Source of the DNA: Prauserella marina
GTDB taxonomy: Bacteria > Actinomycetota > Actinomycetes > Mycobacteriales > Pseudonocardiaceae
Length of the DNA: 64,000 nucleotides
Direction: 5' to 3'
NCBI RefSeq assembly: GCF_002240355.1
Contig: NZ_CP016353.1
Location: 2,840,501 to 2,904,500, forward strand
In this document: positions 1 to 64,000 of the stretch, piece after piece
Layout of the letters: the number at the start of each line of letters is the position of its first letter
Numbering within the stretch: the first letter of the stretch is position 1
The notes under the pieces: generated by a model
What the model was told of the DNA's origin: nothing
The model's input: the letters and a program-made list of their open reading frames with translations, nothing else
The model's database searches: none
Made by a program: the position numbers and the translations under genes

Positions 1-2430
1 GGGGTCGACCTCGGCGTACTCGACGAGCATCTCCATCAGCGCGGGGGCCGTGTTCCACAGCGTGACCCCGTGTTCGCGCATCAGTTCGAGCCAGTGACCT
101 GGATCGCGTTGCCGCGCCGCCTCGGGGAGTACGAGCGCGCCACCGGTGCCCAGTACGCCGAAGACGTCGTGCACCGAAAGGTCGAAGCTGAACGCCGAGA
201 GCGCCAGCATGCGATCCTCGGCGCGGAGGGGGAAGCGGTCGACCAGGTCGTCGATCGTGGTGCGCGCGGCGCGGTGCTCGATGGCGACGCCCTTGGGCTT
301 GCCGGTCGAACCGGAGGTGAAGATGACGTAGGCGAGGTCGTCCGGCGCCGGTCTCTGGACATCGGGTCCTGGGACATCGGGTACCGGCACGGCGATGGTG
401 CCGTCCTGGCGAAGGTCGTGCACGGTCACCTCGTCCGGCCAGCACCCGGACGTGCCACCGGCGACGAGCGCGTGACGGATACCGGCCTGCTCGCACACGG
501 AGGCCACGCGGTTCGCGGGCCACGACGGTTCGACGGGCACGTACCCCGCGCCGCTCGCGCAAATGCCCAGCATCGCGACGATCTGCGCTGGACCCTTCTC
601 AGCTGAGACCGCGACGAGGTCGCCCGGACCGAGGCCAAGACCCGCCAGCGCGGCGCCGGTGCGGGCCGCGAGGGCCGTCAGTTCCTTGTGGCTGAGGGTC
701 GCTGAGGGCCCGAGCAGCGCATCGGCGTCCGGCGCCAGGTTACCGGCGGCGTGCAGCGGGTCTGGCAACAGCGGTCCCGCCGCGCCGAACGGCGTGACGT
801 CGAGTGATTCGGAAGGCAGGAACGACGGATCCCAGCCGAGCACGCGGTCGGTCCACGCCGAGGGGTCGTCGGCGAGCCTGCGCAGCAGCCGCAGGTGAGC
901 CGTGAGCATGCCCTCGATGAACCCGTCGGGGAACGCGCCTTCCACGGTGTCCCAGCAGAACGTGAGCGCGCCGCGCTCGACGTAGACGATGTGGTCGAAC
1001 AGCACCTGTGGCGTCTGGGAGATCCCGAAAACCTCCTCGCCGAGCCAGGCTGCGGGATCGTCGCCGGTGGCGAGGCCGAGACCGCTGGTGAACACGACCG
1101 GGTAGCGCGGTTCCGGGTTGCCCGCCGCCCGCAGCGCTTCCACGCCGGAGACCGAACGGTGATCCAGGTCTGTCCAGAATCGACGGTTGGTCCGCAGCGC
1201 GTAGTCGGCGAACCCGGACCATCGCGCGGGATCGAGCACCGGTAGTTCGACGAGGACCGTCGAGGTGAAATCGCCGAGTACCGCCGAAAGGTCCTGATCG
1301 TCGGGCCGGTCGAAAAGTGTCGCGTTGAGACAGAACGGTTCGGTGGACCCCCAGCGATTGAGGGTCAGTCCGAACGCGGCGAGCAGCAGGCCGGTGGGGC
1401 TGAGTCCGTGCTCGGCGGCGCGGGCACGCAGCGCCGACCATTCCTGGGGCGGCAGTTGTCCTTTCGCCCTGGTGAACCGGTGTCCCCTGAGTTCGTGCGC
1501 CTGCTCGGCGACGGGGAGCGCGGGCCCGCCGGGAAGGGTGCCGACACGGGAAGCCCAGTAGGCGAGATCCTCGTCCCTGCGCCGTCGCCGCGCCGGATCG
1601 GCTTCACGAGCGCGCACGATCTCGGCGAACGTCGTCGGCTGTGTGGGTAGTTCGGCAGAGGGGTCGCCGACGAGCGTGCCCCATTCGGCGAGCAGGTGCA
1701 GCCATCCGGCGAAGTCGACGGCGAGGACGTCGATGCCGAGACACAGCCGGGTCCGGCCGCCCGGAAGGAAGATGGCGCTGAGGTCGAACAGCGGCCAGGT
1801 GTCGGAGGGGCGCACCTGATGGGAACGGTCGTCGCGCAACCGGCGCGCGTGTTCCTCGGCTTCGGCGGAGTCGAGGTGGCGCAGATCGGTGACGTCGATG
1901 TCGTAGTGGGCGACGGTGCCGAGAACGCGCTGCCGCGCGTCGGCGCCGACGACCATGCGCAGCATCGGATGCCGTCGTACGAGCCGGTTCCACGCGGTGG
2001 TCAGGTTCTCCAGGTCGGCTTCCTGAGGGCCCTCGGGGGTCCGGTCGTACTCGCGGTAGAAGAACGTCGCGACGCCGCCGAGCGGAAACGCGGGATCGCG
2101 GCCGACCCAGTAGGCGGCCTGGATCGGCGTGAGGGGCAGTGGCTCGGAGTCGAGGCCGCCGGTATCGGGGTGCTCGTCGACGGCCCCGCCGGGATCGGTG
2201 ACGCCATGGGCGATCGAGCGGATCGTCGCGGTGCCGAGAAACGCCGTGAGCGGGAGGTCCAGTCCGAAGTCCTCGCGAAGGCGGCGGCGCAGCCGCACGG
2301 CTGTGAAGGATTCGAGCCCGAGTTCGGGGAGGGGGACGTCGGCGCCGAGAGCGTCGGCCGTTGTGCCGAGCACGTCCCCCACCACACCGGTCACGTCTTC
2401 GATGTCGACGGCTGGCTCCGACGAGCTCAT
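1..2430 (-). CDS. Siderophore-type NRPS, N-terminal part (ArCP-Cy-A...)
   Basis: The first 810 residues of a non-ribosomal peptide synthetase; the 3' part lies beyond base 1. Residues about 10-75 are a carrier domain with the phosphopantetheine serine in LGLESF (Ser41). With no loading adenylation domain before it, this fits an aryl carrier protein charged in trans. Residues about 95-520 form a heterocyclization (Cy) domain: it opens with LPLTPIQAAYWVGR, has FFYREYD, and carries the Cy-specific DxxxxD (DVLAVD, Asp234 and Asp239). An adenylation domain follows, with the phosphate loop FTSGSTGKPKG near residue 703, and is cut by the window edge. The layout matches PchE/HMWP2/MbtB-type initiation modules that make a hydroxyphenyl-thiazoline or -oxazoline; the domain order is seen, the product is inferred. 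The start ATG follows aaggagg. A Zur-like box sits 34 bp upstream. The frame is open throughout with no frameshift. Confidence 0.88.
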   Translation of the reverse strand, partial: MSSSEPAVDIEDVTGVVGDVLGTTADALGADVPLPELGLESFTAVRLRRRLREDFGLDLPLTAFLGTATIRSIAHGVTDPGGAVDEHPDTGGLDSEPLPLTPIQAAYWVGRDPAFPLGGVATFFYREYDRTPEGPQEADLENLTTAWNRLVRRHPMLRMVVGADARQRVLGTVAHYDIDVTDLRHLDSAEAEEHARRLRDDRSHQVRPSDTWPLFDLSAIFLPGGRTRLCLGIDVLAVDFAGWLHLLAEWGTLVGDPSAELPTQPTTFAEIVRAREADPARRRRRDEDLAYWASRVGTLPGGPALPVAEQAHELRGHRFTRAKGQLPPQEWSALRARAAEHGLSPTGLLLAAFGLTLNRWGSTEPFCLNATLFDRPDDQDLSAVLGDFTSTVLVELPVLDPARWSGFADYALRTNRRFWTDLDHRSVSGVEALRAAGNPEPRYPVVFTSGLGLATGDDPAAWLGEEVFGISQTPQVLFDHIVYVERGALTFCWDTVEGAFPDGFIEGMLTAHLRLLRRLADDPSAWTDRVLGWDPSFLPSESLDVTPFGAAGPLLPDPLHAAGNLAPDADALLGPSATLSHKELTALAARTGAALAGLGLGPGDLVAVSAEKGPAQIVAMLGICASGAGYVPVEPSWPANRVASVCEQAGIRHALVAGGTSGCWPDEVTVHDLRQDGTIAVPVPDVPGPDVQRPAPDDLAYVIFTSGSTGKPKGVAIEHRAARTTIDDLVDRFPLRAEDRMLALSAFSFDLSVHDVFGVLGTGGALVLPEAARQRDPGHWLELMREHGVTLWNTAPALMEMLVEYAEVDP

Positions 2431-2463
2431 GGTCCTCCTTGCGAAACGGCGCAGCATGACTGG

Positions 2464-2484
2464 AAACGAAAATCATTTCCATTA
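2464..2484. promoter_or_regulatory. Candidate Zur box upstream of the NRPS
   Basis: The 21 bases centred on position 2474 read with a core of GAAAATCATTTCC. This differs at only three positions from the 21-bp actinobacterial Zur (FurB) palindrome as I recall it, whose core is TGAAAATCATTTTCA. The two halves are near-perfect inverted repeats. The site lies 34 bp before the NRPS start codon, where a repressor would cover the promoter. Zur-controlled metallophore NRPS genes are known (coelibactin in Streptomyces). Binding here is inferred. Confidence 0.65.
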
Positions 2485-2538
2485 TGTCTGCATGAAACTC
2501 ACCCGTGTCAAGGTCGACTACCAGTGGTGACGGTCAGT

Positions 2539-2560
2539 GACGCTCAGTTCGCTGAGTGTC
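2539..2560. repeat. Short hairpin with TTCG loop
   Basis: A 9-bp inverted repeat (one G-T wobble) closed by a TTCG loop lies between the NRPS start and the end of the DUF5134 gene. In RNA it would form a stable tetraloop hairpin. It could be a second terminator element or lie in the NRPS promoter region; nothing decides between these. Confidence 0.4.
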
Positions 2561-2622
2561 TACTGTGGACTTCGGCGGCCGAGGAGGAACCGGAACCGAT
2601 GCATTGATGGCCATGCGAGAAT

Positions 2623-2661
2623 GCCGTGCGGGCACCGGAGTGAGACCGGCGCCCGCACGGC
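2623..2661. terminator. Strong GC hairpin terminator
   Basis: A 16-bp stem with one mismatch (arms 2623-2638 and 2646-2661) and a 7-base loop. It sits just downstream of the DUF5134 gene and 190 bp upstream of the NRPS start. It most likely ends the leftward PepSY-DUF5134 transcript and keeps it out of the NRPS promoter. No T-tract is present, as is common in actinomycetes. Confidence 0.7.
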
Positions 2662-2725
2662 GCGACGGGGATTCGGCGGGACCGCCCTCCGCTTCGGTCG
2701 AGGAGGGCGTTGTCAGCGGGCTTCG

Positions 2726-3376
2726 TCAGACGACGGCGAGGAACATGACGCCCATGCCGAAGCTCATGAGCGCGTGGCAGGCGTGGTCGGTGACCACTCG
2801 GCCGAGCGTGGGGGAGCTCCGGTCGGGAAGCCGCCTGCCGAGGTCGAAAGCCTTGGCGAGCCAGGGAAGGCAGAGCATGACGAACACGAGCCCGAGGGCG
2901 AGATAGCTGACGGTCAACGCCACCGGCGTCGCCACGGTGTCCTGGGCCTGTGCCATCGGCGTACCACCACCCATCGCATGGTGGTGGTGTCCGCCTCCTG
3001 AGTCATCTCCGGACGTGCTCATCAGCGCGGGCATGCTGGCTGCCATCCAGGCCATTCCCGCCATCATCACCGCGTGGTGCGCACCGGCGGCACGCGGTGC
3101 GTGGCCGCCGGAATGCGGGTGACCGGCGTCCAGGATCATCCTGCCGAGGAACCACCCGACCGCGATCGTGAAAACCACGGCCTGGGCGGCTGCGGGAACG
3201 CTCATGCCCCAAGGCCAGATCATGGCGATCATCGCGGCGCTCATCAGCAGGTGCCAGCCCGCGTCGATCCGGTCCGGGATCCGGATCGAGGGCAGGACCA
3301 GTACACGCACGCACCACGCGGCCGTTCCGGCGAACAGAAAGCTGAGTATCCAGCTCAGTACTGGCGAGGCGATCAC
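2726..3376 (-). CDS. DUF5134-family His-rich membrane protein
   Basis: A 216-aa membrane protein with about six hydrophobic segments that I recognise as DUF5134-like. The central loop is metal-ligand rich: HPHSGGHAPRAAGAHH, then GGGHHHHAMGGG, together with several Met residues. Such loops commonly bind copper or nickel, so a metal-related role is inferred; the family has no settled function that I know of. The GTG start at 3376 overlaps the stop of the upstream PepSY gene (GTGA), so the two are translationally coupled. A longer reading begins upstream but lies in the other gene and encodes no recognisable sequence, so I rejected it. It belongs to the same metal-linked neighbourhood as the P-type ATPase and SigC. 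Confidence 0.8.
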   Translation of the reverse strand: MIASPVLSWILSFLFAGTAAWCVRVLVLPSIRIPDRIDAGWHLLMSAAMIAMIWPWGMSVPAAAQAVVFTIAVGWFLGRMILDAGHPHSGGHAPRAAGAHHAVMMAGMAWMAASMPALMSTSGDDSGGGHHHHAMGGGTPMAQAQDTVATPVALTVSYLALGLVFVMLCLPWLAKAFDLGRRLPDRSSPTLGRVVTDHACHALMSFGMGVMFLAVV

Positions 3377-4773
3377 GGCCGTGCCTCCCGGGGTTCGCGT
3401 TCCGCCGATCGTCGCCGCGACCCGAGTATCGTGTCCACGACAAGGAACCCGAGCAGCGAAATCCCGAGCAGCGGCACGAAGTAGGCGATGAACGCCGTCA
3501 CCACGGCCAGTGGAGCCAGCACCCTGCCGGGCACTCGCCGCCATCGGCCCCTGGATGGCGGTTTCCCGAACGCTCCGGTTCCGTTGGGTCCACTGTGGTC
3601 ACCGTGTCGCGGACGGCGCAGCCACCACATGCGGTAACCCCAGAAAATGACCGACAGCAGGCCGATTCCGAGCAGGACGAGGACGAGCTGGTTGACCCAG
3701 CCGAACAGCAGGCCCATGTGCGCGTCGATGCCCCATCGCGCCAGCTTGGCGATCAGTGGATAGTCGTCGAAGCGAAGCGTCTCGGCCACCTGCGCCGTCG
3801 CCGGGTCGATCGACACCGAATCCTGTTGCGTGGGCCAGGCTCTGCTCACCTGTTGCACGACATAGGCTTCCCCGGCGGCGGAGGGCGGGGTGACCTCGAT
3901 GCTCCCGGAAAGTCCGTGTTCCCTTGCGGTGCCGACGATCCGGTCGATCCCGGCGTCCGCGCCGGGCATGGTCGAGGGGAGTTCTGCCGACACGGCGGGC
4001 GTTTCCCAGGAGAGCGCGGCTCGTAACTCGGTGATGTTCGCGCCGGCGTACTGCGACCAGGTCAGGCCCGTCGCGGACAGGAACACCAGCCCGGCCGCGA
4101 TCCACAGCCCGGTCGCGCCGTGCCAGGAAAGGATGCGCCGCCGTCCTTTCGCGCCGCGTTCGGGACGTAGCAACGACTTCCGGCGCCGCCTGCCGAACCA
4201 CAGGACGGCTCCGCCCACGGCCACGACCCACAGCCAGCTCGCGGCGAGTTCACTGTAGATCCGGCCCACGTCGCCGAGATGAAGGCCCCGGTGCAGGTTG
4301 TCCACCCAGGCCCTGATCGGGAGCGCCTGACCGCTCCCGTAGGTCTCCAGCACCCCGGTCACCTCGGCGGTGTGCGGGTCGACGAAGGCCGTCCTGCGGT
4401 AGCTTTCCGGCAGATCGGGTGCTTCGAGGATGACCTGTGTCGCGTCGGTTCCCGTCGTGGCGGGCCGGACGCCCAGCAGTTCGTCGCCGGGCCGCGCGGC
4501 CATACCGACGCGCACCTGTTCGCTCAGTGGCAGTGAGTGTGGCTGGTCGGGGACGTGCACGATGTCGTCGTAGACGAGTTCGTCGAGCTGAGGAGTGAAC
4601 ACGTAGAGCAGGCCGCTGACGGCGGCGACGACGAGGAACGGTGCGATGAACACTCCGGCGTAGAAGTGCAGTCGCAGCAACAGTGCGCGCGGCCCTGCCC
4701 ATGCCGATCGTGGCTGATCGGCTGCCGGATCCGCTGCCGTCGCGGATGTCCTCGGTTTGTCGCCGACACTCAT
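3373..4773 (-). CDS. PepSY-associated transmembrane protein
   Basis: A 466-aa PepSY_TM protein. The first membrane helix and periplasmic start read LHFYAGVFIAPFLVVAAVSG then LLYVFTPQLDELVYDDI, typical of this family. Further helices lie near residues 190-215, 235-260 and 350-375, and the C-terminal part has WHGATGLWIAAG and WGYRMWWLRRP. PepSY_TM proteins are linked to siderophore and metal reduction or uptake in many bacteria; the exact chemistry is unknown. I prefer the ATG at 4773 because a GGG ribosome-binding site lies 8 bases before it. The in-frame ATG at 4785 has no spacing from that site. It is the first gene of a two-gene leftward operon with the DUF5134 gene and faces the reductase-like gene at 5051. 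Confidence 0.85.
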   Translation of the reverse strand: MSVGDKPRTSATAADPAADQPRSAWAGPRALLLRLHFYAGVFIAPFLVVAAVSGLLYVFTPQLDELVYDDIVHVPDQPHSLPLSEQVRVGMAARPGDELLGVRPATTGTDATQVILEAPDLPESYRRTAFVDPHTAEVTGVLETYGSGQALPIRAWVDNLHRGLHLGDVGRIYSELAASWLWVVAVGGAVLWFGRRRRKSLLRPERGAKGRRRILSWHGATGLWIAAGLVFLSATGLTWSQYAGANITELRAALSWETPAVSAELPSTMPGADAGIDRIVGTAREHGLSGSIEVTPPSAAGEAYVVQQVSRAWPTQQDSVSIDPATAQVAETLRFDDYPLIAKLARWGIDAHMGLLFGWVNQLVLVLLGIGLLSVIFWGYRMWWLRRPRHGDHSGPNGTGAFGKPPSRGRWRRVPGRVLAPLAVVTAFIAYFVPLLGISLLGFLVVDTILGSRRRSAEREPREARP

Positions 4774-4877
4774 GTGCGTGCACATCCCGTCGCGTCACGT
4801 GCTTCTCGGCGGAAGCGGTCCGCAACAGTGGTCGCAGGGGTGGGCACCCGAGTTCACGTGGCCGTGTTCTTTTGACT

Positions 4878-4900
4878 CAGGTCACAGAGGTATTGACCTG
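4878..4900. promoter_or_regulatory. Perfect 7-bp inverted repeat in divergent promoter
   Basis: CAGGTCA and TGACCTG are separated by 9 bases in the 277-bp space between the PepSY gene (leftward) and the reductase-like gene (rightward). The right arm overlaps a TTGACC that could be a -35 element. It looks like the operator of a dimeric regulator acting on both genes; the regulator is not identified. Confidence 0.5.
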
Positions 4901-5050
4901 TCGTCGTCGACGTGGTTGTCGCCGGGGGGCGGTTGTCAAGGAGTAGCCGAACCGGCCCCGGACCTGATATTCACGGCATACCAACGAAGACCGACAACAC
5001 GACACGGGTCGATCCGGTCGCGGGCCGGTTCGCGGGCAGGAGGTACCGGG

Positions 5051-6139
5051 ATGACTGACCGGGAGAGTGTGCGCGACCGGAAGGGGCTCGATCGCGGAGC
5101 CTTGCGAGCCGACCTTCGAGCGGCGGTTCCCGACGCGACTGCCGCCCTCGTCATCACTGCGGGAATCTTCGTCTGGCTTTACGCGCGGGTGCGGGAGGGA
5201 ACCTCGGCGACCGTCGAGATCATGCCGTTTCTCGCCGATGCCGACACATATCTCATGTACTGGCTGTGCCAGGCATTCGGCTGGTCGGCGATGTTGTGGG
5301 CGTGGTTGACGACGATGCTCGGGTTGCTCCGTTCGGGTCGGCAGCCGCGCTGGTTTCCTGTTCCGCCGGCCAGGCTGGAACGGTGGCACCGGAGCACGAG
5401 CCTGACGACGATCGCGCTGATGTTCCTGCACGCGGTGTTCTTCTTCACCGAGAAGGCCCGGGCGAACGAAGACGGGCTTGGGATGGTGGCCCGGTGGGGG
5501 AAGGCGTTCGTCGAGACCTTCGTTCCCGGCGCCTATCCGTCCGGAACCGGCAAGATCGCGATTCTGATCGGGTTGCTCGCCCTCTATCTCGCGATCCCGC
5601 TCGGCCTCGCCTACTACTTCCGGGCAAGGCTGGGGGCACGGTCGTGGCGGGCGCTGCACAGGTTCGTGCTGGTCGTGTACGTGCTGAGCATCTGGCACAC
5701 GCTGCTCTACAGCTCCAACGTGTGGTTCGACGGCTGGCCGAGAACCACGCTGTGGTTGCTCCAATTGCCACCCGCGTTGCTGTTGCTGACGCGGCTGCTC
5801 GTCCCGGCTCGCCCGAGTGATCGCGGCGGCGCGTTGCGGAAGCGGCCGCTGGCCCTCACTCTCCGCGTCGGAGCTGTCGTCGCGGTGGCGGGCGTGATCG
5901 CCACGATCGTCGTGGTCGCTGTCAGCGGCAGGGACGGCGGCAGGGCCCACGGCGTCGACGGCGCGGGCCTGAACGTGACGCAGGCGATGGTGTGGACGGG
6001 TCTCGCGCTCTTCGCCGTGATCCTCGTCGTGGCGGTCGGTGTCGCACGGCGCATGGAGCGCAGGCAAACCGAGAGGCGATCCGTTCCCCGCGGCAAGGCG
6101 GATGAGCGCGCGGGTCAGTTCACCAGCGAGACCCAGTAG
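5051..6139 (+). CDS. Ferric-reductase-like haem membrane protein
   Basis: A 362-aa protein with about eight hydrophobic segments and the two paired histidines expected for bis-haem coordination in ferric reductase-like transmembrane domains. One helix runs from WHRSTSL to LHAVFFF (His spacing 14) and another from LHRFV to WHTLLY (His spacing 13). It has no FAD or NADPH domain, so electrons must come from a partner protein or quinol. This is seen in the YedZ/MsrQ-like and b-type FRD families. The start ATG at 5051 follows GGAGG at 5038. It is divergent from the PepSY gene, and its last 25 bases overlap the end of the convergent VKOR gene. A role in metal reduction next to the P-type ATPase is inferred. 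Confidence 0.8.
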   Translation: MTDRESVRDRKGLDRGALRADLRAAVPDATAALVITAGIFVWLYARVREGTSATVEIMPFLADADTYLMYWLCQAFGWSAMLWAWLTTMLGLLRSGRQPRWFPVPPARLERWHRSTSLTTIALMFLHAVFFFTEKARANEDGLGMVARWGKAFVETFVPGAYPSGTGKIAILIGLLALYLAIPLGLAYYFRARLGARSWRALHRFVLVVYVLSIWHTLLYSSNVWFDGWPRTTLWLLQLPPALLLLTRLLVPARPSDRGGALRKRPLALTLRVGAVVAVAGVIATIVVVAVSGRDGGRAHGVDGAGLNVTQAMVWTGLALFAVILVVAVGVARRMERRQTERRSVPRGKADERAGQFTSETQ

Positions 6140-6708
6140 TTCCAGAAGGCATGGAGGACCGCCCCCGCGATCAGCACGTACCACACCGCGACGATGGCGG
6201 CGTCGACGCGAGTCAGCGCCGTTGCCGACCGGCGGGTTCCGGCGTACCCGTGCAGTGTTTCGATCGTGGTGCAGACGAAGAGCGGGATCATCGCGATCCA
6301 GACGAACAGGCAGTAGGGGCACAGCGCGCGGATGTCGTACAGGCTCGCCATGACGAGCCAGTGGACGAAGACGACGCCGAACGTGACGCCTGCCTGTAGA
6401 CCCCATTGAAACCAGCGCGGCGGCCGGAATCCGCTCAGCATTATCACGCCGATGGTGGTCACGACGGCGAATCCGCCGATTCCGAGCAACGGGTTGGGAA
6501 AACCGAACACGGCGGCTTGCGGGCTGGCCATCACCGTCCCGCAGGTCACCACCGGGCTCAGTGAGCACGAAGGCACGTAACCGGGGTCGGCGAGCGTCGC
6601 GAGCTTTTCCAGCGTGAGCGCGATCGATGCCACGAGACCCACGATCCCACCGGCGAGGCAGACCGGACCCAGCTTCCGCGCCGGTGTCCGATCGTCCACT
6701 GTGCTCAC
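6115..6708 (-). CDS. Vitamin K epoxide reductase family protein (VKOR)
   Basis: A 197-aa VKOR-family quinone-linked thiol oxidoreductase with about five membrane helices. The redox-active pair is in CPYC (ALCPYCLFVW), and the loop cysteines that relay electrons are in PSCSLSPVVTC. In bacteria, VKOR re-oxidises a DsbA-like thioredoxin-fold protein and passes the electrons to menaquinone. Its partner is encoded immediately upstream: the ATG overlaps the stop of the DsbA-like gene (ATGA). No fused thioredoxin domain is present, so the pair works as two proteins. The 3' end overlaps the convergent ferric-reductase-like gene by 25 bp. The pair may oxidise cysteines in exported copper or haem proteins from this locus (inference). 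Confidence 0.92.
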   Translation of the reverse strand: MSTVDDRTPARKLGPVCLAGGIVGLVASIALTLEKLATLADPGYVPSCSLSPVVTCGTVMASPQAAVFGFPNPLLGIGGFAVVTTIGVIMLSGFRPPRWFQWGLQAGVTFGVVFVHWLVMASLYDIRALCPYCLFVWIAMIPLFVCTTIETLHGYAGTRRSATALTRVDAAIVAVWYVLIAGAVLHAFWNYWVSLVN

Positions 6709-7439
6709 TGGTTGAGTTTGTCGTCGATGAGACGGCGCAGTTGCGCGTCGACCGTGGCATAGTCGTCACCGTCCGGCCGGAAGCGCGTCTCTTCGACGAA
6801 GATGGTCGGCGTACCCGACACACCGGCTTGCCTGCCCGCGCTGACATCGTCGGCTATCCGCTCGGGTATCTCGTCCGAGGCCATGTCCCTGCGGAACCGG
6901 TCGATGTCGAGCCCCGCGTCGCGGGCGTAGCCTTCGAACAGTTCGGCGGCCCGCTCGCTGTCCGAACTGATGCTCCGCCCGTCAGGAGTCACCGCCCATT
7001 CGCGGAAGCCGTCGTAGAGTGAGTGATGCATCTCGCGAAACCGGCCCTGGTTCGCCGCCGCCTCCGCCGCGGTGGCCGCCCGGGTCGCCAAGGGATGCAT
7101 GTCCAGCGGGAAGTTCCGGATCTCCACGGTGATCCGGCCCTCGTAGTCCCTTTCGATGCCCCTGACGATGTTCTGGTGGTAGCCCGCGCACGCGGGGCAC
7201 TGGTAGTCGAGGAATTCGACGATGGTCACCGTGCCAGGGCCGGATTCGGTCAGGGTATTGGCGTCGCTGCCGCGTCCGGGGGAACCGGCGTCGCCCCGTG
7301 CCTGGTCCTCCTCGCCCCTGCTCATGAACAGCAATCCGCCGAACACCACCACCGCCACGACGGTCACCACCAGGACGATGATCACATTGGGGGAGAAGGG
7401 GTTTCGAGCCGTGACGGGGTTGGGCCTTCGCCGGATCAT
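6705..7439 (-). CDS. Membrane-anchored DsbA-like thioredoxin-fold protein
   Basis: A 244-aa DsbA/thioredoxin-4 family protein. A single N-terminal membrane segment (residues about 18-42) anchors it on the outside. The active site is CPAC in EFLDYQCPACAGYH, and the cis-proline loop is GTPTIF. It ends with FRPDGDDYATVDAQLRRLI, typical of the family. It introduces disulfides into exported proteins and is re-oxidised by the VKOR encoded just downstream with an ATGA overlap. It is transcribed leftward from the 134-bp divergent region shared with the CopD-CtaG gene. Confidence 0.92.
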   Translation of the reverse strand: MIRRRPNPVTARNPFSPNVIIVLVVTVVAVVVFGGLLFMSRGEEDQARGDAGSPGRGSDANTLTESGPGTVTIVEFLDYQCPACAGYHQNIVRGIERDYEGRITVEIRNFPLDMHPLATRAATAAEAAANQGRFREMHHSLYDGFREWAVTPDGRSISSDSERAAELFEGYARDAGLDIDRFRRDMASDEIPERIADDVSAGRQAGVSGTPTIFVEETRFRPDGDDYATVDAQLRRLIDDKLNQ

Positions 7440-7573
7440 GGGAGTTTCCTTCGGTACGGAGCGTGCGGTCTCACCACAGTGGTCGGCGCGGTGTCCGAGT
7501 GAGTTCCCGTGCCGCGTCGGTTCACCCCGTGGTGCACGGGAACCGGAACCGCCCGCCGTGCGACCTCTCCACC

Positions 7574-9535
7574 GTGAATGCCAGACAACGGAACATCCGG
7601 CGACCCGCAGGACTCTCGGCCGGTGTGCTGTCGGGCGGGGTCGCCGGGCTGCTCGTCGTACTCGGCGTCGTCGCGCTGGGCGGCGACGTGTACGCGCCCC
7701 TTGGTGACTCCGACCCCGGCGCGCTGACCTCGTACGGTTTCGCCGTGGTCCGGTTCGTCGCTACGGGTGCGGGTGTCGTGTGTGGTGGCGCCGTGGCCTT
7801 CGCCGCGTTCGTCGTGCCTTCTCCCGGCACCGACGGTCTTTCGGCGGATGCCTACGCCTCGGTGCGCCTCGCCGGTGTGGCTGGTCTGTTGTGGACTCTC
7901 GGCGCGCTGCTGGCTGTTCCGTTCTCGGCGGCGGACATCTCGGGGCAGCCGGTGGGCAAGGTGCTTGCCGGAGGACTCCTCGACAGCGTCGACGCGGTCG
8001 AGGAAGCCAAGGCGTGGCTGATCGTGGCGGCCATCGCCGCGGTGGTGACCGGGTTGTGCTGGTGCGCGTTGCGCTGGCGGACGGTCGTTGCCGCGTTCGC
8101 GCTGACGATGGTGGGCTTGCTCGCTCCGGTGGTCGCCGGTCACGCGGCGGTGGGGGCGTGGCACGACGTGATGACCAACGCGCTCGTCTGGCACGTGCCC
8201 TCGGCGAGTGTCTGGGTCGGCGCGCTCGTCGCGTTGCTTGCTCAGTACCGCCGAGGGGGTTCCGTCGACGGTGCCGTGCTGCGCCGCTACGACCGGCTCG
8301 TCCTGGTCTGCGCCGCGGTGGTCGGCCTGTCCGGTGCCGTGGCGGGACTCACCGGTGCCCGGCCGGAGAACCTGGGCTCGACCGCCTACGGGGTGCTGCT
8401 CGTCGCTCACGCCGGGGTGTTCGCGGTGCTGGTCGTCGTGCTGCTGTTCGTGCGGAGGCGCAGGGGAAGTTCAGGGGTGTCGCGGTTGCGGCTGCTCCTG
8501 GCCGAGGCGGTGTTGCTCGGAGTGTCGCTCGGCGCGTCACTGGGGCTGACGCACCTGGTCCTGCCCTCGTTTCTGACCGATCCGCCGACCGTGCACGAGA
8601 CGATTCTCGGCTACGACCTCGACGCCGCGCCCGCCCTGCTCGATCTCGTCGCGGGGTGGCGGTTCGATCTGGTTCTCGGCACCGTCGCCGTGCTCGCGAC
8701 CGCCGCCTACCTCGCTGGTGTCCGCTCGCTCCGTCGGCGCGGCGACCATTGGCCCGTTGGCCGCGCCGTCGCGTGGTGCGCTGGCTGGGTGGCCGTGCTC
8801 GTCGTGACGTCCTCGGGGCTGGGAAAGTACGCGCCGGGCGCGTTCAGCCTGCACATGGTGGCGCACATGACATTGAACATGCTGGCACCGGTGCTGCTCG
8901 TGCTCGGAGGGCCGGTCACGCTGGCCTTGCGGGTGCTGCCCGCTTCCGGTCGCCTCGGACCGGCCGGGCCGCGAGAGTGGCTGGTGGCACTCATGCATTC
9001 CCGGTTCGCCAGGCTGCTCGCGCATCCCGCCGTCGCCGCGCCGATGTTCGTCGGTTCGTTCTACGTCCTGTACTTCTCGGGGTTGTTCGGCCAGGCGATG
9101 CAGTATCACTGGGGCCACCAGTTGATGAACGTCCACTTCCTCATCTCGGGCTACCTCTTCTACTGGCTCGTGATCGGCGTGGACCGGCCACCGCGTCCGT
9201 TGCCGCACCTGGTGCGTCTCGGCATGTTGTTCGCGGTGATGCCGTTTCACGCGTTCTTCGGCGTCATCGTCATGAACACGCAGACCGTGATCGGCGAGAC
9301 GTTCTACCGCTATCTTTCGGTGCCATGGCTCGATGATCTGCTTGCCGACCAGCGGCTCGGCGGCGGGATCGCGTGGGCGACGGGGGAGATCCCCATGGTG
9401 ATCGTCGTGGTTGCCCTGCTGGTGCAGTGGTCGCGAGCCGATGAAAGGGAGGCAAGGCGCAAGGATCGCGCCGGTGACGACGAGTTCGAGGCATACAACG
9501 CCATGCTCGCCGACCTGGCGGCGCGGCGCCGCTGA
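7574..9535 (+). CDS. CopD-CtaG fusion membrane protein (Rv0102-like)
   Basis: A polytopic protein of about 653 residues with roughly 14-15 membrane segments. The N-terminal half matches CopD copper-resistance/uptake proteins (VAGHAAVGAWHDVMTNALVW and HVPSASVWVGAL carry conserved His). The C-terminal half matches caa3_CtaG cytochrome oxidase assembly proteins (SLHMVAHMTLNMLAPVLLVL, HWGHQLMNVHFLISGYLFYW, MPFHAFFGV). The same fusion occurs in Rv0102 beside the nrp and ctpB genes of mycobacteria. The role is membrane handling of copper, probably import or delivery to oxidase. I chose the GTG at 7574 because homologous sequence begins there; a GTG at 7463 would add 37 residues of low-complexity sequence. 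Neither has a convincing Shine-Dalgarno site. Confidence 0.85.
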   Translation: MNARQRNIRRPAGLSAGVLSGGVAGLLVVLGVVALGGDVYAPLGDSDPGALTSYGFAVVRFVATGAGVVCGGAVAFAAFVVPSPGTDGLSADAYASVRLAGVAGLLWTLGALLAVPFSAADISGQPVGKVLAGGLLDSVDAVEEAKAWLIVAAIAAVVTGLCWCALRWRTVVAAFALTMVGLLAPVVAGHAAVGAWHDVMTNALVWHVPSASVWVGALVALLAQYRRGGSVDGAVLRRYDRLVLVCAAVVGLSGAVAGLTGARPENLGSTAYGVLLVAHAGVFAVLVVVLLFVRRRRGSSGVSRLRLLLAEAVLLGVSLGASLGLTHLVLPSFLTDPPTVHETILGYDLDAAPALLDLVAGWRFDLVLGTVAVLATAAYLAGVRSLRRRGDHWPVGRAVAWCAGWVAVLVVTSSGLGKYAPGAFSLHMVAHMTLNMLAPVLLVLGGPVTLALRVLPASGRLGPAGPREWLVALMHSRFARLLAHPAVAAPMFVGSFYVLYFSGLFGQAMQYHWGHQLMNVHFLISGYLFYWLVIGVDRPPRPLPHLVRLGMLFAVMPFHAFFGVIVMNTQTVIGETFYRYLSVPWLDDLLADQRLGGGIAWATGEIPMVIVVVALLVQWSRADEREARRKDRAGDDEFEAYNAMLADLAARRR

Positions 9536-9552
9536 TCCCGCTCGCGGCGTCG

Positions 9553-10281
9553 TCAGGCGGCGTCGCGCTTGGCCACCGGCCCGCGAGCGGAACGACTGCC
9601 CCTCGCCGATCGCAAGGTCCTGGCGAGGTTGTCTCGCGGGGAAGCCGGTTCCGGATTCGGCCACGCGGGCTCGGCGTCGGCCACGGGGGAGGGGTCGTTC
9701 GTCTTGTGCTGGCGGTGCACGAAGAACAACAGGACGACTCCGGCGAGCATGATGCCGTGGGAGACGACTCGTGCCCCGGTGACGAGCCCGCCGAACAGGT
9801 CCGATGCGGACACCACCGCGAGCACGACGGCGAAGCCGGTCAGCGCGGGCAGCAGACCGCCGGCCGACGTCGGCCGCAGCGCCGCCCACAGCAGGCCGAT
9901 CCCGATGGCGAGATTCCACGCGGCGCTTTCGTTGCCGAGGTGCGTCGCGGCCACCGCGTGCTCGGCGTGCGTGGCGTCGACGCCGAGCAGCTGCGCGAAG
10001 CCGAGGCTCGCCTGTAGCAGAGCCACGACTGTCAGTGCCAGCCGCAGGCCCCAGCGGTCGCGGCGGGGGAGCGGGGCCGCCGCGACGATGCGGTCGGTCA
10101 GGTCGGGCACCGAAGGCGCGCTCGCGAGCCGCATGCCCCGGTGCAGCCTGCCCGCCTGCTCCCACCAGAGCCGGCAGGAGACACAGCAACCGAGGTGCCG
10201 GTCCACGCTCCCTTGGTCCAGGTGTTCTTCTTCGTTGTCCAGGCGCGCCGACAAGGCCTCCCGGTAGTCCGAACAGTCCAC
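9553..10281 (-). CDS. Zinc-finger anti-sigma factor with four membrane helices
   Basis: A 242-aa protein with a short zf-HC2 domain at the N terminus: HLGCCVSC supplies His-x3-Cys-x2-Cys, the signature of zinc-containing anti-sigma factors. It is followed by four membrane segments from about residue 75 to 195. The loop after the first helix is rich in His (DATHAEHAVAATHLGNE), which could sense a metal or another signal outside the membrane (inference). The start is GTG at 10281. The gene is divergent from the SigC-like sigma gene with 62 bp between them and convergent with CopD-CtaG. It probably sequesters that sigma factor. As far as I know the mycobacterial SigC has no established anti-sigma partner, so this pairing is notable. 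Confidence 0.82.
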   Translation of the reverse strand: MDCSDYREALSARLDNEEEHLDQGSVDRHLGCCVSCRLWWEQAGRLHRGMRLASAPSVPDLTDRIVAAAPLPRRDRWGLRLALTVVALLQASLGFAQLLGVDATHAEHAVAATHLGNESAAWNLAIGIGLLWAALRPTSAGGLLPALTGFAVVLAVVSASDLFGGLVTGARVVSHGIMLAGVVLLFFVHRQHKTNDPSPVADAEPAWPNPEPASPRDNLARTLRSARGSRSARGPVAKRDAA

Positions 10282-10343
10282 ACGTCAATAGTCGCGTGGA
10301 GGGGCGGTGAAGTTCCACGGCCCCTCGGCTAGGGTCGCTCACC
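10282..10343. promoter_or_regulatory. Divergent anti-sigma/sigma promoter region
   Basis: The 62 bases between the two genes contain the inverted repeat GAGGGGC (10299-10305) and GCCCCTC (10320-10326), 14 bases apart. It could be an operator or a leader hairpin. I cannot place a -35/-10 pair with confidence. Confidence 0.35.
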
Positions 10344-10916
10344 GTGAGCCACAGTGGACCCCGCGACGACGACCACATCACCGAACTGGCCTTCGCCGCC
10401 GGGCGGGGTGACCAGGTCGCGTTCGAGGCGTGGGTCAGGGCGACCCAGGCCGACGTCTGGCGTTTCCTCGTGCATCTCAACGGGCGGCAGACGGCCGACG
10501 ACCTGACCCAGGAGACGTACCTGCGCGCGGTGAGCGCGCTACCGCGGTTCGCGGGCCGGTCCTCGGCAAGAACGTGGCTGCTTTCCATCGCGCGCCGCGT
10601 CGTCATCGACAACATCCGGCGGGAGTCGGCGCGTCCCCGGCTTGCCGACCAGGACTGGGAGACCGTCGCCGACGCGCCCGCCATGCGGCGCAGGGACGTC
10701 GCCGGCGACTTCGAGGCGGTCGTGGACACCCGGCTGCTGCTGGACCAGCTCGACCCGGAGCGAAGGGAAGCGCTGATCCTGACGCAGGTACTCGGGTTCG
10801 GCTACGCGGAGGCGGCGGAGATCTGCGGCTGCCCGGTCGGCACCATCCGCTCGCGGGTGGCGCGGGCGCGCGACGAGTTGCTGCTGGTCCTGCGCGAGCA
10901 GGGCAACGCGAGCTGA
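10344..10916 (+). CDS. sigC: ECF RNA polymerase sigma factor SigC
   Basis: A 190-aa ECF sigma factor. Region 2 reads ATQADVWRFLVHLNG then ADDLTQETYLRAVSALPRF, followed by RSSARTWLLSIARRVVIDNI. Region 4 has LILTQVLGFGYAEAAEICGC and PVGTIRSRVARARDELL. These blocks match mycobacterial SigC closely, as recalled from its sequence, and the length is nearly the same (about 185 aa). There is no C-terminal extension. Published work links SigC in Mycobacterium tuberculosis to copper acquisition and the nrp operon. Here the gene lies between a CopD-CtaG fusion and a copper-type ATPase and near an NRPS, which agrees. The start GTG at 10344 is the only good start. Regulation is probably by the divergent membrane anti-sigma factor. 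Confidence 0.85.
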   Translation: MSHSGPRDDDHITELAFAAGRGDQVAFEAWVRATQADVWRFLVHLNGRQTADDLTQETYLRAVSALPRFAGRSSARTWLLSIARRVVIDNIRRESARPRLADQDWETVADAPAMRRRDVAGDFEAVVDTRLLLDQLDPERREALILTQVLGFGYAEAAEICGCPVGTIRSRVARARDELLLVLREQGNAS

Positions 10917-11099
10917 CAGGAGCTGTTCCCGCCACACACCGGACGTACCACCGCCCAGGTAGTCGGGCGGGCGCGCCGCCGAGTTCCCGGGACCCCTCGG
11001 ATCTTTTCGGCAAGAAGCGATCGAGTAGCGTTCGTGCTCGTTCTCGCCACACAGCCGGACGGCCACCACCTTCGGTGCAGGTGGACGAGGACGTGATCG

Positions 11100-13379
11100 A
11101 TGACCGCGACAACCGCTGAGGGGACCGTTTCCCCCGGCGAACACGACAACGGAAAGCCGACGCGAACCGTCGAGCTCACGGTGACGGGAATGACCTGCGC
11201 CGCGTGTTCGGCGCGGGTTCAGCGTGGCCTGAACAAACTTCCCGGGGTGACCGCGTCGGTCAACTACGCGACGGAGCGGGCGATCGCCGAGGTCGCGGCG
11301 GATACGGACACCGGGCTGCTGCTGGACCGGGTCTCCCAGCTCGGTTATTCGGCGTCGGTGCGCGGAACCGAGCACAACGACACCGGCGGCGAGCGGGTCC
11401 GCGACCTGCGCCGCAGGCTGGTGGTCGCCGCGTTGCTGGCCCTGCCGCTCGGGAATCTGTCGATCAGTCTCGCGCTCGTGCCTTCGCTGCGGTTCTCCGG
11501 CTGGCAGGCGTTGTGTGTTCTGCTCGCCGTTCCGGTGGTGTTCTGGTCGGCGCTGCCGTTTCACCGTGCCGCGTGGCGGGGACTGCGACACGGCTCGGCC
11601 AGTATGGACACCTTGGTCTCGCTCGGCGTGCTCGCGTCGTTCTGCTGGTCGGTCGTCGCGATGGCCGCGGCGGGAGAGGAACCCGGTTACTGGCTCGGGT
11701 TCGGGCCGACGCCGCCAGGAGCCGACGCGATCTACCTCGACGTCGCGGCGGGAGTGACGACTTTCCTGCTTGCTGGCCGGTATTTCGAAAGTCGTTCCCG
11801 GCGCGCCGCCACCGCGCTGCTGCGAGCGCTGGACGAACTGGCCGCGAAGGAAGCGCGGGTGCTTCGCGACGGCGAGGAAGTCCTCGTCCCGGTCGCCGCC
11901 CTTGCCGTCGGCGATCTTCTGGTCGTCAAGCCGGGAGAGGCCCTGCCCGCCGACGGGGTGGTCGAGGACGGCCGGTCGAGTGTGGACGTGAGCGCGCTGA
12001 CCGGTGAACCGGTACCGGCCGACGTCACGGCAGGCGACAGGGTCATTGGGGCGAGTGTCAACCAGACCGGACGGCTTCTGGTACGTGCCACGGAAGTGGG
12101 CGCGCACACGCAACTCGCGCAGATGACGGCACTGGCCGAAAGGGCGCAGTTGCGCAAAGCAGCCGTGCAGCGCCTCGTCGATCGCATTTGCGCGGTCTTC
12201 GTGCCCGTCGTGATTCTCGTGTCACTCGCGACGCTGGGAGCCTGGCTGCTGGCGGGGCAGGACACGCGCCTCGCCTTCCAGGCGGCCGTCGCGGTGCTCA
12301 TTATCGCCTGCCCGTGCGCGCTGGGTCTGGCCACGCCGACGGCGCTCATGGTGGGGGTGGCGCGGAGTGCCCAGCTCGGCATCCTGATCAAGGGACCGGA
12401 GGCGCTGGAAGCCAGCCGGGCCGTGGACACGGTGGTGCTGGACAAGACGGGAACGCTGACGACGGGCACGATGACGGTGGTCGATCTGCACGTCGCCGGT
12501 GCTCGGAACACCGGTGAGCTGCTGAGGTTCGCCGGTTCGGTCGAGGCGGGGTCCGAGCATCCGATCGGTGCGGCCATCCTCGCGCGTGCACGCGCCGAAC
12601 TCGGCGACGTGCCCCCACCTCGTGATTTCGCCGCGGTGCCAGGGTTCGGCGCCGAGGCCATTGTGGACGGTGTCCGTGTCGTTGTCGGCAACGAGCGGTT
12701 GTTCGGCGAACGGGGCATCCCGGTTTCTCCCGAGTTGACCGACCACCTCCGGAACGCGGAGCGGGAGGGGGCGACGGCCGTGCTGGTCGCCGCCGACGCC
12801 GAGACCATCGGCGTGCTCGTGGTGCGGGACCAGACCAAACCGTCGGCGCCCGCTGCCGTCGCGACCCTGCGGCGCATGGGACTTCGCACCGTGCTGCTGA
12901 CCGGTGACATCGAGGCCGCCGCGCGGACGGTGGCCGCCGAGATCGGCATCGACGAAGTGCGCGCCGGAGTCTTGCCCGCCGACAAGGCACGCGCGATCGA
13001 CCGGTTGCGGGAAGGCGGTACCAGGGTGGCGATGGTCGGCGACGGCATCAACGACGGTCCGGCGCTGGCGAGCGCGGATCTGGGCATGGCCATCGCGAGG
13101 GGCAGCGACATCGCGGTGCGCTCGGCCGACATGATCCTCGTTCGGGAGGACCTGCGCGTGATCCCGGATGCCATCCGGCTCGCGAACCGCACTCTCACGA
13201 CCATCCGGGGCAATCTCGCGTGGGCCTTCGGCTACAACATCGCCGCCATCCCGCTGGCCGCGGCGGGAGTCCTCAACCCGCTCATCGCGGGAGCGGCCAT
13301 GTCACTGTCGTCGGTGCTGGTCGTGTCGAACAGCCTCCGGCTCCGCTCCTACGACCCCGCCGAGCGCTCTGCTTCGTGA
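11100..13379 (+). CDS. Copper-type P1B ATPase (CtpA/CtpB-like)
   Basis: A 759-aa heavy-metal translocating P-type ATPase. An N-terminal heavy-metal-associated domain carries [12 protein letters not shown] (CxxC). The actuator domain has the TGEP loop ([12 protein letters not shown]). The membrane metal site is CPC in [13 protein letters not shown], the mark of copper or silver transporters. The phosphorylated Asp is in DKTGTLT, the HP locus is GSEHPIGAA and the hinge is [11 protein letters not shown]. Length and order are complete. It is most like mycobacterial CtpA/CtpB. Direction of pumping is not given by sequence; P1B ATPases export from the cytoplasm, often to load copper onto membrane or periplasmic enzymes. 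The 183-bp space after sigC suggests its own promoter, possibly SigC-dependent. Confidence 0.93.
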
Positions 13380-13734
13380 GAGTACCTGCGCGGCAGGGGG
13401 ATCGGGGACCGTGGCGCCGCGCTGGCTGACATCCTATGTGTTCACCGAGTTGCCTTCGGTCAACCGCGCCGAAGGCAACTCGTGAGGACAACCACGCCAT
13501 GCGGCGACCTTCCCGTGGTGACCGGAAAACCGGCCCGGTGACGCCCGCGCGCCTCGGTGAGGAACCCGCGTAGGCCAACCGCCGTTTCGGCGTAACCCGG
13601 CACTTTCCCCGGTCGCCAGGGCTGGTCAGAGCCGGGGTCTCTATGTATTCTAAATCAACCGATCGAAATAACTCCACGAACGAGGGCCTGTTCGACATCG
13701 GACGACCCGGGTATGGCATGGGAGACCACACTGC
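13380..13734. other. 355-bp intergenic region
   Basis: The first third carries the strong hairpin at 13446-13482 that closes the ATPase transcript. The last part, about 13640-13680, is unusually AT-rich for this window (tctatgtattctaaatc, then gaaataactcc) and is the likely promoter of the long catabolic operon. I found no clear symmetric TetR operator and no open reading frame worth calling. Confidence 0.6.
13446..13482. terminator. Perfect 14-bp hairpin terminator
   Basis: CGAGTTGCCTTCGG (13446-13459) pairs exactly with CCGAAGGCAACTCG (13469-13482) across a 9-base loop. It lies 67 bp after the P-type ATPase stop and before the next operon. No T-run follows, as expected in a high-GC actinomycete. 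Confidence 0.8.
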
Positions 13735-14190
13735 ATGAGATCCGCCGCTTCCACCGGCGAGCCGGCAGCCAGCTCGAACTCCAGCTCGCCGGCCAGGAGT
13801 TCCACGTGCCGCATTCCCTTGCGGTGGCGCGACCTCGACTACCAGGGCCACGTCTACCACGCGGAGTATCTCGCGCTGGCCGACGAGGGACGGACCCGTT
13901 GGCTGGGGGAGACCCTTGGCGTGCGGGAGCCCCAGAACTACGTGATCGCGCACATCTCGATCGACTACCTGGCGGAGCTGAACCGCTCCGCTGAGTACGT
14001 CGAGTTCGGTGTGGAAGTGGAACACGTCGGCAACAAGAGCGTACGTACTCGCGAGACGCTGAGTATCGACTCCGGCGCGGATACCACCATCGTCGCCCGC
14101 ATGACGTGTGTCTTCCTTCTCTGGGAACCGGAAACCCGGGAGACCCGTCCGCTGACCGGCACCGAACGCTCCACATTGACCTCGCCGTGA
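13735..14190 (+). CDS. Acyl-CoA thioesterase, 4HBT hot-dog family
   Basis: A 151-aa hot-dog-fold protein. The family motif with the catalytic Asp reads RWRDLDYQGHVYHAEYLAL, followed by the long helix DEGRTRWLGETLG. The core strands AHISIDYLAEL and EVEHVGNKSVRTRETL are typical of 4-hydroxybenzoyl-CoA thioesterase relatives. The first 25 residues are Ser-rich and poorly conserved in style, so the true start could be a little later; GGAGA 9 bases before 13735 supports the ATG used. It is the first gene of the long acyl-CoA operon, where it would release CoA from stalled or end-product thioesters. Confidence 0.78.
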   Translation: MRSAASTGEPAASSNSSSPARSSTCRIPLRWRDLDYQGHVYHAEYLALADEGRTRWLGETLGVREPQNYVIAHISIDYLAELNRSAEYVEFGVEVEHVGNKSVRTRETLSIDSGADTTIVARMTCVFLLWEPETRETRPLTGTERSTLTSP

Positions 14191-14237
14191 CGATGACCCG
14201 CACGGAATTCCACGTTCTCCGCTGAAGGAAGGTGCTG

Positions 14238-15506
14238 ATGGTGAACGCCCCTTCGCCACGAAGCGTTCTCGGCGCAAGAGCCGGTCGAGCACCGGTAATC
14301 GTCGCGTCGGCGCGGACCCCTATCGGCCGCGCGGTCAAAGGGGCGCTCAAAGACGAACGTCCCGACGACATGGTCGCGCAGGTCATCGCGGCCGCGCTGG
14401 GCAAGGTCGGCGGCGTCGTCGACGAAGGACTCCTCGACGAAGTCCTCGTCGGCTGCGGTTCCCCCTCGGGGGTCCAGGGATTCAACATCGCCAGGATCGC
14501 GACCAATCTCCTTGGCCTCGACCATGTTCCGGGAGCCACGGTGAACCGGTACTGCGCCTCCTCCGTGCAGACCACTCGCCAGGCCGCCCACGCCATCGTC
14601 GCCGGTGAAGCCCGGTTCGTGGTGTCGGCAGGAGTCGAGTCGTGCACGTCCTACTCGAATTCGGACGCCGACGCCGTGCCCGGCACGATGAATCCTCTTT
14701 TCGACACCGCTCGCGCGCGGACGGCGGAGGCGGAGTCCGGCATCGAGCCACAATGGACTGATCCGCGTGCGCGGGGGCGGTTGCCCGACGTCTACATCTC
14801 GATGGGACAGACCGCGGAGAACGTCGCCGCCCTGTGTGACGTCTCGCGCCGGGATCAGGACGAGTACGCCCAGCTTTCTCAGCGCCGTGCCTCGGCCGCG
14901 CTGGACAGCGGTTTCTGGGCACGGGAGATCACGCCGTACACGCGTGCCGACGGCAGCCTTGTCGAGGCCGACGACAGCCCGCGCCCTGGCACCACACTGG
15001 ACAAGCTCGCGGCACTCAAGCCGGTATTTCGCGAGCACGGCACGGTGACCGCGGGCAACGCCTGCCCGCTCAACGACGGGGCGAGCGCGCTCGTCATCGG
15101 TGGCGAGGACGACGCACTCGCCCTCGGGATCCGGCCACGAGCCCGCATTCTCGCGACCTCGGCCACCGGGCTGAACCCCGAGATCATGGGCCTCGGCCCC
15201 GTCGAATCGGTACGCGCGGTACTGGAACGCACGGGAATGCGGCTCGGTGACATCGATCTTGTCGAGCTCAACGAGGCGTTCGCCGCGCAAGTTCTCGCCT
15301 GCCAGCGGAAACTGGGTATCGATATGGACAAACTCAACGTCAACGGCGGCGCGATCGCTGTCGGGCACCCCTTCGGATCGACCGGTGCCCGCATCACGAA
15401 CACGATTCTCACCGCGCTGGAGGATCGTGACCTGAGCACCGGCCTCGTCACCATGTGTGTCGGTGGCGGACAGGGAATGGCCATGATCGTGGAGCGGATG
15501 TCATGA
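14238..15506 (+). CDS. Thiolase family acetyl-CoA acyltransferase
   Basis: A 422-aa thiolase. The acyl-accepting Cys is in NRYCASSVQT, the His in GAIAVGHPFGSTGAR and the second Cys in MCVGGGQGMAM, all three positions intact. The N terminus (APVIVASARTPIGRAVKGAL) and the ELNEAFAAQ motif are canonical. It cleaves a 3-ketoacyl-CoA with CoA, or condenses two acyl-CoAs; the surrounding hydratase and dehydrogenase favour degradation. I chose the ATG at 14238 because AAGGAAGG lies about 6 bases before it; a GTG two codons earlier is too close. The stop overlaps the next start (ATGA). Confidence 0.93.
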   Translation: MVNAPSPRSVLGARAGRAPVIVASARTPIGRAVKGALKDERPDDMVAQVIAAALGKVGGVVDEGLLDEVLVGCGSPSGVQGFNIARIATNLLGLDHVPGATVNRYCASSVQTTRQAAHAIVAGEARFVVSAGVESCTSYSNSDADAVPGTMNPLFDTARARTAEAESGIEPQWTDPRARGRLPDVYISMGQTAENVAALCDVSRRDQDEYAQLSQRRASAALDSGFWAREITPYTRADGSLVEADDSPRPGTTLDKLAALKPVFREHGTVTAGNACPLNDGASALVIGGEDDALALGIRPRARILATSATGLNPEIMGLGPVESVRAVLERTGMRLGDIDLVELNEAFAAQVLACQRKLGIDMDKLNVNGGAIAVGHPFGSTGARITNTILTALEDRDLSTGLVTMCVGGGQGMAMIVERMS

Positions 15507-15991
15507 ACACCGAGAATGCCGCCCCCAGCCTTGGTTTCGGCGATCTGCGCGAAGGCAGCGGATACGTGTCCGCCGGTCGCACCGTGACCGAGACCGACAT
15601 CCAGAACTTCGCCGGTCTCAGCGGTGATTTCAACCCACTCCACACGGACGAGGAATGGGTCAGGGCGAATACGCCCTACCGGGGCCGGATCGCGCACGGG
15701 CTGCTCGTGCTGGCGATGAGCTCCGGCATGCGCACGCCCGGATACGACGACATGGACGTTCGGGCGTATCTCTCGGAAACCAGGGACATGAAGGCGCCCA
15801 CCTACCCCGGCGACACGATCACCGTGGTCAACACCGTATCCGCGCTGCGCCCCAGCAAATCGGCGCAGGGGCACGGCATCGTCACGTTCACCGTCGAGGT
15901 CACCAACCAGCGCGGCGAGGTGGTCCAAAGCGGAACCGACGTGTTGCTGATCGGGCCGGGATCGAGCCGGCAACCCTCACCACCGTCCTGA
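15503..15991 (+). CDS. MaoC-like (R)-specific enoyl-CoA hydratase
   Basis: A 162-aa single hot-dog MaoC dehydratase. The catalytic Asp/His motif is in FAGLSGDFNPLHTDEEW (D-x4-H), and it continues with GRIAHGLLVLAMSSG. It hydrates a trans-2-enoyl-CoA to the 3-hydroxyacyl-CoA. The ATG overlaps the thiolase stop (ATGA), showing coupling. Together with the SDR that follows and the thiolase before, it supplies the hydratase, dehydrogenase and thiolase steps of a beta-oxidation cycle. The crotonase domain encoded later is a second hydratase, so the two probably act on different intermediates. Confidence 0.88.
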   Translation: MNTENAAPSLGFGDLREGSGYVSAGRTVTETDIQNFAGLSGDFNPLHTDEEWVRANTPYRGRIAHGLLVLAMSSGMRTPGYDDMDVRAYLSETRDMKAPTYPGDTITVVNTVSALRPSKSAQGHGIVTFTVEVTNQRGEVVQSGTDVLLIGPGSSRQPSPPS

Positions 15992-16039
15992 GTTCTCCTC
16001 GAACGTTCTTTCGCCCCACGACACGAAAGCCCGCTGCTC

Positions 16040-16885
16040 ATGATTGACAACGAAGTCACACCGGCCCCAGGCCGGCATCCCGGCTTTCCCGCCGGCTCCG
16101 AACTGCACACCGGAAGGACTTACCTCGTGACCGGGGCCGCGCGCGGCATCGGGCGGGCGAGCGCCGAAGTCCTCCTCGCGCACGGCGCGACAGTGGCGAT
16201 CGCGGACGTCGACGAGGAAGCCGTCACGACGACGGCGCGCGAGATCCGGGCACTGCCCGTCGTGCTCGACGTGACCTCCCGAGCGAGCTGGGAGCAGGCA
16301 AGGGACGTGCTGACCGGCGAGTTCGGTTCACGATTGGCCGGGCTGGTGAACAACGCGGGTATCACCCGTGACAAGACCATGTCCAAAATGGATGACACGA
16401 TGTGGGATGGTGTTCTCGACACCCATCTGCGCGGCACCTGGCTCGGCTGCCAGGTGATGCGGCCACTCCTCGCGGCGCCTTCGATACGGGACGAGACAGG
16501 GCGGCCCACCGTCGTGACGGACGCCTACGGTCGCCCCGCCGGTGGGGCGATCGTGAACACCAGTTCGTCGGGGAGGCACGGTTCCTACGGGCAAACGAAC
16601 TACTCGGCGGCCAAGGCCGGAATCGTCGGCCTCACCAAGACCATCGCACTGGAGTTCGCGCGATTCGGCGTCAGGGCCAATTGCGTGTCGCCGGGCCCGG
16701 TGGAGACCGGCATGACCGCCGATGTGCCCGACGACGTCAAGGCCAAATGGCTCGACGGCTTGATGCTGGGCCGGATGGGCCTGCCGCACGAAATCGGCAC
16801 CGCGACGGCCTTCCTTCTCTCACCGGCGGCTTCCTACATCACCGCGCAAGTACTCGACGTCAACGGAGGTGAATGGCACCCATGA
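16040..16885 (+). CDS. SDR-family 3-hydroxyacyl-CoA dehydrogenase/reductase
   Basis: A 281-aa short-chain dehydrogenase. The nucleotide loop is TGAARGIGRASAEV, and the acidic ADVDEEAV after the second strand suggests NAD(H). NNAG is present, and the catalytic Ser, Tyr and Lys are in NTSSSGRHGSYGQTNYSAAK. An insert of about 15 residues (SIRDETGRPTVVTDAYGRPA) before the Ser strand is longer than in FabG. This is seen in a subgroup of actinobacterial SDRs working on acyl-CoAs. The extended N terminus of about 25 residues precedes the fold. It ends with LDVNGGEWHP. Its stop overlaps the start of the ligase gene. Confidence 0.88.
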   Translation: MIDNEVTPAPGRHPGFPAGSELHTGRTYLVTGAARGIGRASAEVLLAHGATVAIADVDEEAVTTTAREIRALPVVLDVTSRASWEQARDVLTGEFGSRLAGLVNNAGITRDKTMSKMDDTMWDGVLDTHLRGTWLGCQVMRPLLAAPSIRDETGRPTVVTDAYGRPAGGAIVNTSSSGRHGSYGQTNYSAAKAGIVGLTKTIALEFARFGVRANCVSPGPVETGMTADVPDDVKAKWLDGLMLGRMGLPHEIGTATAFLLSPAASYITAQVLDVNGGEWHP

Positions 16886-18603
16886 GCGAAGCAGCATCCC
16901 GGTCGCTCGGCGGTACCGTAGGGCGCCCACGTCCCTCGGTGGTGTCCAGCCCTGCCCTGTCGCCCTTGTTCAACTGTCCACACCGGAACTCAGAGACCGG
17001 CGTCCCCGAGTTTCCGCTTACCTGCCACCACGTGTCCACTCCGGTGAAGGACCTGCTCGACCAGGTTGCCCTCCGCCCGCACGCGCCGTTGCTTCACTGG
17101 GAAGAACCCGGCGGCACCGGCGGCACTGCCGTCAGCTGGACCTACCGCGACTTCGCCGACAGGGCACGCGCGTGTGCGAAAGTGCTACGCGGCAAGGGGG
17201 TCGGCGCGGGAGACCGGGTCGCGCTCGTGTGCCGGAACTCCGCGCGACGACAGGCGTGGCAGTACGGAGTCTGGTGGCTCGGCGCGGTGGAGGTGTCGGT
17301 CAACTTCGAGCTGACCGGCGACCTCATGACCGCGGTCATCGAGGATGCCGACCCGGTGCTCATCGTGCTCGACGCCGAGCTGCGCGACACCGTTCCCGAT
17401 GTCGGCCACCGGCTCGACACCTCGGCGGACTTTCCGCGCCCCGGCCAGGACGGCGACGAGGACTTCGACCGAGCGGCGCGCGACATCCCGCCGGACACGT
17501 TGTGTTCGCTCATCTACACCTCGGGCACGACGGGACCGTCCAAAGGCGTCATGCTCCCCGCAGGCTATCCCGCCGCGCATGGGCACACCATTGCTCACGT
17601 CGCGGGTCTCACCCCCGCGGACACCTGCTACTTCGTGCTGCCCTTCTTCCATGTGGACTTCCACGTGGTGTTCTCGGCCGTGATCCTCTCCGGCGGATCG
17701 GTCGCGATCCGCCGCAAGTTCACGGCACACGGCTTCTGGCCCGAGGTGGCCCGCTTCGGTGTCACCTGGACCTGGACGGTGGGCTTCCTGTTCTCCGCCA
17801 TCCGCGCGCAGGGAGCCGATGCCGCCGAGGCCACCCCGCTGCGCCGCATCATCGGTGCGCCCATCCCGGAGGGAACCTACGAGTACTTCGAGGACCGGCT
17901 CGGGATCGACGTCCTCACGCTCTACGGCCAGACCGAGGCCGACGGCCCGCTCTACGACACGCCCGATCGCAGACGGCGGGGCGGAGCTGGCTGGCCCAGC
18001 GTCGGCTTCGAGGTCCAGATCCACGACGAGCACGGCCACGAATTGTCAAGGGGCACGCCGGGCGAACTCGTGTACCGCCCGAAGTTTCCGCACATGATGA
18101 TGCTCGGCTACTGGAACCGGCCGGATGCCACGGCGACCACCTGGCGAGACCTGTGGGTGCGGTCGGGAGACCGCGCCAGCATGGACGAGGACGGATTCGT
18201 GTTCTTCCACGGCCGGATGTCCGACTCCATCCGCCGCAGGGGCGAGAACGTCAGCGCCTACGAGCTGGAGGGGATCCTTCGCAGGGCGCCCGGTGTCGAG
18301 GAATGCGCGGCCGTCGGTGTGGCCGACGACTTCTCCGGTGAGCAGGAGATCAAGGTGTTCGTCGTTCCGGCGGCCTCTCCGGAACCGGGCGACGCCGCGT
18401 TCGACATCGCCGCTTTCGAGGTCTACTGCCGCGACCACGTCGCCCCGTACGCCATGCCGAAGTTCCTTCAGCTCACCGAGGCGGCCAACATCGTGCGCTC
18501 GCCGGGAACCCAGGTGGTGCAGAAACATCGCCTGTTGCATGCGGTCGCCGAAGCCGAAGAAGCCACCGGAGTGCTCTCCACCGTCCACACCCTCGACCTT
18601 TAG
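16882..18603 (+). CDS. Acyl-CoA synthetase (AMP-forming ligase)
   Basis: A 573-aa ANL-superfamily adenylating ligase. The phosphate loop is LIYTSGTTGPSKGVM, the A5 motif is TLYGQTEADGP, and RSGDRASMDEDG, FFHGRMSDSIRRRGENVSAYE and the late Lys in VQKHRL complete the set. The style resembles CaiC-like acyl-CoA ligases. It would activate the growth substrate, a carboxylic acid of unknown structure, as its CoA ester. I prefer the ATG at 16882, which overlaps the SDR stop (ATGA) with GGAGGTG 11 bases upstream; an in-frame ATG at 16873 lies only two bases after that site. The first 45 residues are not conserved in this superfamily. Confidence 0.87.
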   Translation: MSEAASRSLGGTVGRPRPSVVSSPALSPLFNCPHRNSETGVPEFPLTCHHVSTPVKDLLDQVALRPHAPLLHWEEPGGTGGTAVSWTYRDFADRARACAKVLRGKGVGAGDRVALVCRNSARRQAWQYGVWWLGAVEVSVNFELTGDLMTAVIEDADPVLIVLDAELRDTVPDVGHRLDTSADFPRPGQDGDEDFDRAARDIPPDTLCSLIYTSGTTGPSKGVMLPAGYPAAHGHTIAHVAGLTPADTCYFVLPFFHVDFHVVFSAVILSGGSVAIRRKFTAHGFWPEVARFGVTWTWTVGFLFSAIRAQGADAAEATPLRRIIGAPIPEGTYEYFEDRLGIDVLTLYGQTEADGPLYDTPDRRRRGGAGWPSVGFEVQIHDEHGHELSRGTPGELVYRPKFPHMMMLGYWNRPDATATTWRDLWVRSGDRASMDEDGFVFFHGRMSDSIRRRGENVSAYELEGILRRAPGVEECAAVGVADDFSGEQEIKVFVVPAASPEPGDAAFDIAAFEVYCRDHVAPYAMPKFLQLTEAANIVRSPGTQVVQKHRLLHAVAEAEEATGVLSTVHTLDL

Positions 18604-18634
18604 CAGCACGGCCCGTGCACAGGAAGGACCAGCG

Positions 18635-20221
18635 ATGACGAACGACAAACCGGCGATTCCGCCCGAATGGCAGGAAAAGCTGGCCCAGTTCGAGTGGCGG
18701 CGGGCGCGTGCCCGTGAGCTCGGTGGTGCTCGCCGGATCCGGCGAGCACACGACCGTGGCCAGCTCACCATCCGCGAGCGTCTTGCCAAAGCCACCACGT
18801 CGTTCAAGGAGATCGGTGAATTCGCCACCTACGACGACGTCGACGCGCTGGGTAAACTCCGTGGCCAGCTGCCGTCGAGCTATGTCATGGGCCTTGGCAC
18901 GTTCGCGGGCAGGCACGTGGCGATCGGCGGCGAGGACTTCACCGTGCGCGCGGGCGCGCCGCAGACCTATTTGGACCGGATGAAGGGCGGTCTCGGCGGT
19001 TTCGTCGAAGACCTCGCGCACGAATACCGGATTCCGCTCGTGATGTTCATGGAAGGTATCGGCGGTGACATCGCCGCCTCCGGCGAGAAGGGACACTCCT
19101 ATCTGGTCTCGTCACTGAGCTGGGGCCGCTCCTACGAACTGCTGGGCGAAGTGCCGGTACTGGCCATGGTCAGTGGTTCGTCCGCGGGAGGGACGGCCGG
19201 CCGCACCGTGCTCTCGCACTTTTCCGTCATGACTAAGGATTCCGTGTTCTTCGCGGGCGGCCCACCGCTGGTCGAACGTGCGCTCGGCAAGTCCGTCGAC
19301 AAGTTCGAGCTCGGTGGCGCCGCGGTCGCCACGCGTTCCGGGGCGATCGACAACCTCGCCACGGACGAGGACGACGCGATCGAGCAAATGGCCCGGTTCC
19401 TGTCCTACCTACCGCAGAACGTCTGGCAGATGCCGCCCCGCACGCCATCGGTCGATCCGGTCGACCGGCCCATCGACGAAATTCTCCGCAAGCTACCCAC
19501 GAGCAACCGCAGGCCCTACAAGGCCACGGACATCGTCGCGCCCATCGTCGACGTGGATACGTTCTTCGAAATCGGTAGATACTGGGGCAAGGCCGTGACG
19601 ACCGGACTGGCCCGGATCGACGGGATTCCGGTCGGCATCGTCGCGTCCAACCCCATGCATCTCGGCGGTGCGATGGACGCGCAGGCCGCGGAAAAACAGA
19701 TCCGGTTCGTCGACATGTGCTCGACCTTCCACCTGCCCATTGTCTATTTCGCGGATGTACCGGGTTTCATGGTGGGCCCCGACGCCGAACGTGGCAACGT
19801 AGTCCGCTGGGGAATGCGGGCCATCCAGAGTCTCGTCGAGGCCGAGGTTCCCGTCGTCACCATCCAGGTGCGCAAGTCCTACGGCATGGCGGTATCGGCG
19901 ACGTCCGATCCGGACGGGCTGTCGCTGCGCATCGCATGGCCGACGGCCGAATGGGGCGACTTGCCGGTGGAAGGCGGCGTCGAAGCGGGCTTCGCCCGCG
20001 AAATCGAAGAGTCGGAGGACCCCGAAGCCTATCGCGCGGCCATCAACGAGAACTTCAAGAACATCGCCGATCCGTGGCGCACCGTCGAAGCCTTCGGTGT
20101 CGAAGCGATGATCGACCCCCGGGACACGCGCGTCATGGTCGCCGACTTTCTCAACGCTTCCTTGCACCGCGTCCAGACCGATCTCGGACCGCAACGACGA
20201 CAGTGGCGAGTCCGTCCCTGA
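18635..20221 (+). CDS. Acyl-CoA carboxylase carboxyltransferase subunit
   Basis: A 528-aa biotin-dependent carboxyltransferase (PccB/MccB/AccD family) with N and C halves. The N half has GHVAIGGEDFTVR-like and SGSSAGGTAGRTVLSH sequences; the C half has GIVASNPMHLGGAMDAQAAEK, FADVPGFMVGPDAERGNVVR and VRKSYGMAVSATS. The usual SGGAR-type loop is replaced by MEGIGGDIAASGEKG, so the acyl pocket may be unusual. It transfers CO2 from carboxybiotin to an acyl-CoA; the substrate (propionyl-, methylcrotonyl-, geranyl-like or other) cannot be told from this. The start ATG at 18635 follows AGGAAGGA. The carrier and biotin carboxylase genes come next. Confidence 0.9.
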   Translation: MTNDKPAIPPEWQEKLAQFEWRRARARELGGARRIRRAHDRGQLTIRERLAKATTSFKEIGEFATYDDVDALGKLRGQLPSSYVMGLGTFAGRHVAIGGEDFTVRAGAPQTYLDRMKGGLGGFVEDLAHEYRIPLVMFMEGIGGDIAASGEKGHSYLVSSLSWGRSYELLGEVPVLAMVSGSSAGGTAGRTVLSHFSVMTKDSVFFAGGPPLVERALGKSVDKFELGGAAVATRSGAIDNLATDEDDAIEQMARFLSYLPQNVWQMPPRTPSVDPVDRPIDEILRKLPTSNRRPYKATDIVAPIVDVDTFFEIGRYWGKAVTTGLARIDGIPVGIVASNPMHLGGAMDAQAAEKQIRFVDMCSTFHLPIVYFADVPGFMVGPDAERGNVVRWGMRAIQSLVEAEVPVVTIQVRKSYGMAVSATSDPDGLSLRIAWPTAEWGDLPVEGGVEAGFAREIEESEDPEAYRAAINENFKNIADPWRTVEAFGVEAMIDPRDTRVMVADFLNASLHRVQTDLGPQRRQWRVRP

Positions 20222-20250
20222 AATTCCGTCCGATCACCAAGGAGTGCGCT

Positions 20251-20466
20251 ATGGCCTCAGAATCGCTTGCCCCGGCCGACGGTCTGGTCTGGAAGATCGT
20301 GAAGAAAGCGGGAGACACCGTGAGCGAGGGTGACGAGATCGTCATTCTCGAATCGATGAAGATGGAAATCCCCGTGACCGCCGCGACAGGAGGCACGATC
20401 ACCAGACTGTTCGTGGAAGAAGGCCAGGCGGTGGAAGAGGACGACACCATCGCCGAGGTGGAGTAG
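20251..20466 (+). CDS. Free-standing biotin carboxyl carrier protein (71 aa)
   Basis: A 71-aa biotinyl domain on its own. The biotin-accepting Lys is in ILESMKMEIPV, and the flanking strands PADGLVWKIVKKAGDTVSEG and GGTITRLFVEEGQAVEEDD give the usual half-barrel. Length and style match the mycobacterial biotinylated protein TB7.3. In most actinobacterial acyl-CoA carboxylases this domain is fused to biotin carboxylase, so a separate carrier between the two catalytic genes is distinctive. It shuttles carboxybiotin between the carboxylase encoded at 20533 and the transferase encoded at 18635. The start ATG follows AAGGAG. Confidence 0.93.
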   Translation: MASESLAPADGLVWKIVKKAGDTVSEGDEIVILESMKMEIPVTAATGGTITRLFVEEGQAVEEDDTIAEVE

Positions 20467-20532
20467 GAACCTCAGCTTCTTCGCCGGGCCTCCGTGTCCC
20501 GACAGTCCACATTCACCAGGAGCGCAGCAGCC

Positions 20533-21936
20533 ATGTTCAACGCAGTTCTCGTGGCCAATCGAGGAGAGATCGCGGTCCGTGTGATCAGCACCCTCAACCG
20601 GCTGGGAATTCCCAGCATCGCCGCCTACTCGGAAGCCGACCGCGACGCCAGGCACGTCGAGCTCGCCGACGACGCGGTGTGTATCGGGCCGGCCCCCGCC
20701 GCCGAATCGTATCTCGACGTGACGGCCATTCTCGATGCCGCGAAACAGTCCGGCGCCGATGCGATCCACCCCGGCTACGGGTTTCTCGCGGAGAACGCGG
20801 AGTTCGGACGCGCCGTCGCGGAGGCGGGTATCGCCTTCGTCGGCCCCCGCCCCGAGACGATCACGGCGATGGGTTCGAAGATCAACGCCCGCCGGATCAT
20901 GGCCGAGGCGGGAATAGCCACCGTTCCCGGCCTCCTGGAACCGCTGGACTCGGCGGAGGCGGCACTGGCCGCAGCGGTCGACGTTGGCTACCCGGTCGCG
21001 GTCAAGGCCTCCGGCGCGGGCGGTGGTAAGGGATTCCGCGTCGCGCGCACGCCCGATGAGCTGCCCGCCGCGTTCGAGGGAGCCCGTGGCGAGGGCGAGC
21101 GGTTCTTCGGCGACGGCACGGTGTACCTGGAGCGCTACCTCACCGATCCACGACATGTCGAGGTGCAGATCCTCGGCGACACCCACGGCAACATCGTGCA
21201 CCTGTACGACAGGGACTGCACCATCCAGCGCCGCCACCAGAAGCTCGTCGAGGAAGCACCCGCGCCGACGCTCGGCTGCGACTTCCGGGAGCACGTCTGC
21301 GCGCGGGCGGTCGAGGCGGCGCGAGCCGTCGGGTACGTCGGCGCCGGCACCGTCGAGGGACTCGTCGCGGGAGCGGGAAGCGCGGAGCCCGAGTTCTTCT
21401 TCCTTGAGATGAACACGAGGATCCAGGTGGAACACGGGATCACCGAACTGATCACCGGGGTCGACATCGTCGAGCAACAACTGCGTGCCGCCGCGGGGGA
21501 ACCGCTCTCGGTACGGCAGCGGGACGTCCGGATCGAAGGCCACGCCATCGAGGTACGGATCAACGCGGAGAACGCGGCCAAGAACTTCCTGCCGACCGGG
21601 GGCACGATCACTCGGTACGAGGAACCCACCGGCCCTGGTATCAGGGTGGACTCGGGAGTGCGTGAGGGCACGCGGATTCCGCCGTTCTACGACTCACTGC
21701 TGGCCAAGGTGCTCGCGCACGGGGCGACCCGAGAGGAGGCGACGGCGAGGCTGATCGAGGCGCTGGACGAGTTCGTGCTGGAAGGTCCGAAAGCGACACT
21801 GCTGCCGTTCCAGCGGGCGTTGCTGGCCACCCGGGCGTGGGCCGATGGAAGCTCGGCGCGCGAGATCACCTCGGACCCGGCCGCCTTCATGAGGGCGCTC
21901 ACCGAGGGCGACACCGTGAGGGGAACTCCGGCATGA
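20533..21936 (+). CDS. Biotin carboxylase subunit of an acyl-CoA carboxylase
   Basis: A 467-aa ATP-grasp biotin carboxylase. It has the N-terminal VLVANRGEIAVRVISTLN, the glycine loop KASGAGGGKGFRVAR, DCTIQRRHQKLVEEAPAP, the metal and catalytic sites in EMNTRIQVEHGITE, and the C-terminal FYDSLLAKVLAHG. It is full length and has no attached biotinyl domain, which agrees with the separate 71-aa carrier upstream. It carboxylates biotin from ATP and bicarbonate. I chose the ATG at 20533 because the family always starts at MFNAVLVANRGE; AGGAG lies about 12 bases upstream. The stop overlaps the next start (ATGA). Confidence 0.94.
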   Translation: MFNAVLVANRGEIAVRVISTLNRLGIPSIAAYSEADRDARHVELADDAVCIGPAPAAESYLDVTAILDAAKQSGADAIHPGYGFLAENAEFGRAVAEAGIAFVGPRPETITAMGSKINARRIMAEAGIATVPGLLEPLDSAEAALAAAVDVGYPVAVKASGAGGGKGFRVARTPDELPAAFEGARGEGERFFGDGTVYLERYLTDPRHVEVQILGDTHGNIVHLYDRDCTIQRRHQKLVEEAPAPTLGCDFREHVCARAVEAARAVGYVGAGTVEGLVAGAGSAEPEFFFLEMNTRIQVEHGITELITGVDIVEQQLRAAAGEPLSVRQRDVRIEGHAIEVRINAENAAKNFLPTGGTITRYEEPTGPGIRVDSGVREGTRIPPFYDSLLAKVLAHGATREEATARLIEALDEFVLEGPKATLLPFQRALLATRAWADGSSAREITSDPAAFMRALTEGDTVRGTPA

Positions 21937-23585
21937 CCGAGCGGTTCGAGTTCGATCACCTGAGCATCGCGGTCCGGCGGCCTCTCGCCACCGCGAGGCA
22001 GCTGCGGGCCGAGCTCGGCGCGGAACCCCTTACTGGCGGAATCCTGCCTCAGTTCCGCTATCTGCTGATGCACGTCGGTGACGTGTCGAACGGCCACGTT
22101 CGCGGTGGCAGGCTGGAGCTGATCTCCACCCCGGAGGACCCACCTGAGCACACGGCTGCTTCCGGCTTCATGCACAGGTTCCTCGCCAAGCACGGCGAGC
22201 GGGCACACCACCTTTCCTTCAACGTCCCCGACCTGCGCGCGGCGCGCTCCGCCCTGCACGAGGCCGGGTTCCACACCATTCAGGAAGACCTCGACTTCCC
22301 TGGCTGGCAAGAGGTCTTCCTGCCACCGGATCAGCTTCACGGGATGCTCATTCAGATCGCCTCCACGCCCGCACCGATCCGGACCGAGGCTCTTCTTGGC
22401 ACCCGCGAGCGGGACTGGTCTTCGCTGCCCAACAACAGGGGAGCCACCGACCCCGGCTGGTGGGAGCCCCTGTGGAATAGCCCACCGCCGCCTCACGCGG
22501 AGACGGGATACCTTGGCTCGATCGTCGTGGGCACAAGTGATCTCGCCCGTTCCGATGTGCTGTTCACGATCCTGCGCGGTGTGCCGGAACCGGTGTCCTT
22601 TCCGGGCGCCGTGGCCCGGAAGTACGTATGGCCCACCGGGTCGATCATCCTCGTCGAGGGCGAACCTGGCGTCCGCGGTGCCGTGGTCACCTTCCCCGGC
22701 ACCCGGACCAGAGCGGCGTGGCAAATCGGAGACGTGCCCGTCGCCGATTCGCCGGAAGACGTGACGCCTCACGGCGCATCGGTGCCGGAACGGCCCGCGA
22801 CACCCGTCTTCGTCCGCAGGGCCGACAGGGTCGCCGGGGTCGCGCACGTCGTGATCGACCGGCCGGAAGCCCGCAACGCGATCAACACCGAGGTCGCCAG
22901 GCAGCTCGGCGCCGAGTTCGACCGGTGCGACCGCGATCCGGCCGTCCGCGTCATCGTCCTGTCCGGCGCACCGCTGCCTGACGGGCGTGGCACGTTCAGC
23001 GCGGGTTTGGACCTCAAGGCGTTCGCGGCCAGCGGCGACATCGGCGAGATCCCCGGCCGTGGGTTCGCGGGTTTGGCCGAACGTCCGCCTGTCACCCCGA
23101 TTATCGCCGCTGTCGAAGGATTCGCGCTCGCGGGCGGGTTCGAGATCGCGCTCGCGTGCGACCTGATCGTCGCCGCCGCCGACGCACGTTTCGGACTTCC
23201 CGAAGTCACCCGTGGGCTCGTTGCCGACGGCGGCTCTCTGCTCCGGTTGCCCGAACGTATCCCAGCGGCTATCGCCATGGAGTTGGCCCTCACGGGGACC
23301 GACGTGACGGCGGAAACCCTGGAGCGCCTCGGGATCGTCAACCGCGTCGTTCCCGGCGGCGAGGCCGTCGAAGGGGCCCACGAACTGGCTTCGGCCATCG
23401 CCCGCAACGCCCCGCTCGCCCTGACGGCGACCAAACGGATTCTGTCAAGGGCTTCCCGCGCTGTCGATGGTGGGGCGTGGGCGGAGCAGCGCGCGATCGC
23501 CGAACCCGTGTGGACATCCGACGACGCTCGCGAAGGCGCGTCCGCGTTCGCGGAAAGGAGGGATCCCGAGTTCCGCGGCGAATAG
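21933..23585 (+). CDS. VOC (epimerase-like)-crotonase fusion protein
   Basis: A 550-aa two-part protein. Residues 1-145 are a vicinal-oxygen-chelate domain like methylmalonyl-CoA epimerase: likely metal ligands are His9 (FDHLSIAV), Glu62 (RLELIST), His92 or His93 (AHHLSFNV) and Gln141 (GMLIQIA). Residues about 150-280 look like a second, poorer VOC half. Residues about 290-550 are an enoyl-CoA hydratase/isomerase with GTFSAGLDLKAF and AVEGFALAGGFEIALACD. Both hydratase glutamates are kept (Glu404 and Glu424 in FGLPEV). The ATG overlaps the biotin carboxylase stop. The fusion would join epimerisation of a carboxylated acyl-CoA to hydration or isomerisation. I do not recall a named enzyme with this layout. 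Confidence 0.85.
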   Translation: MTERFEFDHLSIAVRRPLATARQLRAELGAEPLTGGILPQFRYLLMHVGDVSNGHVRGGRLELISTPEDPPEHTAASGFMHRFLAKHGERAHHLSFNVPDLRAARSALHEAGFHTIQEDLDFPGWQEVFLPPDQLHGMLIQIASTPAPIRTEALLGTRERDWSSLPNNRGATDPGWWEPLWNSPPPPHAETGYLGSIVVGTSDLARSDVLFTILRGVPEPVSFPGAVARKYVWPTGSIILVEGEPGVRGAVVTFPGTRTRAAWQIGDVPVADSPEDVTPHGASVPERPATPVFVRRADRVAGVAHVVIDRPEARNAINTEVARQLGAEFDRCDRDPAVRVIVLSGAPLPDGRGTFSAGLDLKAFAASGDIGEIPGRGFAGLAERPPVTPIIAAVEGFALAGGFEIALACDLIVAAADARFGLPEVTRGLVADGGSLLRLPERIPAAIAMELALTGTDVTAETLERLGIVNRVVPGGEAVEGAHELASAIARNAPLALTATKRILSRASRAVDGGAWAEQRAIAEPVWTSDDAREGASAFAERRDPEFRGE

Positions 23586-23646
23586 CCGCGGCGAAACACC
23601 CCCATATCCCCACTTTTGCTATTCCCATTCTTCTGGGAGGACCACT

Positions 23647-24867
23647 ATGTCGTCGACCAGTTCTATCCCGGCTGGAAAGCCGAACCTTTTCAAGCGAGTT
23701 CTGCTCGCCGGTCTCGTATTCCAGTCCGTCGCCATCGGTGGCGCGTATGCCACCGGCAGGGAGACCGTCGAGTACGCGGCGAAATTCGGAACACTCGGGT
23801 GGATGTCGGTCCTCGGCACCTTCGCGCTGCTGGCTGTCTTCGCGTATCTCGTCTTCGAGCTCTGCCGGAAATTCCGGGTCTTCGAATACCGGGGCCTGCT
23901 CAGACTCCTCATCGGCCCGTTCTACTGGCTTTACGACTTCCTGTATCTCCTGCTTGGTGTCACCATCATCGGCGTGCTCATCAGCGCGGCGGGCAGCATC
24001 ATGGCCGACACGCTGGGCGTGCCGGTGTGGATCACCTCGGCAGGACTCGTCGCGATCGTCGCCGTCGTGTTGTTCTTCGGTCAGTCCGTGGTGGAGCGGT
24101 TCAATTCCACCGGAACCATCCTGCTCACGGTCGGGTACGTGTTGTTCGCCGTGCTGGTTCTCGCGGTCAAGGGTGACGATCTCGTCGCGAACTTCCGGGA
24201 TTCCGCGCCGCCGCTCGACCCGGATTCCACGGCGTGGAGTTCGATCTCCTCCGGCCTCATCTACGGCTCGCTGTATCTGTGTATTTTCCCCGCGGCGATG
24301 CCGGTGATGCGATTCGCCAGGGCCAGGAAGGACTCGTTCTGGTCTGCGGTCAACCTGGGCTGGCTCATCGCGTTACCGTTGTTCCTCACCTATTTCGCCG
24401 TGATGGCGTTTTACCCGGACCCCGCCGTGCTGGACGCGCAAATACCGTGGCTGAACATGCTTTCCGGTTACGGCCCTTGGGTCGTCATCGTGTTCGGTTT
24501 GCTCGTGGGCTGGACGCTGCTGGCCACTGCGGTCGGCCTGGTGCAAGGCGCGCTCAACCGGGTCAGCGTGAACCTCGAAGATCTCGGCCGTAAACCGCTG
24601 ACCCGCAAGGGAAATGGGATCACCGCGGCCATCACGCTCGTTGTCGCGATCGTCATCAGTCAAGCGGGAATCGTCGATCTCGTCGCCAAGGGATACACGG
24701 CGGGCGCGTGGGGAATGCTCATCGTCTTCGGCATTCCGCTTCTCACCCGCGGCATCTGGCTGATCGTCAAGGGCACACCCGCCGCACGGGCAGAGGAAGA
24801 CGCCGCGTCCCCGGCAGCCGAAACCGGGGGAGAGGCCGAGAAAACGATCGAGGGTACGCGATCATGA
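23647..24867 (+). CDS. YkvI-like membrane transporter
   Basis: A 406-aa membrane protein with about ten helices. The start VFQSVAIGGAYATGRETVEY matches the YkvI family, distant relatives of the amino acid/sodium symporters, in which a GAGFATGRE-type motif breaks the first helix. The C-terminal 30 residues are charged and cytoplasmic. GGGAGG lies 6-7 bases before the ATG. It follows the catabolic enzymes closely and probably imports their substrate; this is inference because no YkvI substrate is well established. A strong terminator follows. Confidence 0.8.
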   Translation: MSSTSSIPAGKPNLFKRVLLAGLVFQSVAIGGAYATGRETVEYAAKFGTLGWMSVLGTFALLAVFAYLVFELCRKFRVFEYRGLLRLLIGPFYWLYDFLYLLLGVTIIGVLISAAGSIMADTLGVPVWITSAGLVAIVAVVLFFGQSVVERFNSTGTILLTVGYVLFAVLVLAVKGDDLVANFRDSAPPLDPDSTAWSSISSGLIYGSLYLCIFPAAMPVMRFARARKDSFWSAVNLGWLIALPLFLTYFAVMAFYPDPAVLDAQIPWLNMLSGYGPWVVIVFGLLVGWTLLATAVGLVQGALNRVSVNLEDLGRKPLTRKGNGITAAITLVVAIVISQAGIVDLVAKGYTAGAWGMLIVFGIPLLTRGIWLIVKGTPAARAEEDAASPAAETGGEAEKTIEGTRS

Positions 24868-24873
24868 GGGCGT

Positions 24874-24899
24874 GCCGTGGCCGGTTCACCGGCCACGGC
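24874..24899. terminator. Perfect 11-bp hairpin terminator
   Basis: GCCGTGGCCGG (24874-24884) and CCGGCCACGGC (24889-24899) flank the 4-base loop TTCA, seven bases after the transporter stop. It should end the long acyl-CoA operon and separate it from the TetR gene. Confidence 0.8.
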
Positions 24900-24954
24900 A
24901 ACGCCGTGAATAAGGTTATGGGCGAGACCCGGACGACGAAGAGGACAGCCGACG

Positions 24955-25575
24955 ATGCCGAAGATCGTAGATCACCAGCAGCGCAGGAACGAGATCTGCG
25001 ATGCGGTACTCACCCTCATAGCCGAGGGGGGAACGCGGGCGGTGACCACGCGAGCGGCAGCCGAACGGGCTCAATGGTCGACAGGAACCGTCAACCACTA
25101 TTTCAGCAACCGGGAAGCTCTCATGCTGGGCGCTTTTCGCAGGGCGGCACATGTGCAGGGAAAGGAACTCAAGCGACTGCTCCAGGATTCCACGCTCACG
25201 CCTTTGCAGAAACTGCATGGAACGATCGAGGCGACCTTGCCGCTCGACGAACGAAGGGTCGCCCTCACCAGAATTTTCCTCGACTACTACGCGGAGACGA
25301 ACGCGGTCGAGGAAACACATGACGAAGTCGTGCAGTATCTGAGAAACTGGCGGGGAGTCGTCACGCAGATCATCGACGAATGCAAAGCCGACGATTCGAT
25401 CCGGAGTCTGCGGTCGTCGGAAACCTTGGCCACCGAACTGGTCGCGCTCACCGACGGCTTGTCCATGCACGCACTGCTCGACCCGAGCGTGCTTTCCCGG
25501 CTCGTCGACGGTCAGACCCTGACGATCAGCTTCATCGACGACGCCTGGGGGCCGATCCGGTTGATGGGAGCCTGA
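24955..25575 (+). CDS. TetR/AcrR family transcriptional regulator
   Basis: A 206-aa TetR regulator. The helix-turn-helix lies at residues about 12-58 (GTRAVTTRAAAERAQWSTGT then VNHYFSNREALMLGAF). The C-terminal part resembles the BetI-type TetR_C_6 domain. It lies at the end of the acyl-CoA operon, behind a terminator, with its own weak promoter region in the 87-bp gap. It is the obvious candidate to repress the operon at 13.7 kb, probably with an acyl-CoA as inducer; this is inference. I found no symmetric operator that I could defend. Confidence 0.88.
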   Translation: MPKIVDHQQRRNEICDAVLTLIAEGGTRAVTTRAAAERAQWSTGTVNHYFSNREALMLGAFRRAAHVQGKELKRLLQDSTLTPLQKLHGTIEATLPLDERRVALTRIFLDYYAETNAVEETHDEVVQYLRNWRGVVTQIIDECKADDSIRSLRSSETLATELVALTDGLSMHALLDPSVLSRLVDGQTLTISFIDDAWGPIRLMGA

Positions 25576-25708
25576 CCCTGGCGGCCGTCCGGGGCAGGCC
25601 GGTATTCACCTTCCAAGACAAGTCCAGGTCGTAGGGGTAGCCGTCGCTGCCGGGGAGGCGCGACTGGGCGAGAGAGTCATGATTCGTCCTTTCCGGTGCT
25701 GTGGAAAT

Positions 25709-26542
25709 TCAGGCTCGGCGCGCGGCCCACGCGGTGCGTTCGGTGCGCACCGCGAGATCGTCGCGGCGCAGGATTCCGCGTGGGCTTTCCGGATCGAGCA
25801 ACTGATCCAGCGCGGCGAGATCCTCGGCCGGGAGCACGTCGGCCACGGCGGCGCGCATGCGTCGCAGGCCGCTGAGCGCGTAGCGGCCGACGGCGGGGGA
25901 GCGGGAGTGTCCGATGTCGACGGTGATCGTCCGCTGGCCCTCGACGGCGAATCCGGCCGCGGTCAGTGCGCTTCCCCAGTCGGCCCCTCGGTGCGGAAGG
26001 TGCCCGGCGTGGCGCCGGTCGCTCGCGGCGTGACAGCGCTCCTCAAGGCCAGGACGGTTCTCGGGTGCGTCAGCCGGAAGGAACCGGGGGAATCCGGCGA
26101 GTTCGACGACGGCGAACAGCCCGCCAGGGGCGAGCAGGTCGTGCACTCGGCGCAGGGCACGGCCGGGATCGATCAGGTGATGCAGTGACGCCGATGCCCA
26201 CACCAGGCCGGGCTCGCCGAGTTCCGGCCAGGTCGAGTCGAGGTCGGCGCGGACGGTTCGCACTCGCTCGGCCAACCCGTACTCGGCTGCCTTGTCCCGC
26301 AGTCGCCGCAAATGCTCGTCCGAGGAGTCGACGGCGGTGACGTGTGCCCCCGGGAAGCGGGAGAGCAGGGCGAACGTCCCGGCGCCGGTGCCGCAGCCCA
26401 GGTCGACGATCCGGCGAGGGCTCGCGTCGAGCGGCAGCCAGGCGGTGATGGACGCGGTGTGCTCGGCGAGGACTTCCGCGTCGAGATCGAGGATTTCGGC
26501 TTGGTCGGCCACATCGTGGTCGTGGTGCGCGCTGGACGTCAT
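25709..26542 (-). CDS. Class I SAM-dependent methyltransferase
   Basis: A 277-aa methyltransferase. The SAM-binding loop is VDLGCGTGAGTFALL, with the acidic end of strand 2 in VTAVDSSDEHL and later motifs ADLDSTWPELG and VWASASLHHLIDPGRAL. The C-terminal 100 residues form a variable substrate cap. The target is unknown. It is alone on the minus strand: the TetR gene converges from the left, and the XRE regulator gene ends 90 bp to the right. The N terminus starts with a His-rich stretch (SAHHDHD), ordinary for this family. Confidence 0.88.
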   Translation of the reverse strand: MTSSAHHDHDVADQAEILDLDAEVLAEHTASITAWLPLDASPRRIVDLGCGTGAGTFALLSRFPGAHVTAVDSSDEHLRRLRDKAAEYGLAERVRTVRADLDSTWPELGEPGLVWASASLHHLIDPGRALRRVHDLLAPGGLFAVVELAGFPRFLPADAPENRPGLEERCHAASDRRHAGHLPHRGADWGSALTAAGFAVEGQRTITVDIGHSRSPAVGRYALSGLRRMRAAVADVLPAEDLAALDQLLDPESPRGILRRDDLAVRTERTAWAARRA

Positions 26543-26632
26543 GCCGCAACGGTAGGGCGGCCATGCCTCAACTGCACGGGACCTTGCTCGAAACGCAAGA
26601 AGGTCGGTTGTCGTAAAGCCGGTGACGCAAGT

Positions 26633-27220
26633 TCATGACCGGCCGGGGGGCTTGTCCTCGCCCTGGTGTCCTCGGCGGGCTTCGCGATCGAAGATGCCGA
26701 GGATCTCGCACGGTCCGCCCGCCGCGCCGATCGCGTGGGGGAGCATGGTCGGGAACTCGGCGGCTTGGTTGGTCTCCACGCGGATGCGGCGGTGCCCCAG
26801 CATGAGGATGGCGGTGCCGGAAAGGACGACAAGCCACTCGCGGCCGGGGTGTGCGCGCATGGCGGCCGGGTTGTCCGGCGGCGGGTCGGTCATGCGCCTG
26901 CGCATGACCGTCATTCCCGGCTCGGCTTTGAGTGCCCAGCGCAGCACGCCGTGGGCGCCGTCGATCATCGGGTTGGCGATCACGTCGTCGGTGTCGGTCT
27001 CGACGAGCTGATCGAGCGAGGTGTCCAGCGCCCTGGCGAGGGTGACGAGCTGATCCAGCGCGAGGCGGCGCTGACCGTTCTCGATCCGGCTCAGCGACGA
27101 AGGGCTCAGCCGGGCCCGGGTGGCCAGTTCCTCCAGTGACCAGCCTTGCGCCACCCGCAGAGCGCGGATCCGTTTGCGTACCAGGCTGTCCAAATCGGCA
27201 TCTTCTTGCGTCATACGCAT
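26633..27220 (-). CDS. XRE-family regulator with cupin sensor domain
   Basis: A 195-aa regulator. The XRE helix-turn-helix covers residues about 10-70 (LRVAQGWSLEELATRARLSP then SSLSRIENGQRRLALDQLVT). A C-terminal cupin (residues about 110-185) has HPGREWLVVLSGTAILMLGH and FPTMLPHAIG. Proteins of this layout usually control a neighbouring enzyme gene in response to a small ligand. It is divergent from the TrxR-like flavoenzyme gene with 74 bp between them, and that gene is its likely target. A second in-frame ATG at 27214 is equally possible; the much longer upstream reading is low-complexity Arg-rich sequence and was rejected. Confidence 0.85.
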   Translation of the reverse strand: MRMTQEDADLDSLVRKRIRALRVAQGWSLEELATRARLSPSSLSRIENGQRRLALDQLVTLARALDTSLDQLVETDTDDVIANPMIDGAHGVLRWALKAEPGMTVMRRRMTDPPPDNPAAMRAHPGREWLVVLSGTAILMLGHRRIRVETNQAAEFPTMLPHAIGAAGGPCEILGIFDREARRGHQGEDKPPGRS

Positions 27221-27294
27221 GATCCTATGCCACATCGGCAAAGAGTGCTTACCGTCGTGACACAGCCCCACGCACGTCAAGAAGGAGGACCGCC

Positions 27295-28290
27295 ATGCCG
27301 GAGACCAGGACTGACCTACTACCGGAGGACACCGTCGACGCCGTGGTGATCGGTGGTGGCGCCGCCGGCTTGAACGGCGCGCTGATGCTCGCCCGCTCAC
27401 GCCGCTCGGTCGTCGTGATCGACGGCGGAACGCCCCGCAACGCGCCCGCGGAGGGGGTGCACGGACTGCTCGGCCTCGACGGCACACCGCCGGCCGAGCT
27501 GCTGCGCACGGGCAGGGAGGAGGTGCGCCGCTACGGCGGGAAGGTCGTGACCGGCGAGGTGATCGCCGCGGCCCCGGCCCCGCCGTCGGACGACGGCGAC
27601 CCGCGCTTCGTCGTCACGCTCGCCGACGGCCGCGCCGTGACGGCACGCCGGGTACTGGTGGCCACCGGAGTGCGCGACGTGCTTCCCGGCATCCCCGGCC
27701 TGGCCCGGCACTGGGGACGAGGTGTGGTCCATTGCCCTTACTGCCACGGATGGGAGGTCAGGGACGAACCCATCGGCATCCTGGCCACCGGCCCTGCTTC
27801 GATCCACCAGGCACTGTTGTTCCGGCAACTGACCGACGACCTCGTGTACTTCACGCGCGGCACCGAACCGGACTCCGGTACCCGCGCCCGGTTCGCCGCT
27901 CGCGGCATCCGCGTCGTCGACACCCCGGTCGCCGAAATCCAGTTCGACGGCGACGGCATCACGGGTGTGCTGCTGACCGGAGGGCAGGTCGTGCCGCGCC
28001 GGGTTCTCGCCGTCGCCACCACCGCGCTGGCTCGCGCGGACGGGCTCGACGGCCTGCGGCTGCCGATGGAGGACCTGCCGGAAGGGATGGGGCGCCGCTT
28101 CGTCACCGGCATGGCTGGCACCACCGGCGTGCCGGGGGTGTGGGTGGCGGGCAACGCCACCGACCTGACCGCGCAGGTCGGCGCTTCGGCCTCGGCGGGA
28201 GCCCTCGCCGGAGCCCATCTCAACGCCCACCTCGCCGCCGCGGAGGCCGACGCGGCACTGACCACCGAGGCCAGCGTCAGCCACGCCTGA
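27295..28290 (+). CDS. Thioredoxin-reductase-like FAD dithiol oxidoreductase
   Basis: A 331-aa TrxR-like flavoprotein. The FAD loop is VVIGGGAAGLNGALML, and the redox pair is in VVHCPYCHGWEVR. The C-terminal FAD motif is GVWVAGNATDLTAQV. The second nucleotide-binding loop is degraded (IGILATGPASIHQALL instead of GGGxSAxE), a feature shared with GliT/HlmI-type dithiol oxidases that use oxygen rather than NADPH. True NADPH-thioredoxin reductase is therefore less likely. Substrate unknown; no disulfide natural-product genes are visible nearby. AGGAGG precedes the ATG. Divergent XRE-cupin regulator. Confidence 0.85.
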   Translation: MPETRTDLLPEDTVDAVVIGGGAAGLNGALMLARSRRSVVVIDGGTPRNAPAEGVHGLLGLDGTPPAELLRTGREEVRRYGGKVVTGEVIAAAPAPPSDDGDPRFVVTLADGRAVTARRVLVATGVRDVLPGIPGLARHWGRGVVHCPYCHGWEVRDEPIGILATGPASIHQALLFRQLTDDLVYFTRGTEPDSGTRARFAARGIRVVDTPVAEIQFDGDGITGVLLTGGQVVPRRVLAVATTALARADGLDGLRLPMEDLPEGMGRRFVTGMAGTTGVPGVWVAGNATDLTAQVGASASAGALAGAHLNAHLAAAEADAALTTEASVSHA

Positions 28291-28329
28291 ACGCCCCGGC
28301 ACACCGAGATGTGGGAGGGAGTCGCCATC

Positions 28330-28419
28330 ATGACCGTGCTCTTCGGCTACGTCCTCGCCCTCGGTCCTGGAAACCGGGAGCCCGAGCCGGGAGCAGGGGT
28401 CAAGTACCGGGAAAGCTGA
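28330..28419 (+). CDS. Possible 29-aa small protein or gene remnant
   Basis: ATG at 28330 follows GGAGGG about 10 bases upstream and opens a 29-codon frame that begins like a membrane helix (MTVLFGYVLALGPGN) and then turns hydrophilic. It overlaps the end of the convergent Lrp gene by 20 bases. It could be the stump of a deleted gene or a chance frame. No homology recognised. Confidence 0.25.
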   Translation: MTVLFGYVLALGPGNREPEPGAGVKYRES

Positions 28420-29431
28420 CCCGGTTGGGGTCCAGCACCCGCACGACCCTGCCCGTCGAGTCGAGCTGGCGCCACATCTGCTTCATCGTGTGCAGGCAGA
28501 CCGAGCGGTCGACGACCGTGAGTCCGGGGTGAAGCTCGCCGACGACGCGCTCGAATTCGGTAAGGCCCTCCAAGGTGCGCAGCCACACCATCAGCAGCAG
28601 GTTGGCCGGGCCCGACAGCGTGCAGCTGAGCCGGACCTCGGCCCGGTTGCCCATCGCTCGCGCGACCATGTCGAGCGAACCCGGCGGCACGTGCGCCCAC
28701 AGCACGCCGGTGATCGGCCAGCCGGAGACCGACTGCGCCATGTCGCAGCGCATCCTCAGATGACGCGTGTCCAGCAGCCGGTTCACCCTGCGCCGCGCGG
28801 TCGCCTGGCTGATCCCGGTCCGGCCCGCGAGTTCGGCGAACGACATCCTCCCGTCGATGTGCAGAAGCCGGTACAGCGCTCGATCGGTCTCGTCGACGCT
28901 GAATCCCCGGGATTCGCCTGCCGGGGGTGACAAGCGTCCCCTGCGCACGGGATCGAGACTGTCCAGCCGCCAGCGGCTGGGCTCGGTGTAGCCCACGGTG
29001 CGAATTTCGGCGTGATACGAGGTCACCCCTGGTAGCTGATCGAGTACGTCGCGGAGAAACGCCGACACCGCCGCCGGGTTGCGCAGCGCGATCACCAGCA
29101 ACAGCGGACTCGGCCCTGTCACGTGGTGCAGATACGGCGCGGAGGCTTCCTCGATCAGGGTCGCGGCGACCGAGTCGAGCCAGCCCGGCGCGACCGAAAC
29201 CTTGATGTAGGCCATGCAGAACTCGTGGTGACGGGCCGGGCCGATCGTGCAGGTGACCCAGGCGAGGCCGGTCTGGGTCAGTCGCTGCCACCTGCGTGCG
29301 GCCGTTGCCGGGTCAAGGTCGAGGGCACGCCCGAGCACGGCCCATGACCCGCGCGGCGTGACCTGTAGCGCGTTGATGAGTTCGAGATCGACTTCGTCGA
29401 TGACGGAATCAGGCGGAGAAGCGCTCACCAT
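28400..29431 (-). CDS. Tandem Lrp/AsnC-family regulator
   Basis: A 343-aa protein made of two Lrp/AsnC units in series. Unit one (about 1-165) has a helix-turn-helix (LINALQVTPRGSWAVLGRAL) and an effector domain. Unit two (about 180-335) repeats this with a better helix-turn-helix (LLHIDGRMSFAELAGRTGIS then QATARRRVNRLLDT) and a second effector domain. Normal Lrp proteins have one unit of about 150 aa. It is divergent from the PLP decarboxylase operon with 117 bp between, so it most likely controls that operon in response to an amino acid. I chose ATG 29431; reading further upstream enters the promoter. Confidence 0.87.
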   Translation of the reverse strand: MVSASPPDSVIDEVDLELINALQVTPRGSWAVLGRALDLDPATAARRWQRLTQTGLAWVTCTIGPARHHEFCMAYIKVSVAPGWLDSVAATLIEEASAPYLHHVTGPSPLLLVIALRNPAAVSAFLRDVLDQLPGVTSYHAEIRTVGYTEPSRWRLDSLDPVRRGRLSPPAGESRGFSVDETDRALYRLLHIDGRMSFAELAGRTGISQATARRRVNRLLDTRHLRMRCDMAQSVSGWPITGVLWAHVPPGSLDMVARAMGNRAEVRLSCTLSGPANLLLMVWLRTLEGLTEFERVVGELHPGLTVVDRSVCLHTMKQMWRQLDSTGRVVRVLDPNRVSFPGT

Positions 29432-29548
29432 ATCGGCATTGTGCACGTTTAAGTCCCCATACTGCTCCAATGGTGACGGATCTCTGCAATTCGGCCACTG
29501 CTCCATGTGAGGGGTTGATCCTTGCTCAGATCGAAAGAAGGGGGCGAT

Positions 29549-30868
29549 ATGGGACCGGATACACACCCGCGTGCCGACCGGGTGGAGCAGGCCGTCCGGG
29601 CCGCGGTCGAGGCGGGCCTGGTCGGGTACGAGCACCCGGTGGCGGGATTCGTCGACGCCGACGGAGTGCGCTCGACGATCCGCGATCTGCGGGCCGCGTT
29701 CGAGGGAACCGAGGTACTGCACGCCTTCGCGGCGAAGGCGAGCCCGCTGGTTCCGGTGCTCCGGTTGCTCGCGGAGGAAGGGCTGGGCTGCGAGGTGGCG
29801 AGCGCTGGCGAACTCGCCCAGGCGCTCGCCGCGGGCTTCCGGCCCGAGCGGATCGTGCTCGACTCCCCGGCCAAAACCCAGGCCGAACTGCGGGAAGCAC
29901 TCGAACTCGGCGTCGCCGTCAACGCGGACAACCTCGACGAACTCAAGCGGCTCGACGCGCTGGTCACCCCGGACACGCGTGCCGTACTCGGGGCCCGGGT
30001 CAACCCACAGGTCGGTGCGGGGTCGATCGACGCCATGAGTACCGCCTCGCCTCACTCGAAGTTCGGGATTCCACTGGGCGACGCGGGCTCCCGCGACGAA
30101 CTGCTCGCGGCGTTCGCCACGCGGCCGTGGCTGAGCCGGCTGCACGTCCACGTCGGATCGCAGGGCTGCCCGCTCGAACTGATCGCCGACGGCATCCACG
30201 CGGTGTACCGGCTCGCCGAGGAGATCAACGCCAACGCGGGCAGGCGACAGGTCACGAGCATCGACATCGGCGGTGGCTTGCCGGTCAACTTCGCCGACGA
30301 CACGGTGAGCCCGTCCTTCGCCGAGTACGTCGCGGTGCTGAGGCAGCGGGTTCCCGGGCTCTTCGAAGGCCGGTACTCGCTGCTGACCGAGTTCGGCAGG
30401 TCGTTGCTGGCCAAGAACGGTTTCATCATCGCCCGCGTGGAGTACGTCAAGGACGTCGGTGGACGGCGGATCGCGGTGACCCACGCCGGAGCGCAGATCG
30501 CGACCCGCACGGTGTTCATGCCGGGGGCGTGGCCGTTGCGCGTCGAGGCGTTCGACGCCGAGGGGCGGCGCAAGCGGGATCGCCCGCTCAGCCAGGACGT
30601 GGCCGGACCGTGCTGCTTCGCGGGCGATCTGGTGGCATCCGAACGGGAGCTTCCCGAATTGGCCGAGGGGGATCTGGTCGTGCTGCGCGACACCGGCGCT
30701 TACTACTTCTCCTCACCGTTTTCGTACAACAGCCTGCCCCGGCCTGCCGTGCACGGTTTCCGCGCCACCGAAGGGGACCTGGTGTTCGCGCCGGTCCGCA
30801 CCGGCCAGACGGTCGCCGAAATCGTCGCGGAATCCGGCGCGGAGCACCGGGACGCGTTACTCGCCTGA
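29549..30868 (+). CDS. Fold-type III PLP decarboxylase (LysA-like, variant active site)
   Basis: A 439-aa member of the diaminopimelate/ornithine decarboxylase family. The PLP Lys is in LHAFAAKASPLVPVL, and the barrel motifs LHVHVGSQGCPLELI and SIDIGGGLPVNF are typical. Two substrate motifs differ from LysA: EPGR is here TEFGRSLL, and CESGD is here CFAGD (keeping Cys and Asp). The substrate is thus probably not meso-diaminopimelate. This fold acts on a D-configured centre in LysA, which suits the D-aminoacylase gene downstream. The ATG at 29549 follows GAAGGGGG; an ATG at 29522 is possible. First gene of a three-gene operon facing the Lrp-like regulator. Confidence 0.85.
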   Translation: MGPDTHPRADRVEQAVRAAVEAGLVGYEHPVAGFVDADGVRSTIRDLRAAFEGTEVLHAFAAKASPLVPVLRLLAEEGLGCEVASAGELAQALAAGFRPERIVLDSPAKTQAELREALELGVAVNADNLDELKRLDALVTPDTRAVLGARVNPQVGAGSIDAMSTASPHSKFGIPLGDAGSRDELLAAFATRPWLSRLHVHVGSQGCPLELIADGIHAVYRLAEEINANAGRRQVTSIDIGGGLPVNFADDTVSPSFAEYVAVLRQRVPGLFEGRYSLLTEFGRSLLAKNGFIIARVEYVKDVGGRRIAVTHAGAQIATRTVFMPGAWPLRVEAFDAEGRRKRDRPLSQDVAGPCCFAGDLVASERELPELAEGDLVVLRDTGAYYFSSPFSYNSLPRPAVHGFRATEGDLVFAPVRTGQTVAEIVAESGAEHRDALLA

Positions 30869-30892
30869 TCACGCACCACAAAGGACACGAGC

Positions 30893-32341
30893 ATGAGTAA
30901 TCCCAGCAGCACACCGCCTGACGACGGCACGGACGCTCCGGCACCCGTCGAACAGGGACGGCAATCGCCGCTCAAACGCGGACTGATCTCCGGCACCGGG
31001 CTGGCCGGAATCCTGATCTCGCTGGTGGCGGGAATCCTGACCCAGCCGCCGACGCTGTGGGGTTTGCTGCCCATCGCGCTGTTCGCCGTGCTCGCGCTCA
31101 TCGGCATGGACATCCTCATCGCGACCGCGGTGGCCGTGCTGAGTGGTCTGCTGCTGCTGATGCCGAGCCCGGCAGCGATCGGCGACCTGTTCGGCGCCTC
31201 GCTCAGCGAGACGATCACGATGATCGGTCTGATCATCATGCTCGGGGCGGGCGTCGGTGAGCTGCTCAGAGTCACCGGCGCGGCCGACTCGATCGTGCGG
31301 GCCGTGCTTCGCGTGGTCGGGCACACCAGTCGTACCAGGGCGATTCTCGGCGTGATGCTGGCCTGTCTCCTGCTGGTCGCGGCACTGGGAACGCTGGCGG
31401 GCGCGCTGGCCATCGCGGCCCCGCTGTTGCTGCCCGTGGTCGCGCGGCTCGGCTTCACGCGGTCCGCCTCGGCCGCGATGATGTTCATCGGCGGGTCAGC
31501 GGGTCTCGCGCTCGCGCCGTTCGCCGGTTCCAACGTCGCGATCATGACCGCGGCCGAAGTCGGCTATCTGCAATACGTGCTCTACGGCGCGGGCCCGCTG
31601 GCGATCCTCTCGATCGTCGCGGGCATGATCATCGTGCCCTGGGTGCAGCGAAGGACGGTCGACACCGGCGACGAGTACGACGCGCTCGAAGTCGCGGAGC
31701 CGCCGCCGGTGATGGACGGCATTCGCCGTGGCCCGGCGACGATCGCCTTCACGGTCACGCTGCTGGCCTGTGTCGGCTACGCGATCGTGACCGGCGCGGG
31801 GACCACGTTCCCGCTCGTCGCGCTTCCGGTGATCGCCATCGTCACCGGTCTCGCCGGCGGGCTGCCCGCCATCAAGGTCGCCGAGCACCTGATCCGGGGC
31901 GCCGCCAGCCAGGTCAAGATGTTCATGCTGTTCTGGTTGCTCGCGGTCTTCTTCCTTGCCGTCGACGAGCTCAAGCCGTTCGACGTGGTGCTGGACATGT
32001 TCGGCACCGAACTGGGCGCACTCCCGCCGCTGGTGTTCGTGGCGGTGATCGCGATGCTCGGCTGGGTCGGTGTACCGGGGGCGACCGCTGCCCAGGTCGT
32101 GTTGCTGGACAACGTCTTCGGCAGTCTCGCGGCCAGTATCGGCGTCGGTGCCAACGCATGGGTCATCGTGCTGCTGTTCGCCTCCAAGATCGACACCTAC
32201 GGGCCGTTCCCCAACGCGAACATGGTGGGCGCGATGGGGCTCGCCCGCTCGGCCAACCTGCGAAACCTGCTCGTCGTCGGCTGGCTGGTGATCATTCCGG
32301 CCACCCTGATGTACGCCGCCATTCTCTTCTTCGAGCTGTGA
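30893..32341 (+). CDS. Ion-transporter superfamily permease
   Basis: A 482-aa membrane protein with about 12 helices and a soluble N terminus of 35 residues. Paired half-repeats are visible: LGAGVGELLRVTGAADS with GTLAGALAIAAPLLLPVV and SAGLALAPFAGSNVA in the first half, and LGWVGVPGATAAQVVLLDNV in the second. These resemble the ion-transporter group that includes GntP, DcuC and NhaC-like carriers. It is placed between a decarboxylase and an N-acyl-D-amino-acid deacylase gene and probably imports an acylated amino acid or exchanges substrate for product. Substrate is inferred only. Confidence 0.75.
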   Translation: MSNPSSTPPDDGTDAPAPVEQGRQSPLKRGLISGTGLAGILISLVAGILTQPPTLWGLLPIALFAVLALIGMDILIATAVAVLSGLLLLMPSPAAIGDLFGASLSETITMIGLIIMLGAGVGELLRVTGAADSIVRAVLRVVGHTSRTRAILGVMLACLLLVAALGTLAGALAIAAPLLLPVVARLGFTRSASAAMMFIGGSAGLALAPFAGSNVAIMTAAEVGYLQYVLYGAGPLAILSIVAGMIIVPWVQRRTVDTGDEYDALEVAEPPPVMDGIRRGPATIAFTVTLLACVGYAIVTGAGTTFPLVALPVIAIVTGLAGGLPAIKVAEHLIRGAASQVKMFMLFWLLAVFFLAVDELKPFDVVLDMFGTELGALPPLVFVAVIAMLGWVGVPGATAAQVVLLDNVFGSLAASIGVGANAWVIVLLFASKIDTYGPFPNANMVGAMGLARSANLRNLLVVGWLVIIPATLMYAAILFFEL

Positions 32342-32352
32342 GGAACTTGATC

Positions 32353-33918
32353 GTGACCGAACACGAGATCGTCATTCGTGGTGGCGAGATCATCGACGGC
32401 AGCGGTGCCCCGAGGCGAAGCGCCGACATCGGGATCACCGGTGATCGCATCACCGGGATCGGGAAGGGCCTTCGAGGGGCCGAGACGGTGGACGCCGGTG
32501 GCCTCGTGGTCGCGCCGGGGTTCATCGACCTGCACTCGCACGCGGACTTCACGCTGGAAGGCTCGCCGCACGCGACGACCCAGCTCCATCAGGGCGTGAC
32601 GACGTTGCTGACCGGAAACTGCGGATTCTCGCCGTTTCCCGTCGTCGGCGGTCTTCCGCCCCGCCTTCCCGTGCACGGTCACGAGCTGAGCTGGACCTGG
32701 AAGGACGCGGCGGGCTTCGGCAAGGCGCTGGAGCGCGCCCGGCCCGCGGTCAACGTCGGCCTGCAAATCGGGCACGGCGCGGTGCGCCATGCCGTGCTCG
32801 GCGGCGAGGACCGGCCGCCGAGCACGGACGAACTGGACCACATGCGACAGTTGGTCGCCGACGCCGCGCGTGGGGGGGCACTCGGGCTTTCCTCCGGACT
32901 GATCTACGCGCCGGGACTGTTCGGTGGCATGGACGAGATCGCGGAGCTGGCCCGCGTCGCGGCACGGCACGGGATGCTCTACTCGACGCACATGCGCGAC
33001 GAGACCGACCGGCTCGTGGAGGCGGTCACCGAGGCGATCCAGACCGCGGAGCGAGCAGGGGTCCGGCTGGAGATCTCGCACCTCAAGTGCATGGGCAGGG
33101 CGAACCATGGTTCGGTGAACGAGGCACTGCGGCTGATCGAAGCCGCAAGGGAACGTGGCGTGGATGTCGGGGCGGACGTGTACCCCTACACCGCGTCGAG
33201 CACCGGACTGATGTCGAGGCTCGCACCGTGGGCCGTCGACGGCGGCGCGGACGCGTTGCTCGCTCGCCTGGCCGACCCGGCGACGCGGGACCGGATCGCG
33301 GCGGACCTGCGGGACAGGTTCGCCGCCGAGCACGACCCTGCCGGGATCGTGCTCGCCGAGTTGTCGCCTGGCCGCTACGCCGACGCCGTCGGCCGTTCGC
33401 TTCAGGACCTCGCGACCGGCTCGGCGGGTGACGCCGCCGATGTCGCGCTCGACGTGCTCGCCGAACACGAGGCGCGGGTCGGCATCGTCAACCACGCGAT
33501 GGCGGAGGCGGATGTGGAGGCCGTGCTCAGGCACCCTGCGGTCGCGGTGGCCAGTGACGGCTGGACGATGGACGCCAGTGGCCAGGGAATGCCGCACCCG
33601 CGCAGTTTCGGCACCTTCAGCAGGGTGCTCGGGCGGTACGTGCGGGAGCGCGGCGTCCTGACCCTCGAAGAGGCGATTCGCAAAATGACCTCGCTGCCCG
33701 CCGAACGGCTCCGGCTCGCCGATCGGGGACTGCTTCGTGACGGTGCCGCCGCCGACATCGTGGTGTTCGATCCGGAGACCGTGCTCGACCGGTCGACCTA
33801 CCTTGATCCGTGGCGGCTTTCCGAAGGGATGCACGCCGTGTTGCTCAACGGCGTCCCGGTACTCAGGGATGGCGCCCCGACGGGCGCGCGCGGTGGGCGG
33901 ATTCTCGGAAGGGCATGA
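32353..33918 (+). CDS. N-acyl-D-amino-acid deacylase (amidohydrolase)
   Basis: A 521-aa amidohydrolase of the D-aminoacylase family. The metal-binding HxH is in PGFIDLHSHADFTLEG. GVTTLLTGNCGFSPFP supplies the Cys ligand common to D-aminoacylases. EISHLKCMG and the late Asp in VASDGWTMDASGQGMPHPRS complete the site. It hydrolyses N-acyl-D-amino acids to acid and D-amino acid. I chose the GTG at 32353, with GAGGA 10 bases upstream; a TTG at 32347 is less well spaced. With the decarboxylase at 29549 this suggests deacylation then decarboxylation of a D-amino acid. Confidence 0.88.
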   Translation: MTEHEIVIRGGEIIDGSGAPRRSADIGITGDRITGIGKGLRGAETVDAGGLVVAPGFIDLHSHADFTLEGSPHATTQLHQGVTTLLTGNCGFSPFPVVGGLPPRLPVHGHELSWTWKDAAGFGKALERARPAVNVGLQIGHGAVRHAVLGGEDRPPSTDELDHMRQLVADAARGGALGLSSGLIYAPGLFGGMDEIAELARVAARHGMLYSTHMRDETDRLVEAVTEAIQTAERAGVRLEISHLKCMGRANHGSVNEALRLIEAARERGVDVGADVYPYTASSTGLMSRLAPWAVDGGADALLARLADPATRDRIAADLRDRFAAEHDPAGIVLAELSPGRYADAVGRSLQDLATGSAGDAADVALDVLAEHEARVGIVNHAMAEADVEAVLRHPAVAVASDGWTMDASGQGMPHPRSFGTFSRVLGRYVRERGVLTLEEAIRKMTSLPAERLRLADRGLLRDGAAADIVVFDPETVLDRSTYLDPWRLSEGMHAVLLNGVPVLRDGAPTGARGGRILGRA

Positions 33919-33957
33919 GGAGCTCCAGTCCGTGAGCCAACGTCGTAAGCCTCGCGG

Positions 33958-34007
33958 CCTGATTTGCACTCTCCCCGGAGACCGCCGGTATCCCGGCGAA
34001 AATCAGG
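33958..34007. terminator. Bidirectional hairpin between convergent genes
   Basis: An inner 6-bp stem (CGCCGG 33983-33988, CCGGCG 33993-33998) lies inside an outer 8-bp repeat (CCTGATTT 33958-33965, AAATCAGG 34000-34007). It fills the gap between the deacylase and the convergent MBL gene and reaches 5 bases into the latter. Confidence 0.55.
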
Positions 34008-34827
34008 ACATCCCGTCGCTCTCGCTCGCCCGGGCGAGGCGGCGGGCTTGCCCTTCGTGTATGTCGCTTACCCACTCCCAGCCGGGTTTGGCCGAGGGGC
34101 CGATGCGCGGGTCGTCGGGAAAACGGCCGTCTCGCAGGGCATGCAAGTACATTCGATCCCGGTCGATCCGTGCCCGTAGCTCGTCAGCCGTGCCGACGGA
34201 TCCGTGACCGGGCACGACGACGTCGGCCTCCGGTGCCGCGCTCTCAAGCAGCCGCAGACCGGCGAAGTAGTCCTCGACCGGGTCAGGAGTGTCGTCGAGC
34301 ATCGGAATGAAGACATCGGAAAGCATGTCCCCCGCGACGAGAACCCGGCGCTCCTCGATCACCAGCGCGGCATGGCCGGGGGCATGCGCCGGATGCTCGA
34401 CGATCCGGACTTCCGGGCCATCCCAAGGGATCTTCGTGGTTCCGGCAGGCAGACCGGTGACGAGACCGAACAGCTCCAGCGGTATCTCGCCCGCGATTTC
34501 CGGGGGCAGTCCCTCTGCGGTGCGGGCCTTCCAGTCCGAAGTGGACCGCAGGTCTCGCAGAAACGCGGCGCAACGGGCGGTGCCGTAACGCGGCGCGTCG
34601 CCGAGTTCGGGGTGCCAGAGCGCGTGATCCCAATCGGGATGCGTCGCGAACCCCGCCACGACGGGCTGGCCCCATTCGCGGAGGTCGTCCGCGAGACAGG
34701 CCATTTCGCCGCCCGTGATCCCCGGGTCGATGAGTAGTACGCCCGCATTACCTTGCACCACAACGGTGTTGTTCTGGAGTAACTGGCTCTGGTGGACCAG
34801 TACGCCCTGCGCGATCTGTGTCAGCAC
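34003..34827 (-). CDS. Metallo-beta-lactamase-fold hydrolase
   Basis: A 274-aa MBL-fold protein. The metal motif reads THPDWDHALW, that is HxDxDH, where the usual third residue is His. Later ligands are present in HAPGHAALVIEERRVLVAGD (His and Asp) and VVPGHGSVG (His). The altered second His may weaken one metal site or mark a subfamily. The function is some hydrolysis that cannot be specified; no evidence ties it to antibiotic resistance. It is the last of a leftward run of small enzyme genes; a gap of 30 bp separates it from the PPOX gene upstream. Confidence 0.85.
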   Translation of the reverse strand: MLTQIAQGVLVHQSQLLQNNTVVVQGNAGVLLIDPGITGGEMACLADDLREWGQPVVAGFATHPDWDHALWHPELGDAPRYGTARCAAFLRDLRSTSDWKARTAEGLPPEIAGEIPLELFGLVTGLPAGTTKIPWDGPEVRIVEHPAHAPGHAALVIEERRVLVAGDMLSDVFIPMLDDTPDPVEDYFAGLRLLESAAPEADVVVPGHGSVGTADELRARIDRDRMYLHALRDGRFPDDPRIGPSAKPGWEWVSDIHEGQARRLARASESDGMS

Positions 34828-34857
34828 GAGTGTTCCCTTCCTGGTTCGGTCGCGCCG

Positions 34858-35391
34858 TCAGTTCCACCGGTAGCGAGTCTGGGACGATTCGTTGCCGGTG
34901 GCGAAGGCGAATCCCTTGTCGGGCTGGACCCGGTAGAGCTGAACCTTCCCTGCCCGGACGGCGTCACCCAGCTGAAACCAGGTTCCGTCTTCGCGGGTGA
35001 GTTGCCAGCCGTAGGCCTGTTCGAACGCGGTCGCCGCGGTTTCCCTGGTGGCCTGCTCGGTGACCAGGCTCGCCGTACCCTCGATGACGTAGTCCGTGCC
35101 GGTCAGGGTCCCGGTTCCGGTCGTCAGCACGCAATGCGGGTTGGCGCCGAGGTTCTTGGCTTTCTGTTCGTTGTCGCCGGTGGTGAACCACATCGCGCCG
35201 AGCGCCCAGAACGCCAGCAACGGTGTCACGTGAGGGCGGCCGTCAGGGCGCACCGTGCACAGCTGGAATTTCTGGGTCTGGCGCAGCGCCGATTCCGTCG
35301 CTTCCCACGGTGTCGGACGGGCACCCGGTGAGGAGAAGGCACCGAGGCTGGTCCGCGGCGGGGCCGAGCTGTCGGCTTGACGGGTGGACAT
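34858..35391 (-). CDS. Pyridoxamine-phosphate-oxidase-fold flavin/F420 protein
   Basis: A 177-aa split-barrel protein of the PPOX superfamily. The core is FQLCTVRPDGRPHVTPLLAF and LGAMWFTTGDNEQKAKNLGA, with NPHCVLTTGTGT following. These are typical of actinobacterial FMN- or F420-binding members. The C-terminal end reads RVQPDKGFAFATG and TRYRW. Reaction unknown. It is preceded by GGAG 9 bases before the ATG and follows the beta-lactamase-like gene by 29 bp, probably in one leftward operon. Confidence 0.82.
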   Translation of the reverse strand: MSTRQADSSAPPRTSLGAFSSPGARPTPWEATESALRQTQKFQLCTVRPDGRPHVTPLLAFWALGAMWFTTGDNEQKAKNLGANPHCVLTTGTGTLTGTDYVIEGTASLVTEQATRETAATAFEQAYGWQLTREDGTWFQLGDAVRAGKVQLYRVQPDKGFAFATGNESSQTRYRWN

Positions 35392-35420
35392 GATGTTCTC
35401 CTTGCGGTCGAGGGAAAAGC

Positions 35421-36497
35421 TCAGCGGGCTCGGGCCAGATGGTCGGCCAGGATCGTGGTGACCGACTGCGCTGTGTCGAAGTTGGGGACGAGCCGGGTTT
35501 TCGTCAGCGCGAAGGCGATCCCTCGCGCGGGGTCGGCGTAGGCGTAGCTTCCGCCCCCGCCGGGCCAGCCGAACGCCACGGAGTTTTCCTCGGCTGGGGC
35601 ACCGATCCTGCCGACCGGGAAGCCAAGCGCCATCCTCGCCGGAGTGCCGAAAACCTGATCGACCCCCTCGAACGCGAGCGCGGACAGCTCCGTCGGCCTC
35701 GCGGAGTCCACAAGCGCGCCCCGCAGCAACGCGTCGTACATCGCGGCGAGGCCGTGCGCGGTGGCGGTCCCCACCGAGGGGATGTCGGCGCGCAGGATCT
35801 TCGCGTCGTTACCGAAATCGGCGCTCGGCCGGCTCTCCCACTGCGCGAGCACCGGAACCGAGGACCAGTCCCGCGCCTGCTGTTCAAGGCACGCCAACCC
35901 CGGCAGCGACTCCTCAGGAACGGCGAAGTAGAGCTGCCCCTCGATACCGAGCGGTGCGGTGATCCACTCACGCAGCAGTTCCCGCATGCGCCGCCCGGTC
36001 GCGCGGTGAGCCAGTTCGCCGACGAGATAGCCGAAGGTGTAGGCGTGATAACCCACGGCGGTGCCCGGCCGCCAGCGCGGCTTGGCGGCGGCCAGCGACT
36101 CACACACCCTCGGCCAGTCGGGCAGTTCGGCCGGGGTGATCTCGCGTGGCATGGCCGGAAGACCGGCCGTGTGGGTCAGCACGTGCCGCAGTGTGGTCGC
36201 GGCCTTGCCGTGCACGCCGAATTCGGGCCACAGGCCGGTGATCGGGCTGTCGTAATCGAGGAAACCACGCGCGACGAGCACGTGTGCGAGCGTGGCCGCC
36301 ACGTTCTTGCCCGTGGAGAAACTGAACACCGGTGTGCCGGAGGTGATCGGCCGCCCGGTGGCTGGGTCGGCCGTGCCTGCCACCGCGTCGACGATCAGCG
36401 CGCCATTCCGGTAGACGGCGACCTGCACACCGGCCTCCGCGCCGGTGTCGACCAGCGTGTCGATGTGCCGCTGAATCCGTTCCTGGATGCCGGTCAT
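35421..36497 (-). CDS. Beta-lactamase-family serine hydrolase (EstB-like)
   Basis: A 358-aa class C beta-lactamase-fold hydrolase. The nucleophile Ser and base Lys are in FSFSTGKNVAATL (STGK), the Tyr of motif 2 is in VGYHAYTFGYLVGEL, and motif 3 is in FGWPGGGGSYAYA. LTHTAGLPAMP is also characteristic. Proteins with YxA rather than YxN are usually esterases or peptidases rather than antibiotic-degrading enzymes. No signal peptide, so it is cytoplasmic. It lies in a leftward run of unrelated enzyme genes with short gaps; the substrate is unknown. Confidence 0.88.
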   Translation of the reverse strand: MTGIQERIQRHIDTLVDTGAEAGVQVAVYRNGALIVDAVAGTADPATGRPITSGTPVFSFSTGKNVAATLAHVLVARGFLDYDSPITGLWPEFGVHGKAATTLRHVLTHTAGLPAMPREITPAELPDWPRVCESLAAAKPRWRPGTAVGYHAYTFGYLVGELAHRATGRRMRELLREWITAPLGIEGQLYFAVPEESLPGLACLEQQARDWSSVPVLAQWESRPSADFGNDAKILRADIPSVGTATAHGLAAMYDALLRGALVDSARPTELSALAFEGVDQVFGTPARMALGFPVGRIGAPAEENSVAFGWPGGGGSYAYADPARGIAFALTKTRLVPNFDTAQSVTTILADHLARAR

Positions 36498-36528
36498 CGG
36501 AACCCCTCGGCAGGTCCCGGAAACGCGT

Positions 36529-37116
36529 TCACCGTCTCGTCTCGTATCTGGTCAGGATCACCCCGCCGGGAAAGGTGCGCGTCTCCACCAGGTTCAGGTT
36601 CACCCAGCCGTCCAGCGTGGTGAAGAACGGCGTACCGCCGCCAACCAGGACCGGGTAGGTGGCCAGCGCGTATTCGTCGATCAACCCGGCCCGCATGGCC
36701 GCACCGGCGAGCGTGGCGCCGCCGACCTCCATCGGGGCGCCGTCGGCGGCCTTGAGCCGGGTGATCTCGGCGACCGGGTCGCCGGTGACGAGGCGGGTGT
36801 TCCAGTCGACCTTGTCGATCGTCGAGGAGAACACCACCTTCGGTGTGTCCCGCCAGTTCCTGGCGAACGCGATCTCGGCCTGGTTGGCGCCCGGCTGCTG
36901 GTCCCCGGTCGGCCAGTAGGCGCTCATCGTCTCCCACAGCTTGCGCCCGTACAGCGAAAGCCCGCACGCCAGCTCCTGGTCCAGCCACCACTGGAACAAC
37001 TCGTCACTCGGCCCGCCCCAGCCGATGGCCGCATCGCCGGAGGTGTGCGAGGGGTCGTTGGGCGCGGCGATATAGCCGTCCAGTGTCACGTTCATGCCGT
37101 AGCGCAGTTTCCGCAT
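36529..37116 (-). CDS. Dihydrofolate-reductase-like (RibD C-terminal) protein
   Basis: A 195-aa RibD_C/DHFR-fold protein. It starts RKLRYGMNVTLDGYIAAPN, has SLYGRKLWETMSAYWP, KVVFSSTIDKVDWNT, and the NADPH-binding glycines in MEVGGATLAGAAMRAGLIDE. It ends with a typical TYPVLVGGGTPFF strand. Such stand-alone proteins are common in actinomycetes and are NAD(P)H reductases of unknown substrate. True DHFR (folA) is shorter and differs in its folate pocket, so I do not call it folA. Confidence 0.87.
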   Translation of the reverse strand: MRKLRYGMNVTLDGYIAAPNDPSHTSGDAAIGWGGPSDELFQWWLDQELACGLSLYGRKLWETMSAYWPTGDQQPGANQAEIAFARNWRDTPKVVFSSTIDKVDWNTRLVTGDPVAEITRLKAADGAPMEVGGATLAGAAMRAGLIDEYALATYPVLVGGGTPFFTTLDGWVNLNLVETRTFPGGVILTRYETRR

Positions 37117-37247
37117 GGCGCCAGCCCTCCTGTGAGTGGGTCTCCATGGATGGACCGGCGCGGTGCGGGAAACTCATCGGTGCGCGGCGGCCCTCCGGAG
37201 ATGACGATTCTCATCGCGTTGTCCCCGGCGTGCCACCCGTGCGCTCG

Positions 37248-38072
37248 TCATCGTGCGGTCGAGCGGCTCAGCGGTGCCCACTCGTCGAGTTCGGCTCGCC
37301 GCGCGTCGAGTGCGGCTCCGATGTGCTCGATCGCGTCGGCACCGAGGGCGAGCCGTCGCGGAGGAGACGGCTCGCCGAGGGCGTGAAGGATCGCGGCGGC
37401 GGCCTTGGCCGGGTCTCCTGGCTGGGAGCCATTCATTCCCGCGACGGCGGCGCGTTGCGGCCCGACGGTGTCCGCGTAGTGGCTGCTGTCCGGCGAGACC
37501 TGCGAGCGCGCCGCGCCGAAGCTGGTCGCGAACGCGCCGGGTTCCACGATCAGGACACCGATCCCGTGCGGTTCGACCTCGGCGGCCAGCGCGTCGGACA
37601 GTCCTTCGAGGGCGAACTTCGCCGCACAGTAGGCGCCGAAGCCGGGCATCGACACCTGCCCGCCCATGGAGGACATCTGCACGATGCTTCCGCGACGCCG
37701 TTCCCGCATTCCGGGCAGCACCGCGCGCACGAGTGAGACGGTGCTGAAGAACATGACGTCCATCAGCTGACGCAGCGCGTGGTCCTCAAGCTCTTCGACG
37801 GCGCCGACCGACGCGAACCCGGCGTTGTTGACCAGAACGTCGATTCCACCGAAACGCCGGTGCGCGGCGGCGATCGCCGGGTCGATCTGCTCCGGTTCGG
37901 TGACGTCGAGGCCCAGTGCGAGCGCGCGGTCCGGTGCCTGAGCGACCAGTGGCTCAAGCGTCTCCGGCTGTCGGGCGGTGGCCACGACGTTGTCGCCCTC
38001 GGACAGTGCCGCCAGGCAGAGAGCCCGTCCGAAGCCTGAGGAACTTCCCGTGATGAACCAGGTCCGTGTCAT
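37248..38072 (-). CDS. SDR-family oxidoreductase
   Basis: A 274-aa short-chain dehydrogenase of the classical type. The cofactor loop is FITGSSSGFGRALCLAAL, followed by ATARQPETL, whose Arg suggests NADP(H). NNAG and the catalytic residues in VQMSSMGGQVSMPGFGAYCAAK are present. The C terminus is extended (AAAILHALGEPSPPRRLALG). It is divergent from the LysR gene at 38153 with 80 bp between them and is that regulator's likely target. The ATG at 38072 is where homology begins; an upstream in-frame ATG at 38132 would lie inside the shared promoter. Confidence 0.9.
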   Translation of the reverse strand: MTRTWFITGSSSGFGRALCLAALSEGDNVVATARQPETLEPLVAQAPDRALALGLDVTEPEQIDPAIAAAHRRFGGIDVLVNNAGFASVGAVEELEDHALRQLMDVMFFSTVSLVRAVLPGMRERRRGSIVQMSSMGGQVSMPGFGAYCAAKFALEGLSDALAAEVEPHGIGVLIVEPGAFATSFGAARSQVSPDSSHYADTVGPQRAAVAGMNGSQPGDPAKAAAAILHALGEPSPPRRLALGADAIEHIGAALDARRAELDEWAPLSRSTAR

Positions 38073-38126
38073 GAGCACGACGCTAGATCGGCGGGCGGAG
38101 CGAGCGGAAACAGTAAAGCCGGGGTG

Positions 38127-38149
38127 GGCCACAGCGCTAGACTGTGGCC
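38127..38149. promoter_or_regulatory. LysR-type inverted repeat operator candidate
   Basis: GGCCACAG (38127-38134) and CTGTGGCC (38142-38149) are perfect 8-bp arms 7 bases apart. They end three bases before the LysR start codon and about 55 bp before the divergent SDR start. The position fits autorepression of the regulator together with control of the SDR gene. Confidence 0.6.
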
Positions 38150-38152
38150 ACC

Positions 38153-39064
38153 ATGTCCGAGTTGCCCGACCTCCGCGTGCTGCGGTCCTTCGTCGTCATC
38201 GCCGAGGAGCGCAGCATCACCCGCGCCGCGGCACGACTGCACATTTCCCAGCAATCACTGTCGACGCAGATGCGCATTCTCGAAGCACGGGTCGGAGCGG
38301 CGTTGCTGGAGCGCTCCAGCCGGGGCGTCACGCTGACCGCGGTCGGCGAGGTCCTTCTCCGGGAAGCCGTACCGCTGCTGGGCTCGGCGCGGCGGGCGAT
38401 GGACACGGTCGTCAGAAGCGCGCGCGGCGACAACCTGGAATTGCGCGTCGGGTTCCTTTCCTCGCTGGCCAACGAAGTCATGCCACCGGTCGTCAACGTG
38501 TTCGCGCAACGGCATCCGGCCGTCGAGCTGAATACCGAGGATCTTCCCATCGCCGAACTGGTCGCCGGGGTGCGTGGCGGCACCCTCGACGCGGCGATCA
38601 CCCGGCCACCTCTCGTCGAGGACCTGAACAGCGACCTGCTCGGCTCCGAAGGCGTGGTGATCGCGCTGCCCGACGGTCACCGCCTGGCGAACAACCAGAC
38701 ACTGCGGCTGGCCGATCTGGCCAACGAACGATGGGTGATGACACCACGTACGTCATGGCCGCCGTGGCATCGCCAGTACGACGCCGATTTCGCCGCGGCC
38801 GGGTACCGCCCGCACATCGACCGGCGCGGCACCACCCCGCAAGGCTTACTGGCCCTGGTCGCCGCCGGAGTCGGCATCACCCGGCTGGCCGCCTCGGCCC
38901 AGACCCTGCGCACCGGTGGCGTGCGCTTCGTTCCCCTCGAAGGTGAACGCGCGGCCATCGTCCTGCTCACCCGGCCCGGCCCGGCCAGCCCGGCGCTCGG
39001 ACCATTCCGCGCCGCCGTGCTCGACGCGCTCACTCAGTCACTCGCCGGTTTCGCGCTCGCGTAG
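38153..39064 (+). CDS. LysR-family transcriptional regulator
   Basis: A 303-aa LysR regulator. The winged helix-turn-helix is at residues 5-62 (RSITRAAARLHISQQSLSTQ then MRILEARVGAALLERSSRGV). The two-lobed effector domain follows (VGFLSSLANEVMPPVVNVF, GTLDAAITRPPL). It faces the SDR gene and has a clean inverted repeat just upstream. It converges on the betaine cluster, so it could also act there, but the divergent SDR is the simpler target. ATG 38153 was chosen because the fold begins at ELPDLRVLRSF. Confidence 0.92.
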   Translation: MSELPDLRVLRSFVVIAEERSITRAAARLHISQQSLSTQMRILEARVGAALLERSSRGVTLTAVGEVLLREAVPLLGSARRAMDTVVRSARGDNLELRVGFLSSLANEVMPPVVNVFAQRHPAVELNTEDLPIAELVAGVRGGTLDAAITRPPLVEDLNSDLLGSEGVVIALPDGHRLANNQTLRLADLANERWVMTPRTSWPPWHRQYDADFAAAGYRPHIDRRGTTPQGLLALVAAGVGITRLAASAQTLRTGGVRFVPLEGERAAIVLLTRPGPASPALGPFRAAVLDALTQSLAGFALA

Positions 39065-39075
39065 CCGCTTTGTCG

Positions 39076-39110
39076 TGTCGGCAGGGCCGACAGAATGGGA
39101 AATCCCCATT
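39076..39110. terminator. Two adjacent hairpins between convergent genes
   Basis: TGTCGGC/GCCGACA (39076-39082, 39086-39092) and AATGGG/CCCATT (39094-39099, 39105-39110) lie one after the other in the 120-bp space between LysR and the betaine cluster end. They probably stop transcription from both sides. Confidence 0.5.
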
Positions 39111-39184
39111 AGTTCCGCTTGGATGTTACTCACCACCGACCTGATCGCCGTGTTCTATGCAAGAGAGCCGGAGTGACCTCGTGA

Positions 39185-40288
39185 TCAGAAGGACATCTCG
39201 GGAACACCGAACAGGGTCTCGTCGGGCACGATGCCGAGGCCCGGCCCCTGGGGTCGCTTGATGTAGCCACCCTCGGCGCGGACGCCGTTCTCCTGGTCGT
39301 AGTGGCCTTCGATGTAGTCGGCCGCCAGCCAGACGCCCTCCATCAGCTCCGGTGCGACCGTCGCGCCGACGTGGGTACAGGCGGCGGCGATGATGTCGCC
39401 GCCCCAGGAATCGTCGCAGGTGTGCGGCAGGTTCCTCGCCGCACACAGATCGCGGAACGCTCGCATCGGATGCAGACCGCCGATACGGGTGACCTTCATG
39501 CCGAACCCGTCGACCAACCCGCTACCGGCGGTGGTGAGTGCGGTGTTCAGACTCGTGCCGTTCTCGTCCAAATACAAAGCATGGTTGATCCGCGGACGGA
39601 TCGCGCGCAACTCTTCGACGGTGCCGCAAGGTTGTTCCAAGACGAAAGGGATGTCCCGGCATTCCCCGCTGAGTCGCAGGGCGTCGCGCGTGGTCAGGCC
39701 GCGGTTGCCATCCACGGCCAGCCGCATCCCCGACCCCCGGATGACCTCCCAGACCTTGCGGACGGTTTCGATGTCTTCCTCGACCGCCCGACCGCCGATC
39801 TCGACCTGCAGCCTTGGATATCCTTCCGCTCGCTTCCTCGCCGCCAGACGCGCGGTGTCGTCCGGAGAGCCGACGCCGGTGGAGTAGTAGGACGGCACCC
39901 GATCGGTCAGCGCGCCACCAAGAAGCTCGGACACGCTGACGCCGAGATGCTTGCCCAGCAGGTCGTGGGCGGCGATGTCGACGGCGGCCTTCGCATAGTG
40001 GTGACCGTCGAGCAGCCCGGCCATACGCCGGTGCAACGGCACCGGCCAGACCTCGGCACCGAGCAGACCGGGGGCCATTTCACCGAGCGCGGCCACGGCA
40101 CCCGCGGCATGAGCCTCGGCGTAGGTGGGGCCGATCGGGCACGTCTCGCCCCAGCCGACCAGCCCGTTGTCGGCCACCAGCTTGAGCAGCGTCGTGGACA
40201 GAAGCCGGACCTCCGCGTTGGCGAGCGTGAAGGGTCCGCCGAGGACCGGCAGGTCGTGCCGGTAGAGGTGGATTTCGGCGATTCTCAT
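39185..40288 (-). CDS. hpbD: HpbD-like betaine epimerase homologue (enolase superfamily)
   Basis: A 367-aa enolase-superfamily protein that aligns from end to end, as I recall the family, with hydroxyproline betaine 2-epimerase HpbD. MRIAEI at the start, [17 protein letters not shown] and [11 protein letters not shown] are shared. The metal ligands Asp193 (AVDGN), Glu218 (VLEQP) and Asp241 (YLDENG) are present, and the base Lys265 is kept in GMKVTRIGG. The second base, Lys163 in the K-x-K strand, is replaced by Glu (LQVEIGG; codon GAG at 39800-39802). Two-base epimerisation may therefore be changed or lost. Last gene of the betaine cluster; starts 20 bp after the reductase gene ends. Confidence 0.82.
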
Positions 40289-40308
40289 GGATCCGGATCC
40301 CGTCGTGG

Positions 40309-41244
40309 TCAGAGGTCGAGTCGCAGCAGCGGACAACCGGGCGCGGCGCGGGAGACACAGATCATCATGCAGTCCTGGGCTTGTTGTTCCGGCCCGGTCA
40401 GCACGGAGTCGCGGTGCTCTGCCGTACCGTCGAGCAGTGCCGTCTCGCACGAGCCGCAGGTGCCCTCCCTGCACGACCAGTCCACAATGACGCCAGCCTC
40501 TTCGGCGACGGTCAGGATGCTGCGATCCGGAGGCACGGTCGCGGTGATTCCACTGGCATGGAACTCGACCTGGAAGGACTGGCCGATCGCCGGTTCCGTG
40601 CTTCGTGGGGTGAAGCGTTCCGTGCGCAGGCTTCCTGCGGGCCAGTCGTGCATCCGGTCGGCGATGGCATCGAGCAACGGCTCCGGACCGCACGCGTAGA
40701 CGAGCGTTTTCTCGTCAGGTGATCCGAGCGCACCGGCGAGGTCGGGCAGGCCGAGTTCGTCCTCGGGTGTGATGGTGACGCGGTCCCCGTATCGGGAGAG
40801 CTGGTTCGTGAACGCCATCGAGCGGCGGCCACGCCCGCCGTAGAGCAGCGTCCATTGTGCACCGGCCCGCTCGGCGTGGCCGATCATGGGCAGGATCGGC
40901 GTGATCCCGATGCCACCCGCGATGAAGATGTAGCGAGCTGACTCCCGCAACTCGAAGTGGTTGCGTGGTTCGCTCGCTTCGACGATGTCACCGGCGTGCA
41001 GTTTGTCGAACACGTGCTCGGATCCGCCGCGACCGCGTGGTTCGCGCAGGATCCCGAGTCGCCAGCGGTCGCGGTCGCCGGGGTCGGAGCACAACGAGTA
41101 CTGGCGGACCAGGCCGTCATCGAGGAACAGGTCGATGTGCGCGCCGGGCGTCCAGTCCGGCAGTTCGCGGTTGTCGACGGGAGTCAGGACAAGAGAGATC
41201 ACGCCATCGGCTTCGTCGCGGCGCTCGGCGATGATCAGGTGCAT
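40309..41244 (-). CDS. Oxygenase reductase, FNR plus 2Fe-2S domain
   Basis: A 311-aa phthalate-dioxygenase-reductase-type protein. Residues 1-100 are the flavin domain ([20 protein letters not shown]), 105-220 the NAD domain ([17 protein letters not shown] and [14 protein letters not shown]), and 225-311 a plant-type ferredoxin. The ferredoxin cysteines are in [17 protein letters not shown] and MMICVSRA. It carries electrons from NAD(P)H to the Rieske oxygenase encoded at 43920, three genes upstream in the same operon. The ATG at 41244 follows GGAG. Order and length match the reductases of glycine betaine, carnitine and proline betaine demethylases. Confidence 0.9.
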
Positions 41245-41258
41245 GGTGGTCTCCGTTC

Positions 41259-42458
41259 TCAGCGCATCTGCCCCGCGCCCGCGTAGGGATGAGGGCTGGT
41301 GAGCAAGTCGCCTTCGGCGAACCGGGAGAGCCGGAAATCTCCTGCGGGAATGTCGTTGTCCGAACTCTTGCCCTCCAGCACCAGGTCGGCGACGAGGGTG
41401 CCGACGGCAGGAGAGATCTTGAATCCGTGGCCGGAGAATCCGGCCGCGACGACGAGACCTTCGATCGGCGTTTCGGAAATCACCGGGTTGAAGTCCGGCG
41501 TGACGTCGTAGCAGCCCGCGTAGGTTGCGGCGATGGCAGGCGCGGGCAGGCCCGGCAACCGGCCGCCGACCCGCTCGGCGGTGCGCTCGATGTGTGCCGG
41601 ATCCGCGTGATCGGAGTAGTCGTCCGGGTCGGCGGGTTCGAGCGTCGAGAGGTCGGAGTTGCCGACAAGCAACCGGTTGGTGCCCTCGGGCCGGATGTAT
41701 TGCAGCGAAACCAGATCCGAGAACACCGGGACCGGGCCGATCGGGCCGCCTGGGTCGATGAGGACGATCTGCTCGCGGTGCGCGGTGAGCGGCAGTTCGA
41801 TCCCCAGTGAAGCGAGCAGCGCGGCCGACCACGGCCCGGCGGCCAGCACCACCGTGCGCGTGGCGATGGTGCTCCCTTCGGTGAGTTCGACGCCGGTGAC
41901 CCGCCCGCCCTCGGTGCGCACGGACTTCGCCGTGGTGGCCTGGTGGAGAGTGGCTCCGGCGCGGCGGGCGGCACCGGCGAAGGCCTGCGCGGTCTGATAG
42001 GCGTCGCCGTATCCGCCGCGCGGTTCCCACGCGAAGGCCGCGAACGGAGCGAGGTCGGCGGTCGGCCACAGCTCGGCGACGTCGTCGTGGCCGACGTTTT
42101 CGGTGCGCACGCCGACGGCGCGCTGACCGGCCATCGACGCGTGCAGGGCGGCGACGTTGTTCTCGGCGACCCCGACGACGTATCCGGTCTGGTGGAATCC
42201 GACGCCGGTGCCGAGGATGTCCTCGGCGTTCTCGAACACCTCAAGGCTTCGCGCCGCCATCGCGGCGAGCGAGGAGACGCCGTAGTGACAGCGCACCACG
42301 CCGGAGGACTTGCCGGTGCCGCCGGAACCGACGGTGTGGCGCTCGACGATGGCCACGTCGGTCACGCCGCGCCGGGTCAGCGCCCACGCGGCGGCGCAGC
42401 CTTCGAGCCCGCCGCCGATGACGACGACCTCGGCGGAGTTCGGGTGTGCGTGGTTCAT
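41259..42458 (-). CDS. FAD-dependent amine oxidoreductase (DAO family)
   Basis: A 399-aa DAO-family flavoprotein. The FAD loop is VVVIGGGLEGCAAAWALTRR, then GSGGTGKSSGVVRCHY, and the C-terminal FAD contact is GLVVAAGFSGHGFKISPAVG. It looks like sarcosine oxidase beta and D-amino acid dehydrogenase relatives. In a betaine pathway it could demethylate an N-methylproline or oxidise the D-proline product; sequence alone does not decide. It is tightly spaced with the aldehyde dehydrogenase gene (19 bp) and the reductase gene (14 bp). Confidence 0.87.
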   Translation of the reverse strand: MNHAHPNSAEVVVIGGGLEGCAAAWALTRRGVTDVAIVERHTVGSGGTGKSSGVVRCHYGVSSLAAMAARSLEVFENAEDILGTGVGFHQTGYVVGVAENNVAALHASMAGQRAVGVRTENVGHDDVAELWPTADLAPFAAFAWEPRGGYGDAYQTAQAFAGAARRAGATLHQATTAKSVRTEGGRVTGVELTEGSTIATRTVVLAAGPWSAALLASLGIELPLTAHREQIVLIDPGGPIGPVPVFSDLVSLQYIRPEGTNRLLVGNSDLSTLEPADPDDYSDHADPAHIERTAERVGGRLPGLPAPAIAATYAGCYDVTPDFNPVISETPIEGLVVAAGFSGHGFKISPAVGTLVADLVLEGKSSDNDIPAGDFRLSRFAEGDLLTSPHPYAGAGQMR

Positions 42459-42477
42459 ACGGTCTCCTCCGGCGGTG

Positions 42478-43923
42478 TCAGCGGGATCCGATCCTGGCGA
42501 CGACGGTCTTGAGGGTGCGGTAGCTGTCGAGGGCGATCAGGCCGCGTTCGCGACCCGTGCCGCTGAGCTTGGTTCCGCCGAAGGGCACGGCGACGCCGCC
42601 CGCGAAGTAGTCGTTGATCATGACGTAGCCCGCGTTCACCCGGTTGGCCATGCGCAGTGCCCTGTCGATGTCCCTGGTGTGGATCCCGACGCCGAGGCCA
42701 TAGTCGGTGGCGTCGGCGAGTTCGGCGGCATGATCCTCGTCGTCGAACGCGAGGACGGTGAGAACCGGCCCGAAGATTTCCTCGCGGGCGATCCGCATGC
42801 CGGGTGTGACTCCGGTGAACACGGTTGGCGCGAGGAAGTACCCGCGACCGGGCAGTTCGCGCGCCGCGGTGGCGAGGTTCGCGCCTTCGTCGTGCCCTTT
42901 CTCGACGTAGCCGGAGACCCGCCGGTGGTGCTCGGCGGAAATCAGCGGGCCGAGATCGGGATCCCGCTCACCTGGGCCGAGGGTGAGTGCCGAAGCTCTT
43001 TCGACGATCCTCGCGACGAGTTCGTCGTGGATCCGGCGGTCGGCGAGCAGGCGTGATCCGGCGTCGCAGTACTGGCCGGTGTTGGCGGTGAAGCCGGTGA
43101 CGACCTGGGCGGCGACGTCATCGAGATCGGCGTCGGCGAACACGATCTGCGGGGATTTGCCGCCGAGTTCGGTCACGACGGGCGTGATGTGCTCGGCTGC
43201 CGCGCGGAGCACGGACCGTCCGGTTGCCACCGAGCCGGTGAAGGTGAGCGACCCGATCCCGGGATGCGCGGCGAGCGCGTGGCCCGCCTCCTCGCCGAGT
43301 CCGGTCACGACGTTGAGGGTGCCCGGCGGGCAGCCGGCCGCTGCCGCGAGTTCGGCGAACCGCAGCGCGGTCAGCGGGGTTTGCTCGGCGGGTTTGACCA
43401 CGGCCGTGTTTCCCGCCGCCAGTGCGGGCGCGACACTGCGGCACAGCATCGAAAGCGGGGCGTTCCACGGGACGATGTGCGCGGTGACGCCGACCGGTTC
43501 GGACACGGTGTAAGCCAGCGATGCCTGGCCGATCGGAATCGTCTCGCCGTGCATCTTGTCGGCGGCGCCCGCGTAGTAGTCGAGGTAGCCGACGCAGCCC
43601 GCGATCTCCGAGCGCGCAAGGGAAAGCGGCTTGCCGGTGTCGAGGGTTTCCAACAGGGCGAACTCGCCGCTGGCTTCGTCGAGAGCGCGGGCGAGGGCCC
43701 GCAGCAGGCGCCCGCGCTCGACGGGGGCGGTCTGCCGGGTCTTGTCCGCGCGAGCGCGGGCGGTGCGCACGGCGAGGTCGACGTCGGCGGCGTCGCCGCG
43801 AGCGACGCGGGCGATCGTCTCTCCGGTCGAAGGGTCTTCGACGGGTATCGTCCTGCGCTCGCGGGGCGGAACCCGGTCACCGTCGATGTGATGCTCGGCG
43901 GTGATTCGCGTGGCGGTACTCAT
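42478..43923 (-). CDS. NAD(P)-dependent aldehyde dehydrogenase
   Basis: A 481-aa ALDH. The general base Glu is in VTELGGKSPQIVFADADL, the nucleophile Cys in TANTGQYCDAGSR, and the cofactor loop in LTFTGSVATGRSVLRAA. The C-terminal motif is EEIFGPVLTVLAFDDED. Within this cluster it may oxidise betaine aldehyde, or the 2-oxoglutarate semialdehyde formed from hydroxyproline; I cannot choose. The ATG overlaps the Rieske stop (ATGA), so translation is coupled. Confidence 0.92.
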   Translation of the reverse strand: MSTATRITAEHHIDGDRVPPRERRTIPVEDPSTGETIARVARGDAADVDLAVRTARARADKTRQTAPVERGRLLRALARALDEASGEFALLETLDTGKPLSLARSEIAGCVGYLDYYAGAADKMHGETIPIGQASLAYTVSEPVGVTAHIVPWNAPLSMLCRSVAPALAAGNTAVVKPAEQTPLTALRFAELAAAAGCPPGTLNVVTGLGEEAGHALAAHPGIGSLTFTGSVATGRSVLRAAAEHITPVVTELGGKSPQIVFADADLDDVAAQVVTGFTANTGQYCDAGSRLLADRRIHDELVARIVERASALTLGPGERDPDLGPLISAEHHRRVSGYVEKGHDEGANLATAARELPGRGYFLAPTVFTGVTPGMRIAREEIFGPVLTVLAFDDEDHAAELADATDYGLGVGIHTRDIDRALRMANRVNAGYVMINDYFAGGVAVPFGGTKLSGTGRERGLIALDSYRTLKTVVARIGSR

Positions 43924-45218
43924 GCCGGGTCCGGGAACATGCGCGTCATGGTGTGGTCGTCGCCTTCCGGGACCCGGTCTTTCCCGAGCATCTTGTCGAT
44001 GACCATGTTCTGGAAGCGGTGCAGCGGTTCCTCGAACCGGAAGCACATCCGGCCGCCCCGGTAGGCGGGGTTGCCGATGCCCTGCTGCACCTTCTCGACG
44101 ATCTCCAGGTCCTGGCGGTTGACCAGGTCCCAGAACTTCTCAAGCTGGTCGAGGCTTTCCTCGGCTTCCGGATCGTCGGCGGATTCCGGGTGGGTGAGCA
44201 GGACCGCCGTTTCGACCGTGCGGTCGGCCGCGACGGGCTGGTTGAGCAGTACGAAGGCGTGATTGGGCAGAACGACGAGCGCGGTGCTGGGAAACAGCCA
44301 CACGAATCGGCCGCTGTCGGCGTCGGTGCCGTTGAGCGCACTGAACGCGGGCAGGCCGTCCCAGCCGCCCGCCTCGGTGTTGCGTGACACCGGAGTGGTG
44401 CACATGCCGGTGTACATGCCGGGGCCTTGCCAGCGGTAGTGATCGGAGAACTTGGAGACCTGGTTGAGTTCGGGATGCACCCAGGGCAGGTGGTAGTACT
44501 CCATGAAGTTCTCGCCGACGAGCTTGTAGTTCGCGGCTACCTCGTAGGTGCGTCGCCGCCGCGGCACCCAGTTGTCCAGCGCGTAGTCGGCGAAGCGGCG
44601 CGGGAGGTCGCCGAGCTGGGCCGCCAGCGGAGCGGGCGCGGGGGAGAGGTTGACGAAGACGAACGGGCCCCAGGTGTCCACGGCGACGGGGAGCAGGCCG
44701 TAGTCGGCGCGGTCGAAGCCCTTGGCGACCGAGGTGTCGAAGATCGTCTCCTGGCCCGCTGGAACGTCGGAGCCTTCGAAAAGCGGCGTGCCCAGACACG
44801 TGCCGTCGGTGTCGTAGGTCCAGTTGTGGTAGGGGCAGCGGATGCGCCCGCGTGGGCCCACCTCGCGGGCGTCCTGGCCGAGCAGCCTGGTGGCGCGGTG
44901 GCGGCAGACGTTGTGGAAGCCGCGCAGCTCGCCGTGCCGGTTGCGGGTGACGATGATCGAGCGGCCCGCGATGTCGGCGACGACGCAGGCGCCGGGACGG
45001 TCGACGTCGGCGGCGAACCCGGCGGCGACCCATTCGGTGGCGAAGACCCGTTCCCGTTCGATGGCGAAGAACTCGGGGGAGGTGTAGGCGTCGGGGATCA
45101 GGGTCGAAGCCAGCTCGACGGGCAGGCGGGTGGCACGGTAGGTGCTCTCGTCGGTGAAGTCGGCCGCGGCGATGGGCCGGGCTGGGAGGGCTCCGGCCGT
45201 GGTGGTTTCGGCGGTCAT
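43920..45218 (-). CDS. Rieske non-haem iron oxygenase (betaine demethylase type)
   Basis: A 432-aa Rieske oxygenase alpha subunit. The 2Fe-2S ligands are in NVCRHRATRLL and RCPYHNWTYDTDG (CxH, CxxH). The mononuclear iron ligands are in LVGENFMEYYHLPWVHPEL, with a later Asp in LVNRQDLEIVEK. The ENFMEYYHLPWVHP form is typical of the group that demethylates quaternary amines (glycine betaine GbcA, stachydrine Stc2, carnitine CntA). It oxidises an N-methyl group, releasing formaldehyde, using electrons from the reductase encoded at 40309. The HpbD-like gene in the operon favours proline or hydroxyproline betaine. Confidence 0.9.
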   Translation of the reverse strand: MTAETTTAGALPARPIAAADFTDESTYRATRLPVELASTLIPDAYTSPEFFAIERERVFATEWVAAGFAADVDRPGACVVADIAGRSIIVTRNRHGELRGFHNVCRHRATRLLGQDAREVGPRGRIRCPYHNWTYDTDGTCLGTPLFEGSDVPAGQETIFDTSVAKGFDRADYGLLPVAVDTWGPFVFVNLSPAPAPLAAQLGDLPRRFADYALDNWVPRRRRTYEVAANYKLVGENFMEYYHLPWVHPELNQVSKFSDHYRWQGPGMYTGMCTTPVSRNTEAGGWDGLPAFSALNGTDADSGRFVWLFPSTALVVLPNHAFVLLNQPVAADRTVETAVLLTHPESADDPEAEESLDQLEKFWDLVNRQDLEIVEKVQQGIGNPAYRGGRMCFRFEEPLHRFQNMVIDKMLGKDRVPEGDDHTMTRMFPDPA

Positions 45219-45246
45219 GGCGGGTCTCCTTTCTCGGTCGGGACGC

Positions 45247-46431
45247 TCAGATGTGGAAGCCGCGCGGGAACGAGGGGTCGGTGAGCGCGGGGCGGGTGAT
45301 CGTGAAGCCGTCGACCGGGTGCGCGGGTGCGCGGTCGAGCGCGAGGTCGGTGAGCACGCCTCCGATGAGGGCGGCGAACTTGTACGCGTGCCCCGCGCCG
45401 TTGGCGACGACGATCTGCGGATGCTCCGGCAGGTGGTCGAGGATGAAGTTCTGGTCGGGCGGGACGGTGTAGAGGCAGGTCCTGGAGTACAGCTCCGGCC
45501 CGCCGAACCGGGGAATGTGCCGTGCGACGAAGCCGGCGTAGCGTTCGCGCCGCACCGGGTCGGGCTCGAACGAGCGGTCGTCGGCCGTGGTCTCCTCCCC
45601 GCCCATGTGCTGGCCGAGTTTGGTGGCGACCTCGCCGTAGACGGGGAAACCGTAGAAGTTGTGGTGGCCGTGCCACATGAACACCGGGAACCTCGCCGGT
45701 GCGAACTCGGCGAGATGCGCGGTGGCGTAGTAGGTGACCTGCTCGCGGAGCACGGTCAGCGGCAGCCGCACTCCGGTTTCGGCGAGGACCTTGTTGGTCC
45801 AGGCGTCGGCGGCGACGACGACCCGGTCGGCGAGAATCACCTCGTCGCCGGTGACCACGGCGACCCCTTCGCCGTCCGGTCGTACCGCGCGAACCGGGGT
45901 GTGTGCCCTGATCTCGGCTCCGTGGGCGCGGGCCAGCGCCAGGTGCACGGCGTTGGCCCTGGCGGCGTCGACGATGCCCGAATCGGCTTGGTAGAGCGCC
46001 TGCTCGCTGCCGCCGACCCGGAACTGGGGCCACCGGTCGACGAGCTCGTCGGCGTCGAGGAGCTCGTAGGCGACCCCGAAACGGTCGAACATCGCGGTGT
46101 AGCCCTCGATGTTGCGACTGCCGGTCGCGGCTGTCCGCCTGGCTTCCCTGTCCTCGATGACCAGCCCCCCGGTGCGGGTGAAAATCCGCTGACCGGATTC
46201 GGCTTCGATCTCCTCCCAAGCTTTGTAGGCGGGTCTGGCGATCGCGGCGTACTCGGGCTGGTGCTGTGCCAGCCTGATGATCCGCGAATGGTCCTGTGAA
46301 GCGCCACGGTGATGGCCGAGCGCGAACTGCTCGATGCCGAGCACTCCGGAGCCGAGCTCGGTGGCGAGCCGGTACAGCGCCGCCGAGCCAAGGCCGCCGA
46401 GACCGACGACGACCGTGCGGTAGCGGGACAT
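45247..46431 (-). CDS. Monomeric sarcosine oxidase/N-methylamino acid oxidase (MTOX)
   Basis: A 394-aa MTOX-family flavoenzyme. The FAD loop is VVVGLGGLGSAALYRLATE, the second contact GASQDHSRIIRLAQHQPEY, and the covalent FAD Cys is in SRTCLYTVPPDQNFILD. The end GAGHAYKFAALIGGVLTDLA is canonical. It removes a methyl group from a secondary amine such as sarcosine or N-methylproline, giving formaldehyde and hydrogen peroxide. First gene of the leftward betaine operon, divergent from the LysR gene at 46573. Confidence 0.92.
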   Translation of the reverse strand: MSRYRTVVVGLGGLGSAALYRLATELGSGVLGIEQFALGHHRGASQDHSRIIRLAQHQPEYAAIARPAYKAWEEIEAESGQRIFTRTGGLVIEDREARRTAATGSRNIEGYTAMFDRFGVAYELLDADELVDRWPQFRVGGSEQALYQADSGIVDAARANAVHLALARAHGAEIRAHTPVRAVRPDGEGVAVVTGDEVILADRVVVAADAWTNKVLAETGVRLPLTVLREQVTYYATAHLAEFAPARFPVFMWHGHHNFYGFPVYGEVATKLGQHMGGEETTADDRSFEPDPVRRERYAGFVARHIPRFGGPELYSRTCLYTVPPDQNFILDHLPEHPQIVVANGAGHAYKFAALIGGVLTDLALDRAPAHPVDGFTITRPALTDPSFPRGFHI

Positions 46432-46533
46432 GCTTCCTCCTGCGGAATCCGAGCTGGATCAGTGCTGAGGTCCCACCCGCTGGCGCCGGTACGTGGTGGT
46501 TTTCCCAGTGTCAGTGCGGAAAATGTCCACGTC

Positions 46534-46571
46534 TATCGAAGAATCGAACTAACGATCTTGTACGTTCGATA
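46534..46571. promoter_or_regulatory. Nested inverted repeats in MTOX/LysR promoter
   Basis: TATCGAA (46534-46540) mirrors TTCGATA (46565-46571), and inside them TCGAAC (46544-46549) mirrors GTTCGA (46564-46569). The 141-bp region between the two divergent genes is the most AT-rich stretch nearby. The repeats end next to the LysR start codon, as expected for LysR binding and autoregulation. Confidence 0.6.
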
Positions 46572-46572
46572 C

Positions 46573-47502
46573 ATGATTGATCGGCGCCTGCGCGTTCTCC
46601 GCGCGATCGACCGGCACCACACCGTGACCGCCGCGGCGGAGGTCTGCCGGATGACCCCGTCGGCGGCCTCACACCAGATTCAGGCACTGTCCAGGGAACT
46701 CGGCGTGGTGCTGCTCGAACCCGCGGGACGCGGGGTCCGGCTCACCGCCGCCGCGCGCACGCTACTCGCGCACGGTGAGGTGCTCGCCGCTCAATGGGAA
46801 CGCGCACGCGCGGATCTGGCCGCGCACCGCACCGGCGGAGTCGGCGGCACACTGCGTTTCTGCGGGTTCTCCACGGCGGCAGCGGCCGTCGTGCCACAGG
46901 CCATGGAGCGACTGCGCCGCGATCATCCCGCGCTGCGACTGCACCTGCGCGAGTCGGAACCGGCCCGCTCCTTCGACCTGCTCGCGGCCGACGACACCGA
47001 CATCGTCGTGGTCGTCGCGACAGCCGACATCCCTCCGGCCTCCGACGAAGCCTTCGATCAGTACGTCCTCTACGAAGAACCACTGGACATGCTCGTCGGT
47101 CCCGAACACCCGGTGGTCGGCCGCACGGACGTCGCGTTGAGCGAACTCGCCGGCGACCCCTGGATCGGCAGCAATCCCGGACGCGCCTACCACCAACTGG
47201 TCATGCTGGCCTGCACCAGCGCCGGTTTCGCGCCCGAGGTCGCCCACTACGCCGACGAGTGGGACACCGGAGCGGCGCTCGTCGCTCGCGGTTTCGGGGT
47301 CGCTCTCATTCCCCGGCTGGCCGAGGTGCCTGCCCTGCACGACACGCGTCGTGTGCCGGTGGGCGCGCCACCCGTCCCGATCCGCAGGGCCATCGCCGCC
47401 ATCCGGTCGGGCTCACGGGAACAGCCTGCCATCGCGGCCGGGCTCGCAGCGCTGCACGAGGTGTGCGCCGCGCTGTCGGCGACACTTCGCGCGCCGAGGT
47501 AG
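46573..47502 (+). CDS. LysR-family regulator of the betaine operon
   Basis: A 309-aa LysR regulator. The DNA-binding part is at the very start (RRLRVLRAIDRHHTVTAAAE then VCRMTPSAASHQIQALSREL). The effector domain begins near residue 92 (GTLRFCGFSTAAAAVVPQAM). It is divergent from the MTOX-led operon and shares with it a promoter region with inverted repeats, so control of betaine catabolism is likely. ATG 46573 is the only start that gives the standard N terminus; longer readings cross the promoter. Confidence 0.92.
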   Translation: MIDRRLRVLRAIDRHHTVTAAAEVCRMTPSAASHQIQALSRELGVVLLEPAGRGVRLTAAARTLLAHGEVLAAQWERARADLAAHRTGGVGGTLRFCGFSTAAAAVVPQAMERLRRDHPALRLHLRESEPARSFDLLAADDTDIVVVVATADIPPASDEAFDQYVLYEEPLDMLVGPEHPVVGRTDVALSELAGDPWIGSNPGRAYHQLVMLACTSAGFAPEVAHYADEWDTGAALVARGFGVALIPRLAEVPALHDTRRVPVGAPPVPIRRAIAAIRSGSREQPAIAAGLAALHEVCAALSATLRAPR

Positions 47503-47543
47503 CGGCAGTTCACCACCCTGTGTCCACTGTGGTCACCGTGGAT

Positions 47544-48560
47544 TCACGGCCCGGTGGCTCGCAGCGGGGCGAGTGCCCGCCGGAAGTCGACGGTGTCCAC
47601 TTCGGTGGCGACGTCCCGGCTTTCGGGCGGTGTGCCGCGCGGCACCGTGCGCAGGCGCGGACAGGTTTCGGTGGTGCTGCCGACGAGCCGCGACGACGCG
47701 ACCTTCCGCCCGGTGCGGGCTTCGAAGACGTCGAGCCGGTACAGCCCTTGGTAGAGCTCGTCGTCCACGCCGCTGTAGGAGCATTCGCTCAGCGGGGTGC
47801 TCGACGCGAAGCCGATGAGGGTCGCGCAGGCCACCAGTTGCACCGCGGTGAGGTCCGCCGGTTCGGTGGTCAGCGGGGTTCCTTGCGGAACCGACGCCGC
47901 GGCCTCGTAGAGGAAACCACCGCCACTGTCGAGGAACGCGGCGATCGGGTGCGTGTCCCCTGCGTGGGGAGCGGCGCGGCGGTGTCCGCCCCCTCCTTCG
48001 TCACACGTGGCCGCGAAGTCGGACTTTTCAAGGGGAAGACCAAGCGCGGCATAGGTACCGACCGGCCATCCGAACGCGGCCACGAGCGCGGCGACAAGGC
48101 CGTAGGAGGCCAGTCCCACCAGCCTGCGCCGCGACCAGCGGCGGCCGGGTGCCAGCCGCCGCCGCACGTCGCGCAGATCGCTGACCGAGCACGTGCCGGG
48201 AAGGTCGAGCGCGCGAATGCGCTCGCGCTGGTCGTAGGTGATCGCGACCGGCTTCTCGCGGTCCGAGAGGATCAGCAGCCCGTGCTCGGCCACCACGTAC
48301 CTGCGCCGTCCTGTCCCCGGAACTGGTCCGACGTGGACGTAGAGCGTCACCAGGCCGATCGCCACGGCGGCGAGGAAAAGGGGTAACTGCCAGAACCGTC
48401 CGCCGGACGCCGCGATGAGCCCGGCGACGATCGCCGCGGCCAGCGTGCCCACTCCTGTCACCCCGGCGGCCAGAGACGCCGGTGCGTGCTCCCTGTGCAC
48501 CCGCACGACCCGGCCGAGTCCGTGCTCGACCGCCGTCGCCTCGATCTCCGCGCGTCGCAT
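47544..48560 (-). CDS. Hypothetical membrane protein
   Basis: A 338-aa protein I do not recognise. Two membrane helices lie at about residues 30-75 (AAGVTGVGTLAAAIVAGLIA and LPLFLAAVAIGLVTLYVHVG), then a soluble stretch (YVVAEHGLLILSDREKPVAI), a third helix near 145-170, and a long C-terminal domain. That domain contains Cys residues (ATCDEGGG, ACATLIG, SECSYSG, ETCPRL) that may form disulfides outside the cell. The length and start are plausible with ATG 48560. It lies alone on the minus strand between the LysR gene and the YCII gene. No function proposed. Confidence 0.6.
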   Translation of the reverse strand: MRRAEIEATAVEHGLGRVVRVHREHAPASLAAGVTGVGTLAAAIVAGLIAASGGRFWQLPLFLAAVAIGLVTLYVHVGPVPGTGRRRYVVAEHGLLILSDREKPVAITYDQRERIRALDLPGTCSVSDLRDVRRRLAPGRRWSRRRLVGLASYGLVAALVAAFGWPVGTYAALGLPLEKSDFAATCDEGGGGHRRAAPHAGDTHPIAAFLDSGGGFLYEAAASVPQGTPLTTEPADLTAVQLVACATLIGFASSTPLSECSYSGVDDELYQGLYRLDVFEARTGRKVASSRLVGSTTETCPRLRTVPRGTPPESRDVATEVDTVDFRRALAPLRATGP

Positions 48561-48629
48561 CGGGACATCATGCCGCAGCTCGTCGAGGCGTGGTCTCGAT
48601 TCGGAGTCAGCTCGGGCATAGTGGTGGCC

Positions 48630-48965
48630 GTGAAGTACGTGTTGCTGATTTGTGACGATGAGACGGTGTCGCCTTCGATGGAGGAAATCGCGGCGGACCC
48701 GGCGTATCGGGCGTATGAGGCGGAAGTGGAACGGCGGGGCGGCACGCTTGGCGGCGCGCGACTGCGCCCGGTGGCGAGTGCGACCACGGTCCGCGTCCGC
48801 GATGGCGAGACGCTGGTGTCCGATGGTCCGTTCGCTGAGACGAAGGATTTCGTCGGCGGTATCGACATTCTCGAATGCGCCGATCTGGATGAGGCGATCG
48901 CGTTGGCGGCGCTGCATCCCTATGCGCGTCATGGTTGTGTCGAGGTGCGTCCGGTGTGGGAATGA
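48630..48965 (+). CDS. YCII-related (DGPF) protein
   Basis: A 111-aa YCII/DGPF-family protein. It has YVLLICDDETVSP, the named motif in LVSDGPFAETKDFVGGIDIL, and ends with ALHPYARHGCVEVRPVWE. DGPF proteins are regularly encoded next to ECF42 sigma factors and are thought to be functionally linked to them. That partner follows here. The start is a GTG (GTGAAGTACGTG) where the family begins. The stop overlaps the ATG of a 26-codon frame leading to the sigma gene. The biochemical role of the family is not established. Confidence 0.9.
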   Translation: MKYVLLICDDETVSPSMEEIAADPAYRAYEAEVERRGGTLGGARLRPVASATTVRVRDGETLVSDGPFAETKDFVGGIDILECADLDEAIALAALHPYARHGCVEVRPVWE

Positions 48966-49042
48966 CCGCCGACGTATTCCTTCTCAGCGGAGGCGGCGAG
49001 GTGACCGCCGACGTACTTTTCTCAGCGGAGGCGGCGAGATGA
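48962..49042 (+). CDS. 26-aa leader peptide frame made of a tandem duplication
   Basis: ATG at 48962 overlaps the YCII stop (ATGA), and the TGA at 49040-49042 overlaps the sigma ATG at 49039. The encoded peptide is two imperfect copies of one unit (MTADVFLLSGGGE, then VTADVLFSAEAAR). Each DNA copy carries its own GCGGAGGCGGCGAG ribosome-binding region. The frame may simply be the by-product of a 39-bp duplication, but it would couple translation from YCII to sigma. Expression is unproven. Confidence 0.4.
   Translation: MTADVFLLSGGGEVTADVLFSAEAAR
48963..49039 (+). repeat. Tandem 38-39 bp duplication before the sigma gene
   Basis: Copy one (48963-49001) and copy two (49002-49039) differ at only a few positions and one indel, in the TATTCCTTC/TACTTTTC part. 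Each ends with a start-codon-like G/A-TG, GTG for the first and the real ATG for the second. The duplication therefore copied the ribosome-binding site and start region of the sigma gene. Confidence 0.9.
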
Positions 49043-50265
49043 CAGCGCCGGAGGAGGTTCGCGCGGCGGTCGCCGGGGCATACCGAAACGAGTGGGGTCA
49101 GGTGGTCGCCACGCTGATCGGGCTGACCGGTGACTGGGACCTGGCCGAGGATTGCGCGCAGGATGCGTTCGCCGCGGCGCTGGCGACGTGGGCGCGCGAC
49201 GGGGTTCCGGCGCGGCCGGGCGCGTGGCTCACGACGGCTGCCCGTAACCGGGCGGTCGACCGGCTGCGGCGGGACAAGACGCGCATGGCGAACGCGCGCC
49301 AGCTCGCGGTGCTGGAGCGGGATCCGGTTGTGTCGCAAGTGGAGGAGATCCCGGACGAGCGGTTGCGGTTGATCTTCACCTGCTGTCATCCGGCGCTGCC
49401 GTTTTCCGCAAGGGTCGCCCTGACGCTGCGCACGCTGGCCGGGCTGAGCACGGGGGAGATCGCCAGGGCGTTCCTGACCGCCGAACCGGCGATGGCGCAG
49501 CGTCTCGTGCGGGCCAAACGCAAGATCGCCGAGGCGGGGATTCCGTATCGCGTTCCACCCGCTGAGCTCCTGCCGAGGCGGCTGAGTGCCGTTCTCGCGG
49601 TGTTGTACCTGATCTTCAACGAGGGTTACGACGAGGTGGACGGGTGCAGGGCGCTGGCGGTCGAGGGGATCCGTCTCGCCAGGATGCTCGTCCGGCTGAT
49701 GCCCGCCGAGCCCGAAGCGCGCGGTCTGCTGGCGTTGATGTTGTTGTCGGAGGCCCGCAGGACGAGTCGCACCGATGACGGCGTGCTGGTCACGCTGGAG
49801 AACCAGGACCGGTCGCGGTGGGATCGGACGCTGATCGCCGAAGGTGTCGCGACGCTCGACCACGCGCTGGCTTCACGGCGCTCCGGGCCGTATCAGGTAC
49901 AGGCCGCGATCGCCGCCTGTCACGCCACCGCTGCCGATACCGAGGCCACCGACTGGGCACAGATCGCCGCGCTCTACACCGAGCTGATGCGGCTGGCGCC
50001 TTCTCCCGTGGTGAACCTCAACCGGGCCGTGGCGATCGCGATGGCCGAGGGTATCTCGGCGGGACTGGCCCTGGTCGACGAGCTCGCCGGGTCCGGCGAG
50101 CTGGACGGCTACTATCTGCTGCCCGCGACGCGAGCTGATCTTCTCCGCAGGGACGGCCGCCTCGCCGAGGCCGCCGTGTTCTACGAGAAGGCGCTGGAAC
50201 TGGCGCCGACCGAGGCCGAACGCCGTTACCTGGCCGCGCGACTCCGAAAACTCCGAAGCCGCTGA
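49039..50265 (+). CDS. ECF42-type RNA polymerase sigma factor
   Basis: A 408-aa ECF sigma factor with a long C-terminal extension. Region 2 has GDWDLAEDCAQDAFAAALAT and RPGAWLTTAARNRAVDRLRR; region 4 has LAGLSTGEIARAFLTAEPAM then AQRLVRAKRKIAEAGIPYRV. The 200-residue C-terminal part (YLIFNEGYD, SEARRTSR, VNLNRAVAIAMAEG, AAVFYEKALELAPTEAERRY) resembles TPR helices. This layout and the DGPF gene upstream identify group ECF42, which lacks a classical anti-sigma factor and is regulated through its extension. Target genes unknown; the SRPBCC gene downstream may be one. Confidence 0.92.
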   Translation: MTAPEEVRAAVAGAYRNEWGQVVATLIGLTGDWDLAEDCAQDAFAAALATWARDGVPARPGAWLTTAARNRAVDRLRRDKTRMANARQLAVLERDPVVSQVEEIPDERLRLIFTCCHPALPFSARVALTLRTLAGLSTGEIARAFLTAEPAMAQRLVRAKRKIAEAGIPYRVPPAELLPRRLSAVLAVLYLIFNEGYDEVDGCRALAVEGIRLARMLVRLMPAEPEARGLLALMLLSEARRTSRTDDGVLVTLENQDRSRWDRTLIAEGVATLDHALASRRSGPYQVQAAIAACHATAADTEATDWAQIAALYTELMRLAPSPVVNLNRAVAIAMAEGISAGLALVDELAGSGELDGYYLLPATRADLLRRDGRLAEAAVFYEKALELAPTEAERRYLAARLRKLRSR

Positions 50266-50379
50266 CCGGTGCCGCCGTGTTTTCCGGCAACATTTCCGAA
50301 GTTCTTGTGGTTTCGATGTCGATCCGGGCTGGCCTGCCGCGTCGGTGGGGTAAATCCACCGGACAGAGAGGCAACGACG

Positions 50380-50874
50380 ATGTCGAACACCGAGTACCTG
50401 AGCGCCACCATGACCGTGGACCAGCCCCCGGAGGAGGTCTTCGCGGCGATCACGAATGTGCGCGGATGGTGGTGCGAGAACATCATCGGCGACACGGTCG
50501 CCGAGCGGGACGAGTTCGTTTTCCACGACGATTTCACGCACGCCGGTGAGGTCGCCGAAGGCAAGCCGGGCATCCGGTTCGCCCGGTTCCAGCTCGCCGA
50601 GGTCACGTTCGGCGAGCGGATGGTGTGGCACGTCGTGGACTCCTGCCTCACCTTCGTCGACGACGCCGACGAGTGGACCGGCACGGACGTCATCTTCGAC
50701 CTCACCGCCGACGCGCGGGGTACGACGCTGCATTTCACCCACAGGGGACTCAGCGCGGCGCGGTCCGAATGCTTCGAGGCGTGCTCGAACGGCTGGACGT
50801 TCTACATCACCACGAGCCTGCCGCGGTTGATCCGCACCGGCACCGGGCAGCCCATCCCGAGCTACCGCCGCTGA
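50380..50874 (+). CDS. SRPBCC (AHSA1-like) domain protein
   Basis: A 164-aa START-like protein. It starts with TEYLSATMTVDQPPEEVFAA and ITNVRGWWCENIIGD, has an antiparallel sheet with FELAEVTFGER-like strands, and ends with the long helix FEACSNGWTFYITTSLPRLI. AHSA1-like proteins bind small hydrophobic ligands; the role is unknown. Such genes often accompany ECF42/DGPF pairs, which fits its place 114 bp downstream. AGAGAGG lies upstream of the ATG. Confidence 0.85.
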   Translation: MSNTEYLSATMTVDQPPEEVFAAITNVRGWWCENIIGDTVAERDEFVFHDDFTHAGEVAEGKPGIRFARFQLAEVTFGERMVWHVVDSCLTFVDDADEWTGTDVIFDLTADARGTTLHFTHRGLSAARSECFEACSNGWTFYITTSLPRLIRTGTGQPIPSYRR

Positions 50875-50912
50875 ACCGGCCGCGAAGGGAAGCTCGGCCA
50901 ACCAGCTGCCGC

Positions 50913-51020
50913 GGACTCGCCTTCGGCTTGATCGAGACGATGCGCGAGATCGGGAGCGCGACGGTTCTCGCCGTCCTCGGCACGGTCACCGCCGCTACCG
51001 GATTCCGGCGCGGCACGTGA
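50913..51020 (+). pseudogene. Remnant of an MFS drug-transporter C terminus
   Basis: The frame ending at the TGA at 51020 encodes GLAFGLIETMREIGSATVLA and VLGTVTAATGFRRG. This matches the penultimate-helix region of DHA2 (EmrB/QacA-type) transporters, usually GxxSGLxNTxRQxGGAxGxAVLGTV. There is no start or upstream coding part; the preceding bases belong to the SRPBCC gene and junk. It appears to be the tail of a transporter gene left after a deletion. Confidence 0.5.
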
Positions 51021-51045
51021 GGCCGCCTCAGTACAGTGACGTCGC

Positions 51046-51951
51046 ATGACCGACGCCACGATCGAGATCACCGAGGACCTGGTCCGCGACCTGCTGAGGG
51101 AGCAGCATTCAGACCTCGCGGGGCTGGTCATCCGCGAGGTGGCCGGTGGCTGGGGCAACCAGATGTGGCGTCTCGGGGACGAGTTGGTCGTACGTATGCA
51201 GCGCATGGACCCCACCCCTGCGCTCCAGCTCAAGGAGCGGCGGTGGCTACCCGTGCTGGCTCCGAACCTGCCGCTGCCCGTGCCCACCCCGGTGCGGTTC
51301 GGCGAGCCGTCCGAGCATTTCCCCAAGCACTGGACCGTGATGACGTGGGTTCCCGGCGAGCCGCTCGATCACGCGACGATCAGTCGCGGTACCCACGCGG
51401 CCCGCACGCTGGCGGACTTCCTCAGGGCGCTCCACGTGGAGGCACCCGCCGATGCGCCGATCGCCATAGACCGAGGAGCGCATCCCAGGGACTGCGCGGA
51501 TGGCTTCGAGAGCTTCCTCAAGGCCATCCACGCAGCCCTTGACGACATCGTCGCCGCCGGAGTGCGGGACGTCTGGGCCGACGCCGTCGCGGCCCCCGGG
51601 TGGGACGGCTGGCCGGTGTGGGTGCACGGCGACCTCCATCCGGCGAACGTCGTCGTCTCGGGAGGAACCCTCTCCGGCATCGTCGACTTCGGTGACCTGT
51701 TCGCGGGCGATCCGGCGTGGGACCTCGCCGCCGCATGGGTGCTGTTGCCGGAAGGCACGGCCGCACGGTTCTTCGAAAGATACGCGCGGGCGGACGAGGC
51801 GGCGATCCGGCGCGCCAGGGGGCTGGCCGTTCTGAAGAGCCTGTTCCTGATGCTCATGGGACAGAACGGCGACCGGGGCCTTCCCGGAGGCAAACCCCAC
51901 TGGGGACCCGTCGGCCGGGCCGCGCTGGATCGTGTTCTCAACGGCGGGTGA
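51046..51951 (+). CDS. Aminoglycoside-phosphotransferase-family kinase
   Basis: A 301-aa APH-family protein. The catalytic loop is VWVHGDLHPANVVVSGG and the metal Asp is in GIVDFGDLFAGDPAWDLAAA. The N lobe has EVAGGWGNQMWRLGDELVVR. Members phosphorylate aminoglycosides, homoserine, choline or other small molecules; nothing here indicates an antibiotic as substrate. It stands alone, with a convergent gene (ApnO) ending 6 bp downstream. ATG 51046 is the first good start. Confidence 0.88.
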   Translation: MTDATIEITEDLVRDLLREQHSDLAGLVIREVAGGWGNQMWRLGDELVVRMQRMDPTPALQLKERRWLPVLAPNLPLPVPTPVRFGEPSEHFPKHWTVMTWVPGEPLDHATISRGTHAARTLADFLRALHVEAPADAPIAIDRGAHPRDCADGFESFLKAIHAALDDIVAAGVRDVWADAVAAPGWDGWPVWVHGDLHPANVVVSGGTLSGIVDFGDLFAGDPAWDLAAAWVLLPEGTAARFFERYARADEAAIRRARGLAVLKSLFLMLMGQNGDRGLPGGKPHWGPVGRAALDRVLNGG

Positions 51952-51957
51952 TGCAGG

Positions 51958-52806
51958 TCAGGAGCGCTTCACCGCGTCGATCCTCAGCATCCGCGCGATC
52001 ACCTTGTCGAGTTCGCCGTCGTCGAAGATCTTCTTCCAGTCGTCCTTCACGATGGTCTCGCGCCCGTAGTCCATCGCGATGAGGCACGCGTCGGAGAACG
52101 GGTTCGAGCCTCGCAGCGTGTTGGTGAGCGCCACCTGCACGTGGCCGAGCAGCATGGCGCGCGCGGCGGGCTCGGGCACGCCGACGGTGTGCACGGTCTC
52201 GTGCAGCGCCTCGTTGAGCAGTGCGCCGACCATGCAGGCCACGGTCTCCACGAGCGTCGGCTCCAGTACCGCGAGCTGTTTCACGCTCACCCAGTGGACG
52301 TCGACCACCGGCGCGTACATGACGCGGATGACGGCGTCGGCGAGCTCGCGCGCGGTCTCGTTGTCCGACTCGAACGCGGCCACCACTTCCTGGGGAGCCG
52401 CGATACCGCCGAAGGTGTCGGCGTATTCCTCTTTGGTGGTGCGCTCAAGGAACACCGAGGGGTGGCACGGGTGCGCCACGGCGTACTCGATGTCGTCGCG
52501 CTTGTGCAGCAACCCCGCGTACGCCGCCGCCGGGTCGAGGGTCAGCACGATCGTGCCCGGCTTGAGTTCCGGCACGAGCGCTTCGGACACGGTGCCCAGT
52601 ACGACGTCCGGCACCGCGAGGATCACGACGTCGCTCTCGCGCGCGGCTTCGGCCGAGTCGGACACCTCGCGGCCCTGGCTCGCCAGCAGTTCCCGCCCCT
52701 TGGCCGAGTTCTCGCTGTAGCGCACGCTGTAGTCGCTGTCGGCGAGGTTGTCGGAAACGCGCTGGCCCATCTTGCCGCCGGCGCCGACGACGGTGACCGT
52801 TGTCAT
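51958..52806 (-). CDS. apnO: D-apionate oxidoisomerase ApnO
   Basis: A 282-aa NAD(P)-dependent enzyme with an N-terminal Rossmann domain (VTVVGAGGKMGQRVSDNLAD) and a PGDH_C-type C-terminal domain. DVVILAVPDVVLG, VAHPCHPSVF, FGGIAAPQ, LEPTLVETV and FSDACLIAMDYGRETIVKDD match ApnO as I recall it. ApnO oxidises and isomerises D-apionate to 3-oxo-isoapionate. The gene after which it is translated (ATGA overlap) encodes the predicted 3-oxo-isoapionate decarboxylase, and the tetrulose genes follow, which strongly supports the call. It is the last gene of the leftward operon. Confidence 0.82.
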   Translation of the reverse strand: MTTVTVVGAGGKMGQRVSDNLADSDYSVRYSENSAKGRELLASQGREVSDSAEAARESDVVILAVPDVVLGTVSEALVPELKPGTIVLTLDPAAAYAGLLHKRDDIEYAVAHPCHPSVFLERTTKEEYADTFGGIAAPQEVVAAFESDNETARELADAVIRVMYAPVVDVHWVSVKQLAVLEPTLVETVACMVGALLNEALHETVHTVGVPEPAARAMLLGHVQVALTNTLRGSNPFSDACLIAMDYGRETIVKDDWKKIFDDGELDKVIARMLRIDAVKRS

Positions 52807-53600
52807 GAGTTGCTCCTTAGGAATTCCACACTGTGCCGCGTCCACTCGTCTTCCAGTACGCAGGTGGTCTCGAAGTCGTCCCGCGGTGGAAGCCAGTGCT
52901 CCACGATCTGGTTGATGTTCTTCTCGCCGGGCCTGACCCGTTCGATCATGGCGCCGTAGTCGAGGCGCCCCTCGCCGAGCTTGCAGCCCGAGAGCGTGAA
53001 CCCGACCCAGCCCGGCTGCCTGGCGAAGTCGAAGTCCTTGACGTGGAGGTTGGCCACGTGCCGGGCGGTGGTCTCCACGACCTGCCTCGGGTGTTCCAGG
53101 TTCGCCACGCAGTTGGCCGGATCGAGGCAGATGCCGAGGTGGTCGCTGCCGACGGCCTCCACCACGTCGACGAGATCGGCAGAGGTCACCTGCTCGTAGG
53201 TTTCCAGCGCGAGTGTCACGCCGCGTTCGGCGTAGCCCGGCATGGCCTCGCGCAGCCATTCGGTGGCCTCGGCGAGTGTCGGCCGGTCGGTCGCGGAGTA
53301 GAGCATGCCGCGCACGAGCGTCACGTCGAGCGCTTCGGCGAGGTCGAGGTAGTGCCTCAGGTGCCCCGGCCGCACGCCGCGCGTGCCCAGTTCGAGGGTG
53401 ACGCCGAGATCCCTTGCCGCCGCGCGCAGTTCCCGGAGCTCCACTGTGGACAGCTGTTCGAGCGGAGGGTGGTCGCAGATCTGGAAGACGTCCACCCCGA
53501 GTTCCCTCGTCTGCTCCAGCATTCGCGTGAGCGTCAGCGGTTTCCCGGCCCGGCTTGAGCCACGCCAGAAGAACGCGTAGGTGCTCAGTCCGATCGCCAT
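52803..53600 (-). CDS. oiaC: 3-oxo-isoapionate decarboxylase-like TIM-barrel protein (OiaC-like)
   Basis: A 265-aa xylose-isomerase-like (AP endonuclease 2) barrel. It begins [16 protein letters not shown], and candidate metal ligands are Glu in LALETYEQVTS, Asp and His in HLGICLDPANCVAN and VANLHVKDFDF, and Glu in QIVEHWLPP. In the known D-apionate pathway OiaC, of this fold, decarboxylates 3-oxo-isoapionate to L-erythrulose. Genes for ApnO on one side (ATGA overlap) and the tetrulose isomerases on the other (TGATG overlap) fit exactly. The fold also includes hydroxypyruvate isomerases and sugar epimerases, so the assignment rests mainly on context. Confidence 0.7.
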   Translation of the reverse strand: MAIGLSTYAFFWRGSSRAGKPLTLTRMLEQTRELGVDVFQICDHPPLEQLSTVELRELRAAARDLGVTLELGTRGVRPGHLRHYLDLAEALDVTLVRGMLYSATDRPTLAEATEWLREAMPGYAERGVTLALETYEQVTSADLVDVVEAVGSDHLGICLDPANCVANLEHPRQVVETTARHVANLHVKDFDFARQPGWVGFTLSGCKLGEGRLDYGAMIERVRPGEKNINQIVEHWLPPRDDFETTCVLEDEWTRHSVEFLRSNS

Positions 53601-54328
53601 CAGGGCCCCTTCGCCAGTGCCAGCGCCTCGTCCAGGACCTTCCCGACGGCGGCAGGATCGTGCGCGAACCGGCCGAGGAACAGCCCGTCGACCGACGTGC
53701 CGAGCCGGGTCAGCAGGCCGGGCCCCGCGCTGCCGCCGTAGATCACGCGGACACCGAGGCGGTCCTTGAGCGTGCCGCACACCTCGGTGATGTGCGACTC
53801 GGGCGCGGGGCGCGCGGCGCCGATCGCCCAGTGCGGCTCGTAGGCGACGAGCACAGGACCCGGTGAACCGCCGAGCGCGGACTCCACCTCGGCGGCACAG
53901 TGCTCGGCCGCGTCGGCCGAGGGAACCCGGTCCGGCTCACCGACGCACAACACCGGCACCAGGTCGTTGCGCAGCGCCGCCTTGGTTTTTGCCGCGACGA
54001 TCGCGTCGCCCTCGCCGTGGCGGCGCCGCCGTTCGGCGTGGCCCACCTCGGCGTAGGTGCAGCCGAGTTCGCGCAGCAGCGGCCCGCCGACCTCGCCGGT
54101 AAACGCGCCGCCGTCCTCGGCGGACAGATCCTGTGATCCGACCCGTATCGGCGTGCCCGCGAAGATCTCGGCCACCGCGGGGATGCTCGGGAACGAGGGC
54201 AGCACGAACAGTTCGGCGTGCCCGCCCTCGATCGCCGCGTGCGAGGCGAGCGCGGCCACGTCCCTGCTCCACTCCAGGGTCCTGGCGTGGGAGAAGTACA
54301 GCTTCAGGCTGATACCGAGACTCAGCAC
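53600..54328 (-). CDS. lerI: TPI-like L-erythrulose-1-phosphate isomerase (LerI/EryH type)
   Basis: A 242-aa triose-phosphate-isomerase-fold protein. The substrate Lys is in [11 protein letters not shown], the electrophile His in [12 protein letters not shown] (VGHSERR in true TPI), the base Glu in [11 protein letters not shown] and the phosphate loop in [10 protein letters not shown]. The changes in these loops are those of the second TPI-like enzyme of tetritol pathways, which converts L-erythrulose-1-P to D-erythrulose-4-P. Housekeeping tpiA normally sits with gap and pgk, not here. The GTG start at 54328 overlaps the RpiB gene end by 7 bp. Confidence 0.78.
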
Positions 54329-54819
54329 GAACCCACGCTCTCGTAGTCGGTGAGCACCCGCACCTTCTCCGCCGACGGCGAGTTCTCGTCGAAGGTGTAG
54401 GTGAGCCATTCGCGGGCGAGCCGGCGAGCGAGTTCGAGTCCGATCACGCGCTGGCCGACCGTGAGCACCTGTGCGTTGTTGCTCAGTACGGAACGCTCGA
54501 CGGAGAAGCTGTCGTGGGCGGTGACGGCGCGGATGCCGGGTACCTTGTTGGCCGAGATCGCCACGCCGAGGCCCGTTCCGCACACGAGTAGCGCGCGGTC
54601 GGCCTCACCCTTGGCGATCAGTTCGGCCGCGGTGACCGCGACGGTCGGGTACGGGGTGTGTCCCTCCGCGTCCACCCCGACGTCCACAACGGACTCGACG
54701 AGCTCGCTGGCTTCCAGGTCCGCCTTGAGCGCTTCCTTGTAGTCGAATCCGGCGTCGTCGGACCCGACCACGACGCGCCACTTCCGAGTAGTCCCGGTCG
54801 TCTCGGTCATCCCGGCCAT
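54322..54819 (-). CDS. derI: RpiB-like D-erythrulose-4-phosphate isomerase (DerI/EryI type)
   Basis: A 165-aa RpiB/LacAB-family isomerase. It has [20 protein letters not shown], the catalytic Cys region in [20 protein letters not shown], and [20 protein letters not shown] then [18 protein letters not shown]. In tetritol pathways this family turns D-erythrulose-4-P into D-erythrose-4-P for the pentose phosphate pathway. The location between kinase and TPI-like genes supports that over ribose-5-P isomerase. ATG 54819 overlaps the kinase stop (TGATG); ATG 54810 is an alternative. Confidence 0.82.
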
Positions 54820-56552
54820 CACACACCTTTCCTTTCGTCGAGCACGCCGTGCACCACACCGGCGATGAGCGCCAGCGACACCGCGCCCGCATCGGGTGTT
54901 CCCACGCTCTTGTCGGCGAGCGGCCTGGCCCTGCCGATCCTCGGCACCAGGTCCGCGGTCGCCCTGGCCGCGGCCTCGGCCCGCTCGGCCGCGCGCCCCC
55001 ATGCCTCGGCGAGTCGGTTCGACTCGGCCGTTCCCGCCGCGAGCGTCTCGGCGAAGGGCACGAGCACGTCGACCATCGTCTTGTCGCCGACCTTCGCGCC
55101 GCCGACCCTGAGCACGCTCTCCAGTCCGGCCGCGACTCCCTGGCTCACGGTCTCGGCGGTGGGTTTTTCGTTGTCTCCCAACGTGTTCGCGATACCGTGC
55201 AGCAGCAGGCCCCACAGGGCGCCGGACGTGCCGCCCGCCTTGTCGGCCCAGGCGTCGCCCGCGAGCGCGAGCAGCGTGCCCGCACCGGCGCCGCGCTCCA
55301 GCGCCTCCCGCGCGGCATCGACGGCGGCGACCGCGCCGCGCTGCATGCCGATGCCGTGGTCGCCGTCACCGGCGACCGCGTCGATCCGGCCCAGCTCGTC
55401 GGCGTTGCCGTCGATCACCTCGCGCGCGGCTTCCAGCGCGGCGAGTACCACGCCCGCCGCCGCACGCGATTGCTCGCTCGCCTCGCGCACGGTCTGTTCG
55501 ACCGAGCCTTCGGCGAGGTCTTCCGGGGCAGGCGGAGCCGGGGTGAGCGAGCCCTTGCGGAACGCGGGCGCGTCGGCTGGAGCGGTCCAGTACCGCTCTA
55601 GTTCCTCGTCCAGCCAGGACAGGGTGAGCGAGGCTCCCGCGAGGTCGAAGCTCGTGACGAACTCGCCGACCTCGGGCTCCACCACCTCGACGCCCGCCTC
55701 GGCGAGCAGTCGTGCCACGCGCCGGTAAACGACGAACAGCTCCTCGTGCTTCACGGTGCCGAGCCCGTTGAGGATCACCGCTGCCCGCTGCCCGCGCACG
55801 TCGGTGATGTCGGAGGGCAGGTCGGTGAGCAGTGTGCTCACGAACAGTTCGGCGAGCCCGTCGGCGCTGGGGACATCGGCCTCCTGGATGCCGGGTTCGC
55901 CATGGATGCCCATGCCGACGGCCATCTTCCCCTCGGGGACCGTGAACAGCGGCGCGTCGGCGCCGGGCAGTGTGCAGCCGGAGAACGCGACACCGAGCGA
56001 GCGGGTGCGCGCGTTGGCGCGCTCGGCGACGCGATAGACCTCCTCAAGGCTCAGTCCGGCCTCTGCCGCGGCGGCCGCCGCTTTGAACACGGTGAGACCA
56101 CCCGCGACGCCGCGCCGTTTGGCGGCCTCGTCGGCGTTCGCGCTCGACACGTCGTCGGTGACCGCGAACGCCTTCGCGGGAATGCCCTGCCGCGTCAGGA
56201 TCTCCGCCGCGTGTCCGAAGTGGAGCACATCGCCCGCGTAGTTGCCGAACAACAACAGCACCCCGCCGCCGCTCTCGGCGGCCTTGGCGACGGAGCACGC
56301 CTGCTGGGCGGAGGGCGAGGCGAAGATGTTGCCTGGCACCGAGCCGTGGGCCAGGCCCTGCCCGACCAGACCGGTGAACGCGGGGTAGTGGCCTGAGCCG
56401 CCGCCGACCAGAACGGCGACCTGGCCCGGTGTCTTCGCGCTGTTGCGGACCACCCCGCCCCTTACCCGGCGGACCCAGCGCTGATGAGCGGCGACGAAGC
56501 CGTCGAGCACCTCGTCGGCGAACTCGGCAGGGTCGTTGAACAGTCGGGTCAT
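54819..56552 (-). CDS. DhaK-DhaL tetrulose kinase 1
   Basis: A 577-aa fused dihydroxyacetone-kinase-family protein. The DhaK part (1-330) has [19 protein letters not shown] and the His that binds the keto sugar covalently in [16 protein letters not shown]. The DhaL part (about 375-577) has the Mg-ATP aspartates in [13 protein letters not shown] and [20 protein letters not shown]. Both active sites look intact. In this locus it should phosphorylate L-erythrulose (LerK) or D-erythrulose (DerK); the operon with the LerI and DerI genes favours L-erythrulose 1-kinase. It overlaps the transporter gene upstream (ATGA) and the RpiB gene downstream. Confidence 0.86.
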
Positions 56553-57898
56553 GCCTTGGTCACCGCTTTCTCGTCGTGGTCGCCGGTCTGGATGCGGCCC
56601 CGCTTGGCGAGCGCGACCATCAGCACGGCAGAGAGCACCATCAGCCCGCCGACGACGAACATCGGCACGGCGTAGGAACCCGTGGCGTCGTTGAGGAATC
56701 CGGTCACGTACCCCGCGGCGAAACCGGCCAGGTTGCCGAAGGTGTTGATCAGTGCGATGCCGACGGCCGCGGCGGCGCCGGTCAGGAACTGGGCAGGCAC
56801 GGTCCAGAAGTTGGGCAGTGCCGCGAAGATCGCGCACGCCGTGATGGTGATGACCACGATCGTCGCCGCCGGCGAGCCCATGAACAGCGCGATCGGCACG
56901 CTCACCCCGCCGACGACAGCGGGAAGGGCGATGTGCCAGGTCCGCAGGCCGCGCCGGGTCGCGTCGCGAGACCACAGGTAGAGCACGATCGCGGCAGGCA
57001 CATACGGGATCGCCGTGATGAGGCCCTCCTCCAGCACCGTGAACGTGGTGCCGAAGTTCTCCTCGAAGCCGCTGATGATGTCGGGGAGGAAGAAGGCGAG
57101 CGCGTAGAGGCCGTAGATGAAGCCGAAGTAGATGAGCGCGAGTGTCCACACGCGACCACTGCGCATCGCGGCCAGCACGCCGCCCTTGCCGGAGCCGCCA
57201 CCGGTCTTGGTCTTGGCCTCACCTTCCAGTTCGGCGGTGAGCCAGTCCTTTTCGGCCTGGGTGAGCCACTTCGCGTCGGCGGGGCGGTCGCTGAGATAGA
57301 ACCAGGCCGCGATGCCGACCACGATCGCGGGCACCGAGACACACAGGAACATGAAGCGCCAGCCCTCAAGGCCGAACACCCCGTGCTGCTCGATGAGCAC
57401 TCCGGCCAGCGGAGCGCCGATGACCGTGGTGAGCGGCTGCGCGATGTAGAACAGCGCGAGGATCTTGCTGCGGTGCCGGGCCGGCACCCACAGCGAGAGG
57501 AACAGGATCGCGCCGGGGAAGAACCCGGCCTCGGCGATGCCGAGCAACAGGCGCAGCACATAGAGCCCGCCGACGCTGTCCACCCAGGTGAACAGCAGCG
57601 AGACGATGCCCCACGACACCATGATCCGGGCCAGCCACTTGCGGGCGCCGAAGCGGTGCAGCGCGATGTTGCTCGGCACTTCGAGCAGGATGTAGCCGAC
57701 GAAGAACACGCCGGATGCGAAACCGAACTGCGCCGCGGTGAGACCGAGGTCGTCGTTCATCCCGTTCGGGCCCGCGAACGAGATCGCGGTCCGGTCGAGG
57801 TAGTTGATGAAGAACATGAGTGCCACGAAGGGCACGAGCCGCACGGCGACTTTTCTGATCGCCGAGCGCTCAACTGAGGGCTGCTGGGTGGCGTCCAC
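56549..57898 (-). CDS. MFS transporter of the anion:cation symporter (ACS) family
   Basis: A 449-aa, 12-helix MFS protein. It begins VPFVALMFFINYLDRTAISF, and has QFGFASGVFFVGYILLEVPS then NIALHRFGARKW and GIAEAGFFPGAILFLSLWVP, all ACS-family marks. These carriers import sugar acids and other organic anions with protons, which suits D-apionate. It is the first gene of the leftward operon that continues through the kinase, isomerase, OiaC and ApnO genes with overlaps at every junction. A 146-bp gap before it, after the SorC gene, is the probable promoter. Confidence 0.88.
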   Translation of the reverse strand: MDATQQPSVERSAIRKVAVRLVPFVALMFFINYLDRTAISFAGPNGMNDDLGLTAAQFGFASGVFFVGYILLEVPSNIALHRFGARKWLARIMVSWGIVSLLFTWVDSVGGLYVLRLLLGIAEAGFFPGAILFLSLWVPARHRSKILALFYIAQPLTTVIGAPLAGVLIEQHGVFGLEGWRFMFLCVSVPAIVVGIAAWFYLSDRPADAKWLTQAEKDWLTAELEGEAKTKTGGGSGKGGVLAAMRSGRVWTLALIYFGFIYGLYALAFFLPDIISGFEENFGTTFTVLEEGLITAIPYVPAAIVLYLWSRDATRRGLRTWHIALPAVVGGVSVPIALFMGSPAATIVVITITACAIFAALPNFWTVPAQFLTGAAAAVGIALINTFGNLAGFAAGYVTGFLNDATGSYAVPMFVVGGLMVLSAVLMVALAKRGRIQTGDHDEKAVTKA

Positions 57899-58044
57899 GT
57901 CGACACTCCTGACAAGGGCTGAAGATTGCGGCGATGCTAAGCACGCGTGACCGAAACGGCCCAGAGGGCGTGAACGGAGTTGCGGCTATTCGGCGCAGAT
58001 GATCAGCATTCTCGATCCAGAAGTGGCACCGGGTGAGAATGCGT

Positions 58045-58992
58045 TCAGTCGACGAGGGGTTCGGCGGCCGACGTGTCGACGATCAGCTCGGTGACCGCCC
58101 CGGCCAGGAGCGCGGCCCGCAGCACGGGGGCCTTGGCCTCACCGAGCGCGACGCACAGGCGGCGAGGGATGCGGCGCAGCGTCTCGATCGGCAGGCCGCT
58201 GGAGCGCTCGTTCACCGTGAGGCCGGTGCTCGACCCGGTGGCGTGCAGGAACACCGTGCCGAGCTCGCCGACCACGCCCTGCTCGGTGAGCGAGCGCAGG
58301 TCGTCGCGGTCGAGGTAGCCGGCGCGGTAGAGGTGTCCCGGAATGCCGCCGCCGAGCGCGCCGAGGGAGAACAGCGCGACGTCGGCCCGCTGTTGCAGGC
58401 GAACGATGCGCTGGACGCTGTGTTCGGCCCACAACGCGGCCTTCGTGGCGGCGGAGTCGAAGAACGCGGGGACGGGGAAGTGGTGCACGCGGGCGCCGAG
58501 CACGGCGCCGAAACGGTCGAACACGCCAGAGGCGTACTCGGCGCCGGAGGAGAACGTGTTGCCCGACCCGCTCATCTGCACCACCTGTAGCCCTGGCACG
58601 ACGCCGGGCGTGAGGTTGCGGGCGAGTGTGGCGATGGTGATGCCCCAGGTGACGGCGATCGTGGTGTCGGCCGACAGCGTCGAGCGCAGTTTCGCCGCCG
58701 CCCGCGTCGCTACGTGCAGCAGCCGTTCGCCCTCGGTCGCCCGCTCCGGTGGCGAGACGACGGTGGCCTCCACGCCGTAGCGCTCGGCGATCAGCCGCTC
58801 CAGCGTGCTCGCCGCCCTGCCCTCGCGGTGCACGGTGATCTCCACGAGCCCGGCGCCGCGGGCCTCACCGACCAGGCGCGACACGGTCGCGCGCGAACAG
58901 CCCAGCTCCTTGGCGATCGCCTCCATCGTGAAGTGCTCGGCGTAGTACAGCTCAGCGGCCCGCAGCACCGTGGCCCTGCGCGCGGTGTTCAT
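58045..58992 (-). CDS. SorC/DeoR-type sugar-responsive regulator
   Basis: A 315-aa SorC-family regulator. The N-terminal helix-turn-helix is YAEHFTMEAIAKELGCSRAT then VSRLVGEARGAGLVEI, and the sugar-phosphate-binding domain (55-310) has TIAVTWGITIATLARNL, VQMSGSGN, and SLGALGGG. These proteins bind a phosphorylated sugar. The gene lies between the second kinase (ATGA overlap) and the transporter-led genes, so it most likely represses the apionate operon until a tetrulose phosphate appears (inference). Confidence 0.9.
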   Translation of the reverse strand: MNTARRATVLRAAELYYAEHFTMEAIAKELGCSRATVSRLVGEARGAGLVEITVHREGRAASTLERLIAERYGVEATVVSPPERATEGERLLHVATRAAAKLRSTLSADTTIAVTWGITIATLARNLTPGVVPGLQVVQMSGSGNTFSSGAEYASGVFDRFGAVLGARVHHFPVPAFFDSAATKAALWAEHSVQRIVRLQQRADVALFSLGALGGGIPGHLYRAGYLDRDDLRSLTEQGVVGELGTVFLHATGSSTGLTVNERSSGLPIETLRRIPRRLCVALGEAKAPVLRAALLAGAVTELIVDTSAAEPLVD

Positions 58993-60686
58993 GCGACGTG
59001 CTCCGCGATGGCCGTGACCACGACGGCGAACGACACCGCACCGGGGTCGCGGTGGCCGAGGCTGCGCGCGGCGAGCGGGCGGGCCCTGCCGAGCCGGGGA
59101 CTCAGCGACGCGGTCGCCTCGGCGGCCCGCGCCGCGACGGCCGACGCGTTGACCCACGCCGGGCCGAGCGGCAGTTCGGCGGCGAGGTCGGCCTCCAGGC
59201 TCTCGGTGAACGGCAGGAACGCGTCCACGACGGTCTTGTCGCCGACGCGGGCGTTGCCGTAGGTGGTCACGGCGTCGAGCGCGGAGCGGCACGCGGCCTG
59301 CACCGCGTTCGGCGGCGGATCGGTGTCGGCGAGAACCCGCGCGGCAGCCCGCAGGCCCGCGCCCCAGAGCGCACCGGAGGAACCGCCTGCCCTGTCGCTC
59401 CACGCGTCGGCGGCGAACAGCAGCGTCGTCGCCGTGCCGGCGCCTGCCTCGACGGCCCTGCCCGCGGCCGTGGCCGCCGCGCGGGCACCCCTCGCCATCA
59501 CGCGGCCGTGGTCGCCGTTACCGGCGACCGAGTCGAGTTCGCCCAGCTCCGGCTCGGCCTCGGCGAGCGCGTTCGCCGCGGTCTCGAACGCCGCGTGCAC
59601 GAGCTTCGCCACGTGTCGCGAAGCCTCGCTCGACTCCGGGATCGCACGCTCGACGATCTCGGGCACTGGCCTCGGCGTGAGCGGAGCGGCCTCGGCTGGT
59701 CCCTTGCGGTAGGCGGGGCTCTGCGCCGGTGCGCCCCACAACGCCTCCAGTTCGTCGTCGAGCCAGGTGATCGTAAGCGAAAGTCCGGCCATGTCGAGGC
59801 TCGTGATCAGCTCGCCGACCTCGGGCTCGACGATCTCGACGCCCTCGGCCTCAAGCGCGGGAACGACCTCGTTCCACAGCACGAACAGTTCCTCGTACTT
59901 GGTGGCGCCCATGCCGTTGAGCAGCACGGTCGCCCTGCGCGCGCTCTCGGGGCGCTCGGCGAGGACCCGCCCGGTCAGCAACCCGGCCAGCTCGCGCGCG
60001 CCGAGCAGTGGCTCCTCCGACACCCCCGGCTCGCCGTGGATACCGAGACCGACGCCCATCCGGCCTTCGTTCATGGTGAACAGCGGGCCGGGGGAGCCGG
60101 GCGGTGTCGGCCCCTCGAACGCGACGCCAAGCGACACCGTCCCGGCGTTGGTGCGCTCGGCGACCCTGACAACGCCCTCAAGGTCGTATCCGGCCTCGGC
60201 GGCGGCCCCTGCGATCTTCACGACCACCAGATCACCCGCCGTGCCACGGCGAAGGGACCGCTCGTCGCGGGGCGCGCTCGCGAGGTCGTCGCTCACCACG
60301 ACGGAGCGCACCGGGATGCCCGACTCCGTGAGCTGGGCGCGCGCGGCCTCGAAGTTCAGCACGTCGCCCGCGTAGTTGCCGTAGCTCAGCACCACGCCCG
60401 CGCCCGCGTCGGCCGCCGTCGCGACGGCGACCACCTGTTGCGTCGACGGCGAGGAGAACACGTCGCCGACCACGGCGGCGTCGGCCAGACCGGTACCCAC
60501 CCAGCCCGCGAACGCGGGGTAGTGCCCGCTGCCGCCGCCGGTCACCACCGCGACCTTGCCCGGTGCCGCCTGCGTCGCCCTGACGACCCCGCCAGGCACG
60601 CGCTGCACGAACCCGGGGAACGCGCGCGCGAACCCGGAGAGCATGTCGCCCGCGAAGTCGGCAGGGTCGTTGAAGATCTTGGTCAT
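58989..60686 (-). CDS. DhaK-DhaL tetrulose kinase 2 (altered DhaL motif)
   Basis: A 565-aa paralogue of the kinase at 54819. The DhaK part is intact ([20 protein letters not shown] and VGLGIHGEPGVSEEP with the substrate His). In the DhaL part the usual GDGDHG reads GNGDHG (SVAGNGDHGRVMARG): an Asp that helps hold Mg-ATP is Asn (codon 59517-59519). The rest of DhaL (DAWSDRAGGSSGALWG) is normal. It may act on a different tetrulose or have reduced activity. First gene of its transcript, facing the AraC gene at 60931, and translationally coupled to the SorC gene. Confidence 0.84.
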   Translation of the reverse strand: MTKIFNDPADFAGDMLSGFARAFPGFVQRVPGGVVRATQAAPGKVAVVTGGGSGHYPAFAGWVGTGLADAAVVGDVFSSPSTQQVVAVATAADAGAGVVLSYGNYAGDVLNFEAARAQLTESGIPVRSVVVSDDLASAPRDERSLRRGTAGDLVVVKIAGAAAEAGYDLEGVVRVAERTNAGTVSLGVAFEGPTPPGSPGPLFTMNEGRMGVGLGIHGEPGVSEEPLLGARELAGLLTGRVLAERPESARRATVLLNGMGATKYEELFVLWNEVVPALEAEGVEIVEPEVGELITSLDMAGLSLTITWLDDELEALWGAPAQSPAYRKGPAEAAPLTPRPVPEIVERAIPESSEASRHVAKLVHAAFETAANALAEAEPELGELDSVAGNGDHGRVMARGARAAATAAGRAVEAGAGTATTLLFAADAWSDRAGGSSGALWGAGLRAAARVLADTDPPPNAVQAACRSALDAVTTYGNARVGDKTVVDAFLPFTESLEADLAAELPLGPAWVNASAVAARAAEATASLSPRLGRARPLAARSLGHRDPGAVSFAVVVTAIAEHVA

Positions 60687-60930
60687 GGAGCCCTTTCGTG
60701 CGGTCGGCGTGCCTCGCTCACGCGCATGTCCGAACGGTATCTCAGCGGTGCTCAGGCGGGCACCTCGCCGAGCAACGGCCCGCGTTCGCATCTGGACTGT
60801 CCTCAATGGAATTGGGGCGGTGGCAGGAATGCGTTGCCGCGATCCACCGGCCCGGCAGGCCGACGGCTCGGGCCGCGCCACCGCGTAGCCTGGCACGGCA
60901 CGGCACGGCGAGCGAGTAGCGGGAGGCCGC
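60687..60930. promoter_or_regulatory. Divergent promoter region kinase 2 / AraC
   Basis: The 244 bases between the second kinase gene and the AraC gene must hold both promoters. Near the AraC end there is a short GGCAC triplicate (tggcacggcacggcacggcg). I see no clear palindromic operator and no small gene. Confidence 0.45.
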
Positions 60931-61722
60931 GTGACGGAGTTCTGGCGCAGTACCTCGGTGCCTGGTCTGGAGGCACGGCGGTCATGCCAGGAAAGGCCCT
61001 GTTACCGGCCACATGCTCACGACGCGTTTTCGATCGGCGTGATCGAAGAGGGAACGTCTGTGCTGACCGGTCAGCTCGACGGCCCGATAGGTCTGGAGGT
61101 CGGTGATGTCGTGGTCATCCCCTCCGGTTGCGTCCACGCCTGCAACCCCGGCGAGGGCCGGTGGCTCTACCAGATGACGCACCTGGATCAGGGCTGGGCG
61201 GCTTCACTCGCACCGAGGCGGGAAGCCGCCCACCTGTTCACCGGGATCCGGGTGCTGCGCCAGCCTGGACTGCGTCACAGGGTCGGCGCTCTGAACGATG
61301 CGATTTTCGGTGAAGAGGGCCGCGACCCTCCGCTTGAGCGGAGGGTCGCGGCCCTCTTCCGGGAGTTCGCCGCCGCCTCACCCGTGCACCTCGTCGCCGT
61401 CGCCACCGACCCCGAGTTGCTCGCCCTGCTGCGCCCTGTGCTGCACCGGCTGCGCTTCGAGGAGTCGAACCCGGCGCTGGCCGAGCTGGCCGAGTCGGTC
61501 GGTTTGAGCACCTACCAGCTGATCCGCGCGATGCGGCGCGCCACCGGGCTGCCCCCGCTGGCCTGGCGGCAGAACGCGCGGGTCGTCACGGCGCGGCGGC
61601 TGCTGCGGGAGGGCAGACCCATCGCCGAGACCGCCCACGCGCTGGGCTTCACCGACCAGAGCCACTTCCACCGCGTCTTCCGGGCCCATGTCGCCGCGTC
61701 ACCGGGTGTCTATCGAGGCTGA
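60931..61722 (+). CDS. AraC-family regulator carrying an internal palindrome
   Basis: A 263-aa AraC regulator. The N-terminal cupin has YRPHAHDAFSIGVIEEGTSV and VVIPSGCVHACNPGE. Two C-terminal helix-turn-helices are in ALAELAESVGLSTYQLIRAM and AETAHALGFTDQSHFHRVFR. The linker at residues about 128-143 is encoded by a perfect 22-bp inverted repeat (61312-61359), which keeps the frame open. GGGAGG lies just before the GTG start at 60931. It faces the kinase 2 gene and may control it, or the LysE exporter gene downstream, with which AraC-LysE pairs are common. Confidence 0.9.
   Translation: MTEFWRSTSVPGLEARRSCQERPCYRPHAHDAFSIGVIEEGTSVLTGQLDGPIGLEVGDVVVIPSGCVHACNPGEGRWLYQMTHLDQGWAASLAPRREAAHLFTGIRVLRQPGLRHRVGALNDAIFGEEGRDPPLERRVAALFREFAAASPVHLVAVATDPELLALLRPVLHRLRFEESNPALAELAESVGLSTYQLIRAMRRATGLPPLAWRQNARVVTARRLLREGRPIAETAHALGFTDQSHFHRVFRAHVAASPGVYRG
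61312..61359. repeat. Perfect 22-bp palindrome inside the AraC coding sequence
   Basis: Arms 61312-61333 and 61338-61359 are exact reverse complements (22 of 22) around the loop TTGA, and they are almost all G and C. In RNA or single-stranded DNA this would be one of the most stable hairpins in the window. It encodes GEEGRDPPLERRVAALF between the sensor and DNA-binding domains without breaking the frame. Confidence 0.95.
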
Positions 61723-61758
61723 CCGCAAGAACGTACAAGACCCGGCGCGGCAGGCTTC

Positions 61759-61789
61759 CGATGCTTGACAGGTTCGTTGTCAAGCATCG
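61759..61789. promoter_or_regulatory. Perfect 12-bp inverted repeat before lysE-like gene
   Basis: CGATGCTTGACA (61759-61770) and TGTCAAGCATCG (61778-61789) flank a 7-base spacer, and end 9 bases before the exporter ATG. It contains TTGACA and a symmetric TGTCAAG. It may be an operator for the AraC protein or another dimer, or a hairpin ending the AraC transcript. Confidence 0.6.
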
Positions 61790-61798
61790 AGGGGTGAG

Positions 61799-62422
61799 AT
61801 GGAGCAGTTCGTCGCCATCGCGGTCGCGCACTTCGTGGCTCTGCTGATTCCTGGCGTCGATTTCTTCCTCATCGCCCGCACGGCGATGACCGGCGGATGG
61901 CGTGGCGCCACCGGGGTGTGTTCGGGTATCGCGGCGGCGAACGGCATCTTCATCGTCGCCGCGTTCTCCGGCGTCTCGCTCATCTCGCACCCGGTGCTGC
62001 TCGCCACGATCCAACTGGCGGGCGGCGGATTTCTGGTCTTCGCCGGAGTCGCGTTCCTCCGCTCGAAAACACGGATCGACCTCGGGCACGACCTGAACAC
62101 AGAGCCGACGACGTGGCTGAGGAACTGCGGACTCGGTATCGCGTCCGGGCTGCTCAACCCAAAGAACGCGCTGTTCTACGTCAGTCTCGCCGCCGCCGTA
62201 TCCGCTGCCGCGCCGCTGGAACGGGTGCTCTACGGCGTCTGGATGTTCACCGTCGTCTTGGCCTGGGACGTCGTCGTCGCCGTCGCGCTCGGATCGAAAC
62301 GCGCGCTCGCCAGGATGGGGCGTGTCCTGCCGTGGCTCACCAAGCTCGCCGGTGGTGTCCTCGTCGTGTTCGGTGGCGGCATGATCGTCGGCCTCGCCGT
62401 TCGATACCTGCTTCAGGCGTGA
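61799..62422 (+). CDS. LysE/RhtB-family amino acid exporter
   Basis: A 207-aa, six-helix LysE-superfamily exporter. It has VAHFVALLIPGVDFFLIART, GWRGATGVCSGIAAANGIFI, FLVFAGVAFLRSK and GIASGLLNPKNALFYVSLAA, all family marks. It exports an amino acid or related small molecule. GAGGGGTGAG lies directly before the ATG. An inverted repeat sits between it and the AraC gene, which may regulate it. Confidence 0.92.
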   Translation: MEQFVAIAVAHFVALLIPGVDFFLIARTAMTGGWRGATGVCSGIAAANGIFIVAAFSGVSLISHPVLLATIQLAGGGFLVFAGVAFLRSKTRIDLGHDLNTEPTTWLRNCGLGIASGLLNPKNALFYVSLAAAVSAAAPLERVLYGVWMFTVVLAWDVVVAVALGSKRALARMGRVLPWLTKLAGGVLVVFGGGMIVGLAVRYLLQA

Positions 62423-62492
62423 GGGCGGAGTTGCCACGGTGACGTGACGTCGGTCCCGCTTCCATCGGGATCGCGGGCGATAATACGGCGAT

Positions 62493-63296
62493 ATGAGTGG
62501 AAACCTCGCGATCGGGCACTGGGATGGCCGGTTGTCGTGGAGCCCGGGCAGGCTGACCTACGTGGGATCGGGCGGGCCCGCCGACGTCCATCGCCACCAC
62601 GCGGTTCAGCTGGTCGTGTCCTACGACGGCTGCTTTGAACTCGATGTCGAGGGCCGGACAAGCCGTCCGCGTGCCGCGGTGATTCCCAGCGGAGCGCGGC
62701 ACTCGGTCGATACCAGCGGCAGGCACGTCGCACTCGTGCTGATCGAGCCGTCCGGTCCGGCGGGCGACGGAATCGCCAGGCGTGCGGCCGAACTCGCCGA
62801 CCGCGAGCTCGCCGTACCCAGCGGGACACCGCCCGAGCGACCGGAGCTGATCCCGGTGTTCACTGATCGCCTGTTGCGGATCGCCGGGCTCTCACCGGGC
62901 GGGGAGGCCGGCCGTCCACTGTCGCCACCCGTTGCCGCCGCGGTGGACTACCTCGATCACGCGCTGGTTGGCCGGAGGCGGCCCAGCCTGCGCGAAGCGG
63001 CGCGGGCTGCCCACCTCTCCGAGTCCCGGCTCACGCATGTGTTCTCCGCGGAGGTGGGCCTCCCGTTTCGTCGCTTCGTGCTCTGGCTCCGGCTGCGTCA
63101 CGCCGCCCGTGCCCTGGCGGAGGTGGACACACTCACCGAGGCCGCTGTCGCCGCCGGGTTCAGTGACCTGGCCCATTTCAGCCGTGTCTGCAGGGAGACG
63201 TTCGGGGTCAGCCCGTCCGCGGTCACCCGCATGGAGCTGGCGGCCGACGACCGATGGGCAGCCGCAACGTTCAAGCCATCCGGCGCCGGCGCTTAG
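62493..63296 (+). CDS. AraC-family regulator
   Basis: A 267-aa AraC protein. A cupin-like N terminus has GPADVHRHHAVQLVVSYDGC and AAVIPSGARHSVDTSGRHVA. Two helix-turn-helices are in REAARAAHLSESRLTHVFSA and TEAAVAAGFSDLAHFSRVCR, then ETFGVSPSAV. The gene is separated from the LysE gene by 70 bp and followed within 12 bp by the DUF2867-like gene. Target unknown. Confidence 0.9.
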   Translation: MSGNLAIGHWDGRLSWSPGRLTYVGSGGPADVHRHHAVQLVVSYDGCFELDVEGRTSRPRAAVIPSGARHSVDTSGRHVALVLIEPSGPAGDGIARRAAELADRELAVPSGTPPERPELIPVFTDRLLRIAGLSPGGEAGRPLSPPVAAAVDYLDHALVGRRRPSLREAARAAHLSESRLTHVFSAEVGLPFRRFVLWLRLRHAARALAEVDTLTEAAVAAGFSDLAHFSRVCRETFGVSPSAVTRMELAADDRWAAATFKPSGAGA

Positions 63297-63308
63297 TACC
63301 GTTGCCCG

Positions 63309-63851
63309 ATGACGCAGCGCCGACCGGTGGTACGGGCGCATCGGGTGGAGATTCCCGGACGCATCCGCGCCGCTGACACCGTTGCCGACCCGGACTACAC
63401 CTGGGCCTGCGAACTCACGGCCGCCGACGGTGACGATCGTACGGCGGTGCAGTGGGCGCGAGCCGTTTTCGAAGGCGCGCCGCGTCCGCTGCGCTGGTTC
63501 ATGCTCGCCGGATGGCTCGGCGTGCTGCGCCTGCGTCCCGGTCCGCGGTCGGATCCGGACCTCGTCTTCGGCTGGGAGATTCTGTCCGCCAGTCCTGGCC
63601 GGGCGACGCTCGGCATCGACGGGACGGCCTTCACCACCCATCTCGTGGTCGATGTCCAGGGACCCCGCGTCGTCCACGCCACCTTCGTGCGCTTCGAACG
63701 CCGCCGGGCGAAGATACTGTGGACCGTCTGTGATCCGGTGCACCGGCTGACGATCACCTATCTGATGAACCGCGCGGCACGAGCCGCCGCGACCGCCGAT
63801 TCCGACGAGCCGCGCCGCCGTGCTGGTGACGAGACATCGACCCCTGAGTGA
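63309..63851 (+). CDS. DUF2867-like protein
   Basis: A 180-aa soluble protein that resembles DUF2867: DPDYTWACELTAADGDDRTA, then VFEGAPRPLRWFMLAGWLGV, and strands FGWEILSASPGRATLGIDG and THLVVDVQGPRVVHATFVRF. The end HRLTITYLMNRAARAA is typical. These are START-like proteins of unknown function. The ATG is 12 bp after the AraC stop, so they may be cotranscribed. Confidence 0.65.
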   Translation: MTQRRPVVRAHRVEIPGRIRAADTVADPDYTWACELTAADGDDRTAVQWARAVFEGAPRPLRWFMLAGWLGVLRLRPGPRSDPDLVFGWEILSASPGRATLGIDGTAFTTHLVVDVQGPRVVHATFVRFERRRAKILWTVCDPVHRLTITYLMNRAARAAATADSDEPRRRAGDETSTPE

Positions 63852-63896
63852 ATTCACCAGTCCATAGTGGATTCCCGGGTGTGGCGCGGTTGCTGG

Positions 63897-64000
63897 TCAG
63901 ACGGCGAGGGTGGCGACCGTGGCCAGGTAGATGCCGATCAGCACGACGCCGTCGAATCCCAGCCGCCACCAACCCTTGCGCTGGCGGACGAGCAGGCCGC
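63897..64000 (-). CDS. C terminus of a membrane protein (partial)
   Basis: The last 34 codons of a leftward gene whose start lies beyond the right edge. They encode a basic loop (LVRQRKGWWRLGFDG) and a final membrane helix (VVLIGIYLATVATLAV). The pattern of a glycine-aspartate-glycine turn before a last helix resembles sodium/calcium exchanger family proteins, but too little is visible to be sure. Confidence 0.4.
   Translation of the reverse strand, partial: GLLVRQRKGWWRLGFDGVVLIGIYLATVATLAV

Follow-up and report, generated by a model that had tools for sequence, protein, structure and literature searches.

A predicted Zur-controlled zincophore cluster of NRPS/PKS type in Prauserella marina

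Which metal is served by a heterocyclising NRPS whose promoter carries a box resembling a Zur operator? The question is raised by the left end of the window, a 64,000-nucleotide stretch of the Prauserella marina genome, where the gene for such a synthetase (NRPS1) begins. The original prediction, made from the letters of the DNA, read the locus as a candidate zincophore cluster, the product being a zinc- or copper-binding phenolic thiazoline or oxazoline rather than an iron siderophore.

The box at the NRPS1 promoter

The whole NRPS1 protein comprises 1278 amino acids from the ATG at 2430 (genome 2839094-2842930), and 810 of these residues are encoded in the window. An alternative ATG is also present at 2457, but the start is likely at 2430 because AAGGAGG precedes that ATG (Table 1). 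The 21-bp palindrome that had been placed 34 bp upstream of the gene is present and real; it lies at 2461-2481, 3 bp to the left of the 2464-2484 first given, and about 30 bp from the likely start. It reads TGGAAACGAAAATCATTTCCA at genome 2842961-2842981 and consists of two overlapping 15-bp boxes (2461-2475 and 2467-2481). As predicted, it differs from the consensus TGAAAATGATTTTCATTTTCA at three positions, and it is the sole place within three mismatches of that string in 6.99 Mb (reversed-pattern control, 0); the consensus was taken from the wording of the original prediction and a looser pattern was written once the site was known, so neither rank is independent. A promoter scan with spacers of 16-18 nt reported nothing at NRPS1, neither the CATAAT nor the TTGACA.

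Table 1. Features at the left end of the window (window coordinates).
Feature	Position	Strand	Basis or remark
NRPS1 gene, codons 1-810 (carrier protein, Cy and the beginning of A)	1..2430	-	leaves the window on the left, to genome 2839094
A domain start; pocket by eye D-L-H-N-F-S-L-I-W (Cys-like)	1..741	-	
Cy (heterocyclisation) domain, Pfam Condensation core	1216..2022	-	Pfam; PDB matches PchE, BmdB, EpoB, Irp2/HMWP2
Cy active motif DVLAVD (DxxxxD)	1714..1731	-	sequence and motif scan
First carrier protein domain, motif LGLESF (Ser41)	2206..2397	-	Pfam PP-binding and motif
Likely NRPS1 start codon ATG	2428..2430	-	sequence; RBS AAGGAGG upstream
Ribosome-binding site AAGGAGG	2434..2440	-	sequence
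Zur-type box, 9-3-9 palindrome TGGAAATGATTTTCGTTTCCA (minus strand)	2461..2481	.	pattern searches and matrix
-10-like CATAAT, last base shared with the box	2481..2486	-	by eye
-35-like TTGACA, 19 nt from CATAAT	2506..2511	-	by eye

Used as a strict string, the published 15-bp motif of S. coelicolor has 2 mismatches at the NRPS1 box, which is equalled by 51 of 704 background windows (7.2%) of the 64-kb window and is a weak test alone. Among the 15 orthologues (L052-L066), fewer than 2% of background windows were as good in ten, and 4.9-22.2% in the other five. As this result was mixed, the Zur matrix was therefore built from other promoters, namely eight sites, none of them from within the cluster (C-minus rpmB paralogues, znuCB and cobW/rpmB2-rpsN2), which were picked because they bear a box. 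With this matrix, the NRPS1 promoters of this genome and of the 15 actinobacterial orthologues scored 16.3-27.0 bits, and 16 out of 16 exceeded the best of 1341 background windows (12.6 bits). One background place (L060, 26.9) was dropped from the null once it proved to precede a CobW gene; genes of this type are known Zur targets. When the columns of the matrix were permuted 200 times, at most 4 of the 16 promoters scored above the background maximum (mean 0.4), and 200 rounds with shuffled promoters yielded at most one. Zur control of the NRPS1 cluster is strongly supported in silico, in agreement with the probable Zur control proposed at the outset: the box resembles those at znuCB, at one znuA-family gene and at cobW/rpmB2, and it precedes NRPS1 in this genome as well as each of the 15 close orthologues.

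Assembly line, importer and flavoprotein

Pfam assigns a carrier protein, a Condensation, an AMP-binding and a second carrier protein domain to NRPS1. The predicted order of carrier, Cy and A with a DxxxxD motif (DVLAVD) was recovered by Pfam and motif, and the first carrier may be an aryl carrier protein (ArCP): alone it best matches PKS acyl carrier proteins (Pks13) in the PDB, while the alignment of whole NRPS1 with PchE begins at residue 17. Its motif GL[ED]SF is present in 16 of 16 proteins (this genome and the 15 orthologues). Among the 15 orthologues, the motif scan recovered DVLAxD from NRPS1 in 12 and DVLxCD from the PKS protein in 13, the misses being frames that the scan skipped or contig ends. 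The pocket of the A domain, read by eye, resembles the code for cysteine. By its predicted domains NRPS1 is of the Cy type and probably uses cysteine, forming a thiazoline. Of the thiazoline or oxazoline product first proposed, the thiazoline is supported by the Cy domain and the Cys-like A pocket, whereas an oxazoline is unlikely from the same pocket, read by eye.

NRPS1 opens a 12-gene cluster that extends to the left of the window. Its orthologues occur in nine named genera, and all 12 genes were found in the four relatives (4/4) for which the whole cluster is available. The synthase parts are three Cy-type domains, one Cys-like A domain, a KS-AT-KR-ACP-Cy-TE protein and trans-methyltransferases, and the second synthase protein, a separate one, has the order carrier-Cy-like-carrier. 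According to the motif scan, this separate Cy-like domain reads SLLIID both here and in Saccharomonospora, so that its first Asp is missing. KS, AT, KR, one carrier, Cy and TE were found in the PKS protein, with no carrier between the last Cy and TE. Because of these two features the cluster is no one-to-one copy of the yersiniabactin line. Of the three methyltransferases, one resembles that of CurJ and another resembles a segment of 5wmm, an NRPS entry. The saccharopine-dehydrogenase-like protein, found in five relatives, matches PF03435 with 32.3 bits (cut-off 25.1); no NCBIfam model matched it, and its best PDB E-value was 0.024.

The importer genes sit between the synthase and methyltransferase genes and encode a NikA/Opp5A/CntA-like binding protein and a NikD/NikE-like fused ATPase, all below the model cut-offs. 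The binding protein belongs to the SBP_bac_5 family with nickel/opine-like names, and its match to the CntA model (5e-18) is under the cut-off. In Nocardiopsis trehalosi, importer genes were not found between the synthase and the methyltransferases. SBP_bac_5 importers also take peptides, nickel and opines, and the zinc specificity suggested here is drawn from the operator alone.

A divergent gene with a box of its own encodes a flavoprotein with a CPFC (CXXC) motif. Its best PDB matches are DepH, the uncharacterised oxidoreductase 3fbs and 4ntd, which is presumably HlmI, with GliT lower; two of the best five are uncharacterised. These matches, together with the separate, boxed gene, would suit a protein that merely travels with the cluster and is not biosynthetic, namely a defence that is switched on by zinc starvation and directed at zinc-chelating dithiols of foreign origin, comparable to Pseudomonas DnoP, which is induced by zinc depletion (PMC11317636). 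On the other hand, the flavoprotein lies inside the cluster here and in 4/4 complete relatives, a better fit to the making or handling of the cluster's own product, and we regard the defensive role as rather unlikely, though worth keeping in mind. It is doubtful, but conceivable, that the product is a non-aryl, all-cysteine (thiol and thiazoline) zincophore with a dithiol as the zinc ligand, in which the Zur-boxed DepH/HlmI-type flavoprotein closes the disulfide and so acts as a redox gate that releases or hides the ligand. If true, the redox-gated dithiol would constitute a separate class of zinc metallophores, apart from the phenolate-thiazoline and opine types.

Zinc, iron or copper

The phenolic nature of the product was not upheld. 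The only AMP-binding domain in the cluster is the Cys-like one of NRPS1 itself, the same holds for the four complete relatives, and neither a chorismate enzyme nor a stand-alone aryl-AMP ligase was found, either in the 45 kb of this genome or in these relatives' stretches. A phenolic starter made by the cluster was rejected, as no salicylate or catechol supply was found in it. Elsewhere in the genome there are two isochorismate synthases, one of which, at a distance of about 1.95 Mb, adjoins a DHB-AMP ligase near another NRPS, and none of the four chorismate-binding enzymes of the genome is best called a salicylate synthase. Among the relatives, Actinomadura kijaniata has an isochorismate synthase-like fragment 6 kb upstream (L056 3995-4330), and in Saccharopolyspora soli the upstream region contains an A-domain-like fragment (L052 3334-3957); the search recovered neither of them from any other stretch.

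The missing starter supply also weighs against the idea that the product is chemically a siderophore, yersiniabactin- or pyochelin-like, which is Zur-controlled by chance and serves iron and zinc alike. The layout of the assembly line is near that of the yersiniabactin and pyochelin synthases, and for E. coli Nissle a zincophore function of yersiniabactin is described (PMC8636617). However, no IdeR/DtxR-type site was seen with a 19-bp consensus, the best matches having 8-11 mismatches in 20 loci (15 close and five distant orthologues) and 10 here, and the binding protein is of the SBP_bac_5 family, not of the siderophore type (PF01032/PF01497) named in PMC12971057. We consider such a siderophore improbable. 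A role in zinc rather than iron acquisition, as originally proposed, is favoured because the operators are of the Zur type, and no IdeR-like box was seen.

In this genome, boxes were found by pattern at znuC/znuB and at cobW/rpmB2-rpsN2, both used in the matrix, and one of the three znuA-family genes has a box of 19.4 bits that is independent of the matrix sites. The matrix scan found no box in the stretches fetched for the other two znuA-family loci; for one of these two, the znuCB box is located about 2.2 kb upstream. A site at most 3 mismatches from the 21-bp pattern was present in 7 of 13 parsed promoters of C-minus rpmB paralogues, the other six being without one, and in 0 of 12 of zinc-type rpmB (6 of the 31 loci surveyed were unparsed). 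Other cluster promoters carry boxes of 26.9 (flavoprotein/reductase) and 20.5 bits (outer methyltransferase) here and of 18.7-26.9 in four relatives; in Actinorugispora (3.5) and Actinocorallia (0.3) the flavoprotein's own promoter is without a box, and boxes are found at other cluster promoters. The cluster adjoins a Fur-family gene in one relative (G034) and a CobW gene in Actinocorallia. The Fur-family gene adjoining an ArsR gene in this genome was taken as Zur on that context, and the matrix scan found no box in the stretch fetched for this locus. Boxes of the Fur family resemble each other, and two further Fur-family genes have catalase- and KatG-like neighbours (judged by eye), which could mean that the box belongs to another Fur-family protein of the FurA type, or else to an unknown regulator that recognises an identical operator. 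This is very unlikely, since the 3.3-kb loci of both FurA-like genes are without a box (best 4.7 and 8.8 bits) while znuCB and cobW/rpmB2 have one, and since the described Zur targets include znu, genes of the CobW type and those for cysteine-less ribosomal paralogues (PMC5472717, PMC7174638).

To the right of the cluster, this genome carries copper genes (DUF5134, PepSY_TM, ferric-reductase-like, VKOR, DsbA, CtaG/CopD and CopA). Thiazoline metallophores can bind copper, but a copper metallophore or copper-defence cluster forming one unit with these adjoining genes is hardly credible, as the Zur box lies within the gap of about 295 bp between the two blocks and DUF5134, PepSY_TM, VKOR, DsbA and CtaG were found in 0/19 searched stretches of 16 relatives. 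CopA-like matches (38-40%) were found in 3 of these stretches, and the comparison is partial for some relatives, whose flanks upstream of NRPS1 are short (0.3 kb in L059, 1.3 kb in L054 and 3.8 kb in L066). By comparison with the relatives, within the flanks covered, the copper genes were rejected as part of the cluster, and the suggested copper-binding product found no backing.

With a probability of roughly 0.78, the sequence evidence favours a Zur-controlled zincophore cluster of a predicted metallophore type. The box would be the operator of Zur, the zinc-sensing repressor of the Fur family, at the promoter of the Cy-type NRPS gene that opens the cluster. When zinc is sufficient, Zn-Zur on the box beside the -10-like region would block transcription; when zinc is short, the operon and the other boxed cluster genes would be released along with the likewise boxed znu, cobW and rpmB2-rpsN2. 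NRPS1 would then activate cysteine and form a thiazoline on the starter, the carrier-Cy-like-carrier and KS-AT-KR-ACP-Cy-TE proteins would extend and release the chain, and the three methyltransferases and the saccharopine-dehydrogenase-like protein would act in trans, following a yersiniabactin logic with the domains on separate proteins. The product, which appears to be rich in sulphur, may exit the cell, bind zinc and come back via the nickel/opine-type ABC importer, and the dithiol-oxidase-like flavoprotein, with its own box, may act on product thiols or protect against them. As zinc starvation is the predicted inducer and there is a candidate for the importer, the product can be sought directly. 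A metallophore survey (eLife 2026, PMC12971057) describes regulatory elements as likely needed to separate zincophores from siderophores, and the operators here supply that signal. A literature search by title and start of abstract, with most subscription journals outside it, found no description of this cluster.

Comparison with known systems

Among the Cy-type clusters of actinomycetes under Zur control, coelibactin is the best known, and PMC3430247 (2012) and PMC10127202 (2023) describe it without an isolated product. The present cluster is an independent family. Compared on the basis of published descriptions, it shares Zur control with coelibactin (Streptomyces coelicolor SCO7676-7692; PMC3430247, PMC5472717) and, with both coelibactin and sorangibactin (srb), a Cy-type NRPS that starts with a carrier protein; srb also has trans-methyltransferases, and SrbE is a saccharopine-dehydrogenase-like protein, stated for coelibactin too, with the PF03435 protein as its counterpart here (PMC10127202). 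The same source ascribes the salicylate supply in srb to SrbB and SrbK and predicts a salicylate-derived phenol for coelibactin. In contrast, the present cluster divides its synthase over three proteins, includes a PKS module, and also encodes an importer of the nickel/opine type and a flavoprotein resembling dithiol oxidases, while no P450 (CYP105N1/SrbH; 14 proteins scanned), salicylate supply or Irp3-type reductase was found in it.

The yersiniabactin line ends with the domain order KS-AT-KR-ACP-Cy-carrier-TE. Its HMWP2/HMWP1 share with our cluster the carrier-Cy-A start, three Cy-type domains, a single cysteine-like A domain, the KS-AT-KR-ACP-Cy...TE end, methyltransferases and a reductase. 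Here, however, the proteins are separate, the methyltransferases are in trans, one Cy-like domain is of the SxxxxD form, no carrier precedes TE, the importer is of the SBP_bac_5 type and a Zur box is present; a yersiniabactin-type salicylate synthase, a salicyl-AMP ligase and an Irp3-type thiazolinyl imine reductase were not found in the cluster.

Staphylopine and pseudopaline (Cnt) are zinc-responsive metallophores with an Opp/Nik-type importer, and the CntA-like binding protein and predicted zinc response are common ground, whereas our cluster would make an NRPS/PKS product, and the scan of 14 proteins found no biosynthetic gene of the opine type. Of the dithiol oxidases DepH, HlmI, GliT and DnoP, DepH and 4ntd are among the best solved relatives of the flavoprotein with its CPFC motif, which, unlike them, is located in a Zur-box-bearing cluster of metallophore type. 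The chemistry of [S,S]-EDDS is NRPS-free and unrelated to that of this cluster. Zur-controlled metallophores are known from actinomycetes, and [S,S]-EDDS of Amycolatopsis japonicum is likewise one of them (PMC6103462).

Zur-type operator at the NRPS1 promoter

NRPS1, the Cy-type NRPS gene that opens the candidate zincophore cluster, was assigned a carrier protein, a Condensation, an AMP-binding and a second carrier protein domain by Pfam. A palindrome is present in its promoter as the original prediction had stated, but three bases further to the left. Read by eye, the −35-like and −10-like hexamers are separated by 19 nt and the palindrome sits right at the −10 region, a position where a repressor would act. 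A promoter scan limited to spacers of 16–18 nt reported no promoter at NRPS1.

Features of the cluster and its surroundings (window, G000:C1:2840501-2904500; g, genome coordinates). Cluster genes follow in their order from NRPS1, all leftward except the flavoprotein.
Feature	Position	Direction	Remarks
NRPS1 start ATG	window 2430	leftward, running out of the window	whole protein 1278 aa
Ribosome-binding site AAGGAGG	window 2434-2440		NRPS1
Cy motif DVLAVD	window 1714-1731		NRPS1
Palindrome TGGAAACGAAAATCATTTCCA	window 2461-2481		NRPS1 promoter
CATAAT	window 2481-2486		−10-like, by eye
TTGACA	window 2506-2511		−35-like, by eye
PKS-NRPS (PKS)	g 2832627-2839097	leftward	KS-AT-KR-ACP-Cy(DVLVCD)-TE, Pfam
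SBP_bac_5 binding protein	g from 2831098	leftward	
Two BPD_transp_1 permeases	g from 2830152 and 2829361	leftward	
Fused double ABC ATPase	g from 2827958	leftward	
Methyltransferase MT1	g from 2826631	leftward	
Methyltransferase MT2	g from 2825514	leftward	nearest PDB entry CurJ
Carrier-Cy-like(SLLIID)-carrier protein	g from 2823550	leftward	
Pyr_redox_2 flavoprotein	g to 2823532	rightward	
Saccharopine-dehydrogenase-like protein	g from 2821527	leftward	
Methyltransferase MT3	g from 2820808	leftward	
Copper-type block, right of NRPS1	window 2726-13379		DUF5134, PepSY_TM, ferric-reductase-like, VKOR, DsbA-like, CtaG/CopD, anti-sigma-like protein (our call, Pfam match none), ECF sigma factor, CopA-like ATPase

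With two mismatches allowed, the palindromic pattern occurred at ten places in the 6.99-Mb genome and the reversed pattern at none. Four of the ten were the promoters of NRPS1, znuC/znuB and cobW/rpmB2-rpsN2 and a divergent promoter inside the cluster; the other six stood at genes with no zinc link visible by eye and had matrix scores of at most 12.6 bits. As the pattern was drawn up with the NRPS1 site already in view, it gives no independent rank.

A symmetrised matrix was built from eight sites outside the cluster, selected for carrying a box (Zur-type operator): seven C-minus rpmB promoters, one from this genome and six from relatives, plus the genome's own znuCB site. The 270-bp NRPS1 promoters of this genome and 15 orthologues (56–73% identity) were scored against 1343 background windows from the 15 orthologue loci and the 64-kb window, with the surroundings of the NRPS1 starts left out. 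The promoters scored 16.3–27.0 bits, and the two highest background windows 26.9 and 12.6. The former (L060, 6210) lies just upstream of a CobW gene; with this place removed, the maximum of the remaining 1341 windows was 12.6, exceeded by all 16 promoters. Among 200 column-permuted matrices, run on every third background window, 152 placed no promoter above background and the best placed 4 of 16, and 200 rounds of shuffled promoters gave at most one. The match of the NRPS1 box to an independent matrix bears out the originally predicted Zur control at the level of sequence, and we put the probability that Zur controls the cluster, as judged in silico, at roughly 0.93.

Matrix scores cover 20 of the 21 loci, all but L072 (27%, partial). 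The NRPS1 promoter scored 20.9 bits in G034, a relative with the whole cluster, and 19.9 in a Rhodococcus MAG (L067, 46% identity); four non-actinobacterial loci (L068-L071) gave −1.1 to 11.0. The published S. coelicolor Zur motif (PMC5472717), used as a strict string, gave a weaker picture: 10 of the 15 orthologues did better than 98% of the background and five did not, and 51 of 704 background windows were equally good here. In the rpmB control, 25 of 31 loci were parsed, a site being at most three mismatches to the 21-bp pattern within ~220 bp. Sites were found at 7 of 13 C-minus paralogues and at none of 12 zinc-type genes (best six mismatches); the six siteless C-minus genes may be operon-internal.

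The genome has three Fur-family genes, one adjoining an ArsR gene and two, by eye, beside catalase-like and KatG-like genes. The ArsR/Fur-family pairing is the same as that described for mycobacterial smtB-zur (PMC7174638). A 19.4-bit box lies ~170 bp upstream of a znuA-family match at 6255286. Scanning with the matrix found no box at the ArsR-Zur locus, at two other znuA-family loci or at two FurA-like loci; the znuCB box lies ~2.2 kb upstream of one of these boxless znuA-family loci (2648096). The top window match outside the NRPS1 promoter was a weak Zur-like site, CGAACACGATTCTCA (window 15397-15411, 12.6 bits).

Gene content and starter unit

The cluster was read from three overlapping stretches of the same genome (56 kb in total, 45 kb once joined). 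Read by eye, the A-domain pocket of NRPS1 was D-L-H-N-F-S-L-I-W in this genome and 13 of the 15 orthologues; Nonomuraea and Kineosporia each depart from it at one position. This pocket is close to the cysteine code. By tblastn, neither an AMP-forming ligase other than the NRPS1 A domain nor a chorismate enzyme in the cluster was found here or in four complete relatives, and weak DhbE matches landed on that A domain. Elsewhere the genome encodes four chorismate-binding enzymes, for which the best names are TrpE, PabB and, twice, isochorismate synthase. One of the two isochorismate synthases sits with a DHB-AMP ligase at another NRPS region (4780154-4796307), ~1.95 Mb from the cluster, which probably makes a catechol siderophore. 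The first carrier motif is GL[ED]SF, unlike LGATS, LGGHS, LGGDS and LGGDS in the other four carriers, so the first carrier may take a non-amino-acid starter. Such a starter could come from an enzyme encoded elsewhere; alternatively, the single A domain could load cysteine.

The sole PDB match of MT1 with E ≤0.01 was the NRPS entry 5wmm (residues 494-763), a stretch that corresponds to the methyltransferase inserted in an interrupted A domain, and the CurJ entry closest to MT2 is a C-methyltransferase. The binding protein matched NikA/Opp5A and CntA models with scores under the model cut-offs. Given Zur control, a zincophore function is likely, and any particular product chemistry is a proposal. 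The top flavoprotein matches in the PDB were DepH (E 7.6e-48), the uncharacterised 3fbs (5.7e-47) and 4ntd (2e-46), which we take to be HlmI, followed by 4fk1 and GliT (1.9e-32); 4ntd and 4fk1 aside, plain thioredoxin reductase entries came only from ~3e-19. From this one flavoprotein family comes the idea, which we consider unlikely, of an all-cysteine zincophore whose dithiol zinc ligand would be closed to a disulfide by the DepH/HlmI-type enzyme.

As to iron, the best IdeR-type sites had 8–11 mismatches to a 19-bp consensus in the 20 loci scanned, and 10 here. For the copper-type block, a search of 19 stretches from 16 relatives gave no DUF5134, PepSY_TM, VKOR, DsbA or CtaG match, but CopA-like matches in three stretches (flanks up to 10 kb, short in three loci).

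Conservation and further boxes

Each of the 12 genes was found in all four relatives whose available sequence spans the complete cluster, namely G034, Saccharomonospora sp. CUA-673, Actinorugispora endophytica and Actinocorallia populi. In 12 of the 15 named loci the binding protein gene comes after NRPS1 and PKS; L053 and L062 stop before its position. In Nocardiopsis trehalosi (L059), NRPS1 and PKS read as a single frame of 2923 aa, and no importer gene turned up between this frame and MT1. Among 60 genomes including this one, the first 527 NRPS1 residues had a close match only here and in G034 (59%; next 39%), and none in three same-genus genomes. Such a patchy spread would be expected for a transferable cluster.

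The flavoprotein/reductase promoter has a box here (26.9 bits), in G034 (18.7) and in Saccharomonospora (23.7), and none in Actinorugispora (3.5) or Actinocorallia (0.3). Actinorugispora carries one (26.9) at a different divergent cluster promoter and Actinocorallia one (25.2) upstream of the MT2/carrier-Cy-carrier genes. A further box here (2819882-2819896, 20.5 bits), between one more methyltransferase gene ahead of which it lies (2819922-2820821, rightward) and a leftward Spore_YtfJ-like gene, suggests that the Zur-controlled stretch extends further left; a methyltransferase under Zur is also described for M. smegmatis (PMC7174638). In G034 a Fur-family gene (L103, 10345-10779) beside the cluster, after the saccharopine-dehydrogenase-like gene, is possibly a cluster-borne Zur. 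In Actinocorallia populi (L060, 2509-6391) the CobW gene with its 26.9-bit box adjoins the cluster, as do a Phosphonate-bd/NMT1-type binding protein and a permease, a possible further uptake system.

Comparison with known systems

When the defining features of coelibactin-type and yersiniabactin-type clusters were tested, salicylate supply, a P450, a carrier before the TE and an Irp3-type reductase were not found, and the cluster is therefore classed with neither. SrbE, the saccharopine-dehydrogenase-like protein of the srb cluster, is reported to be essential there and to occur in the coelibactin pathway too (PMC10127202). A saccharopine-dehydrogenase-like protein thus ties both to the cluster here by Pfam name. 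Judged in silico, the cluster is a member of the Zur regulon. Its way of working probably resembles that of zincophore systems under Zur control, coelibactin among them, combined with chemistry in the style of yersiniabactin.
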